NCBI RefSeq assembly: GCF_001642575.1
Contig: NZ_LXNG01000010.1
Location: forward strand, 1 to 64,000
Direction: 5' to 3'
Source: Xanthomonas floridensis
GTDB taxonomy: Bacteria > Pseudomonadota > Gammaproteobacteria > Xanthomonadales > Xanthomonadaceae
Length of the DNA: 64,000 nt
Each line of letters starts with the position of its first letter. Within the stretch, counting starts at the first letter, position 1. This document shows, one piece after another, positions 1 to 64,000 of this stretch. The position numbers were made by a program, and so were the translations under genes. Below the pieces are notes generated by a model. It was not told the DNA's origin, ran no database searches, and saw nothing but the letters and a program-made list of their open reading frames with translations.

Positions 1-121
1 TTTTTTTGTTGGCGTCGTAGACCTTGAACGCGAGCGGGTTGTCGGAGTCGCGGCCTTCGAAGCCGATCTTGCCGATGCCGGGGAAATATTCCTTCGCGCC
101 GATGTAAACGGTGTTGCTCAT
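1..121 (-). CDS. xylA: Xylose isomerase, N-terminal fragment (cut by window edge)
   Basis: Only the first 40 codons are in the window. They read [14 protein letters not shown], then [20 protein letters not shown], which is the characteristic N-terminus of bacterial xylose isomerase. The enzyme converts D-xylose to D-xylulose in the cytoplasm, and the gene just upstream encodes xylulokinase, the next step. The start ATG is the complement of 119-121; the gap from the xylB stop is 36 bp, so the two are probably co-transcribed at the end of the xyloglucan operon. The rest of the protein lies to the left of position 1 and cannot be judged. Confidence 0.9.
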
Positions 122-157
122 GGGGTGTGATGTCCTTGGTTCTGGGGGAGTGGTGAA

Positions 158-1651
158 TCAGTCAGCGTAGAGCGGGCTGACAACGTGCAGATGCTTGAGG
201 AAGGTCTGGTAATGCTGCTGGTAGCCGGCCACGCGCTGCGGATCCGGCTGCGCGGACAGCGCATCGTCCACCTGCAGGTGCTCCAGCACCACATCCGACA
301 ACGCATCGGTGCCACCGTCGTCGCGGTCGCAGGCCCATAGCGCCTGCAAGGCGGCACCGAAGGCGGCGCCTTCGGGCTGGGTCGGCACCACGACGGGCAA
401 ATTGAAAACGTCGGCGACCATCTGCCGCCACTGCGCGCTCTTGCTGCCGCCGCCGGTGAGCAGGATGGTATCGAACTGCAGACCGGCGGCGACGAAGGCA
501 TCGAAGCCATTGCGCAGGCTATAGGTCGCCCCTTCCATCGCGGCGCGATAGAAATGCGCCGCAGTGGTGTTGTGCAGATCCATGCCGAACAGGCAGCCGC
601 GTGCATCGGGCAAATTGGGCGTGCGTTCGCCATTGAAGAACGGCAGCAACACCAGGCCGTCGGCGCCCGGCGCGGTGTCGGCAATCATCGCTTCGGTCTG
701 CTCGCGGGTGATCGAGAACATGCGCATCACCGCTTCGGTGGCCACGGTGCAGTTCATGGTGCAGATCAGCGGCAGCCAGCCGCCGCTGGACGAGCAGAAG
801 GCGGCCCAGCGCGCGTCGTCGTCCACCACCGGGTGATCGGCGTAGGCGAACAAGGTGCCCGACGTCCCCAGGCTCATGGTCAGGCGCCCAGGCACCACGT
901 TGCCGGTGCCGATGGCGGCCATCATGTTGTCGCCACCGCCGGTGGTGACGCGCACGCCGGCCGGCAGGTTCAGCGCTTCGGCCGCCGCGTCGGACAACGC
1001 ATACACCGCGCCGGTTTCCACCAGCGGCGGCAGTGCGGTGCGCAGATCGCGCTGCGCATCCACTGCGCCGAGCATGCGCTCGGACCATTGGCGCGTGCGC
1101 ACATCCAGCCAGCCGGTGCCGGAGGCATCGCCGACTTCGGCAAAGCGCTCGCCGGTGAGCCAGAAGTTGATGTAGTCGTGCGGCAGCATCACCGTGGTCA
1201 TCGCCGCATAGGCGTCGGGGCGATGCTTGCGCGTCCACGGCAATTTGGATGCGGTGTAGCCGGCCAGGATCGGGTTGCCTGCGGCCGCCACGCTACCCGC
1301 CGCGCCGCCCACCGCGTCCATGATCTCGTCGCATTCCAGCGCGGTGCTGGTGTCGCACCACAACTTCACCGGCGCGGTGACGCTGCCATCGGCGGCCACC
1401 GGCACGAAGCCGTGCTGCTGGCCCGACACCGAGATGCCGCGCACGCGCGCACGCTGTTCGCCATCGAGCTGCGCGAAGCAGTGCACGATGCCGTCGACCC
1501 ACCACTGCGCCTGCTGCTCGCGGGTACCGTCGTCGCGGCTGATCAGTTCCATCGGCGCGGCGATGGTGGCGACCACGGCGCGCTCCTGCGGATCGTAGGC
1601 CACCAGCTTGACGCTCTGCGTGCCCACGTCCAGTCCTACGTACAAGCTCAT
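158..1651 (-). CDS. xylB: Xylulokinase (FGGY carbohydrate kinase)
   Basis: A 497-residue cytoplasmic kinase that phosphorylates D-xylulose to xylulose 5-phosphate for the pentose phosphate pathway. The N-terminal FGGY half begins with the phosphate-1 loop [17 protein letters not shown] (residues 3-19) and contains GQQHGF and KLWCDTST. The C-terminal half has [13 protein letters not shown] and the adenosine-site motif [12 protein letters not shown] near residue 405. The reading frame stays open upstream to 2251, but the start is the ATG at 1651, which overlaps the stop of the GH95 gene as ATGA, a sign of translational coupling. Neighbours supply xylose (GH31 alpha-xylosidase) and xylulose (xylA). 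Confidence 0.95.
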
Positions 1652-4026
1652 TGCTTCACCAATCGGTTGTTGTTGAGTCCCACCTGCTGGGTGCGGCCCG
1701 CGCCCAGTTCCAGGTCCAGGGTCTGCCCTGCGTAGGACAGTTGATAGCGTCCGCCACGATCGCTGTGCAGGCGTGCCTGCTGCAAGCGACCGCCATCCCA
1801 TTCCAGATCGATGCTGGCGCCGCCACGCACGCGCAGGCCGCGCACGCTGCCGCGCGGCCAGGCGCTGGGCAAGGCCGGCAGCAGAAACACACTGCCGCCC
1901 CAGCTTTGCAACAGCATTTCGGTAATGCCGGCGGTGCCGCCGAAGTTGCCGTCGATCTGGAACGGCGGGTGTGCATCGAACAGGTTCGGGTAGGTGCGCT
2001 CTGGCGAGATCAGCAATTGCAAGATGCGATACGCATGCTCGCCGTCGGCCAACCGTGCCCACAGATTCATCCGCCAGCCGATGCCCCAGCCGGTGGTGTT
2101 GTCGCCACGGGTTTCCAGCGTGCGTTTTGCTGCGGCGGCCAGCTCGGGCGTATCGCGCAGATTGATCTGGCTGGAAGGATGCAGCGCGTACAGATGCGAG
2201 ACGTGGCGGTGATGGATCTCCGGCGCGTCCATGTCCCAGTCCTGCTGCCACTCCTGCAACTGCCCGGCCTTGCCGATGCGGTTGGGCGGCAGTTGCTCGC
2301 GCAGCGTGGTCAACTGCTGTGCCAGCGCAGCATCGACATCAAGCAATTTGCTCATCGCAATGCACTGCGCGAACAGATCGCGCAACAGCTGCGCGTCCAT
2401 GCTCGGGCCGGCACAGATGGCGGCACCGAATGGATGCTGGTTTTCCGGCGAGATCGACGGATTGGTCACCATCGCGCCGGTCTGCGGGTCGCGCACCAGC
2501 GTGGCGACGAAGAACTCCGCCGCACCCTTGAACAACGGGTAGATCTTGCTCAGATACGCACGGTCGCGCCCGTAATCCCAGCGGTCCCACAGCTGCTGCA
2601 ACAACCACACCCCGCCCATCGGCCACAGGCTCCACTTGGCGCCATCGATCGGCCCGGCCTGGCGCCACAGATCGGTGTTGTTGTGCACCACCCAGCCAGG
2701 TGCGTCGTACAGTTTGCGCGCGGTGTGCGCGCCGGTCTGAGCCAGGTCGAACAGCATGGATTCCAGCGGCTCCACGCATTCGTGCAGAGCGTTGGCCTCG
2801 CTGGGCCAGTAGTTCATCTCGGTATTGACGTTGATGGTGTACTTGCTTTCCCACGGCGGCTGCATCAGGTCGTTCCAGATGCCCTGCAGGTTGGCCGGCT
2901 GGGTGCCGGGCCGTGAACTGCAGATCAGCAGATAGCGACCGTACTGGTGATACAGCGCCGCCATGGCCGGATCGTTGCCGCCGGCAAACTGCTGCACGCG
3001 TTGATCGGTGGGCAGCGCTGCCGCATCGCTGGTGCCCAGGTCGATCGCCACGCGCCGGAACAGGCGCTGGTGATCGGCAAGGTGGGCACGCAGCAATGCG
3101 GGGTAATCGGACTTGGCGGCCTTCTGCAGGCTTGCCGCCGTCAACGCCAGCGGATCGCCATCCACTGCGTCAAAACGTTGGAAACTGGTTGCGGCCGTCA
3201 GCAGCAACACCACTTCATCGGCAGCCTCGATACGTAGCCGGTCGCGCACATGGCTGACGGTGCCGCCGGTGACCTTCGGCACTACGCGCAAGGCAAAACG
3301 CAGCTTGCCGTCGATACCGGCAAAACCACTGTTGCGACCACGGAACAGCAGGCCGCCCTGCTCCACCGTGACCTCGCCGCTCTGCGGGCTGTCGATGCCG
3401 ACCCGCAACGAAATACCGCCCGGCCGATCGCAGGACAGGCGCACCACAATGCACTGCGATGGTGCCGACACGAACACCTCGCGCCGGTGCACGGCACCAC
3501 CGGAACGGAACGTGGTGGTGGCCACCGCCGTGTCCAGATCGAGCTGGCGCCGGTACTCGCTGATGCCGTCGGCACGATCGAAATCCAGCAACAGATCGCC
3601 AAGCGGTTGATACGGCATCTGCTTGAGCGGACGCGAGAGCAGCTTGGCGTCGGCCAGCTGCTCGGCCTCGGCATAGCGGCCGGCAAAAATCAGCGCGCGC
3701 ACCTGCGGCAACGCGGCCAGACCCTCCGGGCTGGTGGAATCGTAGGGGCCGCCTGCGTAGAGCGTGTCTTCGTTGAGTTGCAGGCGCTCGTGGGCAATGC
3801 CGCCCCACACCATCGCACCAAGCCGGCCATTGCCGACCGGCAAGGCCTCCACCCATTCGTTGGCCGGTTCGCGATACCACAGCTGCAGGGCGTCTGCCGG
3901 CGCTACGGCCGGCAACCCTGTGTCGCTGCCCGAACGTGCAGCCTGCGCGGCCACCGACGCGGCCCCCAGAACCGCAAGCGCGGCCCCGGTGGCCTTGCAC
4001 AGTTCGCGCCGGGTCAGCACGGCCAC
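1648..4026 (-). CDS. GH95 alpha-L-fucosidase (xyloglucan locus)
   Basis: A 792-residue glycoside hydrolase of family GH95, the alpha-1,2-L-fucosidases that remove terminal fucose from the galactose of fucosylated xyloglucan. Visible family landmarks are [19 protein letters not shown] near residue 58, [48 protein letters not shown] and the C-terminal [19 protein letters not shown], in the expected order of N-terminal beta domain, helical barrel and C-terminal beta domain. The N-terminus [17 protein letters not shown] looks like a Tat signal, so export to the periplasm is likely. The most upstream start is a GTG at 4026; GTG at 4020 is also possible. Its stop overlaps the xylB start by 4 bp. 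Confidence 0.92.
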
Positions 4027-4111
4027 CGCCGTGCTGCCTCACCGGAACCGCCCGCGACTGCCTTGCGGCGTTCCGGCATCTGCTCGCTCATCGACTGAAG
4101 ACAGCCTGCGA

Positions 4112-7015
4112 TCATCGACGACGCGCTTTGCCGGACGCAATCTTGCGCTGCAACACGCTGACCGCCTTGCCGTCGTACTGGATGCTGGTGTCGGACTTGG
4201 GCTCCAGCGCACCGGCATCGGCGCGTGGACCATCGACAAAACGCACATGGATGGTGCGTTTGGCCTGCATGCCGGTCCAGCTGCCTTCGCGCTTGCCGAT
4301 GCTCAGCTCGCCCTTGGCCTGGTTCCAGACCAGCGGGATGCGGCTGAACTCGCCCTTCTCGTAGCCGTAGCCCTTGCCGTCATCCTCGTACAGCGAGAAC
4401 TCACCGTCGGCACCGGTGTAGACCACCACGGTGAGCGGTGCATCCGGCTTCTGGTCCACGTATTCCTGCACCGGGCCGGTCGGCACGATGGAGCCGGCAC
4501 GCACGAACAGCGGCATGCGTTCGATCGGCGCGGCCGCTTCGATGGTCTGGCCGCCTTCGTAGCGCTTACCGGTGGAAAAATCCAGCCAGCTGGTGCCGGC
4601 CGGCAGGTACACCTGGCGCGAGGTGGCGCCGAAACGGGTCACCGGTGCCACCAGGAACGCCGGTCCGAACAGGTACTGGTCGTTGATGTCGCGGACCTTC
4701 GCGTCATCCGGGAAGTCCATCATCATGCCGCGCATGATCACGCCATCGCGCTGATAGGTATCGCCGGCCAGGCTGTAGATGTACGGCAGCAAGGCGTAAC
4801 GCAGGCGGTTGTAGTAGGCCATGCTCTCGTAGAACGGCGTGCCTTCCGGGGCGATGTTCCAGATTTCGCGGTACGGAAACTGACCATGCGAGCGGAAGAT
4901 CGGCACGAACGCACCGAACTGGAACCAGCGCGTATTGAGCTCGCGCCATTCCGGCAGATGCGCCGGGTCCTGGTTCTCGTAGCGTTTCTCGACCGCAAAG
5001 CCGCCGATGTCGAAGGTCCAGTTGGGCAGGCCCGATAGCGCCATGTTGACGCCACCGGAGATCTGGTCGCGCATGTCGTCCCAACGCGACACGATGTCCC
5101 CGCTCCACACCGCCACCGCATTGCGCTGGGTACCGGCGTAGCCCTTGCGGGACAGGATGAACACGCGCTTGTCGTCGGCCGCGCGGTCGCCCACGTAGAC
5201 GCCGTGGGTGTGCGGCAGCGGGTACGAATTGAAGTACTCGGTGGAGGTGCCCAGCGCATTGGGTGTTGTGCGCGCCTTGCGCTCGCCGATGTCCAGGTTG
5301 GAATGCACGTCCGGTTCGTCGGCGTCCATCCACCAGGCATCGAAGCCCTTGCTGTTGAGCTTTTCGTTGACCTGGCGCCAGAAGATGGCCTGCGCCTTCT
5401 CCGAGTACGGGTCGTAGAACGAGTTCTTGTAGCCCTTGCCGATCCAGTCCAGTTCGCCCACTTCCACGTTGCGCTTGTACATGAAACCGGCGGCATCCAG
5501 TTCCTTGTAGTTGGCGGTGGTGGGATAGAACTTGGGCCAGATCGAAATCATGATCTGCGCATGCATGTCGTGCACGGCCTTGACCATGCCATCCGGATCC
5601 GGGAAGTGCTGCTTGTCGAAGTCATGCGAGCCCCAGGCGTTTTCCGGCCAATACGACCAGTCCAGCACGATGTTGTCCAGCGACAGCTTGCGCTTGCGGT
5701 ACTCGGCCACCGCGCCGACCAACTCGTCCTGGCTCTTGTAGCGCTCGCGGCTCTGCCAGAAGCCATAGGCCCACTTGGGCAGCATCACCGACTTGCCGGT
5801 CAGTTCGCGGTAGCCGGCCACGGCCTGGTCGTAGGAATCGGCCGAAACGAAGTAGTAGTCGATCATCTGGCCGGCTTCGGACCAGAGCGACAGATCCTTG
5901 GCTTCAGCGGCAGGCAGCGGGTCGCGATGCAGCAGCGCGATGTAGCTGGGGTCGATCAGGTCCCACTCGATCTTGACGGTGTGGCGCTTGCCCGGTTCCA
6001 GCTCCAGCTTGAACTCGTGATTCCACGGGTTCCAGTTCTGGCGCCAGCGGTCGATGACCAGCTTGCCGTCCACGTACAGCTTGGCGTACTCGCTCGAGTA
6101 CAGCGAGAAGGTGTGCTCGCCACCGGTGAGCGCTTCGATCTCGCCCTCCCAGGTGACCTGCATGCGGCTGTCCTTGTCCTTGGTGATCGCCTTCTTGGGG
6201 AACTTGGTCAGGTCGCTGAGGTACTGGTAGTTCACCTCGCTCTCGCGGCGCTCGAGCACCTGCTTGCCGTTGATGGCATAGCGTGCGGTCAGCGCACCGG
6301 CCTTGCCCTTGGCGTCGTACAACTTGAGCGTCTTGGGCAGCGGCTGCAGGCCGCGCGGGTCGCCCAGGCGGCTGATGGAGTTGTTGTCCCACAGCAGGCC
6401 GTAGTTGCGGCTGGACACCAGGTAGGGCACCGCCATGTCGATGTTGTTCTGCTGCAATTCGACATTGCGGCCCTTCTGGTTCATCCAGCCCTGCTGGTGC
6501 TGGCCGAAGCCGTACAGGGCTTCGTCATCGGGCGACTGGAAGCGCTGACGCACGGTCAGGTACTTGTGCCCTTCCACCTTCAGCGGTGCGAAGCTGCGCC
6601 CCCCTGCCACTTCCGACAATACCGGCTTGCCATTGGCATCGGCGAAGCTGACATGGCCATCGACGGTGGACACGGTGGCGGTGACCTTGCCGGTCTTCAG
6701 CTGCACGCTGTCGCCCTGTTCGGCCAGCTGGAAGGTGCTATCGCCCTGCACAGGCACGCGCATCAGGCTGGGGCTGCGTGCGAAGTCGCCATCCGGATCG
6801 GCGCTGACGCGGATGATGCCGGCATCCACCACCTGCAGGCGCACCGGGGCGGCGCCCTTGGCGCTCGGCACCACGGTGACGCCGTCGGCGGCCTTGCGCA
6901 CCTCCTGTGCGTGCGCGGCATTGGCCAGCAGGGCCAGCGACAACGCCAGGCAATGGGCAAGCGGTGTACGTCGGTTGGCAGGCGCGGCGCCGGCGGAACG
7001 GATGGTGGTTTGCAT
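4112..7015 (-). CDS. GH31 alpha-xylosidase with PA14 domain
   Basis: A 967-residue GH31 enzyme that removes the non-reducing alpha-1,6-xylose from xyloglucan oligosaccharides. It has a signal peptide ending near AHAQ (about residue 38), an N-terminal beta domain, a PA14-like insert (about residues 235-365, with GEHTFSLYSSEYAKLYVDGK), the (beta/alpha)8 barrel and C-terminal beta domains. The likely nucleophile is Asp of WWMDADEPD (about residue 564) and the acid/base is Asp of WSGDIVSRW (about residue 640). A PA14 insert is known in GH31 xyloglucan alpha-xylosidases such as that of Cellvibrio. The ATG at 7015, preceded by GGGAG five bases upstream, is preferred to the GTG at 7021. The xylose it frees is the substrate of xylA and xylB downstream. 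Confidence 0.92.
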   Translation of the reverse strand: MQTTIRSAGAAPANRRTPLAHCLALSLALLANAAHAQEVRKAADGVTVVPSAKGAAPVRLQVVDAGIIRVSADPDGDFARSPSLMRVPVQGDSTFQLAEQGDSVQLKTGKVTATVSTVDGHVSFADANGKPVLSEVAGGRSFAPLKVEGHKYLTVRQRFQSPDDEALYGFGQHQQGWMNQKGRNVELQQNNIDMAVPYLVSSRNYGLLWDNNSISRLGDPRGLQPLPKTLKLYDAKGKAGALTARYAINGKQVLERRESEVNYQYLSDLTKFPKKAITKDKDSRMQVTWEGEIEALTGGEHTFSLYSSEYAKLYVDGKLVIDRWRQNWNPWNHEFKLELEPGKRHTVKIEWDLIDPSYIALLHRDPLPAAEAKDLSLWSEAGQMIDYYFVSADSYDQAVAGYRELTGKSVMLPKWAYGFWQSRERYKSQDELVGAVAEYRKRKLSLDNIVLDWSYWPENAWGSHDFDKQHFPDPDGMVKAVHDMHAQIMISIWPKFYPTTANYKELDAAGFMYKRNVEVGELDWIGKGYKNSFYDPYSEKAQAIFWRQVNEKLNSKGFDAWWMDADEPDVHSNLDIGERKARTTPNALGTSTEYFNSYPLPHTHGVYVGDRAADDKRVFILSRKGYAGTQRNAVAVWSGDIVSRWDDMRDQISGGVNMALSGLPNWTFDIGGFAVEKRYENQDPAHLPEWRELNTRWFQFGAFVPIFRSHGQFPYREIWNIAPEGTPFYESMAYYNRLRYALLPYIYSLAGDTYQRDGVIMRGMMMDFPDDAKVRDINDQYLFGPAFLVAPVTRFGATSRQVYLPAGTSWLDFSTGKRYEGGQTIEAAAPIERMPLFVRAGSIVPTGPVQEYVDQKPDAPLTVVVYTGADGEFSLYEDDGKGYGYEKGEFSRIPLVWNQAKGELSIGKREGSWTGMQAKRTIHVRFVDGPRADAGALEPKSDTSIQYDGKAVSVLQRKIASGKARRR

Positions 7016-7021
7016 GGTCAC

Positions 7022-7198
7022 TCCCTTTGAATGTCGAATCGCTGCCGCGGGGGCGGCAGCGCATGGGTTTCATGTATGAAGCAGCGCGCAGGGCGGCGGT
7101 GGTCGGGCAAGCCCCGTTGATGCGACGGAATCGACGTGCGGCATGTCGACTCCGCGCACCGGCCGCCCGCCCGAAGGCGGCGCCGTCTCGCGTAGCGA
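7022..7198 (-). promoter_or_regulatory. Intergenic leader of the GH31 gene with a perfect hairpin
   Basis: This 177-bp gap separates the GH35 stop from the GH31 start. It contains a perfect inverted repeat at 7041-7060 (GCTGCCGC, loop GGGG, GCGGCAGC) just upstream of the GH31 ribosome binding site. No run of T follows on the minus strand, so it is not an ordinary terminator. It could stabilise a processed mRNA end or tune GH31 expression; that role is inferred only from position. Confidence 0.4.
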
Positions 7199-8941
7199 TT
7201 ACTTGTAGGTGGCGAGCTTGATCTTCAGCAATTGCGGCACGCTGGAGAAATTGACCCCGTAGTCGGTCTGGTCGCCGTTCCAGTTGCGCTGGAACTGCCA
7301 CTGCGTGCCCTCGTACACGCCCTCCTCGACGCGGTCGTAGAACATGTTGGCAGTGGCGTCGCTGGCCGGGTGCAGGGTCACGCGCGCGTGGTAGCCGGTG
7401 ACCAGGAACTCGTCCGGACCCAGCTCGGCGATCAGGGCGGCACCGATCGGCTCCGGGTTACCCGGCGGCTCGCCCTTGAACCAGAACTGCGGCACGCCAT
7501 AGGTGATGGTGGCGCCCCAGCGGTCGTTGAGCTTGAGCTCCTGCACGGCCTGGCCAGGTTCTTCGGCGGTACCGTGCAACTTGCCTTCGGACGCAGCCTT
7601 GGCGAACGGGCGCATGCCCATGCTCACCGCCTGGAAGCCCAGCGCAAACGGTGCCAGCGTTTCTTCGTTGACGTGCTTGGCGCCCAGCGGATAGTTGGAG
7701 TAACGGGTGAAGTCGATGCCGAATGCCGACCAGCCGATGCCGTCATGGCCCAACGTGGGATACAGGTAACGCGCGTATTCCGGGCGGTTGCCGGTTTCGG
7801 CGACGAACAAGGCATTGTCCGGGCGCGCGTAGCGTTCCAGCACTGTGGTGTACATGCGGTATTCCGGCATGTAGATGTCTGGCGCCAGCAGATCGATATG
7901 CGGGCCGGCGGCCTTCCACACATCCAGCACGTTGTCGGTGGGGCCACCGCTGGCGTACTGGCCGGGCTGACCCGGATTGAAGGGGCCACGCAGCGCGGCA
8001 TTGACGTACATCGGCAGCGGATATTCGGCCTTGCCGGCCTCGGTCACCTGGTCGATGTAACGGCCGATCGACCACGCATGGAAGATTTCATCGGCATCGG
8101 CGCCGAACACCTGCGCCCAGGTGCCGGGCTGCTTGTTCAAGCGCTTGATCAGCGCATCCGGGACAGGGCCGTCGAACAGCTTTTGCGCCATCGGCGAAAA
8201 GTCGCGCACGCTGCCGTAGGTGCCCGGCTCGTTTTCCGGCTGGATCATGATCACGGTGTGCTGCGGGTCGACCTGCTTCAGGTGCTGCATGAAGGCCACA
8301 AATGCCTTGCGGTCGGCATCCAGGGTGGCCTGCGCATGCGGCGACAGTGAGCCGATCGACTTGCCTTCGCGGGTGATCACGCGCGGGAAGCGCTGGTTGT
8401 CGGCCTTGACCCACAGCGGCGCGTAGGCCGGGCCATTGTTCTTCCAGGTGGCGAACCACAGCAGCACCAGCCGCACCTTGTGTTCGCGCGCCTGGGTGAG
8501 CAGCGTATCGACGAAGGAGAAGTCGAACTTGCCTTCTTCCGGTTCCACCTGCTCCCAGGCGATCGGCACCTGCACGGTGTTGGGGCCCATCACCTTGATC
8601 GCCGGCCACACCTTGTCCATCACGCCGGGATAGTTGCTGGAGTTGTTGACCTGCGCGCCCAGGATCAGGAAGGGCGCGCCATCGACCAGTAACGCATGCT
8701 TGCCGTCCTTGCTGACGAACTGCGGCATCGGCGTCTGCGTGGCAGGCGCCTGCGCAGAGGCAGACGGGGTGGCTGGCGCGTTCGCTGCAGGTTTGGCGGC
8801 GTCGGGCTTGGCAGCGCTGTCCTGCTCGCCGGATTGGCAGGCCGCCAGGGCCAGCGTCAGCGCGGGCAGCAGCAGCGGGCGCAGGCAGCGACGCGCGTTG
8901 GAACGGGAAGCTGCAGGCGTAACGGGGGAATGCATGGTCAT
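7199..8941 (-). CDS. GH35 beta-galactosidase, lipoprotein
   Basis: A 580-residue GH35 enzyme that removes the beta-1,2-galactose from the xylosyl side chain of xyloglucan. The N-terminus ends in LALAACQSG, a lipobox, so it is probably anchored in a membrane of the envelope. The barrel starts with [20 protein letters not shown]; the predicted acid/base glutamate is in [11 protein letters not shown] and the nucleophile glutamate in [14 protein letters not shown]. The start at ATG 8941 has GGAG five bases upstream and lies 11 bp after the acetylesterase stop. A GTG at 8956 overlapping that stop and an ATG at 8935 are alternatives. The galactose it frees could feed the divergent dgo operon after oxidation. 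Confidence 0.9.
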
Positions 8942-8952
8942 AAGACTCCGTG

Positions 8953-10869
8953 TCACCAGGTATCGGTGCGGAAGGGGGAAACGGGCAACTGCTCGCGATT
9001 GATCAGGTTGGCGTCGTCGGGGTTCTCGCTCCAGCCATAGCGCACCGCAACCGGCGCGCTCACCGCGTCGCTGTGCACGGTGATGCGGTCACCGTCGATC
9101 TGCGCGGTGGCCGGGTGGAAGCGTTGATCGGCACCGGCAATACGCAGGCCCTGCACCGCACCGCCGCCGCGCACCTGCAGCGCACTGCCCTGCAGATCGA
9201 ACGTCAGCACAGCCTTGTCGCCGTCGAAACGCACGCGCTTGAATACCGGCGCGCTGTACACCAGTGTTTCGCCATAGGCCACGTGCCGGGCCGCAAGCGC
9301 CAGGCGATGCCCGACATCACGCTTGTTGGTGGGATGGATGTCGGTGGGGTTGCCGATATCGATGATCACCGCCTGCCCGGTTGCCGGCAGTGCCAGCGTC
9401 TTGGATTGCGATTCGCGCAGCAGCGCCCACGGGCTCAGCTCGCCCTTGTCGCCGCCGGCCTTGAAGTTGGCCAGCTGCACCCACAAAAACGGCAGGGCCT
9501 TCTGGCCACGTTCGGCGCGCCACTGCTGGATCATGGCGGCAAACTGGTCGCGGTATTTCACCGCCCCGCTCTCGCTGGCATTGGTTTCGCCCTGGTACCA
9601 GATCACACCCTTGACCGGAAACGGCTGTAGCGGGTGAATCATCTGGTTGTACAGCAGCGTCGGCAGCTGGTTCTTGTTGTCGGCCAATGAGACGCGCACC
9701 GCCGCGGGGCGGAACTTCCAGCCACTCAATGCACGTCTGGCGCCGTCGTTGGTCTGCACGAAGCGCTGCTCATCCGGGCCATGCATGCCGCCGCCGCCGC
9801 TGAGATCTTCCACGCGCACCGCGATGTGATTGATGCCGGCCTTCAGCGCCGCGGCCGGCACCTGGTAGACGCGCGGCAGGTTCCACTGCTTTTCGGTGCT
9901 GCCCACCTGCTGGCCGTTGACGTAGGTGATGTCAGAGTCGTCGATCTGACCCACGCCCAGTGCGATGCCGGCCTTGGCTTGCGCAGCCGTCAAGGTGAAG
10001 GTGGTGCGGTACCAGGCAATGCCGTCCATGCCATCGAAGCCGCTGGCCTCCCATTGCTGGCTGGTCGGAATGCTGTCCCAGTCGCTGTCGTCGAAGTCCG
10101 GCTCACGCCATTGCGGCGTGTCGCCATCAACCTTCGGCCAGCGCGCGATGCGCTTGCCGGTGGCGGCCTGCGCCGCGGCATCGCGCTGTTTGATCGCCTC
10201 GATGGCGCCCTGGTTCTGGGTGGCGTTCATGCCCAGCGAGGCGGCGTCCATCCATGCCTCGATCGCGCTACCGCCCCAGCTGCTGTTGATGATGCCGATC
10301 GGCACGCCGGTGCTGGCGCGCAGCTCCCTGGCGAAGAAGTAGCCCACCGCAGTGAACTCGCCGGCGTTGGCAGGCGTGGCGGCTTTCCAGTCGCCACCGC
10401 TCAGGCGCGCCTGCGGCTGCACCGACCACGACTTGGGGACCTTGAAGTGACGCAGCTGCGGATCGTTGGCCGCCGCTACCGCCTGCGGGCCGTCGCTGGC
10501 CTGCGCCAACGGCCATTCCATGTTCGATTGCCCGCTGGCCAACCAGACATCGCCAACCAGCACATCGCGCACCTGCAGCTGGCCACCGTCGCCCTGCACG
10601 CTCAGTACATAGGGGCCGCCGGCAGTGTGCGCCGGCAGGCTGACCTTCCATGCTCCCTGCGCATCGGCCTTGGTGGTGGCGCGCTTGCCGTCCAGGCGCA
10701 CGCTGATGGACGCATTCGGTGTCGCCCAGCCCCATACCGGCATCGGCTGATCGCGCTGCAGCACCGCGCCATCGCTGAACAACAGCGGCAGGGTCGGCTG
10801 CGCCGCTGCGAGCGGGCTGACCAGCGCCAGGCCCAGCAGGCAGGCGCGGCGAACGAAGGTGACAGTCAT
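8953..10869 (-). CDS. CE20-type xyloglucan acetylesterase (SGNH hydrolase)
   Basis: A 638-residue secreted esterase, often named sialate O-acetylesterase by similarity. It has a signal peptide ending near LAAAQ, an N-terminal beta domain, the nucleophile motif [10 protein letters not shown], a jelly-roll insert (roughly residues 225-330, with [20 protein letters not shown]), the motif [11 protein letters not shown], and the catalytic Asp/His block [13 protein letters not shown] near the C-terminus. The combination of a split SGNH domain with an inserted jelly roll, inside a xyloglucan locus, matches the family CE20 founder described in Xanthomonas citri. It removes acetyl groups from xyloglucan galactose so that the glycosidases beside it can act. 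The start ATG at 10869 has GGAG at a normal distance. Confidence 0.88.
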
Positions 10870-10975
10870 GCAGTGATCTCCAGGGTCGGCGCGGCCAGTC
10901 GGCGCGCAACGAGGCGACGGGGGACGAAGATGGACACGGTAGGACAGCGCGGTGACACGCCCAGGAACGGCACGC

Positions 10976-13225
10976 TCATCGCGGGTCGCCGTAAAAGATG
11001 CCACGTCCGCCGGTCGCGAAATACACCCGGCCGGGAAGTCGTGGGTCACCAGTGACGCTGTACGGCTTGCCGAAGCGATGCGCATCGTCGTTGATGCGCC
11101 GCCAGTGCGCGCCTTCGTCGTCGGAGCGGAACACCCCGTCCACGCCGGCCACGCGACCGGCCAGATACAGCGCCGGTGGCGCGCCATCGCGCAGCGGCTT
11201 GCCGATGCCGAGCGAGCGTGCCTCGTCCAGTGTCGACAGGGTCTGCAGGCGGCCGTCCTGCCAGCGCATCACGCCATCTGCGGGACTGGCCAGATACACC
11301 ACACCAGCGCGCCATGGATCGGGCCGCAGCTGTGGACGCAGGCGCTCATCGCGCGCCGGCGTGCCCAGCGACTGCCCGGTATCGCGGAAACTGGCCGCAC
11401 CATCGGTACTTTCGTACAGGCGCCCACTGAGCGGATCGGCGGCGTACCAACGCTGCGCATCGACACGGTCGGCCACCACCACGGCGGTCTCCGGCAGCCC
11501 CTGCACGCGCTGCCAGTGCGTACCGAAATCCGCAGTGCGCCAATTGCCGCCCTGCGCCGGCGCCCACACCACCTGCGCCGCATCGGCGCCGATGGCGATC
11601 GTACCGGCGCCCTGCCCGGCCGGCGGTTCGCTGGCGAATGCGCGCCAGTGCGTGCCCCCATCGCGCGAATACAGCGCGCGGATTTCGTTGTTGCGGCGAT
11701 TGCGCACGGTGCCGCTGCGGACCACCGTCAACGGCGCCTGGCCGGCGGCGTCGATGCTTTCGCCATTGGTCAGGCGCGGGCCGGCGTATTGCAGCTGCGC
11801 GCTGTCCAGATCGTCGTGGCGAAAGCCATCGATATCGCCGAGCGCGCTGAGCAGATGCGCACCGGCCATCGGGCTGAGCAGATCCAGCGGCACGGTTTCT
11901 TCAAGCCCGCTGTCCTGGAACCACCACTGCAATGGCTGCCGCTTGCCGGCGAAATCGCGCAGATTGCGCGAGGCCCAGATGCCGTAGCCGGTGACGAACA
12001 GCGCGTGGTTGCTGTCGAATGGATCGATCGCCAGTGCGCCCATCCAGTGCGGCGTTGCCTGCGCGGTCCACGGCGCGGCGCTGTGGTCGAACACCGCATC
12101 GGCCAACAACGGCGTCCAGTGCTTGCCGCCATCGACGCTGCGAAACAGTTCATCGCGCGGCGTGCGCCGGCGGAAGGTGCTGGCCAGCAGCACCTGCGGA
12201 TCTTGCGGGTCCACCGCCACCGCGCCCCAGCCAAAACCATCGCCATCGGCCGGCTGCGGAATCGGGCTGATCTCGCTCCAGCGCCCCTGTGCCGGGCTGT
12301 ACTTCCACAGCGCCCCCCCGGCCATCAAGTCCGGGCCGGGCTGATCGCCGTAGCTCAGGTACCACTGGCCGTCGCTGCCACCGACCATGTGACTCGGACG
12401 CGACCCCCTAGGTTGCCCGGCCACTGCCACCCAGCTGCGGCCGGCATCGTCGGAGACATACAGACTGGTTTGCGCGGTGGAAACGCCCACATAGATGCGT
12501 GGTGTCGGACTGCCAGCGCGGCCGCTGGCGGCGTCGAACACGACAAAGGCGATCCCCACCGCCTGTTCGCGCCCGACATGGTTGCGCGCGGTGGCACCGG
12601 CCAATGCATCGGCAGGAAATCCTTCCACCCGCGCCCAGTGCGCGCCGCGATCGTCGCTGCGCCACAGGCCTGCATCACGTGAACCCAGCAACAGCACACG
12701 GCCATCGTGCGGGTCCACCGCCAACCGTTCGCCGTTGGCGCGGCCGAGCTGATTGCCGCCCAGCTTGAACGGCAGGTCGGCCCGCTCGAAGCTGCGGCCG
12801 CGATTGAACGAACGCAGCACCGCCGCATTGCCGGCACGCGCATGCATATAGGTGCCCGCTGCCAGATAGATGGCCTCGGGATTGGCGGGGTCGATGGCGA
12901 AAGCATCGATGCCCATCAGGTTCCAGTCGTCCGCACCCAGCCAGTCGGTCAGGGCAATCCACTGTTGCGCACGCGCATCCCAGCGATACGCGCCACCGAC
13001 ATCGGTGCGTGCGTATGCAAGATCGCGCTCGGCGGGATGGAACAGCACGCCGGTGACGAAGCCGCCACCGCCGATGGCGACACTGCGCCAGTGATACGGC
13101 CCTGGCGTGCCGGGCTCGGCCGCAGACACGTGGGGCGTCATGAAGGGCAACACCAGCGTCAGGCAAACAGCAGTCAGCCACGCGTGTGCTGCGGAAAGGC
13201 GGCGCTTAGTAGGCGGATCGATCAT
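10976..13225 (-). CDS. GH74 endo-beta-1,4-xyloglucanase
   Basis: A GH74 enzyme of 749 residues that cuts the glucan backbone of xyloglucan. After a signal peptide (about residues 1-40, ending near HVSAA) come two beta-propeller halves rich in Asp-box repeats, for example SDDRGAHW, SDDAGRSW, SVDGGKHW, SRDGGTHW and SDDEGAHW. YARTDVGGAYRWD near residue 72 contains the conserved N-terminal catalytic Asp of the family. The frame is open to 13330, but ATG 13225 with GGAGG ten bases upstream is the best start; ATG 13234 is too close to that sequence. As the backbone-cutting enzyme, it probably acts outside the cell or at its surface and makes oligosaccharides for the two receptors upstream. Confidence 0.9.
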   Translation of the reverse strand: MIDPPTKRRLSAAHAWLTAVCLTLVLPFMTPHVSAAEPGTPGPYHWRSVAIGGGGFVTGVLFHPAERDLAYARTDVGGAYRWDARAQQWIALTDWLGADDWNLMGIDAFAIDPANPEAIYLAAGTYMHARAGNAAVLRSFNRGRSFERADLPFKLGGNQLGRANGERLAVDPHDGRVLLLGSRDAGLWRSDDRGAHWARVEGFPADALAGATARNHVGREQAVGIAFVVFDAASGRAGSPTPRIYVGVSTAQTSLYVSDDAGRSWVAVAGQPRGSRPSHMVGGSDGQWYLSYGDQPGPDLMAGGALWKYSPAQGRWSEISPIPQPADGDGFGWGAVAVDPQDPQVLLASTFRRRTPRDELFRSVDGGKHWTPLLADAVFDHSAAPWTAQATPHWMGALAIDPFDSNHALFVTGYGIWASRNLRDFAGKRQPLQWWFQDSGLEETVPLDLLSPMAGAHLLSALGDIDGFRHDDLDSAQLQYAGPRLTNGESIDAAGQAPLTVVRSGTVRNRRNNEIRALYSRDGGTHWRAFASEPPAGQGAGTIAIGADAAQVVWAPAQGGNWRTADFGTHWQRVQGLPETAVVVADRVDAQRWYAADPLSGRLYESTDGAASFRDTGQSLGTPARDERLRPQLRPDPWRAGVVYLASPADGVMRWQDGRLQTLSTLDEARSLGIGKPLRDGAPPALYLAGRVAGVDGVFRSDDEGAHWRRINDDAHRFGKPYSVTGDPRLPGRVYFATGGRGIFYGDPR

Positions 13226-13345
13226 GGCGATCATTCCTCCGGCTCCCATCGCGATCGACGGCAGCGCCATCGATAGGAAAAACACCGGCCCGACGAGCTG
13301 CCTGCACAGCTCGCCGAACCGGAGACGCACTTCCTACGGCGCGTT

Positions 13346-16069
13346 CTACAGGCTGGCCCGCAAGGTCAGGCCATACCGACGATCGTTGATCACAAAGTCG
13401 CGGTAGCGCGACTCGTTACCCAGGTAGCTTTCGCGACGGGTATCGAGCAGATTCACGCCATCCAGCGAAATCGACCACACATCATTGATGTTGAAACGCA
13501 GCGAGGCATCCAGCTGGCCGAAGCCCTTGTTGTAGACCGGCAGATTCCCGGTGCCGTTGCCCGCGGTGGTCACCAGCCAGTCGCTGCGCCAGTTGTAGGC
13601 CACACGGCCCTGGAAGCGCGAGGTTTCGTAGCTGACGATCGCGTTGTAGCTGTTCTTGGACAGGCCTTCCAGTGGCACCGTCAACGACTGGCCGTTGGTG
13701 TCGGTGGCGGTGGGGCTCGGCGCCTCGCTGTCGACGTAGGTGTAGTTGGTCTGCAGGCCGAAGCCGCTCAGCCAGCCCGGCAGGAAGTCGAAGAACTGCG
13801 TGTAGCCCAGTTCCGCACCACGGATCTTGCCGGCATCGCCGTTGACCGGGCGGGTGATCTGCCACACCTGGCCGTCGTACACCTCGTTGAACACGCTGTC
13901 GGCGATGAAGCCTTCCACCTTCTTGTAGAACAGGGTGCCGTACATCATCGAGCCCTGGCCGAAGTACCACTCCAGCGCAGTGTCGAACTGGTCGGCCTTG
14001 ACCGGCTCCAGATCGGGATTACCCGCCCTGCCGGTGAAAGTCGAGGCGCCGGTGGACGACGTGCCGGTGCTTAGGCTCAGGTTCGGGTTGAGCCTGTCGA
14101 AGGTCGGCCGCGAGATACCGCGCGAGGCCGCAAAGCGCCACTGCAGCTGATCGCTCAGCATCCAGCGCAGGTTCAAGCTCGGCAGCACGTCGGTGTAGGT
14201 CTGCTGTGCATCCACCGGGATCAGACCACCGCCTTCGGCATCGGTCCCGGTGCGCACGCCCTGTGAGCCTACCTCGGTCCGCACCACACGCACACCGATG
14301 TTGCCGTCGAACGGGATGTCGCCATCCACGCCGAAGCGCAGCACGCCGTAGGCCGCGTAGGTCTTCTCGTTCTGCGTGTTGATGTTGTTCGGCGCAAACT
14401 CCAGGGGCGTGCCGCCGAAGGTGGCCAGCGTCTGCTCGTAGTTGGCCACGGCCGCATCGGAAGCGGTCAGGGTCGGCCCAAAGGTGCTGCTCTTGCCGCG
14501 GAAGAAATCGGTGATCGGGTTGGTCACCACGCCCACGGTGGGGAACTGCGAGAACGGCGTACCGACGCAGCCGTTGATGCACATGAAGCGGAACACGCCA
14601 CCCTTGGTCTCGGCATCGCGGTCGGTATAACGCACACCGGCCTTGAAGCTGCGCACGAAATCGCTGTCGAACGCCAGATCCATGTCGGAACGCCAGGCAA
14701 ACTCGGTGCCCTTGTTGTCGTCCTTGTTATCCAGGTGCCAACGCCAACCGTTGTAGTTGTCCTGGTTGGCCAGGAAACCTTCGGCGCCGCTGGCGTCGGT
14801 CACCGACAGCTTGGGCAGGTCGCCACGGAAGTCGACGTTGAAGAACGGCGTGTTATTCAGGCCGGTCGCCACGATGTAGCGCGTGCCGGTGGTGGTGGCA
14901 TCGACGTACTGGAAGTCGGTGCTCAGGGTCAGCTTTTCGTTGACCGTCCACTTGGCGCCCAGCGAGTAGTCGGTGGTCACCGAATGCCGCTCGGTCAGGC
15001 TGGTGTTGGAGTCGGCCGGCACGTTCTGGAAGGTGCCGTTGACGAACTCGTTGCGGTCGTTGACCTGGATGCCGGGCGTGCCCTGCATCGGGTTGGCGCC
15101 GGTCAACGCGAAGAACGAATAATCGTGCCAGCTGAAGTCGTAGTCCGACCGCAGCACCTGCGTATAGACCTCCACCGCATCGTTCGGACGCCATTGCATC
15201 GCAAAGGCGCCGGTCTTGCGCTCGCGCTCGCCGACGGTGGTGTTGATGCCGGCGCCGTGCGGCACCGACACGCCCTGCCCTTCGTAGCCCGGCAGATCGG
15301 TCTGGGTGTACCACGGCTCGATCGAGATGGTGTCCTGACGGAACGGGCTCTTCTGCTGCGAGTAGTTCACCAGGATGCCGATCTCGCCGATGCCGGTCTG
15401 CCAGCGATCGCTGAACAGGCCAGAGAACGCCGGCTTGCCGTCGTCGGCGAGGTCGTAATAGTTGTACTGCACGCTGCCGGCGATCTTGCGGCCGTCGTAA
15501 TCGAACGGCAGACGCGTGCGCAGGTCGACAGTGCCGCCCAGACCACCTTCGATCATGTCGGCAGACGGGTTCTTGTACACGTTGACGCCGCCGAGCAACT
15601 CGGCCGACACGTCTTCGAAGCTCAGGCCACGGCCGTCGTTGGCGGTGAAGATATCGCGGCCATTGAGCTCGGTGCGCACCTGGGTCAGGCCGCGGATGGC
15701 GATCGAGCTGCCTTCACCGTAGTTGCGCGAAATCTGGATGCCGGAGATGCGCTGCAGCGCCTCGGCGACGTTGTTGTCGGGCAGCTTGCCGATGTCTTCG
15801 GCGACGATGGAGTCGACGATCTGCTCGGCGTTCTGCTTGACCAGCTGCGCCTTGGTGACGCTGCTGCGGGTACCGGTGACCTGCACCGTGTCCAGCTGCT
15901 GGGTGGTGGCATCCGACGCCGGTGCAGCGGTGGTGGTCGCATCCTGCGCATAGGCCTGCGCGCTCAGCAGCGTGGCTACACTGATGGCCATCACGGAGCG
16001 GCGGAAATCACGGATCGAACGCTGACCCACAGCCCGGCCTGCCGGAATGTGGCGATGTTGCACTGACAT
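13346..16069 (-). CDS. TonB-dependent receptor, second of the xyloglucan pair
   Basis: A 907-residue outer-membrane receptor of the large type used by xanthomonads for glycan import. The signal peptide ends near AQAYAQ (about residue 42). The plug domain has DTVQVTGTRSSV, QIVDSIVAEDIGKLPD and NVAEALQRISGIQISR; the barrel carries repeated aromatic strands and ends in RRYGLTLRASL, a normal outer-membrane C-terminus. ATG 16069 is chosen because GGGAG lies just upstream and the signal peptide follows; the frame itself is open to 16375. It is related to the receptor gene next to it and precedes the GH74 gene. Substrate specificity for xyloglucan oligosaccharides is inferred from the locus. Confidence 0.9.
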   Translation of the reverse strand: MSVQHRHIPAGRAVGQRSIRDFRRSVMAISVATLLSAQAYAQDATTTAAPASDATTQQLDTVQVTGTRSSVTKAQLVKQNAEQIVDSIVAEDIGKLPDNNVAEALQRISGIQISRNYGEGSSIAIRGLTQVRTELNGRDIFTANDGRGLSFEDVSAELLGGVNVYKNPSADMIEGGLGGTVDLRTRLPFDYDGRKIAGSVQYNYYDLADDGKPAFSGLFSDRWQTGIGEIGILVNYSQQKSPFRQDTISIEPWYTQTDLPGYEGQGVSVPHGAGINTTVGERERKTGAFAMQWRPNDAVEVYTQVLRSDYDFSWHDYSFFALTGANPMQGTPGIQVNDRNEFVNGTFQNVPADSNTSLTERHSVTTDYSLGAKWTVNEKLTLSTDFQYVDATTTGTRYIVATGLNNTPFFNVDFRGDLPKLSVTDASGAEGFLANQDNYNGWRWHLDNKDDNKGTEFAWRSDMDLAFDSDFVRSFKAGVRYTDRDAETKGGVFRFMCINGCVGTPFSQFPTVGVVTNPITDFFRGKSSTFGPTLTASDAAVANYEQTLATFGGTPLEFAPNNINTQNEKTYAAYGVLRFGVDGDIPFDGNIGVRVVRTEVGSQGVRTGTDAEGGGLIPVDAQQTYTDVLPSLNLRWMLSDQLQWRFAASRGISRPTFDRLNPNLSLSTGTSSTGASTFTGRAGNPDLEPVKADQFDTALEWYFGQGSMMYGTLFYKKVEGFIADSVFNEVYDGQVWQITRPVNGDAGKIRGAELGYTQFFDFLPGWLSGFGLQTNYTYVDSEAPSPTATDTNGQSLTVPLEGLSKNSYNAIVSYETSRFQGRVAYNWRSDWLVTTAGNGTGNLPVYNKGFGQLDASLRFNINDVWSISLDGVNLLDTRRESYLGNESRYRDFVINDRRYGLTLRASL

Positions 16070-16403
16070 GGTGCTCCCTCCCAGGACGCATGTACTTCTT
16101 GTTTTAGCGGACCGGTGCGCGAACGCCCTGCCCGTCGTTGTTGCTGGCCCGCATCTGCCATCCGGCCGTTGCCGGGAGTGCCGATGCGTGGTCGCCCTGG
16201 CGGGCAGACCTGCGGCTGCGGCGGGAGCATAGGGCGCGGCCGTCATGCCACACCAATGAAATATTCCTGGAAAGGTATTCGTTAAAACTATAGCAATCGT
16301 GTGAAACCTGACAGGTCCGGCATTACGGGCCGTCCCTGCCAGTCGGCAGGAAACGGCCTCGACCGTGCAACGCACTTCACAGTCGAGGCGTGACTGCGCG
16401 CAC
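16070..16403 (-). promoter_or_regulatory. Region between the two receptor genes: hairpins and promoter
   Basis: This 334-bp gap has no gene. Near the end of the upstream receptor are two inverted repeats, CCTGCC/GGCAGG (16335-16350) and CCTCGAC/GTCGAGG (16357-16388), which could attenuate transcription. Closer to the downstream receptor is the 41-bp composite motif at 16253-16293. A weak promoter can be read on the minus strand: TTGGTG at 16256-16251 and TATGCT at 16231-16226, spacer 19. This suggests that the second receptor and the hydrolases have their own regulated promoter. Confidence 0.5.
16253..16293 (-). promoter_or_regulatory. Composite regulatory motif, copy A
   Basis: Read towards the receptor gene the 41 bp are CTATAG-N7-GAATACC-N7-GAATATTTCATTGG. 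The same three blocks with the same N7 spacers occur at 19535-19575 and 20582-20622, while the N7 spacers differ in sequence. The last block overlaps the predicted -35 region. The spacing resembles the two-site arrangement of LysR-type regulators (T-N11-A boxes), so the LysR gene at 19591-20562 is the obvious candidate to bind it. This copy lacks the ATTC half of the first palindrome (CTATAG instead). Confidence 0.6.
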
Positions 16404-19334
16404 TTACCAGTTCATGCGCAGCACCAGCGAGTAGCGCCGGTCGTTGACGAACGACGAGCGGGTATACAGCCGCGGGTCGACTTCGCCGCCTTCGTACGAG
16501 GTCGGGCCCATCAGCACCTTGGTCACGGTGTTGGTCAGGTTGTTGGCCTGCACGCCCAGCTGCAGATGCTCGTTGAAGCGGTAAAAGAACGAGCCATCGA
16601 GCTGACCATAGTCGTCGGCCCAGGTCGGCAGGCGGGTCGCCGCGTCGCTGGTGGTCAACAGGTAGCGCGAGCGCCAGTTGTAGGCCAGGCGCAACGACAG
16701 CGGACCTTTCTCGTAGATGCCGGCCAGGTTGTAGCTCCGCCGCGACAGGCCTTCCAGTGGCAGGTCGACACCGTCCACGGTGGTACGGGTGTAAGGATCG
16801 ATGGCGGTATTGGCGCCGCCCTCGCTGTCGACGTAGGTGAAGTTGGCATTGACGCCGAAGCCGCTCAACCAGCCCGGCAGGCTGTCGAAGAACTGCGTGT
16901 AGCCCACTTCTGCACCACGGATGGTGCCTTCATCCGTGTTGTACGGCCGGGTCACCAGCCACTGGCGGTTGTCGTAGGTCTCGGCGCGGGTCTGGGTGGA
17001 GAAGTAGTCCTTGACCTTCTTGTAGAACAGCGTGGTGTAGAGCATGTCGCTGCTGTCGAAGTACCACTCCAGCGCGGTGTCGAACTGGTTGGCCCGCATC
17101 GGCTTGAGGGTCGGATTGCCCGCGGTGCCGACAAAGTTGGTCGCGTTGCCGGCGTCGTCGGTTTCCACGTTCAGCAGCACATACGGCTGCAGCTGGGTGT
17201 AATCCGGGCGCGCCATCGCCTTGGACGCGGCAAAGCGCCATTGCAGGTTGTCGGTGAAACGCACACGCAGGTTCAGGCTGGGCAGCACGTTGGTGTAGCT
17301 GCCCTGCGAGTTGTTGTCGAAATACTGGCCGGTATAGCGGGCCTGCAGTTCGGGCGAGACGTTCAGGCCGGACAGATCCTGGAATTGACCGAAGCCTTCG
17401 GCCTGGGTCTTGGTCTGCACGACGCGTATGCCGATGTTGCCGTCCACCGGCACGCCCAGTGCCTCATCGTTGCCGAAGTACAGCGCCGCGTAGGCGGCCT
17501 GGGTGCGCTCGAACTGGCGGTTGGTGTCCTGCGGCTGGTAGGTATCCGGCGCCCAACCGGAACCGCGCAGGTCCACGATCTGCTGCTGCAACAGCTCCGA
17601 GGCACGCCGGTAATTCCTGACCAGCCCGCCATTGGGCACGATCAAGGTGGTCGGCACGTTCACGCCGCCGCGGAAGAAGTTGGAGAAGGTGAACTGCGAG
17701 GACTCGTTTGGCAGGTACTGCGACATGTTGGCCAGGCCATTGGCGCTACCGGGGATGGCCGCCCAGTTGTCCGACAACACGCCCCAGTTGTAGCCGGAGT
17801 TCTTGTTGGTCTGGTTGCGGTCGGTGGCGCGCATGCCGAAGCGCGCAAAGCGCAGCCAGCTGCTGTCCTGGAAGGTGTATTCCAGATCCACACGGGTGGA
17901 CAGCTGACGCCCGCGGTTGTGGCCCAGGTGGTCCATCGCCGCCGCCCAGAAGTAATTGGACGGGTCCTGGGTAAAGCCCTGGTTGGCGATCTGTACGGTC
18001 GGATACTTGCCCGATACGTCATAGGTCAGGCCAGGCAGATAGGTCGCGCTGAACACGGTGAAGTCCAGCTGGTCGTTCTCCGACTGCACCAGCTGCACAT
18101 CGCCCTTGATCTGCAGGTTGTCGTTGAAGTAATGGCTGAAACCCACCGACAGGTCGGAGGTGGTGGTCTGCTGATCCGAATAGCGGTTGTCGGTATTGAA
18201 GCGCACGCCGTCGCCGGTCAGCAGGCCGCGCCAGGAGTTGGACACCGGCGAACCGCGCTGGAACACGCCGTCCTGGTCGTACTGGAAGGTCGTCCCCGGC
18301 GCCGGGCTGATGCTGTTGTTGCTGTCGTTGAAGAACGCCGCGCGCTCCTGCCAGTTCATGTCGTAGCGCGAGCGCAGGTATTGCGCATAGATCTCGGTCT
18401 GGTCGCTGGGCCGCCACTGGAACGCAGCAGCGATACCGTCGCGCTTGCGTTCAAAATCCAGCTGGCGCCAGTTGACCCCGCCCGGCACGAACACTTCGCT
18501 GCGGCCGCTGCCGGCCAGCACTGCATCGTCGGTACGGCGCACATACGGCTCGACCTGGATGCCGTCCGAGCGGGTCGCCAGTTCCGAATGGGCGATGTCG
18601 ATCATGAAGCCCATCTCGCCGATACCGGTCTGCCAGCGGTCGCTGAACAGGAACGACGCCGACGGCTTGTACTTCTTGCTCATGTCGCCGTAGTTGACGT
18701 CGACATTGCCGCCGACGATGCGGCCCGGATTGTCGAACGGCATGCGCGTGCGCAGGTTGACCGTGCCACCCAGACCGCCTTCGATGATTTCCGCGGAAGG
18801 GTTCTTGTACACGTCCACGCCAGCCATCAGTTCGGCCGGCACGTCTTCGAAGCTCAGGCCACGGCCGCTGGCGGCGCTGAAGATGTCGCGGCCATTGAGT
18901 TCGCCGCGCACCTGGGTCAGGCCACGGATCATCACGCCGCTGCCTTCGGCCGAAAAGTGATCGGGGTCGCTGCGTGCGGCGAAGTGGTCGATGGTCACAC
19001 CGCTGACGCGCTGCAGGGTTTCGGTGACGCTACGGTCGGGCAGCGCGCCGATGTCTTCGGCACTGACCGAATCCACGATCTGCGCGGCATCGCGCTTGAT
19101 CGTTTGCGACTTGATCAGGCTGGCGCGCACGCCGCGCACCTCCACCGTGTCCAGGTCGACCGCGCTGCTGGCTTTGCCTGAGGGTGCGTTCTGCTGGGAC
19201 GCGGCCTGCTGGGCATACGCCGGCGCAGCGAGCAGCAGCCCGATGCTGATGGCCATGGCCGAACGACGCAACGGTGGCAGACAACGCGCGCGCACGCCCG
19301 TTCCTGCCGAGGCATGGCTTGAAAACTTGGACAT
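16404..19334 (-). CDS. TonB-dependent receptor, first of the xyloglucan pair
   Basis: A 976-residue TonB-dependent outer-membrane transporter. The signal peptide ends near APAYAQQ (about residue 42). Plug landmarks are DLDTVEVRGVRASL, QIVDSVSAEDIGALPD, TLQRVSGVTIDHF and MIRGLTQVRGELNGRD; the C-terminus RRYSLVLRMNW ends in the aromatic residue needed for barrel insertion. ATG 19334 follows GGGAGGG at normal distance. It is the most upstream gene of the minus-strand xyloglucan cluster and similar in layout to the receptor that follows. Import of xyloglucan oligosaccharides is inferred from the neighbouring hydrolases. Confidence 0.9.
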   Translation of the reverse strand: MSKFSSHASAGTGVRARCLPPLRRSAMAISIGLLLAAPAYAQQAASQQNAPSGKASSAVDLDTVEVRGVRASLIKSQTIKRDAAQIVDSVSAEDIGALPDRSVTETLQRVSGVTIDHFAARSDPDHFSAEGSGVMIRGLTQVRGELNGRDIFSAASGRGLSFEDVPAELMAGVDVYKNPSAEIIEGGLGGTVNLRTRMPFDNPGRIVGGNVDVNYGDMSKKYKPSASFLFSDRWQTGIGEMGFMIDIAHSELATRSDGIQVEPYVRRTDDAVLAGSGRSEVFVPGGVNWRQLDFERKRDGIAAAFQWRPSDQTEIYAQYLRSRYDMNWQERAAFFNDSNNSISPAPGTTFQYDQDGVFQRGSPVSNSWRGLLTGDGVRFNTDNRYSDQQTTTSDLSVGFSHYFNDNLQIKGDVQLVQSENDQLDFTVFSATYLPGLTYDVSGKYPTVQIANQGFTQDPSNYFWAAAMDHLGHNRGRQLSTRVDLEYTFQDSSWLRFARFGMRATDRNQTNKNSGYNWGVLSDNWAAIPGSANGLANMSQYLPNESSQFTFSNFFRGGVNVPTTLIVPNGGLVRNYRRASELLQQQIVDLRGSGWAPDTYQPQDTNRQFERTQAAYAALYFGNDEALGVPVDGNIGIRVVQTKTQAEGFGQFQDLSGLNVSPELQARYTGQYFDNNSQGSYTNVLPSLNLRVRFTDNLQWRFAASKAMARPDYTQLQPYVLLNVETDDAGNATNFVGTAGNPTLKPMRANQFDTALEWYFDSSDMLYTTLFYKKVKDYFSTQTRAETYDNRQWLVTRPYNTDEGTIRGAEVGYTQFFDSLPGWLSGFGVNANFTYVDSEGGANTAIDPYTRTTVDGVDLPLEGLSRRSYNLAGIYEKGPLSLRLAYNWRSRYLLTTSDAATRLPTWADDYGQLDGSFFYRFNEHLQLGVQANNLTNTVTKVLMGPTSYEGGEVDPRLYTRSSFVNDRRYSLVLRMNW

Positions 19335-19508
19335 CTGAATCCCTCCCAGGACGCAAGACGACTGAAGACTGGTTGTCGCGGCGCAAGGCGCGCCGCGTGA
19401 TCGTGCGGAACAGGCGCTGGCGCCGGTTCCACCTCCTGCTGCATGGCGGATTGGCCGCCGATCACCTGCCCGACTTCACGTGCGCTTCAGCGTGCGATCT
19501 GGCGCACA

Positions 19509-19538
19509 GATATAGGCGCACGGTCTAGCGCCAGCCAA
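19509..19538 (-). promoter_or_regulatory. Predicted promoter of the first xyloglucan receptor
   Basis: On the minus strand TTGGCT (19538-19533) and TATATC (19514-19509) are separated by 18 bp. The -35 hexamer overlaps the last block of the composite motif, as expected for an activator-dependent promoter with a weak -35. No transcription start is known here; the call rests on sequence match only. Confidence 0.4.
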
Positions 19539-19575
19539 TGAAAAATTCACAGGCTGGTATTACCCCACGGAATAG
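19535..19575 (-). promoter_or_regulatory. Composite regulatory motif, copy B
   Basis: Read towards the receptor gene the 41 bp are CTATTC-N7-TAATACC-N7-GAATTTTTCATTGG. Block order and spacing are identical to the copies at 16253-16293 and 20582-20622. It sits 200 bp upstream of the receptor start and between that gene and the stop of the LysR gene, so it can only serve the receptor. Confidence 0.6.
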
Positions 19576-19590
19576 AAATGGAAGAGCCTG

Positions 19591-20562
19591 TTAAGCAAGG
19601 GATTCCGGCCCACGCAGGGCCGGGTACAGCCGCCTGGCGGTGGTGCGCAGCGCCTGCAAAATGCGCTCGGCACCCGGCGGGAGGATGTAGTCGCGCCGAC
19701 GGATGATGCCAAACGACTCCATCCGCACGCCCAGCTCGATCGGCAGCACGGTCAGCAGCTTGGCCTGGATCAGCGGCGCCACCGATTCCACCGGCAGGGC
19801 GGTCAGCATGTCGGTGCCGCGCAGCAGCGTGGAGGTGACCGGCAGCGACGAGGTCTCAATGGCATTGGTTGGCGTCTGCACGCCGTGCTCCATGAACATC
19901 GAGTCCAGCCGCGCGCGCAGCACGCTGTCGGCCGGCGGCAGGATCCAGCCGTGCCGCACCAGGTCCGCATGCTGCAGGCCGACCCGGCTGGCCAGCGGGT
20001 GGCCGGCACGGGCGATCACCGAATGCGGCTCGTCAGCCAGCGGCTCGAACTCCAGCTCGCCCACCCCTTCCGGCCCCAGGATGCGGCCGATCACGATGTC
20101 CAGCTGGCCATCCAGCAACTTGGCCACCAGCGGACGGCTGTAGTCCATCTCCACCCGCACTAGGATGTCCGGAAACTCACGCTTGACCTCGGCAATGGCC
20201 TGCGGCACCAGGTTGGTCCCCGGGTTGACCACGGTGCCGATCGACGCCTGCCCCATCCGCCCGGCACGCAGCGCCGCAATTTCTTCCTGCGCACGGCCGA
20301 TCTCCGACATCGCCGCGCGTGCGCGCCGGATCAGCACATGCCCGTACCAGGTCGGCTCGACCCCACGGGCATGCCGCTCGAACAGTTTCACTCCCAGCAT
20401 GTCTTCCATCTCGGCCAGCAGCTTGGAGGCGGCCGGTTGCGTCATGCTGGCGGCCTCGGCCGCGCGCAGCACCGAGCGTTGTTCGTGCAGATGCAGCAGC
20501 AGCAACAGCTGACGGGTTTTCAGGCGGGCTGCGTTGAACCAGGGAGTACCGGAATTTGCCAT
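19591..20562 (-). CDS. LysR-type regulator of the galactonate/xyloglucan region
   Basis: A 323-residue LysR-type regulator. The N-terminal winged helix-turn-helix covers about residues 10-70 (KTRQLLLLLHLHEQRSVLRA, AASMTQPAASKLLAEME) and the substrate-binding domain about 95-305 (ASIGTVVNPGTNLVPQAI, DIVIGRILGPEGVGELEF). The long N-terminus and HTH resemble the GbpR/galactose-regulator branch. ATG 20562 is chosen because the 25 codons upstream in frame are not conserved-looking and would run through the motif region. It is divergent from the dgo operon and lies between it and the xyloglucan receptors, with a copy of the 41-bp motif 20 bp before its start, suggesting control of both sides and of itself. 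Confidence 0.88.
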   Translation of the reverse strand: MANSGTPWFNAARLKTRQLLLLLHLHEQRSVLRAAEAASMTQPAASKLLAEMEDMLGVKLFERHARGVEPTWYGHVLIRRARAAMSEIGRAQEEIAALRAGRMGQASIGTVVNPGTNLVPQAIAEVKREFPDILVRVEMDYSRPLVAKLLDGQLDIVIGRILGPEGVGELEFEPLADEPHSVIARAGHPLASRVGLQHADLVRHGWILPPADSVLRARLDSMFMEHGVQTPTNAIETSSLPVTSTLLRGTDMLTALPVESVAPLIQAKLLTVLPIELGVRMESFGIIRRRDYILPPGAERILQALRTTARRLYPALRGPESLA

Positions 20563-20581
20563 GGGGTGCGGTTGCGGCCGT

Positions 20582-20622
20582 GTATTCGTCGGAGGAATAG
20601 AATATGCCGAAAATTTCATTTG
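20582..20622 (+). promoter_or_regulatory. Composite regulatory motif, copy C (dgo side)
   Basis: On the plus strand the 41 bp are GTATTC-N7-GAATAGA-N7-GAAAATTTCATTTG. This copy has the complete palindrome TATTC-N7-GAATA, a typical LysR-type box. It points towards dgoA, 355 bp away, and lies just upstream of the divergent regulator gene, which fits joint control of the operon and autoregulation. Confidence 0.6.
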
Positions 20623-20977
20623 CAGCACATATCTCACCGCGCGAGGCTAGCGCTCGCCGCAGCAGGAGCCCCTACCTCCCGGGCGCGGCCAGAACAGACG
20701 TGACCCGCCTCGACCAGGCGATAACACGCACGCCATGAACGCGGAGGTGGACGACGATGACCGCAATTTGCCGGCCACTTGCGGGCCGTAGCGGCATGCT
20801 TGTGCATGCCGGGCGTGCCCATCGGCATTGCATCGCGGCGCTGCTACCGCATGGCGTTTTTCTCCCCGGATTGCGCATTGGCGGCGACCTGTCGTCTGCG
20901 CAGTTGCGCAAGCTCCCCCGACGTTGCCGGCCACTCGGTCGCCAACGGCCGCTTTCCGCTCTATCGCGAGTAACCGC
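20623..20977 (+). promoter_or_regulatory. Long leader of the dgo operon with two hairpins
   Basis: This 355-bp stretch before dgoA holds no convincing gene; an open frame reaches back to 20828 but its codons look random. It contains two adjacent inverted repeats: CCGCAA/TTGCGG (20761-20784) and CGGCATGC-TTGT-GCATGCCG (20792-20811). If transcription starts near the composite motif, the mRNA would carry an untranslated leader of about 300 nucleotides with these structures. Confidence 0.35.
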
Positions 20978-21610
20978 ATGACCTCAGACACCACCGCCAG
21001 CCTGTTCGCCCTGCCGCTGATCGCCATCCTGCGTGGCATCACGCCGGAAGAGACGCCCGACCATGTCGGCGCACTGATCGACGCCGGCTTCGATGCGATC
21101 GAGATTCCGCTCAATTCGCCACGCTGGGAGCAAAGCATCGCCCTGGCCCAGCAGACCTATGGCGAACGCGCCTGGATCGGTGCCGGCACCGTGCTGCGCA
21201 ACGAAGACGTGGACACCCTGGCCGAGATCGGTGCGCGCTTCATCGTCACTCCGAATACGCGCCCCAGCCTGATCCGCCATGCGGTGTCGCGCGGGCTGAC
21301 CGTGGTGGCCGGCTTTGCCACCGCCAGCGAGGCCTTCGACGCCATCGACGCCGGCGCCACCATCCTGAAGCTGTTCCCGGCGGCCACCTATGGCGCGGCG
21401 CATGTGCGCGCCTTGCGCTCGGTGCTGCCCAAGCACATCCCGGTCTACGTGGTCGGCGGCGTCAGCCCGCAGACCCTGGCCGGCTTCATGGCCCAGGGCG
21501 CGGCCGGTGCCGGCATCGGCGGCGAACTGTACAAACCCGGCCAATCCCTCGAAACAACCCAGACGCATGCACGCGCGTTCGTGCAGGCCTACCAGGAACT
21601 GCAAGGATGA
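20978..21610 (+). CDS. dgoA: 2-dehydro-3-deoxy-6-phosphogalactonate aldolase
   Basis: A 210-residue class I aldolase of the KDPG/KDPGal family that splits 2-dehydro-3-deoxy-6-phosphogalactonate into pyruvate and glyceraldehyde 3-phosphate, the last step of the De Ley-Doudoroff route. The Schiff-base lysine is K131 in ATILKLFPA, the catalytic glutamate is E42 in [10 protein letters not shown], and R19 lies in AILRGI. The start ATG 20978 places these at the usual positions. Its last codons overlap the start of dgoD by 4 bp (ATGA), so the operon is translationally coupled. Confidence 0.93.
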
Positions 21611-22755
21611 AGATCACCCGCCTCACCACCTACCACGCTGCACCGCGCTGGCTGTTCCTCAAGGTCGAAACCGACGAGGGCATCACCGGTTGGGGCGAGC
21701 CGGTCATCGAAGGCCGCGCGCGCAGCGTGGAAGCGGCCGTGCACGAACTGGCCGGCTACATCGTCGGCAAGGATCCGGCACGCATCAACGACCTGTGGCA
21801 GACCATGTACCGCGCCGGTTTCTACCGCGGCGGCGCCATCCTGATGAGCGCCATCGCCGGCATCGACCAGGCGCTGTGGGACATCAAGGGCAAGGCGCTG
21901 GGCGTGCCGGTGTACGAGCTGCTGGGCGGGCTGGTACGCGATCGCATGAAGACCTATCGCTGGGTCGGCGGCGACCGCCCCGGCGCCATCATCCAGCAGA
22001 TCACCGACTACCGTGCGCTGGGCTTTGACACCTTCAAGTTCAACGGCACCGAGGAAATGAAGCTGATCGACAGCGCGCGCGCCGTCGATGCAGCGGTGGT
22101 CAAGGTCGCCGAAATCCGCGAAACCTTTGGCAATGCCATCGATTTCGGCATCGACTTCCACGGCCGCGTCGGCGCGCCGATGGCCAAGGCGCTGCTGCGC
22201 GAGCTGGAGCCGTTCAAGCCGCTGTTCGTCGAGGAACCGGTGCTGGCCGAGCAGGCCGAGTACTATCCGCGCCTGGCCGCGAGCACCTCGATTCCGCTGG
22301 CGGCCGGCGAGCGCATGTTCTCGCGCTTCGAGTTCAAGAACGTTCTGTGCGCCGGTGGCATCGGGATGGTGCAGCCGGACCTGTCGCATGCCGGCGGCAT
22401 CACCGAGTGCGTCAAGATCGCCGCGATGGCCGAAGCCTACGATGTCGGCTTCGCCCCGCACTGCCCGCTCGGCCCGATTGCATTGGCCGCCTGCCTGCAC
22501 GTGGACTTCGTTTCGCACAACGCGGTACTGCAGGAACAGAGCATCGGCATCCACTACAACGAAGGCGCCGACCTGCTCGATTACGTCATCAATAAAGACG
22601 ATTTTCAGTGTGTCGATGGCAGTATCGCTGCCCTGCCCAAGCCCGGGCTCGGTGTGGAGATCGACGAAGCCATGCTCAAGCGCGCCAACGAAAATCCGCC
22701 GGACTGGCGCAACCCGGTCTGGCGTCACAGCGATGGCAGCATCGCCGAATGGTGA
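21607..22755 (+). CDS. dgoD: D-galactonate dehydratase
   Basis: A 382-residue enolase-superfamily enzyme that dehydrates D-galactonate to 2-dehydro-3-deoxygalactonate. The N-terminus [19 protein letters not shown] is typical of DgoD. Metal-ligand regions are [25 protein letters not shown] and [12 protein letters not shown], and the catalytic histidine lies in [13 protein letters not shown]. Length agrees with the family (about 382). It overlaps dgoA upstream and the lactonase-like gene downstream, so the four genes form one operon. Confidence 0.95.
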
Positions 22756-23660
22756 GCACGCCCGAACACACTGCCGCGCTGGCGGTCGACAGCCGCTGCA
22801 CACACGGCGAAGGCGTGCTGTGGTGCGAACAGCGCCAGGCGCTGTACTGGGTCGACATCGTTGAAAAGCGCCTGTGGCGGCACCATCCGGCCACGGCACG
22901 ATCACGCTACTGGACACTGCCCGATCGCCCGGGCTGCCTGGGCCTGATGGACGATGGCCGCGTGCTGGTCGCGTTGGCCAAGGCAGTGGGGGTGGTCGAT
23001 CCGGACAACACGGACGCCGACATGCTGCCATTCGAAAAATTGGCCGATGTGGAGGCGGACAACCCGCTCACCCGCAGCAACGATGGCCGCGTCGACCGGC
23101 ACGGCAATCTGGTGTTCGGCACCATGGACGAACACGACAGCAAGGCCGCCCGCGGCGCGTTCTACCAGTTTTCGCTGCGGCACGGCTTGCGTGCGCTGCC
23201 GTTGCCGGGTGTGTCCATTCCCAACTCGATCTGCTTCAGCCTTGACGGCCGCACCTTGTATTACTGCGATTCGGTGCGCCCGCAGATCCTGTGCTGCGAT
23301 TACGACCCGGAGACGGCGCAGACCAGCAATACGCGCGTGTTCACCACCCTGGATCGCGACGACGCCGAACCGGATGGATCGATCATCGACAGCGAAGGCC
23401 ACCTGTGGAATGCGCAATGGCGCGCCTCGCGCGTGGTGCGCTATCGACCCGACGGCAGCGTGGAGCGCATCGTGCAATTGCCGATCAAGCACCCCACCTG
23501 CAGTGCGTTCGGCGGCGCGGCCCTGGATCGCCTGCACGTGATCTCCTCGCGCCTGGACCATAGCGCCGAAGAACTCGCGCGCATGCCCGAAGCCGGCAGC
23601 CTGTTCGTGTGCGACCTCGCCATCGCCGGCCTGCCCGAAAGCCGGGTGGCCAGCGCATGA
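22749..23660 (+). CDS. SMP-30/gluconolactonase family lactonase (probable galactonolactonase)
   Basis: A 303-residue six-bladed beta-propeller protein of the SMP-30/gluconolaconase/LRE family. Visible motifs are [21 protein letters not shown] near the N-terminus (metal-binding Glu), [21 protein letters not shown], and [20 protein letters not shown], which match the metal-binding loops. Its place between dgoD and dgoK suggests it opens D-galactono-lactone to galactonate, which would connect galactose oxidation to the operon; activity on the galactose lactone is inferred. The start is ATG 22749, overlapping the dgoD stop by 7 bp; GTG 22752 is an alternative. Confidence 0.85.
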
Positions 23661-24535
23661 TCGCCGTCGACTGGGGGACCAGCAGCCTGCGCGCCTACCT
23701 GCTCGACGCGAGCGGCACAGTGCTGGAACAGCGTCGCGGCAGCGACGGCATCCTCGCCTGCCAGGGACGCTTCGCCGACGTGCTGAGCGCATTGATCAAC
23801 GGCTGGGAGGGCCCGGTACTGCTGTCGGGCATGATCGGCAGCCGCAATGGCTGGGTCGAACAGGCCTACCTGCCCTGCCCCACCGACACTGTGGCCCTGG
23901 CAGCGGCCATGCGCCGCTACGCCGACCTGCTGCCCGGCCGCACGTTGTGGTTCGTGCCCGGCGTCAGCACCGGCGAGCGGACCGGCGTGCCCGACGTCAT
24001 GCGCGGCGAGGAGACCCAGCTGGTCGGCCTGCTCGCCAGCCTGGGCCATGGCGACCACGTGGCCTGCCTGCCCGGCACGCACAGCAAATGGGCCACCCTC
24101 GCCAACGGCCAGCTGACCGACTTCGCCACCGTCATGACCGGCGAACTGTATGCAGTGCTATGCCAGCACAGCATCCTCGGCAAGCTGATCCCCGACGCCC
24201 ACGCCGAGCTCGACGCGCCTGCATTCCTGCTCGGCATCGAGCGCAGCGCCGAACCGGGCGGGCTGAGCCACCATCTGTTCGGCACCCGCACGCTAGGCCT
24301 GTTCGACCGCCTCAGCGCACAGGCCCTGCCCTCGTACCTGTCCGGCCTGTTGATCGGCCACGAACTGCGCGAACACCGCGGCACGCACGCCACCGTGCAC
24401 CTGGTCGGCAGCCCCGCGCTGGCGCAGCGCTACGCGCTGGCGTTGCAACATGTAGGCGTTGACAGCCGGTTGCACCCGGAAGATCTGGCTGCGGCAGGGT
24501 TGTTCGCGCTGGCCAGGCAGCGCGGGCTGGCTTGA
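23657..24535 (+). CDS. dgoK: 2-dehydro-3-deoxygalactonokinase
   Basis: A 292-residue kinase that phosphorylates 2-dehydro-3-deoxygalactonate at C6, giving the substrate of DgoA. The N-terminal ATP-phosphate loop is VDWGTSSLRAYLLD and further DgoK landmarks are LLSGMIGSRNGWVEQAYLPCP, GVPDVMRGEETQLVG, CLPGTHSKWATL and FATVMTGELYAVL. ATG 23657 overlaps the lactonase stop by 4 bp. It is the last gene of the operon. Confidence 0.95.
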   Translation: MIAVDWGTSSLRAYLLDASGTVLEQRRGSDGILACQGRFADVLSALINGWEGPVLLSGMIGSRNGWVEQAYLPCPTDTVALAAAMRRYADLLPGRTLWFVPGVSTGERTGVPDVMRGEETQLVGLLASLGHGDHVACLPGTHSKWATLANGQLTDFATVMTGELYAVLCQHSILGKLIPDAHAELDAPAFLLGIERSAEPGGLSHHLFGTRTLGLFDRLSAQALPSYLSGLLIGHELREHRGTHATVHLVGSPALAQRYALALQHVGVDSRLHPEDLAAAGLFALARQRGLA

Positions 24536-24864
24536 GGTCAGCCCCTCTCCCGCGGGGCGAGAAGGCACGTCTTATGCGCCACTGGCGCGTGTGCCTTCGA
24601 GCCCCCGTGCCGCGAGCGCGGGCCGGGGCGTAGAGCGGGGGGCCGTGTGAGGGTACGGCGGCAGACAGCCAACTCGACGAACTCACCCAACACCGCTCAA
24701 AGCGCGCACCGCCGTCAGCCAACCTCACTAACCGACAGGCACCAGCTGCGTAGGACGGCACGCAGCTGCCGCAGCAAAAGTCGCACGCCACCCCCAAAGA
24801 TCACCAACTCCACACCCGTCCCCCGACTGCTTTAGAATTGACAGGCTAAACGCCGGATTCCGCC
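24536..24864 (+). other. Non-coding gap after dgoK with a hairpin
   Basis: A 329-bp stretch with no convincing gene. It holds an imperfect stem-loop at 24561-24598 with outer arms GAAGGCAC and GTGCCTTC and an inner pair GCGCC/GGCGC. No T run follows, so termination of the dgo operon there is only possible, not shown. The rest shows nothing I recognise; a candidate -10 (TAGAAT, 24833-24838) precedes fdxA but has no good -35. Confidence 0.35.
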
Positions 24865-25188
24865 ATGCCTTTTGTTGTCACCGAAAACTGCATCAAGTGC
24901 AAATACACCGACTGCGTCGAGGTCTGCCCGGTGGATTGCTTCCACGTCGGCCCGAACTTTCTGGTCATCGACCCGGACGAGTGCATTGACTGCACCCTGT
25001 GCGAACCGGAATGTCCGGCCAACGCGATCTACCCGGAAGACGACGTGCCGGCTGGTCAGGAAGGCTTCGTTGCGCTCAATGCCGAGCTCGCCAAGGCCTG
25101 GCCGGTACTGACCGTGCGCCAGGAACCGCTGCCCGATGCCGCCGAATGGGATGGCAAGCCGAACAAGCTGCCGCTGCTGCAGCGCTGA
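24865..25188 (+). CDS. fdxA: Seven-iron ferredoxin FdxA
   Basis: A 107-residue cytoplasmic electron carrier with one [3Fe-4S] and one [4Fe-4S] cluster. Cysteines are at positions 9, 12, 17, 21, 25, 40, 43, 46 and 50, with the two conserved CP pairs (C21-P, C50-P); the C9/C17/C50 and C21/C40/C43/C46 sets fit the Azotobacter FdI-type fold. The length and the long C-terminal tail are typical. It stands alone and is followed by a good terminator. Confidence 0.93.
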
Positions 25189-25244
25189 GGCCGCCGTCGG
25201 CGAGCGCACTCCGCCAGCCCCTCACCGCACGCACTACAAACAAG

Positions 25245-25269
25245 ACGGGCGCCTCAGGCGCCCGTTTTG
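25245..25269 (+). terminator. Rho-independent terminator after fdxA
   Basis: A perfect nine-base-pair stem ACGGGCGCC / GGCGCCCGT with loop TCA is followed by TTT. It lies between fdxA and the convergent bamC-like gene and may stop transcription from both directions, although the T run is better on the plus strand. Confidence 0.8.
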
Positions 25270-25292
25270 CTGTCCGGCCATGCTGCAACCAC

Positions 25293-25811
25293 TCAGCCGC
25301 CGAGCTTGCCCTTCAGCGAGGAGATCACCGCCACCGGCGCTGCCGCAGTGGCCGGCATACCGCGCGGGTCCACCGCCGACACATAGCTGCCCGCATCGAC
25401 CTTGACCACGCGTACCAGGAAGCTGGAACCCTCGTAGCTCACGTCGTAGGAGCCGAGCATCTGCGCCTTGCTGGCGATGGTCAGGCCCGGAATATCGGCC
25501 AGCGCCTCACCCACCTTGGCAAACACCTCGTCGCGCTCGCCCGGCACGGTGAAACCGCTGTTGGCGCTCGCCGAGGGCGGCATGTTGCTGTTCTGCTGCG
25601 TGGTGGAGGCCAGGGTCGGCACCTTCATCGCACCGGAGGTGTCGGGCAGGTTCAGGTCCGGCGGCACTTCCAGCGGACGGGCTTCCGGCGCCAGCGCATA
25701 GTCGCCGCGCGCGCCCTTGTGGAACCAGCTGCAACCGCTCGTGGCAGCGACAGTGGCGGTCGCCAGCAACGCGAGCGACAGCACGCGGACGGGGGAAACG
25801 GAATGACGCAT
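25293..25811 (-). CDS. BamC/NlpB-like lipoprotein next to dapA
   Basis: A 172-residue lipoprotein with signal peptide and lipobox ATSGC (C27). Downstream, RGDYALAPEARPLEVPPDLNLPD resembles the N-terminal signature of BamC, and the rest forms a short alpha/beta domain (FTVPGERDEVFAKVGEALADIPGLTI, GSYDVSYEGSSFLVRVV). In E. coli bamC follows dapA directly, as here (16-bp gap). BamC is an accessory lipoprotein of the outer-membrane beta-barrel assembly machine. This protein has only one of the two globular domains of E. coli BamC, so the equivalence is partial and inferred. The ATG 25811 gives the signal peptide. Confidence 0.7.
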   Translation of the reverse strand: MRHSVSPVRVLSLALLATATVAATSGCSWFHKGARGDYALAPEARPLEVPPDLNLPDTSGAMKVPTLASTTQQNSNMPPSASANSGFTVPGERDEVFAKVGEALADIPGLTIASKAQMLGSYDVSYEGSSFLVRVVKVDAGSYVSAVDPRGMPATAAAPVAVISSLKGKLGG

Positions 25812-25827
25812 CGATAGATCTCCTGGG

Positions 25828-26736
25828 TCAGGCCGCGAGCATTTCGCGGCTGGAAAGCGCTTCCAACGCAACGGCGTCGGCGGCAAGGCGGTCGGCGGCA
25901 GGCTGGTGCGCCGCAGAAAGTGGCAGCAGCGGCAGGCGCAGGCCGTGCCCGATCCCGGCGCGCTGCAGCAGCGCCTTGACCGGGATGGGATTGGATTCGA
26001 TCCCGCAGAAGCTGTGGTACTCGCTCAGGCGTGCGTCCCAGGCCAGGGCGGCCTCGCGCTGGCCATTCCGCGCCAGATCGCACAGGCGCCGGTAGGCGGA
26101 CGGCAAGGCATTGGACGCCACCGAGACCAGGCCATCGGCGCCGGCCAGCATCGCCTGCGCCGCACTGCCGTCGTCACCGCTGAGTACCACGAAGGAGGCA
26201 CTGCGTAGCGCCACCAGCGCGGCCACGCGCTCGGATTCGCTGCGGGCTTCCTTGATGCCGACGATAGTGGGATGCCCCACCAGCTCGGCCACCGTCTCCG
26301 GCAGCAGATCGCAACCGGTGCGGCCCGGCACGTTGTACAGCACCACCGGCAGCCCGCCCTGATCGGCGACCGCCTCAAAATGCGCCTTCAACCCGGCCTG
26401 GGTCGGGCGCACGTACGGCGGCGTCACCACCAGCGCGTACTGCGCGCCCAGTGCGGCGGCGCGGCGCGTCTGCGCAATGGTCTTGGCGGTGCCGGACAGG
26501 CCGGTACCGGCCAGCACCGGCACGCGGCCGGCCACCTGGGCCACGGCTGCGCGCAGCAGCGTGTCGTATTCGTCGTCGCTGAGCGCGGCGGCTTCGCCGG
26601 TGGAGCCGGCGACCACGATTCCCTGCACACCGCCGTGCAGCTGCTGCTCCAGCAGCCGCTGCCAGGCATCCAGGTCGAGTGCGCCGTCGGGACCGAAGGG
26701 GGTCGCCAGCGCGGTGATGATGCCGGAAAGGGACAA
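25828..26736 (-). CDS. dapA: 4-hydroxy-tetrahydrodipicolinate synthase
   Basis: A 302-residue class I aldolase that condenses pyruvate with aspartate semialdehyde, the first step specific to lysine and diaminopimelate synthesis. Key residues are T46 in GSTGEA, Y108 in TPPYVRP, Y134 in [10 protein letters not shown] and the Schiff-base lysine K162 in VGIKEA. It is divergent from the gcvR-like gene and followed 16 bp later by the bamC-like gene. The only mild oddity is SerThr at 45-46 where E. coli has two Thr. Confidence 0.94.
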
Positions 26737-26879
26737 GATTCTGCTGCTCTTACGTGACAGGAAAGGCCCGCGCGGGCGCGGGTTGAGACCACCTGCATGT
26801 TACTTGCGGCGCGAAAGCACGGGCAAGTATGCTGGTCACCGCCAGGGCGCCTGCCCGGGCGGCCATTCAGCCTGATGCA

Positions 26880-27455
26880 ATGCCGGAAGCCCCTTTGACC
26901 GACTCGACTCCCCGGCCTTCGCCGACCGAAAACCACCTCCTGATCAACGCCTACACGACGCATCCGGAGTCCCCCCTGTTGCCCGTCACCCGCCGCATCG
27001 CCGACAGCGGCTGCAATCTCGTGGACGCCCGCCTGGCCACGGTGGGGCGCGATGTCTCGGTCACCGCACTGGCCACCGGCTCCTGGGACTCGGTCGCCAA
27101 GCTCGAAGCCATGCTGACCCGCCTCGAACGCGAGGAAGGCCTGAAGCTGGTGTGGTACCGCACCGGCCCCAAGCAGGCGCAGTCCAACCTGCTGCCGTAC
27201 ATCGTCGAGGTGATCGCCGCCGACAAGCCCGGCATCCTGTTCCAGCTGGCCGATTTCTTCGACCGCCAGGGCATCACCATCGAAAACCTGCAGAGCACCC
27301 GCTACCGCGCCATGCAGACCGGCGCGGAGATGTTCTCGGCGCAGGTGACCATCGGGGTGCCGGCCAACATGCACATCGCCGCCTTGCGCGATGATTTCCT
27401 GGAATTCTGTGATCACCTCAATCTCGACGCGATCATGGACCCGATGAAGTTCTGA
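26880..27455 (+). CDS. GcvR-like protein with two ACT domains
   Basis: A 191-residue cytoplasmic protein with two ACT domains, about residues 18-90 (LINAYTTHPESPLLPVTRRI) and 105-180 (YIVEVIAADKPGILFQLADF). This architecture is that of GcvR, the repressor partner of the glycine cleavage regulator GcvA, and of related regulators commonly found beside bcp in gammaproteobacteria. The effector is unknown here. ATG 26880 is used; an in-frame extension to 26829 has no support. It lies 14 bp before rraB and the two are followed by bcp. Confidence 0.82.
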   Translation: MPEAPLTDSTPRPSPTENHLLINAYTTHPESPLLPVTRRIADSGCNLVDARLATVGRDVSVTALATGSWDSVAKLEAMLTRLEREEGLKLVWYRTGPKQAQSNLLPYIVEVIAADKPGILFQLADFFDRQGITIENLQSTRYRAMQTGAEMFSAQVTIGVPANMHIAALRDDFLEFCDHLNLDAIMDPMKF

Positions 27456-27469
27456 GGCAGGAGTTCTCC

Positions 27470-27820
27470 ATGGCCATCGCGATGTCTGCGCTGAAACAGA
27501 TGTTCGACCACATCCGCTCCGAGACCGACTGGAATCTGGACGGCCCGCTGCGCTGGGAATATTTCTTCGCCGACCCTGCGCAGGAACCGCTGCAGAAACT
27601 CGCCGAGCAACTCACCCAGGACGGCTACCGCGTCATCGACATCTTCCTCGGCGAACGCGACGAAGACGACGGCGACGATGAGGAGTCGTATTTCCTGCAC
27701 GTGGACAGGAAAGAACACCACACCATCGAATCGCTGAATCAGCGCAATGCACAGTTCGATGCGCTCGCCAAACGTTTCCATGTGGCTGCTTATGATGGGA
27801 TGGACGTCGGGCCGGCCTGA
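27470..27820 (+). CDS. rraB: RraB-family regulator of RNase E
   Basis: A 116-residue acidic protein of the RraB family; in E. coli RraB binds the C-terminal scaffold of RNase E and lowers its activity. Evidence is the family pattern YFFADPAQEPLQKLAEQLTQDGYRV, the run of acidic residues ERDEDDGDDEESY, and a C-terminal half with HTIESLNQRNAQFDALAKRF and YDGMDVG. ATG 27470 follows AGGAG. It is probably co-transcribed with the ACT-domain gene and bcp. Action on RNase E in this organism is inferred from the family. Confidence 0.8.
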   Translation: MAIAMSALKQMFDHIRSETDWNLDGPLRWEYFFADPAQEPLQKLAEQLTQDGYRVIDIFLGERDEDDGDDEESYFLHVDRKEHHTIESLNQRNAQFDALAKRFHVAAYDGMDVGPA

Positions 27821-27859
27821 TCGGCCGCCGACCGCCTCTCCCCTTCAGGCCGAGCAACG

Positions 27860-28342
27860 ATGACAGACGCTGCAACCGAACTTCCTGCCGCAACCCTCGA
27901 CCTGCCGCTGGCCTTGTCCGGCGGCACCCAGACCAGCCTGCGCGACTACGCCGGCAAGTGGCTGGTGATCTACTTCTATCCCAAGGACAGCACCCCCGGC
28001 TGCACCACCGAAGGCCTGGACTTCAACGCATTGCTGCCACAGTTCAAGAAGGCCGGCGCCGCGGTGCTGGGCGTCTCGCGCGACTCGGTGAAGTCGCACG
28101 ACAACTTCTGCGCCAAGCAGGGATTTGCCTTCCCGCTGGTCAGCGATGGCGACGAGGCCCTGTGCCGCGCCTTCGACGTGATCAAGGAAAAGAACATGTA
28201 CGGCAAGCAGGTGCTCGGCATCGAGCGCAGCACCTACCTGCTCTCGCCCGAGGGGCGCATCGTGCAGGAATGGCGCAAGGTCAAGGTGGCCGGCCATGCC
28301 GACGCCGTGCTGGCCGCGTTGAAGGCGCACGCCAAACAGTGA
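27860..28342 (+). CDS. bcp: Thioredoxin-dependent peroxiredoxin Bcp
   Basis: A 160-residue thiol peroxidase of the PrxQ/Bcp group that reduces hydrogen and alkyl peroxides. The peroxidatic cysteine is C48 in DSTPGCTTEG. The usual resolving cysteine five residues later is absent (D54 region), and C84 in DNFCAKQGF is the likely resolving cysteine; this C48/C84 pair is the one characterised in Xanthomonas campestris Bcp. The remaining motif SRDSVKSH is normal. It follows the gcvR-like and rraB genes, a common arrangement with an ACT-domain gene. Confidence 0.94.
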   Translation: MTDAATELPAATLDLPLALSGGTQTSLRDYAGKWLVIYFYPKDSTPGCTTEGLDFNALLPQFKKAGAAVLGVSRDSVKSHDNFCAKQGFAFPLVSDGDEALCRAFDVIKEKNMYGKQVLGIERSTYLLSPEGRIVQEWRKVKVAGHADAVLAALKAHAKQ

Positions 28343-28424
28343 CACCCCTCGCTTCCCGCGTCCTCCATCACCCTGCCCCGGCAGGCGTGATGGCTCGCCC
28401 CTGCTCCATCACTTGGAAGACCCA

Positions 28425-29822
28425 ATGACCCGAGGCAAGCGCATCTACGTGCTGGACACCAACGTGCTGATGCACGATCCCACCGCGCTGTTCAAGTTCG
28501 AGGAACACGATGTGTTCCTGCCGATGCAGGTGATCGAGGAGCTGGACAACGCCAAGAAGGGCACCTCCGAAGTCAGCCGCAACGCGCGCCAGGTCAGCCG
28601 CTTCCTGGACGAATTGCTGGAAAACACCAATGCCGAGCAAATCCAGGCCGGCATCCTGCTGAGCCATCCGCAAGGCATCCAGCTCAAGGGCCAGGCCGCG
28701 ATTGGCCGGCTGTATTTCCAGATCCACCCGATCGAGCCGGGCCGCACCTTCGGCGCGATGCTGCCGGACAACAAGATCCTGGCCTCGGTGCTGGCGCTGC
28801 GCGAAGAAAACCCGGATGTGCCGGTCATCCTGGTGTCCAAGGACATCAACCTGCGCATCAAGGCCTACATCAGCGGACTTGTGGCCGAGGATTACCAGAA
28901 CGACCGCGCGCTGGACGATTTCAGCCTGCTGTTCACCGGCGCGATCGAACTGCCGGAAGATTTCTGGCAGAAGCACAACGAAGATCTGCGCAGCTGGAAC
29001 GAGCGTGGCCGCACCCATTACGAGATCGTGCTGGCCGAGGACGAGGACTGGTATCCCAATCAGTACCTGTACCTGCCCGGCGACGACGAGGTGGAGCTGC
29101 GGGTGGCGCGGGTCGGCGGCGGCAAGGCCACGCTGTGCCTGGTCGATGACTTCCGCAACACCCAGCACGCGGTGTGGGGCATTGCCGCGCGCAACCGCGA
29201 GCAGAATTTCGCGCTCAATGCCCTGATGGACCCGGAGATCGACTTCGTTACCCTGCTCGGCACCGCGGGCACCGGCAAGACCTTGCTCGCGCTGGCTGCC
29301 GGCCTGGCCCAGACCATGGACCAGCAGCGCTACCGCGAGATCATCATGACCCGCGCCACGGTCAGCGTGGGCGAGGACATCGGCTTCCTGCCCGGCACCG
29401 AAGAAGAAAAGATGACCCCGTGGATGGGCGCGCTGACCGACAACCTGGAAGTGCTCACCCACAACCAGGAAGGCGGCTCCTGGGGCCGTGCGGCCACCAA
29501 CGACCTGCTTGCCAGCCGCATCAAGATCCGCTCGATGAACTTCATGCGTGGGCGCACCTTCCTGTCGCGCTATCTGATCCTGGACGAGGCGCAGAACCTC
29601 ACTCCGAAGCAGATGAAGACGCTGATCACCCGTGCCGGCCCCGGCACCAAAATCGTGTGCCTGGGCAACGTCGAGCAGATCGACACGCCCTATCTCACCG
29701 AGACCACGTCCGGCCTGACCTACGCGGTGGATCGCTTCAAGGCCTGGCCGCATAGCGCGCACATCACGCTGCGCCGTGGCGAACGCTCGCGTCTGGCCGA
29801 CTTCGCTTCGGAGGTGCTGTGA
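28425..29822 (+). CDS. PhoH-family ATPase with N-terminal PIN domain
   Basis: A 465-residue protein with a PIN ribonuclease-like domain at about residues 3-145 ([14 protein letters not shown], with acidic residues for metal binding) and a PhoH ATPase/helicase-type domain at about 255-465 with Walker [15 protein letters not shown] and Walker [14 protein letters not shown]-PhoH proteins are thought to be RNA helicase/nucleases; the biological substrate is not known. ATG 28425 has GGAAG upstream; a TTG at 28413 is an in-frame alternative. The stop overlaps the ATG of the following lipoprotein gene. Confidence 0.88.
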
Positions 29823-30304
29823 TGCGCACCCTGCGCGGCGCATTGGCGCTTGCGACGATCGCGCTGGGCGGCTGCGCCACCACGTCCTCGCCGTCCAGCG
29901 TGCCCACCAACCTCAAGAGCGGGCAGTCGTGGATCATCAGCCGCCAGGGCATCGCCGAGCAGGTGCTGGACACCTGCTCGCGCGACAGCCCCGCCCGCCA
30001 GCCAGGACGCATCAGCGGCTACTGGGCGCCCTCGCAGCAGCAGATCGAACTGCTGGAGTCGCGCCAGGATGCGCTGACCCCGACCATTGCCGAACCGCGC
30101 GAGTACGATCGCCAGTACGTGGGCGTGGTGATCCAGGGCCAGCAGCTGATCTACATCAACGCCTTCAAGCTGCCCAACGACCCGCCGGTCAAGCCGGCCC
30201 GGGAGGCGATCCGGGTCTGCGACGGTGGCAGCGCGTTCTGGGGCGCACTGTACGACCCGCAGACCGGGGCGTTTTCGGAAATCGCCGTCAACGGCAGCCC
30301 CTGA
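29822..30304 (+). CDS. Small lipoprotein of unknown function
   Basis: A 160-residue predicted lipoprotein; signal peptide [18 protein letters not shown] with lipobox LGGC (C18). The mature part has two further cysteines (DTCSRDS, IRVCDGG) that could form a disulphide, and the segments [16 protein letters not shown] and [17 protein letters not shown] do not recognise a family with known function. TGATG overlap with the phoH gene indicates coupled translation. Confidence 0.75.
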
Positions 30305-30386
30305 CGCAACGCTGCTCCACGCCAGCGGGCGCACGCGTCGCATCTGCTTCTGCACAGCCGCGGCCCGGGCAGTGCAGAATCGGCGC

Positions 30387-31196
30387 ATGACCACGCCCAG
30401 CACGCTGTCCGCATTGACCATCGCCGGCTCCGATTCCGGCGGTGGTGCCGGTATCCAGGCCGATCTGAAGACCTTCGCCGCGCATCGCGTGCATGGCCTG
30501 TCTGCCATCACGGCGCTGACCGCGCAAAACACCCGCGCAGTGACCGCGGTGCACATTCCGCCGGTCGCCTTCCTGCAGGCGCAGGTGCAGGCCTGTTTCG
30601 ACGATTTCCAGATCCAGGCGGTCAAGCTGGGCATGCTGGCCAATGCCGATGTCATCCATTGCGTGGCCGACCTGCTCCAAGCGCATCGCCCGCCGTTTGT
30701 AGTGCTGGATCCGGTGATGGTGTCCACCAGTGGCGCACGCCTGCTCGAGGACGCTGCGCTGGACGCGCTACGCAGCCGCCTGCTGCCGCTGGCAACGCTG
30801 ATCACGCCCAATACGCCCGAAGCCGAGCTGCTGACCGGCCGCCGCATCGACGATGCCGATGCGGCCGAGCATGCCACCGCAGCCCTGCTCGACCTCGGCG
30901 CGCAGGCGGTGTTGCTCAAGGGCGGCCATCTGCTCGAGGGCGCGCGCGTGATCGATCGCTTCGATGACGGCGTCACCCAGGACGTGTTCCTGCATCCGCG
31001 CCTGCAGGTGGATGCGCACGGCACCGGCTGCAGCCTGTCGGCGGCGATCGCCGCACAACTGTGCCAGGGCCTGTCGCTGCTCAATGCCTGCGAAGCGGGC
31101 ATCGATTACGTGGCGCGCGCCATCCGCATCGGCCAGCGTCCTGGCCGTGGCGAGGTACTGGTGCTCGACCACGTCGGTGCCGCGCCCGGCGCATGA
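30387..31196 (+). CDS. thiD: Hydroxymethylpyrimidine/phosphomethylpyrimidine kinase
   Basis: A 269-residue ribokinase-fold enzyme that phosphorylates HMP and then HMP phosphate in thiamine synthesis. Motifs are [21 protein letters not shown] at the N-terminus, [43 protein letters not shown] and the anion-hole block [15 protein letters not shown] with the catalytic Asp. ATG 30387 matches the family start. No TPP riboswitch is visible in the 82 bp upstream. It overlaps the next gene by 4 bp (ATGA). Confidence 0.94.
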
Positions 31197-32074
31197 GCGT
31201 GCACAGCGACACCCTGCCCGTCAGCGCGAAAGATGGACATTGCTGGCAGGTGATGCGCTGCGCGCCGGTGCAGCCGGTCGCCTCGCTGCTATGGCTGCCG
31301 GCATTGGGCGTGGCAGCACGGCATTACCTGCCATTCGCAACAGCGTTGGCGTCCGCCGGCATCGCGGTGTATCTGCACGAATGGCGCGGCAACGGCAGCA
31401 GCACGCTGCGCCCATCGCGCCAGCACGACTGGGGCTTTCGCAGCTTGCTGGCCGACGATATTCCGGCCAGCCATGCGCTGATGACGCTGCACGATCCGCA
31501 GCATCCCCACATCGTCGGCGGCCACAGCCTGGGCGGGCAGCTGGCCTGCTGCCATGCAGCCTTGCAACCCACGCGCGTCGCGCAGCTATGGCTGGTCGCC
31601 AGCGGCTCACCGTACTGGCGACAGTTTCCGCGCCCCATGCGCTACGGGTTGCCGTTGGCATATCGCCTCCTGCCCTGGCTGGCACGCATGCAAGGCGTGC
31701 TGCACGGGCGCTCGCTGCGCTTTGCCGGCACCGAGGCACGCAGCCTGATCGCCGACTGGGCCCGGGTCGGTCGCAGCAATCGCTATCGCGCGGCCGGCAC
31801 CGCATGGGATCTGGAACGCGCGCTGGGTGCGCTCACCGTGCCGATCACGGCGGTGACCTTCGCCCGCGATCACTTCGGCCCGCCTGCAGCGCTGCAGACA
31901 TTGCTGCGCAAGATGCCGCACGCACCGGCCGATGTGCAGCCGCTGGACGATGCGCAACTGGGCGTGCGCAGCGATCATTTCGCCTGGATGAAAGCGCCCG
32001 CCGCGGTGGCTGCGACGCTGCGAGGCACGCAGCGCGACGCGGTCAACGACGCGCGCATGTCACAAAGGGATTGA
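31193..32074 (+). CDS. Alpha/beta hydrolase (YheT-like/serine aminopeptidase type)
   Basis: A 293-residue alpha/beta hydrolase. The nucleophile elbow is GGHSLGGQL (Ser near residue 112), preceded by the strand LLWLPALGVAARHYLPFATA and the oxyanion region LHEWRGNGSS. A C-terminal histidine (VRSDHFAWMKAP) can complete the triad with an acidic residue between. No signal peptide is seen. The substrate is unknown; it is translationally coupled to thiD but this is no proof of a role in thiamine synthesis. The last codons overlap the -35 of the tRNA-Arg promoter. Confidence 0.8.
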   Translation: MSVHSDTLPVSAKDGHCWQVMRCAPVQPVASLLWLPALGVAARHYLPFATALASAGIAVYLHEWRGNGSSTLRPSRQHDWGFRSLLADDIPASHALMTLHDPQHPHIVGGHSLGGQLACCHAALQPTRVAQLWLVASGSPYWRQFPRPMRYGLPLAYRLLPWLARMQGVLHGRSLRFAGTEARSLIADWARVGRSNRYRAAGTAWDLERALGALTVPITAVTFARDHFGPPAALQTLLRKMPHAPADVQPLDDAQLGVRSDHFAWMKAPAAVAATLRGTQRDAVNDARMSQRD

Positions 32075-32099
32075 CGACCCGTGCGGGCATCCGCATAAT
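32071..32099 (+). promoter_or_regulatory. Promoter of the tandem tRNA-Arg genes
   Basis: TTGACG at 32071-32076 and CATAAT at 32094-32099 are separated by exactly 17 bp, and the first tRNA begins 16 bp after the -10. The -35 hexamer includes the stop codon of the upstream hydrolase gene. Confidence 0.7.
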
Positions 32100-32114
32100 T
32101 CCGCTCCTGACGAG

Positions 32115-32191
32115 GCGCCCGTAGCTCAGTTGGATAGAGTACCTGGCTACGAACCAGGCGGTCGGGAGTTCGAATCTCTCCGGGCGCACCA
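32115..32191 (+). tRNA. tRNA-Arg(ACG), first copy
   Basis: A 77-nucleotide cloverleaf with acceptor stem GCGCCCG/CGGGCGC, D-loop AGCTCAGTTGGATAGAGT, anticodon arm CCTGG-CTACGAA-CCAGG (anticodon ACG, reads CGN after A34 to inosine), T-arm GTTCGAATC and encoded CCA. It is identical to the copy at 32286-32362. Confidence 0.97.
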
Positions 32192-32202
32192 TCTTCAGAA
32201 GC

Positions 32203-32233
32203 AAAAAAAGACAGCATTGAACCGCTGTTTTTT
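32203..32233 (+). terminator. Hairpin with T run between the two tRNA-Arg genes
   Basis: AAAAAAGACAGC pairs with GCTGTTTTTT around the loop ATTGAACC; the right arm is itself the T run. It can end transcription after the first tRNA or allow partial read-through to the second. Confidence 0.6.
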
Positions 32234-32285
32234 CAGTTAAACATCCGCTTGCATTGCATCGGATGCGCAAGACAAAACAAGATAT

Positions 32286-32362
32286 GCGCCCGTAGCTCAG
32301 TTGGATAGAGTACCTGGCTACGAACCAGGCGGTCGGGAGTTCGAATCTCTCCGGGCGCACCA
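32286..32362 (+). tRNA. tRNA-Arg(ACG), second copy
   Basis: Identical over 77 nucleotides, including CCA, to the tRNA at 32115-32191; the spacer between them is 94 bp. I see no strong promoter in the spacer, so it may depend on read-through or on a weak promoter of its own. Confidence 0.97.
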
Positions 32363-32376
32363 ATCTTGAAGAAAAC

Positions 32377-32400
32377 GACCAGCTTGCTGGTCTTTTTTTT
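32377..32400 (+). terminator. Rho-independent terminator after the tRNA-Arg pair
   Basis: Perfect stem GACCAGC/GCTGGTC with loop TT, followed by eight T. It is the strongest terminator in this part of the window. Confidence 0.88.
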
Positions 32401-32525
32401 GCCTGTCGTCTTGCCCTGGATTTAACGGTGCCGGCAGCATCGTCGCCGATGGCACCACCCGCGCAGATCGCACCACGATCCGTTGTTGATCGCTGCGCAA
32501 CTCTCACGCGTGCGCGCACCAATGG

Positions 32526-33518
32526 TCACACCGTTGCACCTTGCGCATCCAGGTCTGCGGCCACCACTACCGGCAGCAACGAGGTCACCGGGTAGCCGGC
32601 GGCGTGCCATGCATCCAGACCACCCAGCAACGGCCGCACATCGCGATAACCACGCGCACGCATGCGCCCGGCCAGCCACGCGGCAGACACCTCGCCCGGG
32701 CATGCGCAATAGATCACCACCGCACGCTCGCGCGGCACGCTGGCAAGGATCTGCGCAAGCTGTCGCTCGTCGGCAAACACGGCGCCGGGAATCGTGTACG
32801 GCTGCAGATCGCGGTACCCCGGCGCACGAATGTCCAGCACCGTGGGACGCTGCTGCTCATCGCCATCCAGCAACGGCAGCAGCTCGCCCACCGCAATGCG
32901 CGCCTGTTCCAGCGACCGCAGCAAGGTATGCCGCCGCCACCAGCGCCAGCCGACGTAGCAGGCCAGCAGCGCCACCAGCACCACCACCGCACCGGACCCC
33001 AACTCGGACAGGAACGTCAGCACGTCCTGCACCTGACCGGCGAACAGCGCCCCCAGGCTCAGGCCGGCCAGCGCCCACAACGCGGCACCGAACGCGTCGT
33101 AGCGCAGAAACGCCGCCAGCCGTACCTGGCTGGCACCGGCCATCGGCACCGACACCATCGACAGGCCGGGCACGAACTTGGCCACCGCCAGCACGCGCAC
33201 GCCCCAGCGCGAGAAGAATCGCTCGGTCTGCTTCATGCAGGTGTCGCGCGACAACGACAGGCGGCACAGTGACTGCAAGGTGCGATTGCCGAAGCGGCGG
33301 CCGGCCAGATACCAGGCCAGATCACCCAGCAGGCTTGCCAGTACCGACACCCCCCACGCCGCCAGGCCTGCCAGCCAGGCATCGCTGCCGCCCGCCAGCG
33401 CGTAGCCTGCGCCCACCAGCACCAACGTCGGCAGTGCCGGGACCGGCAGCCCGAGCGACAACGCCAGCACGTTGGCGAACACCAGTGCCAATCCGTACTG
33501 TTCGATCAAGCCTTGCAT
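32526..33518 (-). CDS. DedA-family membrane protein fused to a rhodanese domain
   Basis: A 330-residue fusion. Residues 1-190 are a DedA/SNARE-associated domain with several membrane segments and the family block GDLAWYLAGRRFG, KFVPGLSMVSVPMAGAS; DedA proteins are linked to lipid flipping and membrane potential. A membrane segment near 175-195 leads to a cytoplasmic rhodanese domain (about 225-320): VLDIRAPGYRDLQPYTIPGA, VVIYCACPGEVSAAWLAGRM. The rhodanese cysteine is present, but the loop after it (CPGEVSA) lacks the usual Arg, so sulphur transfer is uncertain. The start ATG is at 33518. Confidence 0.87.
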   Translation of the reverse strand: MQGLIEQYGLALVFANVLALSLGLPVPALPTLVLVGAGYALAGGSDAWLAGLAAWGVSVLASLLGDLAWYLAGRRFGNRTLQSLCRLSLSRDTCMKQTERFFSRWGVRVLAVAKFVPGLSMVSVPMAGASQVRLAAFLRYDAFGAALWALAGLSLGALFAGQVQDVLTFLSELGSGAVVVLVALLACYVGWRWWRRHTLLRSLEQARIAVGELLPLLDGDEQQRPTVLDIRAPGYRDLQPYTIPGAVFADERQLAQILASVPRERAVVIYCACPGEVSAAWLAGRMRARGYRDVRPLLGGLDAWHAAGYPVTSLLPVVVAADLDAQGATV

Positions 33519-33562
33519 GCGGGGATCCTGCGCGACGGCAAGCGGGCATTATCCGCGCTTGC

Positions 33563-34507
33563 CTAGCCGCGCGACTGCCCGGCGGCAACGGAACGATACG
33601 TTTCGGCCAGCGACTGCGACCAGCGCTCGAACAGCCCCTCGCTACGCAACGCCTGGCGCCACCAGTTCAGGGCCTCGCCCTCCTCGCCCGGCCGCCACGC
33701 CAGGTAAAAGGTTTCATCGGCCTTGCGCGTCTCCACCGGCACCTCCTGCAAGCGGCCATCCTGCAACGCACCGCGCGCGTACGGCTCGGGCAGGAAGCCA
33801 TACCCCACACCGGCCAGCTGCAGCAGCAGCTTGGTGTGCATGTCCGGCACGGTCAGCACATCGCGCCCGGACAACAGGCCCACGGTACGCGGCAGCAACC
33901 GCCGCGCCGAATCGGCCATCGCGATCGCGCGGTGGTCGGCCAGCTCGGCCGGCCCCAACAGGTGGGCGCCCGCCAACGGATGGCCGGCCGCCACTGCAAA
34001 CACGAACCGCACGCTGCCGATCGGCTCGGCAACATACCCGCCGCCGCTTGGCCCCTCGCCTGCCGCCACGATCAGGTCCACCCGCCGGTCCAGCAAGGCC
34101 TCCCAACCGCCTGACAGCGATTCGCTCAGCACCCGCAGCCGCGTGCTGTCGGCCACCTGGTAGAACGCCAGGATCTGCGCCTGCAGCAACGCCGCAGGCA
34201 GGATCGCATCCAGCCCGATCGCAAAGTCCGATTCCCAGCCCGAGGCCACCCGCCGCACCCGCACTTCCAGCTCCTGCGCCGCACGCAGCAGGTGGCGGCC
34301 TTCGCGCAGCAGTTCGCGCCCGGCCTGGGTAGGGGTCGCCTTCGGCCCGAAGCGCTCGAACAGCTGCACAGCCAGATCCTCTTCCAGCTTGGCCACCGTG
34401 TAGGAAATGGTCGAGGGAACCTTGAACAACACCTTGGCGGCGGCGGCAAATGACCCACGGCGGTCGATCGCGTCCAGGATCTGCAATGCGTCCAGGCTGA
34501 TTTTCAT
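33563..34507 (-). CDS. LysR-type regulator divergent from pirin
   Basis: A 314-residue LysR-type regulator: HTH at about residues 4-62 (LDALQILDAIDRRGSFAAAA, VPSTISYTVAKLEEDL) and effector domain about 90-295. It is divergent from the pirin gene over a 136-bp intergenic region; LysR-pirin divergent pairs are common in proteobacteria, so it probably controls the pirin gene. The intergenic region is AT-rich near the regulator start, with TTCGATTTTTTCGAT overlapping it. Confidence 0.88.
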   Translation of the reverse strand: MKISLDALQILDAIDRRGSFAAAAKVLFKVPSTISYTVAKLEEDLAVQLFERFGPKATPTQAGRELLREGRHLLRAAQELEVRVRRVASGWESDFAIGLDAILPAALLQAQILAFYQVADSTRLRVLSESLSGGWEALLDRRVDLIVAAGEGPSGGGYVAEPIGSVRFVFAVAAGHPLAGAHLLGPAELADHRAIAMADSARRLLPRTVGLLSGRDVLTVPDMHTKLLLQLAGVGYGFLPEPYARGALQDGRLQEVPVETRKADETFYLAWRPGEEGEALNWWRQALRSEGLFERWSQSLAETYRSVAAGQSRG

Positions 34508-34643
34508 TGTTCGATTTTTTCGATGATAGCGGCCAAATCTACTCGCTTTTTCTTCCTTACACGCAGGCGGAGACTACGCATCAAGCCGCTGGCGTACCGA
34601 TTCATACCCCGGCGCCAATTCGAATCTACCAAGGAGAAGCAGC

Positions 34644-35345
34644 ATGTTGAATGTCCGCAAGAGCGAAACCCGTGGCCGCGCCGAGCATGGCTGGCTGTCC
34701 TCGCGCCATACCTTCTCCTTCGCCAGCTACCACGACCCGCGCCACATGGGCATCGGCCCGCTGCGGGTGATCAACGAAGACAAGGTGACCCCGGGCGAAG
34801 GCTTCGGCACCCACGCCCACCGCGACATGGAGATCATTTCCTACGTCCTGGGCGGCGCGCTGGAGCACAAGGACAGCATGGGCACCGGCTCGGTCCTGCA
34901 CTACGGCGATGTGCAGCGCATGAGCGCCGGCAGCGGCGTCACCCACAGCGAATTCAATCATTCGTCCAGCGAGCCGGTGCACTTCCTGCAGATCTGGGTG
35001 ATGCCCGAACGCGCCGGGATCGAACCGAGCTACGAAGAAAAGCACTTCGATACCGACAGCAAACGCAACCAGCTGCGCCTGATCGCCTCGCCGGGCGGTG
35101 ACGATGGCTCGCTGCGCCTGCATCAGGACGCACGGCTGTATGCGTCGATCCTCGATGGCGACGTCCGCCTGCAGCAACCGCTGGCGGACGGCCGCATCGG
35201 CTACGTGCAAGTGGCCCGCGGCAGCCTCTCCGTCAACGGGCAGGCGTTGTCTGCCGGCGATGCGGTGCAGGTCACCGACGAGCCGGAGATCATCCTGGCC
35301 GACGCGCGCGATGCCGAAGTGCTGGTGTTCAATCTGCCCAAGTAA
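34644..35345 (+). CDS. Pirin-family bicupin protein
   Basis: A 233-residue pirin/YhaK-type bicupin. The metal-binding motifs of the N-terminal cupin are GTHAHRDMEIISYVLGGALEHKDSMG and AGSGVTHSEFNHS (His and Glu ligands). Bacterial pirins can show quercetin 2,3-dioxygenase activity, but the physiological substrate is unknown. The start ATG 34644 follows AAGGAG. A strong terminator lies 56 bp after the stop. Confidence 0.88.
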   Translation: MLNVRKSETRGRAEHGWLSSRHTFSFASYHDPRHMGIGPLRVINEDKVTPGEGFGTHAHRDMEIISYVLGGALEHKDSMGTGSVLHYGDVQRMSAGSGVTHSEFNHSSSEPVHFLQIWVMPERAGIEPSYEEKHFDTDSKRNQLRLIASPGGDDGSLRLHQDARLYASILDGDVRLQQPLADGRIGYVQVARGSLSVNGQALSAGDAVQVTDEPEIILADARDAEVLVFNLPK

Positions 35346-35711
35346 CCGGACCGACGCGCACACTCCCCTCGACGACAGCTGGGGGGAAGCAGAGAACAAG
35401 CGGCGCCTTGCTTCGGTGAGGCGCCGTCTTTTTGTCTTACGCAGGCACCGGCCTGCCTGGCCGTTTGCGGTTGCGCTGGCCTGCAGCCATTGCCCGCCCG
35501 GCATTCGTAGGGGCGATGCGGCAACGGCGCGAGCTGGATGTACCAAGAAGTGACCGATCGCCCAAGTCCTGCAGGCAAGCCGAGCGGATGGAGTGAAGCC
35601 TCGATACGTCCATGCCGACTTACAGGCCATTGGCCTGTCTTTGCGCAGTGCTCAGGCGCCGTGCCGGTGACGCGACGCCAAGACCGAGACCGAGACCGAG
35701 GCCGCTCAGCG
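35346..35711 (+). other. Non-coding gap between pirin and the chemotaxis receptor
   Basis: A 366-bp gap between convergent genes. It holds the pirin terminator and, near 35680-35704, a short tandem GACCGA repeat. I see no gene or RNA in it. Confidence 0.5.
35401..35434 (+). terminator. Rho-independent terminator after pirin
   Basis: Perfect eight-base-pair stem CGGCGCCT/AGGCGCCG with loop TGCTTCGGTG, followed by TCTTTTT. Confidence 0.88.
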
Positions 35712-37769
35712 TCATGCAGCCTGTGGGCGGACCCGCTGCGCCGCGGCGTCCGCACTGGCGGCTTGCGGCACAGCGCCCCCGGCATCGCCGTTGACCAGCG
35801 CGAACAACGCATCGGCATCGGCCTCCAGCACGCGCGCCGAACGCGCCAGGTCGTCCACCATCTGCGCCTGGTCGCGCGCCTGCACGCCGATCGATTGCAA
35901 GGCAGTGTTGGCGGTGGAAATATCCTGCGCCTGCTCATGGCTGGCAGCGGCAATCTGCTCCACCGTCGCGGTGACGCGCAGCACCGATGTCACCAGATCC
36001 TGCATCACCACACCGGCCTGCTCGGCCAGCCGCGAGCCATCACCCACTTGGTCGGTCGCATTGTCGATCAACGAGCGGATCTCCCTGGCCGACACGCTGC
36101 AGCGCTGCGCCAGGCTGCGCACTTCGGTGGCCACAACCGCAAACCCGCGCCCCTGTTCGCCGGCACGCGCGGCCTCCACGGCCGCATTGAGCGCCAGGAT
36201 ATTGGTCTGGAAGGCGATGCCGTCGATGACCTCGATGATCTGCCCGATCCGATCAGTGGCCGAACGAATGCCGGCGGTGGTCTGCACCACTCCGGCGATG
36301 ACATCGGCACCGCGTCGCGCCACGACCGCAGACTCTTCGGCCATGCGCTGCGCCGAGCCGGCGTTCTCGGAGTTGGTGCGCACGGTGGCGGCAAGCTGAT
36401 CGATGGTGCTGGAGGTCTGCGCCACCGCGCCGGACTGCGCAGAAGCGCGTTTGACCAGCTCCTGGTTGCTGACGGAAATATGGTGCGATTCGCGTTGCAC
36501 GTTCTGCGCAATGCTCATGGTCTGCCGCATGAGGTCGCGCATGCGCTCGGCCGAACGCACCTGATCGGTCACATCGGTAGCGTACTTGACCACCTTGTAC
36601 GGCCGCCCGGAGACATCCAGGATCGGGTTATAGGACGCCTGGATCCATACCGGGCTGCCATCCTTGCGCAGGCGGCGGTAACGCCCGGCGTCGAACTGGC
36701 CACGCGCCAGTTTCGCCCAGAAATGCCGGTAGTCTTCCGACGCGCGAAAGGCCGCATCGACAAAGATCCCGTGATGCTGACCGATTGCCTCCTCCGGCGT
36801 GTAACCCAGGATCGCCAGGAAGTTGTCATTGGCAGTCAGCACCCGGCCGTCCAGATCGAACTCGATCACCCCCATCACCTTGTCGATGGCCTGGATGCGA
36901 CCATCCGCATCGGCCGACTCGATCACCTGGCGAGTCACGTCGGTGGCGTACTTGACCACCTTGTACGGCCGCCCGTGCTCGTCGAGCACCGGGTTGTAGG
37001 AGGCCTGGATCCATACGTCCTGGCCATTCTTGCCGACGCGCTTGTAGCGGCCGGCATCGAACGCGCCGCGCCCGAGCGATTCCCAGAACGCGCGATACGC
37101 CGCCGACTGACGCGTGACCGCATCCACGAACATGCCATGGTGCTTGCCGCGGATCTCGTCCAGCCGGTACCCCATGACCTGCAGGAAATTCTGGTTGGCA
37201 TCGAGCACCGTGCCATCGAGCGAGAATTCGATCACGGCCATCACCTTGTCGATCGCGTCGATCCGACCTTCGAAATCGGCGGTCTGGCGCACCTGCTCGG
37301 TGATGTCGGTGGCGTACTTCACCACGCGATACGCCTTGCCCGAGCGATCGAGCAAGGGGTTGTAGGAGGCATTGATCCAGACCTCGCGCCCGCGCTTGTC
37401 CAGCCGGCAGAAGCGCCCGGCATTGAAGTCGCCGCGGCGCAACGCGCCCCAGAACTGGCGATAGCTTTCGCTGTCACGGTCGTTTGGGGTGACGAACATG
37501 CGGTGATGCTGGCCGACCACCTCCTCCAGCCGGTATCCCATCAACGACAGGAAGTTCTGGTTCGCATCCAGGATGCGCCCATCCAGATCGAATTCGATCA
37601 CCGCCATCACCCGGTCTACCGCATTGGCCTTGTGCTGCAGGCCGCGACTCGAGGAAGAGAACAGGCGTCCAAGCAGCGGTAGGCGCATCACGTCGAAATC
37701 CGAGATATGGGTCACGTCGTTAGCGACACCTGTGCGCACAACTTGATCCCTCTTCGCCCGCAGCATCAT
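35712..37769 (-). CDS. Soluble methyl-accepting chemotaxis protein with three PAS repeats
   Basis: A 685-residue receptor without membrane segments. Three PAS domains lie at about residues 45-165, 167-287 and 289-409; each ends in a PAC-like block such as [20 protein letters not shown] then KYATDV. The MCP signalling domain follows (about 425-640) with the hairpin tip [20 protein letters not shown] and [17 protein letters not shown]. It probably senses a cytoplasmic or redox signal and signals through CheW/CheA. At the DNA level the PAS units repeat every 366 bp. The start is uncertain: two ATGs at 37769 and 37766 lack a good ribosome site, and ATG 37688 would remove 27 residues without harming any domain. 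Confidence 0.88.
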
Positions 37770-38548
37770 CGAGCGATTCAGATGCCGGAACCCTCAACCG
37801 AGCCGAACCGCTCAAGCCTCCACGCGATGAGTGCAACGACAGCGAAGGGAGAAGCGAACACGCAACTCACCAGACGGTGGCTATTTGAACAGCGGGGTCG
37901 TTGGGCATGGAGCAGTTGCCCCGCCTTCAAACGTCGCTTGAGCGACTGCAGTGACAGAAGCAGCGATGACGCGAGTCACCCTGCTTTGCAGGACAAGCGA
38001 AGTTCGCAACGTCGACGCTTGCTGACGGCGCGAATACGATTCCGGCATACCGCAGACCGTACGTCGCACATCGTAACCTGACTGCCTGGCTGCCCTGGCT
38101 GCCAGTAGCTAGTCTGCATCGCCTGCGACAGATTCGCGGCCGAGTTGCAGCACTGCACCGCGTCGAAACTCCATTGGCTGTTTGATCCAGCAGCAAGAGG
38201 ACGCAGCGCGACGTCACACCCTGCGGATAGCGACATCGATTCTTCCGAAAGCAAGTCGTTGCCGATGGAGCTCCAGGTCAGCCCGCGAACGTGCAGGTAG
38301 GCAACACCCCGATGTCCATCTCCGCAACAAGTTCCGACACCCTTCGCAGCCGTGCCGGAAAGCTACCCGCCAAAGCTTACGGCTCTGACCAACGCCACCC
38401 GCTCTGAAGACGCGGGCGGGCGTGGATGCTGTGGAGGTAACGCATCAGAAACGCATCAGATCCAACTTGTTGTACCTGCGCCTGCCCTTTGCGTCCCGCC
38501 GACACCACACTTTGCGGTTCGCGGTTCGCGGTTCGCGCTCGTCGCCTG
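37770..38548. other. Long intergenic stretch without a recognisable gene
   Basis: Nearly 780 bp between the chemotaxis receptor and the repeat tract. Open frames of up to 124 codons exist on both strands (for example 37707-38081 plus, 37976-38254 minus), but their codon use is unlike the neighbours and none matches a family I know. The end (38512-38540) holds three copies of a CGGTTCG-type unit. Confidence 0.5.
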
Positions 38549-38631
38549 AGTGCTGGGTGCTGGGTGCTGGGTGATGGGTGATGGGTGATGGGTGCCAAAT
38601 GATGGGTGCTGGGTGCTGGGTGCTGAGTGCC
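38549..38631. repeat. Tandem heptamer repeat (TGCTGGG/TGATGGG)
   Basis: About 83 bp of imperfect tandem heptamers GTGCTGG and GTGATGG, interrupted once by CCAAAT. It lies between non-coding DNA and the tRNA-Ser terminator. Copy number of such tracts often varies between strains. Confidence 0.85.
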
Positions 38632-38649
38632 TAGATCGAACATCAAACA

Positions 38650-38689
38650 CACAAATAAAAACGCCCGCAAATCAACGATTTGCGGGCGT
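38650..38689 (-). terminator. Rho-independent terminator after tRNA-Ser
   Basis: On the minus strand a perfect 13-base-pair stem (arms at 38661-38673 and 38677-38689, loop of three) is followed by TTTTATTTGT. It lies 10 bp after the tRNA-Ser CCA end. Confidence 0.88.
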
Positions 38690-38698
38690 CCAGAACAC

Positions 38699-38791
38699 TG
38701 GCGGAGCGAGAGGGATTCGAACCCTCGATAGAGCTTTTGACCCTATACTCCCTTAGCAGGGGAGCCCCTTCAGCCGCTCGGGCATCGCTCC
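38699..38791 (-). tRNA. tRNA-Ser(GCT)
   Basis: A 93-nucleotide class II tRNA with acceptor stem GGAGCGA/TCGCTCC, anticodon loop CTGCTAA (anticodon GCT, reads AGC/AGU), a long variable arm and encoded CCA. A possible minus-strand promoter is TTTACG (38861-38856) and TATTCT (38837-38832) with an 18-bp spacer, just after the csrA stop. Confidence 0.96.
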
Positions 38792-38874
38792 AGTTTTTGC
38801 GTCCTGCCGCGATGTCCGTGGCAGGCCGCGAAGAATACCGGGTAACAGGGGCTAACGTAAACCCTTTATGACGA

Positions 38875-39087
38875 TCAATTCGAAGAATCGTCGCCGTGAT
38901 GCGCACCAGAAGCCACCGGCTCGTCCCCACGCTGGATGCGCTGGTAAATCTCTTCGCGATGCACAGCTACATCTTTCGGTGCAGTGATGCCAATGCGCAC
39001 CTGATTACCCTTGACGCCGAGCACGGTAACAGTGACCGAGTCGCCGATCATCAAGGTTTCGCCTACCCGGCGAGTGAGGATCAACAT
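38875..39087 (-). CDS. csrA: Carbon storage regulator CsrA/RsmA
   Basis: A 70-residue RNA-binding dimer that binds GGA motifs in mRNA leaders and controls virulence, motility and storage in xanthomonads. The sequence [16 protein letters not shown] starts the beta strands; the RNA-contact residues L4 and R44 ([10 protein letters not shown]) are present. The C-terminal tail [10 protein letters not shown] is longer than in E. coli, as is usual in Xanthomonas. ATG 39087 follows GGAG; the upstream in-frame codons are not part of the protein. Placed between alaS and tRNA-Ser as in many gammaproteobacteria. Confidence 0.95.
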
Positions 39088-39226
39088 TTTGCAAATCTCC
39101 TGGAACCGGTGGGTTTCCCACCAGCATTGACGGCCTCCTGAGTGAGACACGCCCTAGGTAAAGGGAATAGACCAGAAATGGTAGCGGGACATCCTGCCAG
39201 CCAGCAAGGCATAGCAGGATAAGTGT

Positions 39227-41875
<2,649 letters not shown>

Positions 41876-41976
41876 GTGCTGGCATTGGGCGGGCGGCAGT
41901 CCCGGTCACCCAATGAGATGTGGGCGCAGAGGAGCGGAACAACCTGAAACCACGAAGGGTAGCAGGCCTGACGCCC

Positions 41977-42465
41977 TCAGTCCTCAAGGTCGAAGCGCGT
42001 GGCGCTCCGAATGCTGTTGCCGTCGAAACCCCGCCGAGCCAGCAGATCGGCGGCCTTGCGCCGCTGAGGCAGATCCACCGGCCCCTGTTCGCCGAACCGA
42101 CGGCGGACCAGGTCGCGCGCATTTTCGGTCCAATCGCCCTCAAACGTCGCCATCGCGGCGCTGATGGCCTCGCTGTCCAGACCGTGGGTACCGAGTTCTG
42201 CACGGATGTGCAAAGGGCCATAACCCGAGCTGGCCCTGTTTCGCACGACCGAGGCGGCGAAGCGTGTGTCGTCCTGCCAGCCCTCGCCCGCCAGGCGTTC
42301 AACGGCCGCCTGCGCGGCGTCCGGCTCGATTCCGCGTGCCAGCAGCTTGCGATTCAATTCCTTGCGCGAGTGCTCGCGCCGCACCAGCAACCCCAGTGCG
42401 CGTTGGACCGGCGTCTGCTCCTTGAACCGGCGGCCCCGCTTGGGAGCGGACTCTTGCTCGTCCAT
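41977..42465 (-). CDS. recX: Regulatory protein RecX
   Basis: A 162-residue RecX protein, which caps and inhibits RecA filaments. It has the helical repeats [39 protein letters not shown] and [12 protein letters not shown] typical of the family. The start is the ATG at 42465. The gap from recA is 253 bp, so it may be expressed by read-through from recA, as described elsewhere, or by its own promoter. Confidence 0.9.
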
Positions 42466-42718
42466 CGTGACGTGTCCCTCGATTTCTGCATCAATGCGCC
42501 GTCCCTGGCGCCTGCCCTCCTGGCCCTCGATAGATCTACCGCGAGACGCGACGGCACTGACTCCGCCGTTCCCGCGATAGAAAAACCTGAAACGACATCA
42601 ACGAATCGCATCCAACGAAGGCGAAGCAGCTGAGGCCGCCACGCCCTCCCGGACAACAACGCGTTGCAGCACCGCGGTCGCGCCAGCAGTCGCCAGCGTG
42701 CCCGGCCACCAAGACCGC

Positions 42719-43753
<1,035 letters not shown>

Positions 43754-43924
43754 CTGGGTGATCCTTGTCAGTGATTTCGGTGTGGAGCCAATGTAGCGGC
43801 GGTGTATCGCACAGGCTGAGATTGCAGGCGACACACTCAGATTAATGATGCGATCTAGTCCAGGGCAGCGGAAAAGACTGCGGTGCCGGCTGGGGAAACG
43901 ACCAGCGCCGGCATCGGCACAACC

Positions 43925-44566
43925 CTAGCGATTGGGCCTCAGCAGCCCGCAATACAGGCCTTCGATGGCGAAATCCTGATCCGGCTGCACTTCGATCGGG
44001 GCATAGTCCGGGTTGCGCGGCAGCAGCCGGATCCGGTCCTTGCCGATCTTCAACAGTTTGACCGTGATCTCCTCATCGATCCGGGCCACCACGATCTGCC
44101 CGGAGCGCGCATCGCGGGTGCGGTGCACGCCGATCAGGTCGCCGTTGAAGATGCCTTCGTCGCGCATGGAATCGCCCTGCACCTTGAGCAGATAGTCCGG
44201 CGATGGCGAGAAGAACACCCGATCCAGTACCACGAAGTCGTCCGAGCCGATATCGGCACCAATCGGCAGGCCCGCCGCCACGCGGCCCAGCACCGGCAAC
44301 CGCAGCACGTCGTCACGCTCCGGCGCGCTTGCCGCTGGCGTGCGCGCCTGCGCACCCTGCCCGGCCAGGCGAATGCCGCGCGCCTGCCCCGGCACACGGC
44401 GGATCGCGCCGGCCTGCTCCAGAGCCTCGAGGTGGTACTGCGCCGCGCGCACGCCCTTGAAGCCAAACGCACGGGCGATCTCGGTCTGCGAGGGCGGGAC
44501 GCCATCGGCGTCGATGCGCTCTGCGATCAAGGCGAGGATGGCATGCTGGGTATCGGTCAGGTCCAT
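43925..44566 (-). CDS. lexA: SOS repressor LexA
   Basis: A 213-residue repressor: winged helix DNA-binding domain at about residues 1-65 (PPSQTEIARAFGFKGVRAAQ) and S24 peptidase domain with cleavage site A98-G99 (GRVAAGLP), Ser133 (GDSM) and Lys170 (TVKLLKIG). ATG 44566 is chosen because it follows the family start MDLTDTQ; the extra in-frame codons upstream run through the operator. A perfect palindrome directly before the start indicates autoregulation. Confidence 0.96.
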   Translation of the reverse strand: MDLTDTQHAILALIAERIDADGVPPSQTEIARAFGFKGVRAAQYHLEALEQAGAIRRVPGQARGIRLAGQGAQARTPAASAPERDDVLRLPVLGRVAAGLPIGADIGSDDFVVLDRVFFSPSPDYLLKVQGDSMRDEGIFNGDLIGVHRTRDARSGQIVVARIDEEITVKLLKIGKDRIRLLPRNPDYAPIEVQPDQDFAIEGLYCGLLRPNR

Positions 44567-44568
44567 GG

Positions 44569-44587
44569 TTAGTAGTATTACTACTAA
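44569..44587 (-). promoter_or_regulatory. LexA operator
   Basis: TTAGTAGTA-T-TACTACTAA, a perfect 19-bp palindrome with a single central base, matches the LexA box known from Xanthomonas. It ends two bases before the lexA start codon on the plus-strand side, so LexA bound there would block its own initiation. Confidence 0.93.
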
Positions 44588-44653
44588 CTGAGCAGTGTGC
44601 AATCCCTTTCGCGTCGCTGCCCGCTCACCCCGATGCCCGGTTGATACACCCGG

Positions 44654-46330
44654 CTAGCGTCGGCTGCGCCAGATCGAAAACAGGATCCAGATGCCGCACA
44701 GGCCGGCGCCGATGAAGCCGCCTACACCCAGGCCGAGCAGCCAACGGCTGGCGCTGCCACCAACGCTGTTCATCACGATCGACGAACCGATCACCAGGGC
44801 CGCGGTCACGATCCCCATGGTGAGCCGATTGGCAGCGCGATCGACCTGCTCGCCGAACTCGCGCAAGGCGCGCGTCTCCACATGCAATTGCAGTTTGCCG
44901 CGACGCGCCGCCTGGATCAGGCGCTTGAGATCGCGCGGCAGATCGCCGATCAGATCGATTGCTCCGGTCACGGTACGGCGGCTGCGTCGCAGCATGGCGC
45001 TGGGCGCGTAGCGTTGCAGCACCACGCGTTCGAGATACGGCCGCGCTTCGGTGGCCATGTCGAAATCCGGGTCAAGTTGGCGCCCCATGCCTTCAAGGGT
45101 GAGAAACGCCTTGATCATCAGCGCCAGATCCGACGGCAGCGTGAGCCCATGGTCGCGCAGGATGGCGGTGACATCGCCGAGCATCGCACCGATGCGCAAC
45201 TCCTTCAGCGGCACGCCGCGGTACTCGTCGACGAATGCACCGATGTCCTGCTGCAGGCGCGCCTCGTCGATGTCCAGACTGGTGCCGGCCCACTCCAGCA
45301 ACACATCGATGACGGCTTCGGCGTCGTAGCTCACCATGCCGTGCAGCAACTGCGCGACCTGGAAACGGCGCTGCTCGGACACCCGCCCGACCATGCCGAA
45401 ATCGATGATGGCGATGCGGCCGTCGCGCAGATAGAAAATATTGCCCGGGTGCGGGTCGGCATGGAAACAGCCGTCCTGCAGCACCATCTTCAGCACGATG
45501 CCGGCGCCGGTGCGCGCCAATGCCTGGCGATCCAGGCCTGCGGCATCCACCGCCAGCATGTCGCGACCGGGAATGCCGTCGATGAATTCCTGCACGTTGA
45601 GCGCGTCGCAGGTCCATTCCCAATACACCGCCGGCACCACCACCTGCGCGTCGTGCGCGAAGTTGGCGGCGATGCGTTCGGCGTTGCGGCCCTCGGCGGC
45701 GAAATCCAGCTCGCGCCGCAGCGACACGGTGAATTGCTGCACCACTTCGGCAGGGCGATAGCGCTTGAGGTCCGGAGCGCGGGTTTCGACGATGTCAGCC
45801 AGCCGCGCAAGCAGGCGCAGATCTGCGTCGATGGTGTCGCCGATGCCGGGGCGGCGGATTTTCAGCACCACCGGCGTGCCGTCGGCCAGCCAGGCGCGGT
45901 GGGTCTGCGCCAGCGACGCGGCCGCCAAGGGCTGCTCGTCCAGCCGGGCGAACACGCTCTCCGGTTCCGCACCCAGCGCGGCGACCAGTTGCGGCCGTAT
46001 TTGATCGAATGGCAAGGCCGGCACCGCGTTCTGCAGTTCGCTGAGCTCCTCGATCCAGTCCGGCGGCAGCAGGTCCACGCGCGTGGCCAGCACTTGCCCC
46101 AACTTGACGAAGGTAGGGCCGAGTTCCTCCAGGGCGCGCCGCACGCGCATCGCAGCGGACATGCGCAGGCGGCCCTCGACGTTGTTCCAGTGCAGCAACC
46201 TGCCGGCGCGATCGAGCACATCGGCCAGCCCGATGCGGCGCACGACATCGCCAAACCCGTAGCGAATCAGAACGGAGGCGATTTCCTGCAGCCGCCCCAG
46301 ATCACGGACAGTGCCAAGCGCTTCCCACAT
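44654..46330 (-). CDS. UbiB/ABC1-family atypical kinase
   Basis: A 558-residue ABC1/ADCK/UbiB kinase-like protein tied to ubiquinone synthesis in relatives. Signature motifs are the KxGQ block FVKLGQVLATR near residue 83, VVLKIRRPG, ELDFAAEGRNAERIAANF, DPHPGNIFYL and DFGMVGRV. The C-terminus has two membrane segments (residues about 500-550). ATG 46330 starts MWEALGTVRDLGRLQEIASVL, as in relatives. It stands between the lexA gene and an orphan receptor. Whether this is the UbiB proper cannot be decided here. Confidence 0.87.
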   Translation of the reverse strand: MWEALGTVRDLGRLQEIASVLIRYGFGDVVRRIGLADVLDRAGRLLHWNNVEGRLRMSAAMRVRRALEELGPTFVKLGQVLATRVDLLPPDWIEELSELQNAVPALPFDQIRPQLVAALGAEPESVFARLDEQPLAAASLAQTHRAWLADGTPVVLKIRRPGIGDTIDADLRLLARLADIVETRAPDLKRYRPAEVVQQFTVSLRRELDFAAEGRNAERIAANFAHDAQVVVPAVYWEWTCDALNVQEFIDGIPGRDMLAVDAAGLDRQALARTGAGIVLKMVLQDGCFHADPHPGNIFYLRDGRIAIIDFGMVGRVSEQRRFQVAQLLHGMVSYDAEAVIDVLLEWAGTSLDIDEARLQQDIGAFVDEYRGVPLKELRIGAMLGDVTAILRDHGLTLPSDLALMIKAFLTLEGMGRQLDPDFDMATEARPYLERVVLQRYAPSAMLRRSRRTVTGAIDLIGDLPRDLKRLIQAARRGKLQLHVETRALREFGEQVDRAANRLTMGIVTAALVIGSSIVMNSVGGSASRWLLGLGVGGFIGAGLCGIWILFSIWRSRR

Positions 46331-46745
46331 CAGCGTACCGCCTGCTGGGGCGCGCAGGCCGGGGGCTGTCTGCAGTCTGGTTGCACGACCAGGGCGATCC
46401 GCACGTACCGCCGCGACACGCAATGAGCGCGCCCCTGCAGCCTGGAAGATGCATCAGGATCGCGCGGGCCCAAGACCAGGCCTTGACGCGCCACGGGCCG
46501 CGCTGTCGCATCTAAACCAGGCGCGCCAGACGCGCCTAACCGGTCACAGGGAATCAGGGAAGGCGAGGCAGTGCTCACGACAGCAGAAAACGGAAACATT
46601 GGCACACAGCGTCAGCAATGAAACCGTGTTTGTAGCCGATCCATCCGCCGATGTCGCGCCCCGGCCCGATTCGTACTTAGCGTGGAGTGGGCTGCACGCT
46701 GAGGCGGTTGCATCGCACGCGTGGCAAGCAGGCGGCAGCATATGC
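46331..46745. other. Intergenic stretch before the ubiB-like gene
   Basis: A 415-bp stretch between the orphan receptor stop and the kinase gene start. I see no gene, tRNA or clear terminator. Confidence 0.4.
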
Positions 46746-49295
46746 TCAGTAGCGCAAGCGCAAGGTAAGCCCGTAGGTGCGCGGCGCCCCTAGAAATGCA
46801 TTCCACGAGCCAGCCTGCAACGGCGCGTCGATCACGACCTGCCGATAGGTTTCGTTGCCCAGATTTTCGGCCCATGCCTCCAGCAGCCAGCGTTTGTCGG
46901 TGGCGCCGATGCCTACGCGTGCGTTGAGCAAGGTGTAGCCCGGTTGCGCCTTCTGCGGATCCAGATCCGAACCGGCGTTGTACTCGGAGGTGTATCTGGC
47001 GCCGACATTGACGCGACCGGTCAATCGGTTGCCCATTGCGTGTTCGTAGGTTGCCGACAGATTGGCCGACCAGCGCGGCGCAAGACTCAGCCGGCTGCCG
47101 GGCAACAACGCCAGTTCTGCATCCGGCAACGGGTCGTTGCCATAGGTGGTGTCCGCATAGCTGAGCCCGCCTTGCAACATCAGGCCGGGTAGCGCGCCTT
47201 GCCAGAGAACGTCGGTGTCGATGCCACGCGATACCACGGTGGGAATGGAGCGCACCACGAAACTGGTGCCGAGGAAATTGTTGAGCTGGAAGTCACTGAA
47301 TTCCTGATGGAACAGCGTTGCGTTCACCAGCAGGTTGCCGCCCAGCCAGGTGCTCTTGGCGCCGAGTTCATAGCTATCGACGAACTCGCCCGGGAACGAC
47401 GTATCGTCCACCGGCACGATGCCCTGCACGCCGCTGGACAGGCCGTCGGACGATTGCACGCGATCCAGATTGAATCCACCGGCCTTATAGCCACGCGCTG
47501 CGGAGACGTACGTCATCAGCGTATCGTTCCAGCGATACGCCAGCTTGGCGGTGCCGGACCACTCGCGTTCAGTGCGGCGTTGTTCTGTCAGTCGACCGGC
47601 ATGGGCGATGTTGGCCCAGGGCAGACAGGTAAAGCCGATCACTTGCGGCGCGATGGCAGGGACTGCGGCAGCAGGCACGCCACGTGCGGTGAGCGCTGCG
47701 CCAATGCGTCGCAGCGCCGCCGGGTCGACCTGCCCGTTCGGCGCGAAATAGCGGGCGCAGGCCGGGCTTCCGTCTGGATTGGCAAAGGCCGAGCGCAGCG
47801 CCTTGTGCTCGTGGGTGTAGCGCAGGCCAACCACCACATCCAACGCGTCGGTGGCGTGCCAGGTGTTGTTGGTGAACAGTGCCGCGCTGGTGCCGTCTTG
47901 CCGAAAGCGATCCTGGCTGCCCTGCCCGCGAAACAGGGTTCCCGTCGGCAGGCCGGTGGCGTCCGCGAGGAAACGCGGCGCATCGGCACGTGCGGCCAAG
48001 GCCGGATTGATGCGCGCCAGCAGTACGCTGGAGAGGTACGGCTCGTACGCGTTACCGAAGCGATAGGACTCGTTGCGATGCAGAGTTTCATCGGCATAGA
48101 ACGCGCCCACCAGCCAGTCCACGCGTTCGGTGGAACCAGCAAAGCGCAGTTCCTGGCTGAAGGTCCTGAACTTGGTGAGCATCTCGTTCTCGCGCGCGTC
48201 GCGATACAAGATGTCGGCCGTGCCATAGTCGAAGTCCAGACCGTTCACCGACTTCCAGTCACGCAGTGCGCTGATCGAGGTCAGCACCGCATCGTCGAGC
48301 CAGGGCGTGGTCCAATCGACCTGCGCCGAGACACCCTTGTCGTGAATGTCCTGCGCCGTGCCGCGGTTGCTGTAGGCACGCCGGCGTTGCGGTTCGGCGC
48401 GCGGGCTGGTGCCCTGCCCGCCCGGCGCCAGCGCATCGATCAAGGCAGCGGTGGGGCCGCGCTCGGTGGTGACGGTGACGCAGCAGTTTTCCTTGCGGGT
48501 CGTGGCATCGGCTGCCAGGTTGATTTCCAGATCGGGGGTCGGCTCCCACAACACCTGCACGCGGGCGGTGCGCAGGTTCTGGTCGCCGTCATCGGTGGCC
48601 GTGCGCGGGCCGGAGCCGGTCACCACCTGTTCGAAGCCGTCGCGCTGCCGTCTGGCGGCGTAGACGCGCAATGCAGCGGTTTCGCTCAGGGCGTCGTTGA
48701 ACGCACCGGCTATCCCCAGCGCACCATAGTTGCCGGCAGTAAGCTCGGCATCGGCGCTGCGGGTGAAACTCGGCCGGCGCGTCACCACATTGATGACGCC
48801 GGCCGAGGTGTTCTTGCCGAACACCGTGCCTTGCGGCCCCTTCAGCACCTCGATGCGTTCCAGTTCCCCCAGATCGGCGAAACCCACGCCATTGCGCGCA
48901 CGCGGGACGCCGTCGATGACCACGCCCACCGACGATTCCAGCCCGGCGTTGTCGCCCACCGTGCCGATCCCGCGAATGCGCGCGGTGGTCTGCGCCGCAC
49001 TTTGCGAACTGGTCACGATCAGCCCGGGTACCAGCACCTGAAGATCCTTGATGTCGTGTACGCCACTGTCCTGCAAAAGCTGCTCGGGCAATACCGACAC
49101 CACGACCGGCACGTTCTGTAGCACTTCCTCGCGCTTTTGCGCGGTGACCGTCAGCGCCGCCAAGGTGGCAGGTTCGGAGGACTCCGTCGTTGATTGCTCT
49201 GCGGACGAGGCGACCTGTGCATGGAGGCAAGGCGCAGGCAGCGCCATGAGCAAGGCGAGCGCCAACACGGCACGAGGTTGCTGCTGCAGATTCAT
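46746..49295 (-). CDS. TonB-dependent receptor, orphan
   Basis: An 849-residue outer-membrane receptor. The signal peptide ends near CLHAQ (about residue 26); the TonB box region is LAALTVTAQKREEVLQNVP, and the plug contains SSQSAAQTTARIRGIGTVG, VIDGVPRARNGVGFADLGEL and KGPQGTVFGKNTSAGVINVV. The C-terminus YGLTLRLRY is normal. This plug type resembles sphingomonad-style receptors rather than the xyloglucan pair, and no regulator or enzyme lies beside it, so the ligand is unknown. ATG 49295 follows GGGGGAAA. There is no N-terminal signalling domain. Confidence 0.88.
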   Translation of the reverse strand: MNLQQQPRAVLALALLMALPAPCLHAQVASSAEQSTTESSEPATLAALTVTAQKREEVLQNVPVVVSVLPEQLLQDSGVHDIKDLQVLVPGLIVTSSQSAAQTTARIRGIGTVGDNAGLESSVGVVIDGVPRARNGVGFADLGELERIEVLKGPQGTVFGKNTSAGVINVVTRRPSFTRSADAELTAGNYGALGIAGAFNDALSETAALRVYAARRQRDGFEQVVTGSGPRTATDDGDQNLRTARVQVLWEPTPDLEINLAADATTRKENCCVTVTTERGPTAALIDALAPGGQGTSPRAEPQRRRAYSNRGTAQDIHDKGVSAQVDWTTPWLDDAVLTSISALRDWKSVNGLDFDYGTADILYRDARENEMLTKFRTFSQELRFAGSTERVDWLVGAFYADETLHRNESYRFGNAYEPYLSSVLLARINPALAARADAPRFLADATGLPTGTLFRGQGSQDRFRQDGTSAALFTNNTWHATDALDVVVGLRYTHEHKALRSAFANPDGSPACARYFAPNGQVDPAALRRIGAALTARGVPAAAVPAIAPQVIGFTCLPWANIAHAGRLTEQRRTEREWSGTAKLAYRWNDTLMTYVSAARGYKAGGFNLDRVQSSDGLSSGVQGIVPVDDTSFPGEFVDSYELGAKSTWLGGNLLVNATLFHQEFSDFQLNNFLGTSFVVRSIPTVVSRGIDTDVLWQGALPGLMLQGGLSYADTTYGNDPLPDAELALLPGSRLSLAPRWSANLSATYEHAMGNRLTGRVNVGARYTSEYNAGSDLDPQKAQPGYTLLNARVGIGATDKRWLLEAWAENLGNETYRQVVIDAPLQAGSWNAFLGAPRTYGLTLRLRY

Positions 49296-49681
49296 GAGTT
49301 TCCCCCGGCGAGGGCGCGACCAGGGCAGTACCAACGGCACTGCATGCGCGCACGAGGCTCCATCATCATTCAATTGCACTGCACGCGCACTGCAAGGAGC
49401 CGAAAGCGCTGTGCGCATGGCGAACCCGACTGCACTCCAATGCGCATGCGAGCCATGTACCAAGCCGGCTCAACGACGAAAGAATCGACACGCTTGCCGC
49501 CATGTCCAAACCTTTGACGGCCGGCCGCACTGCTCAACCACGCGCTGCTGACAAACACCGCTGCGCAGCCGCCAGGTGGACGCGACCGGAACGCGGAAGA
49601 GGCGTGGACGACTCGACCGCTGCGGTGCCCGGCGCGCCCTCCACCGCCCCGACCACTGTTTGCTGCGTTCTGCTGGCCGCC
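49296..49681. other. Intergenic stretch upstream of the orphan receptor
   Basis: A 386-bp stretch between the pncC stop and the receptor start. It must hold the receptor promoter, but I see no Fur-box-like or other recognisable operator and no gene. Confidence 0.4.
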
Positions 49682-50176
49682 CTACAGCAACGCGCTCAAT
49701 CCATGAAGCGCAGCCATCACCGTCTGACGACGCACGGCATCGCGGTCGCCGTCGAACTGGAACAGCTGCGCCGATGCATACCCGCCGCGTCGCTTCCAGC
49801 CGATCCACACCGTGCCGACCGGTTTGTCCTCGCTGCCACCGCCCGGGCCGGCGATGCCGGTCACTGCCACCGCGATGCTGCCACCGGAGGTGACCAGGGC
49901 GCCGGACACCATTTCGATCACCGTTTCCCGACTGACTGCGCCATGGACTTCCAGGGTCTGCGGGCGTACCCGCAACAGGGCCTGTTTCGCCTCGTAGCTG
50001 TAGGCCACCATGCCGCAATCAAACCAATCCGAGGAACCGGCGATATCGGTCATGGCCTTGGCGATCCAGCCACCGGTACAGCTTTCCGCCGTCACCAGAC
50101 GCTCGCGTGCCGCGCGCAACTGCGTGCTCAGGGAATGGGCAAGCTGCAGCAGATCGTGATCAGTGGGAGACGTCAT
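49682..50176 (-). CDS. pncC: Nicotinamide-nucleotide amidase (CinA C-terminal domain)
   Basis: A 164-residue stand-alone CinA-C domain that deamidates nicotinamide mononucleotide in the pyridine nucleotide cycle. The catalytic block is [21 protein letters not shown], followed by [16 protein letters not shown] and [23 protein letters not shown] 50176 gives the usual length. The gene lies in the same direction after hflX. Confidence 0.9.
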
Positions 50177-50332
50177 TGCGGGGATCGGGAATGGGCAGCG
50201 GTCACTTTTATCCGAATTTGTGCGTGCTGTCTCCCTGACCGGATGCGGCGTGGAGCACGCTACACCCGGCACGACAGATCGTTCGTGGGCCGGTTGCTGC
50301 CCACCGCCCCGCCTGCCAGCCGGGCGCAGCGA

Positions 50333-51652
50333 TCAGGTTTCCCAGTCTTCGCGGCGGTCCGGCAACATTGCCCGCAGCGGCGCACCGTCGTCGCCCGCTG
50401 CCAGACGCTCGGCCTCGACCATCGGCAGATCGACCTCGAGCAGCCAGCCCTCTTCGTCGACCTGCTCGTCGCGCACCACTTCCAATTGATGCAACTTGGA
50501 GCGCAGGCGGCCGGCCGAGGGCGGCAGCCGCAGTTGCCCGGTCACATGGCGCAGATCCAGGCGCTGGCCGAGCGCGTGTTGCAGCTCTTCCAGCCCGCGG
50601 CCATCGCGTGCGGAAATCCATACGCGCTCGCGGCGTGCCGGATCAGGAATGCCGTCCTGGGCATCGTGTCGCACTTGTGCGCCTTCGATCCTGTCGATCT
50701 TGTTGAACACCAGCAGCTGCGGTAGATCGCCGGCACCCACCGCATGCAACACCTCGTCCACCTGCAGGATGCGCTCTTCGCGCAGCGGGTCGGCGGCGTC
50801 GACGATATGCAACAGCAGATCGGCCTCGCGCGCCTCGGACAGGGTCGAACGGAACGCGGCCACCAGTTCGTGCGGCAGATCGCGCACGAAGCCGACCGTA
50901 TCGGCCAGAATCGCGCTGCCGCCCGGCAACGCGATGCGCCGCACGGTGGGATCGAGCGTGGCGAATAGCTGATCGGCGGCATACGCATCGGCGCCGGTCA
51001 ACGCGTTGAATAGCGTGGACTTGCCGGCATTGGTGTAGCCCACCAGCGCAATGCGCGGCAGCTCGCTGCGCAGCCGTGCGCGGCGCATCTGGTTGCGCTG
51101 CACCTCGACCTTTTCCAGCCGCTTCTGCAACTGCTCCACCCGCTTCTGCAACAGGCGGCGGTCGGTTTCCAGCTGGGTTTCGCCAGGGCCGCGCAGGCCG
51201 ATCGCACCACCGCGCTGTCGCTCAAGGTGGGTCCAGCCGCGCACCAGCCGTGTGGCCATATGCCGCAGCTGCGCCAGTTCCACCTGCAACTTGCCTTCGT
51301 GGCTGCGCGCACGCTGCGCGAAGATATCCAGGATCAGCCCGGTGCGGTCGATCACGCGCCGCTCCAGATAGCGCTCCAGGTTGCGTTCCTGGCCGGGCGA
51401 CAAGGTGTGGTTGACCAGCACCAGATCCGCGCCGGTGGCCTCGGCAGCCGCCTTGACCTCTTCCAGCTTGCCACTGCCGATCAGGGTCGACGGGCTGGGT
51501 TTGTCGATGCGCGCAGTGAGCGTCGCCGCCACCGTGGCGCCCGCCGACTTTGCAAGGTCGGCGAACTCCTCCAGCACATCTTCTTCGGCAGGCCCACCGG
51601 AGTGGGTCTGAATCAACAACGCGTGTTCACCCTTGCGTGAGCGATCAAACAC
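50333..51652 (-). CDS. hflX: Ribosome-associated GTPase HflX
   Basis: A 439-residue GTPase that splits stalled ribosomes. The N-terminal HflX domain (LSPGQERNLERYLERRVIDR, GPGETQLETDRRLL) is followed by the G domain with G1 GYTNAGKSTLFNAL near residue 207, G3 DTVGFVRDLP and G4 NKIDR. Length and order hfq-hflX are as in E. coli; the gap to hfq is 11 bp, so they share a transcript. Confidence 0.95.
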   Translation of the reverse strand: MFDRSRKGEHALLIQTHSGGPAEEDVLEEFADLAKSAGATVAATLTARIDKPSPSTLIGSGKLEEVKAAAEATGADLVLVNHTLSPGQERNLERYLERRVIDRTGLILDIFAQRARSHEGKLQVELAQLRHMATRLVRGWTHLERQRGGAIGLRGPGETQLETDRRLLQKRVEQLQKRLEKVEVQRNQMRRARLRSELPRIALVGYTNAGKSTLFNALTGADAYAADQLFATLDPTVRRIALPGGSAILADTVGFVRDLPHELVAAFRSTLSEAREADLLLHIVDAADPLREERILQVDEVLHAVGAGDLPQLLVFNKIDRIEGAQVRHDAQDGIPDPARRERVWISARDGRGLEELQHALGQRLDLRHVTGQLRLPPSAGRLRSKLHQLEVVRDEQVDEEGWLLEVDLPMVEAERLAAGDDGAPLRAMLPDRREDWET

Positions 51653-51663
51653 GCACTACTCCA

Positions 51664-53002
<1,339 letters not shown>

Positions 53003-53003
<1 letters not shown>

Positions 53004-53905
53004 CAGTCCTCGTCCGGCCAGCGGATCGTCGGCGCAGCCGGCGCCGACACCCGTGGCACCGGGATCGCAGCGACCGCGCTCCAGACCTTCAGCGCATCCA
53101 CGGTCGCGGCCACATCGTGCACGCGCAACAACAGCGCGCCGTGCTGGGCGGCAATCAGATGCGCTGCCACCGAGCCGTGTACCCGCTCTGCGGCCGGCTC
53201 GCGCCCGGTCAACTCGCCGATGCTGCGCTTGCGCGACAGCCCCGCCAGCACCGGCAAACCGAACTCCTGCAAGCGCTGCAACTGCGCCAGCAGGGTGAGG
53301 TTGTGCGCGGTGGTCTTGTCGAAACCGAACCCCGGGTCGAGCACCAGCCGACGCTTGTCGATTCCGGCCATCTCCGCGGCGAAGATGCGCTCGGCAAGGA
53401 ACCGATGCACCTCCCCCACCACGTCGTCGTAGTGCGGCGCCTGCTCCATCGCATGCGGCGCGTTGCGCGCGTGCATCAACACCACCGGCACCTGCAACTC
53501 CGCCGCAGCCTGCAGCGCGCCCGGCGACCGCAGCGCGTAGACGTCGTTGATCATGCCAGCGCCCGCCGCGACGGCCGCACGCATGACGTCCGGTTTGGAG
53601 GTATCGATGCTGATCGGCACGGTCGTCTGCTGCGCCAACGCCTGGATCACCGGAATGACGCGCTGCAGTTCGTCGTCCAGCGACACCGGCGCTGCCCCGG
53701 GGCGGGTGGATTCGCCACCGATATCCAGCACCGCCGCGCCCTGCTCCACCAGCTGCAGCGCGTGGGCAATGGCCGCATCGCAGCTCGCATGCTGGCCGCC
53801 GTCGGAAAACGAGTCGGGTGTGACATTGACGATGCCCATCACCTGCGGCGCGTCCAGTCGCAGGCTGCGACCGGCGCAATCCAGCTTGAGGGCGGTGTCG
53901 AACAT
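53003..53905 (-). CDS. folP: Dihydropteroate synthase
   Basis: A 300-residue TIM-barrel enzyme that joins p-aminobenzoate to the pterin diphosphate in folate synthesis, the sulfonamide target. Motifs are [15 protein letters not shown] near residue 23, [12 protein letters not shown] and [15 protein letters not shown], plus [13 protein letters not shown]. In E. coli ftsH is followed by folP as here. ATG 53905 is the family start. Confidence 0.96.
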
Positions 53906-54258
53906 CGGGTAGCTCCTGAATCGGTTGTACGGAAGGATGGGCGGCGTGTCGTGCTGGCGCGGGTGGCAGTGCATCGATGGCGATGGCGATGGCAGCTTCG
54001 CCACGTCGTGGCCGCCGACCCGCAGTGCGGTGAGAGCCGCAAATGCAGGGCCATTGTCGCGTAGCGCGCAACGGCTGACATCTTGCGCAACTGGGTTTGA
54101 CCAACCGGGCGACCATCGCATGCGGATCGCAGCCTGCAAGGATCTCTCCGTCGCCGTCCTTGCCAGACGCTATAACCCTGCCCGACGCCGCAACGCATCG
54201 GGGCCAGGAATCGCTTCCTGGCCCCGATGCTTGTTACGGCACGCTGGTCAGCAGCGGC
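53906..54258 (-). other. Gap between ftsH and folP with a 16-bp hairpin
   Basis: A 353-bp gap with no gene. At 54195-54230 lies a perfect inverted repeat: two 16-nucleotide arms (GCATCGGGGCCAGGAA and its complement) around the loop TCGC. No T run follows on the minus strand. It can stop or stabilise the ftsH transcript. Confidence 0.6.
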
Positions 54259-56199
54259 TTACAGCTGCTCGGCCGGGCCTGCGATCGGCGGCAACGGACG
54301 TGGGCTGCCCTTGTCGTTGTTGTTGCCCCCATCCTTGTCGGACTTGCCCCAACCCGCCGGCGGCGGCGGATCGCGACCTTCCATGATGGCGTCGATCTGC
54401 GGCACGTCGATGGTTTCGTATTCCAGCAACAGCTTGGCCATCACGTGCAGCTTGTCGATGTTCTCGGTCAGGATGGTCTTGGCGCGGTTGTAGGCACCAT
54501 CCAGGATGTCGCGCACCACGTCGTCGATCTTGCGCGCGGTCTCATCGGACACGCTCTTGTGTTGCGTGACCGAACGTCCCAGGAACACCTCGTCCTCTTC
54601 CTCGCCATAGGCGATCGGGCCGAGCTCATCGGACAGGCCCCACTTGGTGACCATGTTGCGAGCCATCTTGGTCGCGCGCTCGATGTCGTTGGAAGCACCG
54701 GTGGTCACCTTGTCGGCGCCGAAGATCAGTTCTTCGGCAACGCGGCCGCCATACAACGTGGCCAGACGACTATGCAGGCTCTCGCGGGTAGAGCTGTAAC
54801 GATCGCCCTCGGGCAGGAACTGGGTGACACCCAGCGCACGCCCGCGCGGAATGATGGTGACCTTGTAGACCGGATCGTGATCCGGCACCAGGCGCCCAAT
54901 GATGGCGTGGCCGGCCTCGTGATACGCGGTGTTGGTCTTTTCTTCTTCGCTCATCGCCATCGAACGACGCTCGGCGCCCATCAGGATCTTGTCGCGCGCA
55001 CGGTCGAAGTGATCCATCCGCACTTCCTTGACCGCCTCGCGTGCAGCAAACAGCGCTGCCTCATTACAGAGGTTGGCCAGATCCGCGCCCGAGAAACCCG
55101 GGGTACCGCGTGCAATGACCATTGGAGCGACGTCGTCGGCCAGCGGCAGCTTGCGCATGTGCACGCGCAGGATCTGCTCGCGACCCTTGACGTCCGGCAG
55201 GCCCACCACGACCTGACGGTCGAAGCGACCCGGGCGCAGCAGCGCCGGGTCCAGCACGTCCGGACGGTTGGTCGCGGCAATCACGATCACGCCTTCGCCG
55301 CCCTCGAACCCGTCCATCTCGACCAGCAGCTGGTTCAAGGTCTGCTCGCGTTCGTCATGACCACCGCCCAGGCCGGCACCGCGATGGCGACCAACCGCAT
55401 CGATTTCGTCGATGAAGATGATGCACGGCGCGTGCTTCTTGGCCTGTTCGAACATGTCGCGCACGCGGCTGGCACCCACGCCGACGAACATTTCCACGAA
55501 GTCCGAGCCGGAGATGCTGAAGAACGGCACCTTGGCCTCGCCGGCGATCGCCTTGGCGAGCAAGGTCTTGCCGGTACCCGGCGGACCCACCATCAGCACG
55601 CCACGCGGGATCTTGCCGCCCAGCTTGGTGAACTTGGTCGGGTCACGCAGGAACTCGACCAGCTCGCCCACCTCTTCCTTGGCTTCGTCGCAACCGGCAA
55701 CGTCAGCGAAGGTGATCTTGATCTGGTCTTCGCCCTGCAGCTTGGCGCGGGACTTGCCAAAGCTCATCGCCCCCTTGGCACCGCCACCACCGCCCTGCAT
55801 CTGGCGCATGATGAACAGCCAGAAGCCGATAATCAGGATGACCGGCAGGAAATTCAGCACCAACGACCAGAACCCGGGGCCAGTGGACGGCTTCTGCCGG
55901 GTCATTTCGATGTTCTTGCTGTACAGCACGTCGACCAGCTTGTCGTCGCGCGGACCGTAGACGGTGGCTTCGCTCCCGTCGGTGCGCTTGAAGCGGATCG
56001 CGTTGACCGCGAGGTTGGTCTCATCGGTGTAGTCCACCGATTTGACGCGCCCGGAGTCCACTTCCTTCAGGAACTGGGTGTAGGTGATCGAGTCGGCGCC
56101 GACACCGCCCGCCATCCGCGGCGAGAAGCTCTGGAAGACGACCATCAGCACAACCGCGACGACCACCCACAGCAGCAGATTCTTGGTCAAGTCGTTCAT
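54259..56199 (-). CDS. ftsH: ATP-dependent zinc metalloprotease FtsH
   Basis: A 646-residue inner-membrane AAA protease. Two membrane segments flank a periplasmic domain (residues about 7-27 and 100-120). The AAA module has Walker A GPPGTGKT near residue 204, [15 protein letters not shown] and [12 protein letters not shown]; the protease has the zinc motif HEAGH near residue 425. ATG 56199 ([11 protein letters not shown]) is preferred to ATG 56205. It follows rlmE, as in E. coli. Confidence 0.96.
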
Positions 56200-56259
56200 C
56201 CTCATTGGCTCCGGTGCCCTCTACTCTTTAATTCTTGAAACACGGTGGTCATTGGCAGC

Positions 56260-56892
56260 TTACTTGATCTGGACACGCTTGCCCTGACCGAGCGCATAAA
56301 CTTCCGGGGAGCGCTTGCGCGAGGCCGCCGGCTTGCGGATCGTCACCTTGTCATAGCGGCGGCGAAGCTCGCGAATGTAGTCGTCGGATCCGACACCCTG
56401 GAACAGCTTGATCAAAAACGCCCCACCCGTCTTGAGGTGGGTGTCGGCAAATTCCATCGCCAGTTCCGCCAGGTGCATCATCCGCGGTTGGTCGACCGCA
56501 TCCATGCCACTCTTATTGGGGGCCATATCCGACAGCACAAGGTCCACCGGCACATCGCCCAGCATGGCTTCGAACTGCGATAGGACGGCCTGCTCCCTGA
56601 AGTCGCCGTGAAGGAACTCCACGCCGGCCAAGGCGGGCATGTCCAGGATGTCCAGCGCCAGCACCCGGCCACTGTCGCCCATGGACTTGCGTACCTGCTG
56701 TGACCAGCCGCCCGGTGCGGCTCCCAGGTCCACCACCACCATGCCGGGCTTGAGCAGGCGGTCGCGCTGCAGCAGCTCCTCCAGCTTGTAGGCCGCGCGC
56801 GAGCGCATGCCCTCGGCCTGGGCCTTCTTCACGTAAGGGTCGGCGAAGTGTTCCTTGAGCCAGCGCTGGCTGCTTTTACTGCGGGAAGGCAT
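56260..56892 (-). CDS. rlmE: 23S rRNA (uridine-2'-O) methyltransferase RlmE
   Basis: A 210-residue SAM-dependent enzyme that methylates U2552 of 23S rRNA. The SAM site is VVDLGAAPGGWSQQV, and LVLSDMAPNKSG and GGAFLIKLFQG carry the catalytic Asp and Lys of the K-D-K-E set. ATG 56892 gives the normal N-terminus MPSRSKSSQRWLKEHFADPY. It is divergent from yhbY and precedes ftsH, the usual arrangement. Confidence 0.95.
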   Translation of the reverse strand: MPSRSKSSQRWLKEHFADPYVKKAQAEGMRSRAAYKLEELLQRDRLLKPGMVVVDLGAAPGGWSQQVRKSMGDSGRVLALDILDMPALAGVEFLHGDFREQAVLSQFEAMLGDVPVDLVLSDMAPNKSGMDAVDQPRMMHLAELAMEFADTHLKTGGAFLIKLFQGVGSDDYIRELRRRYDKVTIRKPAASRKRSPEVYALGQGKRVQIK

Positions 56893-56957
56893 TGGCAAAG
56901 GGGTCCGAACGGGCCGCCATGATACCCTGAACACCCTTTGCTGCCCTTCGATCCTGC

Positions 56958-57263
56958 ATGTCCATTGTTCTCACCTCCGCCCAGAACCGTTTCCTGCGCG
57001 GCCAGGCCCACGACCTCAAGGCCCTGCTGCAGACCGGCGGCAAAGGGGTCACGCCAGCATTTCTGGCCGAACTCGAGGAAGTGCTCGAGCGCCACGAACT
57101 GATCAAGGTGAAGGTGGCTTCCGAGGACCGTGAGACCCGTGATGCATTGATCGCCGAACTGGTCGAACAGACCGGCAGCGCCCTGGTGCAGCGGATCGGC
57201 CACATCGCCATCCTGTACCGCCCCAGCAAGGAAAAGCGCCAGATCGTGCTGCCGCGCGGCTGA
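56958..57263 (+). CDS. yhbY: CRM-domain RNA-binding protein YhbY
   Basis: A 101-residue CRM-domain protein associated with pre-50S ribosomal particles in E. coli. The GxxG-type loop is QTGGKGVTPAF and the core FLRGQAHDLKALLQTGGKG, HELIKVKVA and RIGHIAILYRPS are typical. It is divergent from rlmE (65-bp gap), a conserved arrangement, and followed 16 bp later by the DUF498 gene. Confidence 0.93.
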   Translation: MSIVLTSAQNRFLRGQAHDLKALLQTGGKGVTPAFLAELEEVLERHELIKVKVASEDRETRDALIAELVEQTGSALVQRIGHIAILYRPSKEKRQIVLPRG

Positions 57264-57279
57264 AACTGCGAGTGACTTC

Positions 57280-57654
57280 ATGCCTTTGAGTCAGGAACAC
57301 CCCGATTACACCTATGCCTTGCGCGCGGCCGATGGCCGCCATGCCAAGGTGAATGAGCAGATCCTGCAACACAGCTTCGTCCTGATGCCGGACGAACTGG
57401 TGGACCACTGGCCGGTGCAGGACCTGGCGCATCTGCAGGCCAGCCATATGGATGCGATCCTGGCGCTGTCCCCGGCCGTGATCCTGCTGGGCACTGGCGA
57501 CCGCCAGCAATTTCCCAATGCCCAGGTCCTGGCGGCCTGCCTGACCCGCGGCATCGGCCTGGAAGCGATGACCAACGCCGCTGCCGCCCGCACCTACAAC
57601 GTGCTGGCCAGCGAAGGCCGCCGGGTGGCGCTGGCGATGATCTTGCCTGGTTGA
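57280..57654 (+). CDS. DUF498/Mth938-like protein
   Basis: A 124-residue protein of the Mth938/NDUFAF3-like fold family. Typical is QHSFVLMPDELVDHWPVQDLAHLQ and ILLGTGDRQQFPNAQVLAACLTRGIGLEAMTNAAAARTYN with its conserved GTG near the middle. The bacterial function is unknown; the mitochondrial homologue assists complex I assembly. Its stop codon lies inside the start of the AATCGGG repeat. Confidence 0.85.
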   Translation: MPLSQEHPDYTYALRAADGRHAKVNEQILQHSFVLMPDELVDHWPVQDLAHLQASHMDAILALSPAVILLGTGDRQQFPNAQVLAACLTRGIGLEAMTNAAAARTYNVLASEGRRVALAMILPG

Positions 57655-57702
57655 ATCGGGAATCGGGAATCGGGAATCGGGAATCGGGAATCGGGAATCG
57701 GG
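57654..57702 (+). repeat. Seven perfect tandem copies of AATCGGG
   Basis: Exactly seven heptamers fill 49 bp, starting in the DUF498 stop codon. A tract of the complementary heptamer, with some CCCATT variants, lies at 57807-57847 at the end of the convergent nlpD gene, making a large inverted repeat. Confidence 0.95.
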
Positions 57703-57806
57703 AAAAGCAAGCTTGACCAAGCTTCTACTGTCAAGCACGCACTCGACCAATCTCTTAGCTACAGCATTCCCAGATCGTCAAACCACCGACCAACCGGACG
57801 CTGTTG

Positions 57807-57847
57807 CGATTCCCCATTCCCGATTCCCCATTCCCGATTCCCGATTC
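57807..57847 (-). repeat. Complementary CCCGATT repeat at the nlpD end
   Basis: Read on the minus strand this is a series of GGGAATC units with two GGGAATG variants, overlapping the nlpD stop. It is the inverted partner of the tract at 57654-57702. Confidence 0.9.
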
Positions 57848-58625
57848 ACTTTTTAGGCAAATACAGCAACGGATCCACCGGCTTGCCGTTGTAGCGGATC
57901 TCGAAGTGCAGCATGTCGCGCGCGGCGCCGCTGCGGCCCATTTCGGCAATCTGCTGGCCGGCCTTGACGTTCTGGCCTTCGTTGAGCAGGCGCTTGCGGT
58001 TGTGGCCGTAGGCCGACAGCCACTGGTCGTTGTGCTTGATGATGATCAGCTCGCCGTAGCCGACCAGGCCGGCACCGGAGTACACCACCACGCCGTCGGC
58101 GGCGGCACGCACCGCCTGGCCGCTGGCGCCGGCGATATCCACGCCCTGCTTGGTGGTCTCTCCACTCACGAACGTACCGACCACCACGCCATCGGCCGGC
58201 CAGCGCCATGAAAAACCGCTGCTGACCGGCGCAGCGACCGATGCTGCCGGCCGCGCCGGAACCACGGTACCGCCGGCCACCGGAGCACTGCTGCCGGGCT
58301 TGCTCGCCCCGCCGGGATACAGTTTGAGGGTCTGGCCCGGATAGATCGTGTTGGGAGACGACAGGCCGTTCCAGGCCGCCAGGTCGGCGGCCGTGATATT
58401 GGTCCGGCGCGAGATCGCATACAGGGTGTCGCCGCGCTGCACGGTGACGGTGGCACCGGGACGTGGCACCGACGGACGCGGCGCTGCCGCAGGGCGCGAC
58501 GACGCAGAACCGCCGCCAGCACCGGGCGAACGTACCACCGTGGCACTGCTGCAGGCGGTCAGCCCGATGGCGACCAGGAGCATGACTGCTGTCTTGCGTA
58601 CCGAATTCATCTGCGTCTTGCTCAT
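57846..58625 (-). CDS. nlpD: NlpD-type LysM and M23 domain lipoprotein
   Basis: A 259-residue envelope lipoprotein: lipobox GLTAC (C25), a LysM domain (about 60-105, VTVQRGDTLYAISRRTNITA, IYPGQTLKLYP) and a C-terminal M23 domain (about 140-255). As in NlpD, the peptidase is degenerate: where active M23 enzymes have the HxxxD zinc site, GVDIAG lacks the His, so it probably activates an amidase rather than cutting peptidoglycan. ATG 58625 overlaps the yqaA stop as ATGA. In E. coli rpoS follows nlpD; here the next gene is convergent and unrelated. Confidence 0.87.
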   Translation of the reverse strand: MSKTQMNSVRKTAVMLLVAIGLTACSSATVVRSPGAGGGSASSRPAAAPRPSVPRPGATVTVQRGDTLYAISRRTNITAADLAAWNGLSSPNTIYPGQTLKLYPGGASKPGSSAPVAGGTVVPARPAASVAAPVSSGFSWRWPADGVVVGTFVSGETTKQGVDIAGASGQAVRAAADGVVVYSGAGLVGYGELIIIKHNDQWLSAYGHNRKRLLNEGQNVKAGQQIAEMGRSGAARDMLHFEIRYNGKPVDPLLYLPKK

Positions 58626-59236
58626 CCGTTCGTTGTCTTCCATACCAGCCAGCCAGCGCCGGCCGCGAGCACTGCCATCGCCACCCAGCCCAGCGGCTCG
58701 ATCCACTTGTGCAAGGCGGCCTCGGCACGCGCGCCACCCAGGCGGATGGCGCCGGCCACCAGGTACACGCGCTTACCGCGCCCCACCAGCATGCTGGCGA
58801 TGAACGGCAGGATCGGCACGCCGACCACGCCTGAGGCCCAGGTGAAGATCTTCAGCGGAATCGGAGTGAAGCCGACCAGTACCAAGGCCCAGAATGCCTT
58901 CCAGGGTGAGTCGGCCACCAGCACGCGCAGGGTCTCGATCTGCGCCTGGATCTTTGTGCTCCAGCCCAGCCATTCGATCAGCGGCTGCAGCGCAGCAAAC
59001 GCGAAATGCCCCAGCAGGTAGCCGACCAGCGCGCCGCAGACCGAGCCGATCAGGCTCAAGGTGGCGAACCAGAGCGAGCGCTTGGGCTCGGCCAGCGACA
59101 TCGGCGCCAACATCACTTCCGGCGGCACCGGAAAGATGAAGCCCTCCACGAAGCTGAGGCCGGCCAGCAGCGCTGGTGCGCGGCGATGGCGCGACCAACG
59201 GATGGCCACGTCGTACAACGGCCCGAAAATCTTCAT
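58622..59236 (-). CDS. DedA-type membrane protein YqaA
   Basis: A 204-residue inner-membrane protein of the YqaA/SNARE-associated group. Several hydrophobic segments and the blocks LSFVEGFIFPVPPEVML and GFTPIPLKIFTWASGVVGVP are typical. Function is unknown, probably lipid transport. It overlaps nlpD and follows pcm by 18 bp. Confidence 0.85.
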   Translation of the reverse strand: MKIFGPLYDVAIRWSRHRRAPALLAGLSFVEGFIFPVPPEVMLAPMSLAEPKRSLWFATLSLIGSVCGALVGYLLGHFAFAALQPLIEWLGWSTKIQAQIETLRVLVADSPWKAFWALVLVGFTPIPLKIFTWASGVVGVPILPFIASMLVGRGKRVYLVAGAIRLGGARAEAALHKWIEPLGWVAMAVLAAGAGWLVWKTTNG

Positions 59237-59254
59237 CGTGGAACTCTCATGGGG

Positions 59255-59932
59255 TCAATCCAGCATGCCCGACAACAGCGGGACGAACGTGACCGGGGCC
59301 AGAACCTGTTGCTCGATCGCGCCGTCGGCAGCGCGGGTAAGTTGCACCAGCGACTGCGAAGACGCACCACCGACCGGGGCGACCAGCCGCCCGCCGACAG
59401 CGAGCTGATCGACCAGCGCGTCGACCAGCGCCGGCGCGGCGGCGGTCACCACGATCGCGTCGTAGGGACCATGTTCGGGCCAGCCGATGCGGCCGTCGTC
59501 GTGCTTGCTGCGCACATTCATGCCCAGGTGACGGAAGCGCTTGCGCGCCTGCCGCAGCAGATCGCCGATGCGCTCGACCGTATAGACCTCCAGCCCCAAC
59601 GCGGCGAGGATCGCGCCCTGGTAGCCGGACCCGGTGCCCACTTCGAGCACCTTGGTCGGCGCCACCTGCAGCACCGCTTCGGTCATGCGCGCCACCACCC
59701 AGGGCTGGGAAATGGTCTGGCCATGGCCGATCGGCAGCGCGGTGTCTTCGTAGGCGCGCGAGGCCAGCGCTTCATCGATGAACAGATGCCGCGGCACGGT
59801 GCGCATCGCATTGAGCGTGGCTTCGTCCTGGATGCCCGCCTCGCGCAGGCGCTCGACCAGGCGATCGCGCACGCGTTGCGAGGTCATGCCGATCCCCACC
59901 GATTCCGGTTGCAGGCGCAGCCTGGGCGTCAT
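59255..59932 (-). CDS. pcm: Protein-L-isoaspartate O-methyltransferase
   Basis: A 225-residue SAM-dependent repair enzyme for isoaspartyl residues. Motifs are [36 protein letters not shown] and [16 protein letters not shown] 59932 overlaps the surE stop by 4 bp (ATGA). Confidence 0.95.
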
Positions 59933-60708
59933 GCCGGTCCATCCAGCGCGGCGGTCAGGCCGCCGACCCAGCCGGCCACGGTCTCCAGCGCCTGGTAGCG
60001 GGTCAGATCGACATGGATCGGGGTGATCGAAATCCGCCCGGTGCGTACGGCGTGGAAGTCCGTGCCGGCGCCGGCGTCCTGTTCGGGACCGGCCGGGCCG
60101 ATCCAGTACACGGTGCGGCCGCGCGGGTCGCGCTGCGGAACGCACGGCTCGGAACGGTGGCGGTTACCGAGCCGGGTGACCTCGAAACCGAGCACATCTG
60201 ACCAGGGCAGATCCGGCACGTTGACGTTGAGGATGGTGTCGGCCGGCAACGGGTCGGCCTTCAACCGCGCAACGATTTCCACGGCTGCGCGTGCGGCGGT
60301 TTCGTAGTTGTGCGCTTCGTGATTCAGCGTGACCAGCGACACCGCCACTGCAGGCAAGCCCAGGAAGCGGCCCTCCATCGCGGCGGAGACGGTGCCGGAA
60401 TAGATCACGTCGTCGCCCAGGTTGGCGGAGTTGTTGATGCCGGAGACCACGATATCCGGGTCGTAATCCAGCATGCCGGTCAGCGCCAGATGCACGCAGT
60501 CGGTCGGCGTGCCGGCCACCGCGCAGGTCTGCGCGTCGATGCGGCGGGTGCGGATCGGCACATCCAGCGTCAGCGAATTGCTGGCGCCGGAGCGGTCGCG
60601 ATCGGGCGCGACCACCATTACTTCATGACCGGCACCACGCAGTGCCTCGGCCAGGATCTGGATGCCGGGGGCGTCGACACCGTCGTCGTTGCTAACCAGT
60701 ACGCGCAT
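59929..60708 (-). CDS. surE: 5'/3'-nucleotidase SurE
   Basis: A 259-residue metal-dependent nucleotidase. The N-terminal metal site [16 protein letters not shown] and the blocks [28 protein letters not shown] and [11 protein letters not shown] are all present. It is the first gene of the surE-pcm-yqaA-nlpD run. Confidence 0.96.
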
Positions 60709-60807
60709 GGGACTCCTCGGAAAACCCGGCCATGATACCGGATGCGTCCACAGGCTTCGCGCTTGATCTTCGCGTGCGTCTGGGGTTGGAACGGGTACGC
60801 TGTACCC

Positions 60808-61347
60808 ATGTCGCATCCCGAAGACGAAGACGACGGCGCGCTGTTTCGCGCCGCCATTGGCGCGGTCCAGCCGATCCGCGAGGTCGCGCCGCCGGCCAAC
60901 GCCAAGCCGCGCCCGAAGCCGCGCGCGCGCATGGCCGAGCGCGACGATGCGCAGGCGCACACCGAATTTGCCCGCCTGCTGCGCGACAGCACGCCGCTGG
61001 AAGCCGGCGATATCGCCAGCTATCGGCGCGACACGCTGCCCCCCCGGCTGTTCCAGCGCCTCAAGCGCGGGCAGTTCTCGGTGCAGGACGAACTGGATCT
61101 GCATGGCGCCACCGCCGCCCAGGCCCAGGCCTTGCTGCGCCAGTTCTTGCTCGAGGCGCATGCGCACGAGCATGGCTGCGTGCGCATCATCCATGGCAAG
61201 GGCCTGCAATCGGACAATGGCGCGCCGGTGTTGAAGAACCTGATGGACCGCTTGCTGCGCCAGCGCAACGACGTGCTGGCGTTTCATTCCGCGCCGCCTA
61301 CGCAAGGCGGGACCGGCGCGTTACTCGTCTTGCTGGCGCCCAGGTAG
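60808..61347 (+). CDS. Smr-domain protein
   Basis: A 179-residue protein with a C-terminal Smr domain (about 90-178), [20 protein letters not shown] and VRIIHGKG then [14 protein letters not shown], typical of the MutS2/Smr nuclease-like domain. The N-terminal 80 residues are charged and probably disordered. ATG 60808 is chosen; the frame is open upstream to 60742. It lies divergent from surE within an otherwise minus-strand gene series. Confidence 0.87.
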
Positions 61348-62150
61348 GTGACTTCAGGCAATCACGCTTGCTGGCACCCGGCAGCGTCGGCGACCTCGGG
61401 CGATTGCGCTGGCATGGGAGGCATGCACCTGATGCCAGGCGAGATGGCCTGCGGCCGAGGCTGGCGATGTGCGTGCGCGCTCATTGAAGGTGTCGCCAGT
61501 GCAGTGCCGCCGATACCTGGCGCAACAGCAGCCAGCGCACGAAAGCGCCGACCTGGCGTGCTACCGAAGCGTGCACCAGCCAACCACGTCGCGCGCAGGC
61601 ATTGTCACGACGGCGCAGCAGATCACTCGGCAGTCGCGTAGACATTCATCCCCGACGCGATGCCCATAGGTTCATCACGATCCGCAGCGGCCTGCCGACA
61701 GTGGCATGACTCTCATCGGCAACTCCTCCATCAGCGATGCAAAGCGGACCCGCCTTGACAGCGACGCGATGGAGCAATGTGCCTGGTAATCCAACGCAGC
61801 CAAGCGCGGGCCGGCGGCCTGGCGAAGGCATCCCACGCCAAGGCAGCTGATCACAAGGTAGTCGCACCGAAGCTCATCCTCGACGCGATGCCTGTAGCTT
61901 CATTGCGATCCGCAGCGCCGTAGCGGGCGTGGCATTGGCCCACCTCAGCAGCCTGCTCTCTCAGCGACGGCCCAGCAACACTGCAACCCGCATGTAGCTC
62001 GACAGCGACGCGACGGAGCAAGACGATTAGAGTTACAGCGGGAAATAGGTGTGCGCCTGCCGCCTGGCGAACGGCGCCTTGCGTGCCGGTCAGTCGAGAC
62101 AACGACTTGAACTTGACATGCGTGGAGCGCCCTGCACCAACGCCGCTGCA
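61348..62150. other. Long non-coding stretch with a degenerate tandem repeat
   Basis: 803 bp between smr and truD without a gene I can support. Roughly 61630-62090 consists of two diverged copies of a unit of about 230 bp (see the repeat entry). The first 280 bp show nothing I recognise. Confidence 0.5.
61630..62090. repeat. Two diverged copies of a ~230-bp unit
   Basis: Shared blocks are CGACGCGATGCC followed by TTCAT and CGATCCGCAGCG (61653-61689 and 61881-61917), GACAGCGACGCGA followed by GGAGCAA (61757 and 62001), and CCTGGCGAA (near 61830 and 62063). Offsets of 228-244 bp show small insertions between the copies. Confidence 0.6.
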
Positions 62151-63260
62151 TCAATCGTCGGAACGCGCAACGGCCGCAGCATGCCCGGCATCGGCAACCT
62201 CACCCAACTCCCACAGCACGGCGGTGGCATAGCAGCCAGGCGGCAGTGCAAATTTCACCCGCAAGGTCTGGCTGTCCTGCCAGGCGTAAGCGAGGTTCTG
62301 CGGACGCAAGCGCAGGGCGCGGCGTTCCTGCTTCAACCCTGCGGCCTCCAGGCCCTGCTTCAGCGCCTGCGATTGCGGATCCGCCAGCGCGCCCTGCTCC
62401 ACTGCGGCCGCCAGATCGGTGGGGCGCAGCTCGCCAGCGCCCCACAACGGGCCGCTGGGATGGATGTCGAAGCGCGCCAGCCGCTCGGCCAGCACGTCGC
62501 TCCACGGCTCGGGACCGAACACGCTGCGCGAGCCATCCAGCATCCAGGCTTCACCCTCCAGCGCGCTGTCCCAACTGCCCTGCTGCACGCGTGCGGCCAG
62601 CACGCGATTGAACAGCGCCGAGCGCGCCGCCGAGAGCAGGATCGAGCGCTGGTCGTTGCGCAGTCGCCGTTTCGATGGCGGCGCCGGCGCCAGGCTGCCG
62701 TCGGCGTGCTGCACATGGCCGAACATCGCCAGCGCCGATGCCACGTTGCCGCCATCGCGGCCGAAGCGCTGTTCGCCGAACCAGTTGGGAATGCCGCGCG
62801 CAGCGATCGCCTGCAGGCGTTGCTCGATGGCGTCGCGCTCGCCCTGCACCTGGCGCAGCGTCAGCACGAAGCGGTTGCCCAGCAGTGCGCCGCGTTGCAG
62901 CTTGCGGTTGTGCCAGGTGTTGTCGATCACCTGCATCTGCGCGTCGTCGAGCGTGGCCAGATCCGGGGCCACGCGCTTGGGCAGGTGCACGCTGAAACGC
63001 TGCGTGGTGACTGCATGGCGATCCTTCAGGCCGGCGTAGCTCACCCCCATTTCGGCGATGCCCGCCCAACGCGCAAGCACCTTGGCGACATAGGCAGTGT
63101 TCTGGCCACGCTTGCGGATGGTGAGCAACAGATGCTCGCCTTCGCCGGAAGGCTCGAATGCCGGCAACTCATCCACCTGGAAGTCGTCGGGCGTGCTGCG
63201 CATTGCCGCGCCAAGGACCGCAGCGCCGTGTGCGCGTGGCAGGAGGGGAGTGTCGCTCAT
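62151..63260 (-). CDS. truD: tRNA pseudouridine synthase TruD
   Basis: A 369-residue synthase that makes pseudouridine 13 in tRNA-Glu. The catalytic Asp is D80 in [16 protein letters not shown], and [18 protein letters not shown] is the second family signature. The gene lies between ispF and surE on the same strand, the E. coli order ispF-truD-surE. Confidence 0.95.
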
Positions 63261-63505
63261 GATGTGCTTTGCCTTCGCGCCGACGCGGCGTGCGCTGTGT
63301 GCCGGAAGTTCGGCGTCGAATGTCGTGATGCGTGCCGGCGAGCCAGCATGCAGAAGTGCAGTTTAGAGCAGCCGGCAAGCCGGCTGCGGTGACCACCACA
63401 CGGCCGCGACCGGCGCTGGATGCGACAGAAACCACTCATGCGATCGTTGCACCGGGTGCGCACCGCGCACGTCCAACTTAAAGCATGCTCGCCAGGTCTT
63501 GTTCG

Positions 63506-64000
63506 TCACGCTTGAACAGCGATCTTGCCCAGCAGCACCGCCGCCTGTGCGGCAATGCCTTCGCCGCGGCCGGTGAAGCCGAGCTTTTCGCTGGTGGTGG
63601 CCTTGACGCTGACCGCATCGAGTTCGATCGCCAGCAAGCCGGCAATACGTTCGCGCATCGCCAGCGCATGCGGGCCAACCTTGGGACGCTCGCAGATCAC
63701 GGTGATATCGGCATTGCCGACCCGCCAACCGCGCTCACGCAGCAACTGATCGCAATGCTGCAGGAATTGCGCACTGTCGGCATCCTTCCAGCGCGCGTCG
63801 GACGGCGGAAAGTGCTGGCCGATATCGCCCAGCGCCAGCGCGCCCAGCATGGCATCGCACAACGCGTGCAACACCACGTCGCCGTCGCTGTGTGCGAGCA
63901 CGCCGTGGCGATGCGCCACGCGCACGCCGCCGAGCATCACGTGGTCGCCGGGGCCGAACGCATGGACGTCGTAGCCTTGGCCGATGCGGAAATTGAAGGA
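63506..64000 (-). CDS. ispF: 2-C-methyl-D-erythritol 2,4-cyclodiphosphate synthase (lacks first codon)
   Basis: The MEP-pathway enzyme that closes the cyclodiphosphate ring. At the window edge the protein reads [20 protein letters not shown]; only the start Met lies outside. Metal residues are in YDVHAF, and [19 protein letters not shown] and [15 protein letters not shown] are family signatures. 165 codons including the stop are seen. Confidence 0.95.

Follow-up and report, generated by a model that had tools for sequence, protein, structure and literature searches.

Three copies of a 41-bp composite element were found around a LysR-type regulator gene of Xanthomonas floridensis. As judged from their sequence and placement, they are most probably binding sites of this one regulator, GamR, which would control the galactonate (dgo) operon, two TonB-dependent receptors and the xyloglucan hydrolase genes. 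In the window, meaning the whole analysed stretch of 64,000 nucleotides, the copies were located as follows.

16253 to 16293, minus strand: site 1, 183 bp before the ATG of TonB receptor 2; imperfect dyad at 16276-16292, second block at 16253-16266
19535 to 19575, minus strand: site 2, 200 bp before the ATG of TonB receptor 1; dyad at 19558-19574, second block at 19535-19548
20582 to 20622, plus strand: site 3, between gamR and dgoA; dyad at 20583-20599 (TATTC-N7-GAATA), second block at 20609-20622

The positions, strands and pattern given for these sites in the initial annotation were all correct, with zero mismatches. The full TATTC-N7-GAATA palindrome that had been ascribed to one copy was confirmed for site 3 only (5/5 pairs); site 2 retained 4/5 pairs and site 1 3/5, the latter being a point against the proposed mode of binding. 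Compared to 0 matches in 100 dinucleotide shuffles, the window contained 3 matches at up to 3 mismatches, and exact matches in the whole genome (5,254,357 bases) also numbered 3, with 0 for the reversed control. A looser 18-position pattern, which in relatives recovered 99 of the 111 receptor-type sites and all 77 of the regulator-type, retrieved only the same three sites from the 5.25-Mb genome at up to 3 mismatches; they cluster in 4.4 kb around the LysR gene, and no further target elsewhere in the genome was detected by this search. With a still looser genome pattern, three look-alikes with 2 mismatches appeared versus one match of the reversed control. These results confirmed that the three-site observation is real and far above chance.

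The genes surrounding the sites were assigned as listed below.

19591 to 20562, minus strand: LysR-type regulator, putative GamR, 323 aa (Pfam HTH_1 and LysR_substrate; gene order as XAC1767)
16404 to 19334, minus strand: TonB-dependent receptor 1 (TIGR01782)
13346 to 16069, minus strand: TonB-dependent receptor 2 (TIGR01782)
158 to 13330, minus strand: xyloglucan hydrolase run behind receptor 2 (Pfam; arranged like XAC1770-XAC1774 and the xylose genes in the available part of PMC8245568)
20978 to 24535, plus strand: dgo operon (NCBIfam, Pfam; genes joined by 4-base overlaps)
20978 to 21610, plus strand: dgoA, above the NCBIfam cut-off
21607 to 22755, plus strand: dgoD, above the NCBIfam cut-off
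22752 to 23660, plus strand: SMP-30 lactonase, a member of the dgo operon
23657 to 24535, plus strand: dgoK (PF05035)

In the regulator, PF00126 (N-terminal HTH_1) and PF03466 (C-terminal LysR substrate domain) were both above their cut-offs, and a single relative of solved structure, the LysR-type regulator of tsaMBCD, was obtained at E < 1e-25. GamR is reportedly a LysR-type regulator of galactose metabolism in Xanthomonas oryzae pv. oryzae (Rashid et al. 2016, known through citing papers), and papers citing that work call it a positive regulator. The regulator analysed here is likewise tied to galactose metabolism, and it is GamR (XAC1767) by gene order, as the order in the window matched that of XAC1767 beside the xyloglucan receptors (XAC1768-1774) in the available part of PMC8245568. 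Because of this identity, control of galactose breakdown by GamR is already known, and GamR was named there as a published regulator of galactose metabolism (PMC8245568).

The run behind receptor 2 encodes a BNR-repeat protein in the GH74 place, a SASA esterase in the CE20 place, GH35/DUF5597, GH31, GH95 and an FGGY kinase, where GH74 and CE20 were assigned from position plus the BNR repeats or SASA domain, without a family-specific model. The XyGUL set of two TonB receptors, GH74, CE20, GH35, GH31 and GH95 was present, in the gene order of the X. citri locus as far as the accessible text of PMC8245568 describes it, in which XAC1768-XAC1777 were induced by xyloglucan oligosaccharides. Since the hydrolase genes continue downstream in the same orientation, site 1 may serve them as well as receptor 2, and receptor 2 and the hydrolase run would then be one transcript. 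A terminator-like hairpin of 17 pairs at 13285-13322, downstream of receptor 2 and before the GH74 gene, speaks against simple read-through from receptor 2; it was the only element used from a promoter and terminator scan of 1-16400, in which sites were about as frequent as in shuffles (2 vs 1.9; 11 vs 8.9).

On the other side of the regulator, the De Ley-Doudoroff set of galactonate dehydratase, KDGal kinase and KDPGal aldolase was found together. Site 3 lies 19 bp from the regulator ATG and 355 bp from dgoA, which places it within a divergent promoter region, so that dgo need not be its only target. As a possible candidate for a galactose 1-dehydrogenase under the control of this site, a short-chain dehydrogenase ORF was located between the site and dgoA in 6 of 6 inspected relatives; its closest match here, within the short-chain family that was searched, was 40% identical and lay elsewhere in the genome. 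The 355-bp leader of dgoA was checked for a remnant of this dehydrogenase gene, which was rejected because matches were at chance level only.

With a weight matrix whose training set was restricted to the site preceding the orthologous regulator gene in other genera, exactly both receptor sites were selected in the window (site 1, 32.9; site 2, 30.1), compared with -4.8 for the next window position and 13.6 for the best of 200 permuted matrices. In 80 loci, kept out of 95 candidate loci, the regulator-upstream site was detected in 77 with 0-4 mismatches, and it was present in 25/25 of another set of relatives with 0-3 mismatches. These 80 loci held 111 further sites, 110 of them directly before TonB receptor or GH74 genes, and both site kinds occurred together in 75 of the loci. 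The copies were thus confirmed to point towards their genes, namely the receptor genes across the family, with one copy between the regulator and dgo. In a draw of 149 genomes from the family, the motif was found in 26/26 with the regulator and in 1/123 without it (kinship uncorrected); the sole exception, G092, retained only the tail of the regulator gene. For a LysR paralogue (42% identical), no site was found at the 5 loci scanned out of 14 paralogue matches.

This co-occurrence bears on whether LcrX, a general carbon-source factor or some other DNA-binding protein might bind the sites instead of GamR. In X. axonopodis pv. glycines, according to the accessible part of PMC6965072, a xylosidase as well as galactonate dehydratase and galactose dehydrogenase rose when the LysR-type LcrX was overproduced, and this effect on galactose enzymes counts against GamR as the binder. 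Another binder is nevertheless unlikely, because the motif tracks gamR among the family genomes, down to the gamR remnant of the exception, the site adjoins gamR and touches its predicted promoter in 77/80 loci, and no site was found beyond the gamR locus in the genome here. The proposal of one regulator over glycan uptake and galactonate catabolism was supported in those parts that can be tested on sequence, i.e. the blocks, the orientation and the co-occurrence of motif and regulator.

Among the sites collected from relatives, the blocks were conserved and the spacers much less so, with means of 1.39 bits per column in blocks vs 0.28 in spacers for 100 distinct receptor-type sites, and 1.79 vs 0.80 for 64 distinct regulator-type sites. 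The earlier description of conserved blocks and unrelated spacers therefore stood for the blocks and had to be amended for the spacers, since the second spacer of the regulator/dgo copy was under constraint in relatives; it seems to hold the -10 of gamR itself. The second block was the best conserved portion, and the conserved element exceeded 41 bp: a CAT block was present at +6 to +9, and a hexamer resembling a -10 followed some 21 bases past the last block (+20 to +22 in 75 of the 100 receptor-type sites). The following promoter elements were predicted.

20643 to 20648, plus strand: predicted -10 of the dgo operon (GAGGCT); nAnnCT at +21 or +22 in 74/77 relatives
20599 to 20604, minus strand: predicted -10 of gamR (TATTCT), touching the site 3 dyad; TAnnCT in 65/77 relatives
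19509 to 19514, minus strand: predicted -10 of receptor 1 (TATATC), based on receptor-type site statistics
16226 to 16231, minus strand: predicted -10 of receptor 2 (TATGCT), based on receptor-type site statistics

In the predicted gamR -10, CT came from dyad-edge columns and TA from otherwise free spacer columns. Counted from the predicted -10, the T-N11-A dyad was near -65, and the second block occupied about -47 to -34 of the inferred start, reaching the predicted -35 in agreement with the overlap originally noted at the receptors. Dyad near -65, block reaching -35 and then the -10: this predicted layout is that of a LysR-type activator site. No known RNA element was detected in 16000-21100 at Rfam thresholds.

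In the mechanism proposed, the recognition half would be a T-N11-A box with its centre near -65, the dyad TATTC-N7-GAATA, and the activation half the block GAAWWTTTCATTKG, reaching -35. A galactose-derived inducer would lead the bound GamR tetramer to engage the activation half, and RNA polymerase would then be recruited to the -10 about 21 bases downstream. Site 3 would serve the divergent dgo operon and probably also governs gamR, because its dyad touches gamR's own promoter. Receptor 1 would be served by site 2, and receptor 2 together with the xyloglucan hydrolase run that follows it by site 1, so that import, side-chain removal and galactonate breakdown would form one locally confined regulon.

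Repression is the usual outcome when a LysR regulator binds at its own promoter. The site 3 dyad touches the predicted gamR promoter and the sign of regulation is not readable from the sequence, hence GamR might bind all three sites mainly as a repressor or with promoter-dependent sign, the receptors being controlled by release. The available passages of citing papers, however, describe GamR as a positive regulator. Repression is also very unlikely given that a dyad near -65 with a second block at the target -35 is an activator layout, according to the part of PMC5603801 available. That the sites arose by chance, or by recent copying of a promoter segment, might be suggested by their clustering inside 4.4 kb, but this was rejected and deserves practically no weight in view of the shuffles, the matrix from other genera and the blocks, which are retained in relatives whose regulator is as little as 68% identical while the spacers differ; the initial annotation was right to discount duplication.

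Citing papers also report binding of GamR at hrpG/hrpX in X. oryzae. A motif copy there was sought and rejected for this genome: the putative hrpG-hrpX gap scored at background (its best score was -7.0, and 14.8% of 500 shuffles did as well), which is a further point against. Because the box is absent from this gap, the effect of GamR on hrp regulators may be indirect, species-specific or mediated by a different kind of site. The wider proposal is that xyloglucan import and hydrolysis are linked with galactonate breakdown in a one-locus regulon, defined by a GamR box that occurs family-wide and has a sequence-conserved activation half, and that the hrp effect is explained in one of these ways; in our view this proposal has an even chance of being correct.

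Several of these features resemble known systems. The generic LysR promoter, as far as covered in the accessible text of PMC5603801, shares the T-N11-A dyad near -65, the second site near -35 and the divergent regulator gene; its activation sites lack a conserved sequence, whereas here the second block was the best conserved, which makes it instructive as a LysR activation half-site whose sequence is strongly conserved. The xylan locus of Xanthomonas is under a LacI-type repressor, XylR (available part of PMC13282271), and not a LysR regulator as here. The control logic is of a familiar kind, and the link of GamR to xyloglucan and the site appear to be new. From their gene numbers, XCC1749 and XCC1750 may be the counterparts of the receptors here. 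Both were induced by polygalacturonate and arabinose, and TonB receptors of Xanthomonas carbohydrate-utilisation loci are likewise under sugar control (available part of PMC1790865). The citing passages available on GamR name galactose metabolism and hrpG/hrpX as targets and mention neither xyloglucan receptors nor a binding sequence. In the accessible text of PMC8245568, GamR is a sugar regulator proposed to link cell-wall breakdown to virulence control in Xanthomonas and to act on hrpX, and its control of the XyGUL itself is unstated. Within the literature searched, which did not include the primary GamR paper (Rashid et al. 2016), the box as defined here seems to be new, and so do its occurrence at both receptors and its conservation across the family. 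Our work made this guessed link precise: the xyloglucan locus itself is very probably under GamR control as well, in a feed-forward loop where galactose freed from xyloglucan would raise its own import, and the exact site makes direct tests possible. The site was also conserved in Stenotrophomonas, Pseudoxanthomonas, Luteimonas and Lysobacter, which suggests a metabolic rather than a virulence origin of the GamR circuit.

The minus strand of the window encodes an FGGY kinase, GH95, GH31 and GH35/DUF5597 proteins, a SASA esterase, a BNR-repeat protein in the place of GH74, two TonB receptors and a LysR-type regulator, and the plus strand encodes dgoA, dgoD, an SMP-30 lactonase and dgoK, with a four-base overlap at each junction. 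The gene order was identical to that of the X. citri xyloglucan locus XAC1768-XAC1774, followed by xylose genes, and GamR is XAC1767 in the accessible part of that publication (PMC8245568); by gene order, therefore, the LysR gene is GamR. The same part of the source states that most of the xyloglucan locus is absent from X. oryzae (PMC8245568), which makes that species a very unlikely origin for the window. Both the locus and the regulator, with its part in the use of galactose, have been described before. In the available portions of the GamR literature on Xanthomonas, no statement was found of GamR control over the xyloglucan receptors, nor of a site; the primary GamR paper may describe one. 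Literature searches by topic and gene number returned no recognised paper on either subject.

The initial annotation had claimed a common 41-bp pattern, three blocks with two N7 spacers, at three places before two receptors and the dgo operon, and had proposed these as sites of the LysR regulator. The first two blocks form a dyad, complete (TATTC-N7-GAATA) in site 3 only, and the last is the second block below. All three places matched with zero mismatches; they and the neighbouring genes have the following coordinates and strands:

13346-16069, minus strand: receptor 2, TonB receptor
16253-16293, minus strand: site 1, before receptor 2
16404-19334, minus strand: receptor 1, TonB receptor
19535-19575, minus strand: site 2, before receptor 1
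19591-20562, minus strand: LysR-type regulator gene, gamR
20582-20622, plus strand: site 3, between gamR and dgoA

None of 100 window shuffles contained a match with up to 3 mismatches, and exact matches in the whole genome (5,254,357 bases, 58 contigs) were confined to the three sites, while a reversed control pattern gave 0 matches. Since this pattern had been derived from the three sites themselves, a looser 18-position pattern was also run at up to 3 mismatches, and again only the three sites were found in the genome. On relatives' sites, the looser pattern recovered 99 of 111 located downstream on the regulator's strand (receptor-type) and 77 of 77 located upstream of the regulator (regulator-type).

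Conservation was evaluated in 149 family genomes, own genome included, with the regulator called at E 1e-40 or better. The regulator was present in 26 of them, with best matches 68-100% identical. All 25 fetched relatives carried a copy (≤3 mismatches) just upstream of the regulator and oriented away from it, and all 25 had at least 1 further match (≤6 mismatches) on its other side. In 14 of the 26 genomes there was also another LysR gene from the regulator's subfamily, 41-44% identical (loci L030-L033 among them); 0 motif matches at ≤6 mismatches were found at the five of these 14 loci that were fetched. A contig scan yielded 95 candidate loci, of which 80 were kept, from Xanthomonas, Stenotrophomonas, Pseudoxanthomonas, Luteimonas, Lysobacter, one Rhodanobacter and some bins. 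The regulator-upstream site was found with 0-4 mismatches in 77 of the 80, the exceptions being L128 (7 mismatches), L141 (8) and L100, where only 10 bases of sequence precede the gene. In one genome (G060, loci L029/L061), the gamR match had one in-frame TAG and the upstream site was nonetheless intact.

Of the 149 family genomes, 27 carried the regulator-type pattern (≤3 mismatches), namely all 26 with the regulator plus G092 (Fisher p = 3.5e-28, uncorrected for kinship), and 0 of 149 its reversed form. When the distance from dyad to second block was set one base off, 3 of 149 genomes matched, two of them through a shifted reading of real sites. The match in G092 (locus L164, contig C294, 1-600) was a receptor-type site with an ORF behind it that begins like receptor 1, and only regulator residues 298-323, the last 26, remained beside it, adjoining what looks like a transposase fragment. 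G092 is thus a relative that lost the regulator while keeping a receptor-type site.

A blocks-only weight matrix was built from 41 distinct regulator sites (46 loci outside Xanthomonas), with no receptor site in training. The receptor sites of the window scored 32.9 and 30.1, compared with -4.8 for the next place in the 64 kb and 13.6 for the best of 200 column-permuted matrices; with spacers included, the values were 30.8 and 16.7, -9.0 and 2.4, respectively. A second matrix, trained on 53 distinct regulator sites with all genera included, gave 195 places scoring >8 in the 80 loci versus 1.25 per permuted matrix (20 permuted matrices), and both kinds of site were present in 75 loci. Among these places, 116 were not at the regulator; 111 lay downstream on the regulator's strand with scores of at least 14, and the other five were left out of the receptor-type set. 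No more than 900 bp ahead of a match to a window protein stood 110 of the 111; that protein was receptor 1 in 65 cases, receptor 2 in 40 and the GH74 protein in 5. The nearest divergent gene among the window proteins searched was dgoA in 75 of 80 loci (dgoD in 1, none in 4). The remaining site, in L130, had a downstream match to none of 12 window proteins. In L099, the receptor-1 site region, about 1160-1225 bases past the regulator start, was rearranged, with an inverted repeat (CATGTAAAAACATG) separating a dyad-like start from the second block.

Information was concentrated in the blocks. Among 100 distinct receptor-type sites, blocks averaged 1.39 bits/column and spacers 0.28; among 64 distinct regulator-type sites, whose second spacer was partly conserved, the averages were 1.79 and 0.80. 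The contrast was smaller within Xanthomonas only (receptor 1, 21 sites, 1.77 versus 1.08; receptor 2, 16 sites, 1.86 versus 1.33). Conservation extended past the 41 bases. Of the 100 receptor-type sites, 54 read CATG or AATG at +6 to +9, and 75 had a -10-like hexamer beginning at +20 to +22. Of the 64 regulator-type sites, 52 read CATA at +6 to +9, and on the dgo side nAnnCT stood at +21 or +22 in 74 of 77. If transcription starts seven bases past the predicted -10, as was assumed, the dyad would be centred near -65, and the second block would span about -47 to -34. On these predicted starts, the arrangement resembles the described LysR layout, in which a T-N11-A dyad lies around -65 and another site around -35 (PMC5603801). 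In 65 of 77 relatives, a TAnnCT on the opposite strand touched the dyad, as would fit a candidate -10 of the regulator's own gene; half of its fixed letters come from the dyad edge, and the TA lies outside. The mechanical ORF of the regulator reaches 20637, across site 3; the site is very probably non-coding, because relatives differ in the spacing between gene start and site, from about 12 to 107 bases.

Most likely, GamR would occupy the dyads, and with a galactose-type inducer it would contact the second block and activate dgo, receptor 1, and receptor 2 together with the genes behind it. Several results were counted against this reading. The receptor-2 dyad was poor (3 of 5 pairs), and no galactose dehydrogenase gene is known to stand under the box in the window. 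In six relatives (L093, L101, L107, L112, L118 and L137), drawn from 24 with a dgoA match >800 bp from the regulator, a short-chain dehydrogenase ORF lay between the site and dgoA in every case, heading the divergent dgo operon; one of the six was classified by NCBIfam. No close relative of it was found in the window genome (best 40% identical), and no remnant was detectable in the 355-bp gamR-dgoA gap. The putative hrpG-hrpX pair of the window genome, named from its arrangement, consists of an AraC-type gene (about 477 codons) next to an OmpR-type gene that diverges from it, and the best motif score in the gap was -7.0, a level attained by 14.8% of 500 shuffles. In X. oryzae, the excerpted account reports that GamR binds the hrpG/hrpX region and that the mutant was not clearly less virulent (PMC7831014). 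The region may contain a different kind of site, or GamR may act there indirectly or in a species-specific way. Also counted against control by GamR was LcrX, a further LysR-type regulator, which alters galactonate dehydratase and galactose dehydrogenase levels (PMC6965072).

Control of the receptors by GamR would also extend to the genes behind receptor 2. A long transcript would fit, because boxes in the window stand only at the two receptors and gamR/dgo; gaps in this run, where starts are clear, were 15, 177 and 85 bp plus a 4-base overlap. In the excerpts available, XAC1768 to XAC1777 of X. citri were raised by xyloglucan oligosaccharides (PMC8245568), and polygalacturonate and arabinose induced XCC1749 as well as XCC1750 of X. 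campestris (PMC1790865); these two genes, matched by gene number only, may be the same receptors. Against a long transcript stood a 17-pair terminator-like hairpin (13285-13322, minus strand) with a T-rich tail, 24 bases past the receptor-2 stop, and, in five relatives, a box immediately ahead of the GH74 gene. The GH74-like ORF, as mechanically started, takes in the hairpin. This hairpin could reduce expression of the hydrolases compared with that of the receptor; alternatively, the GH74 gene could begin further in.
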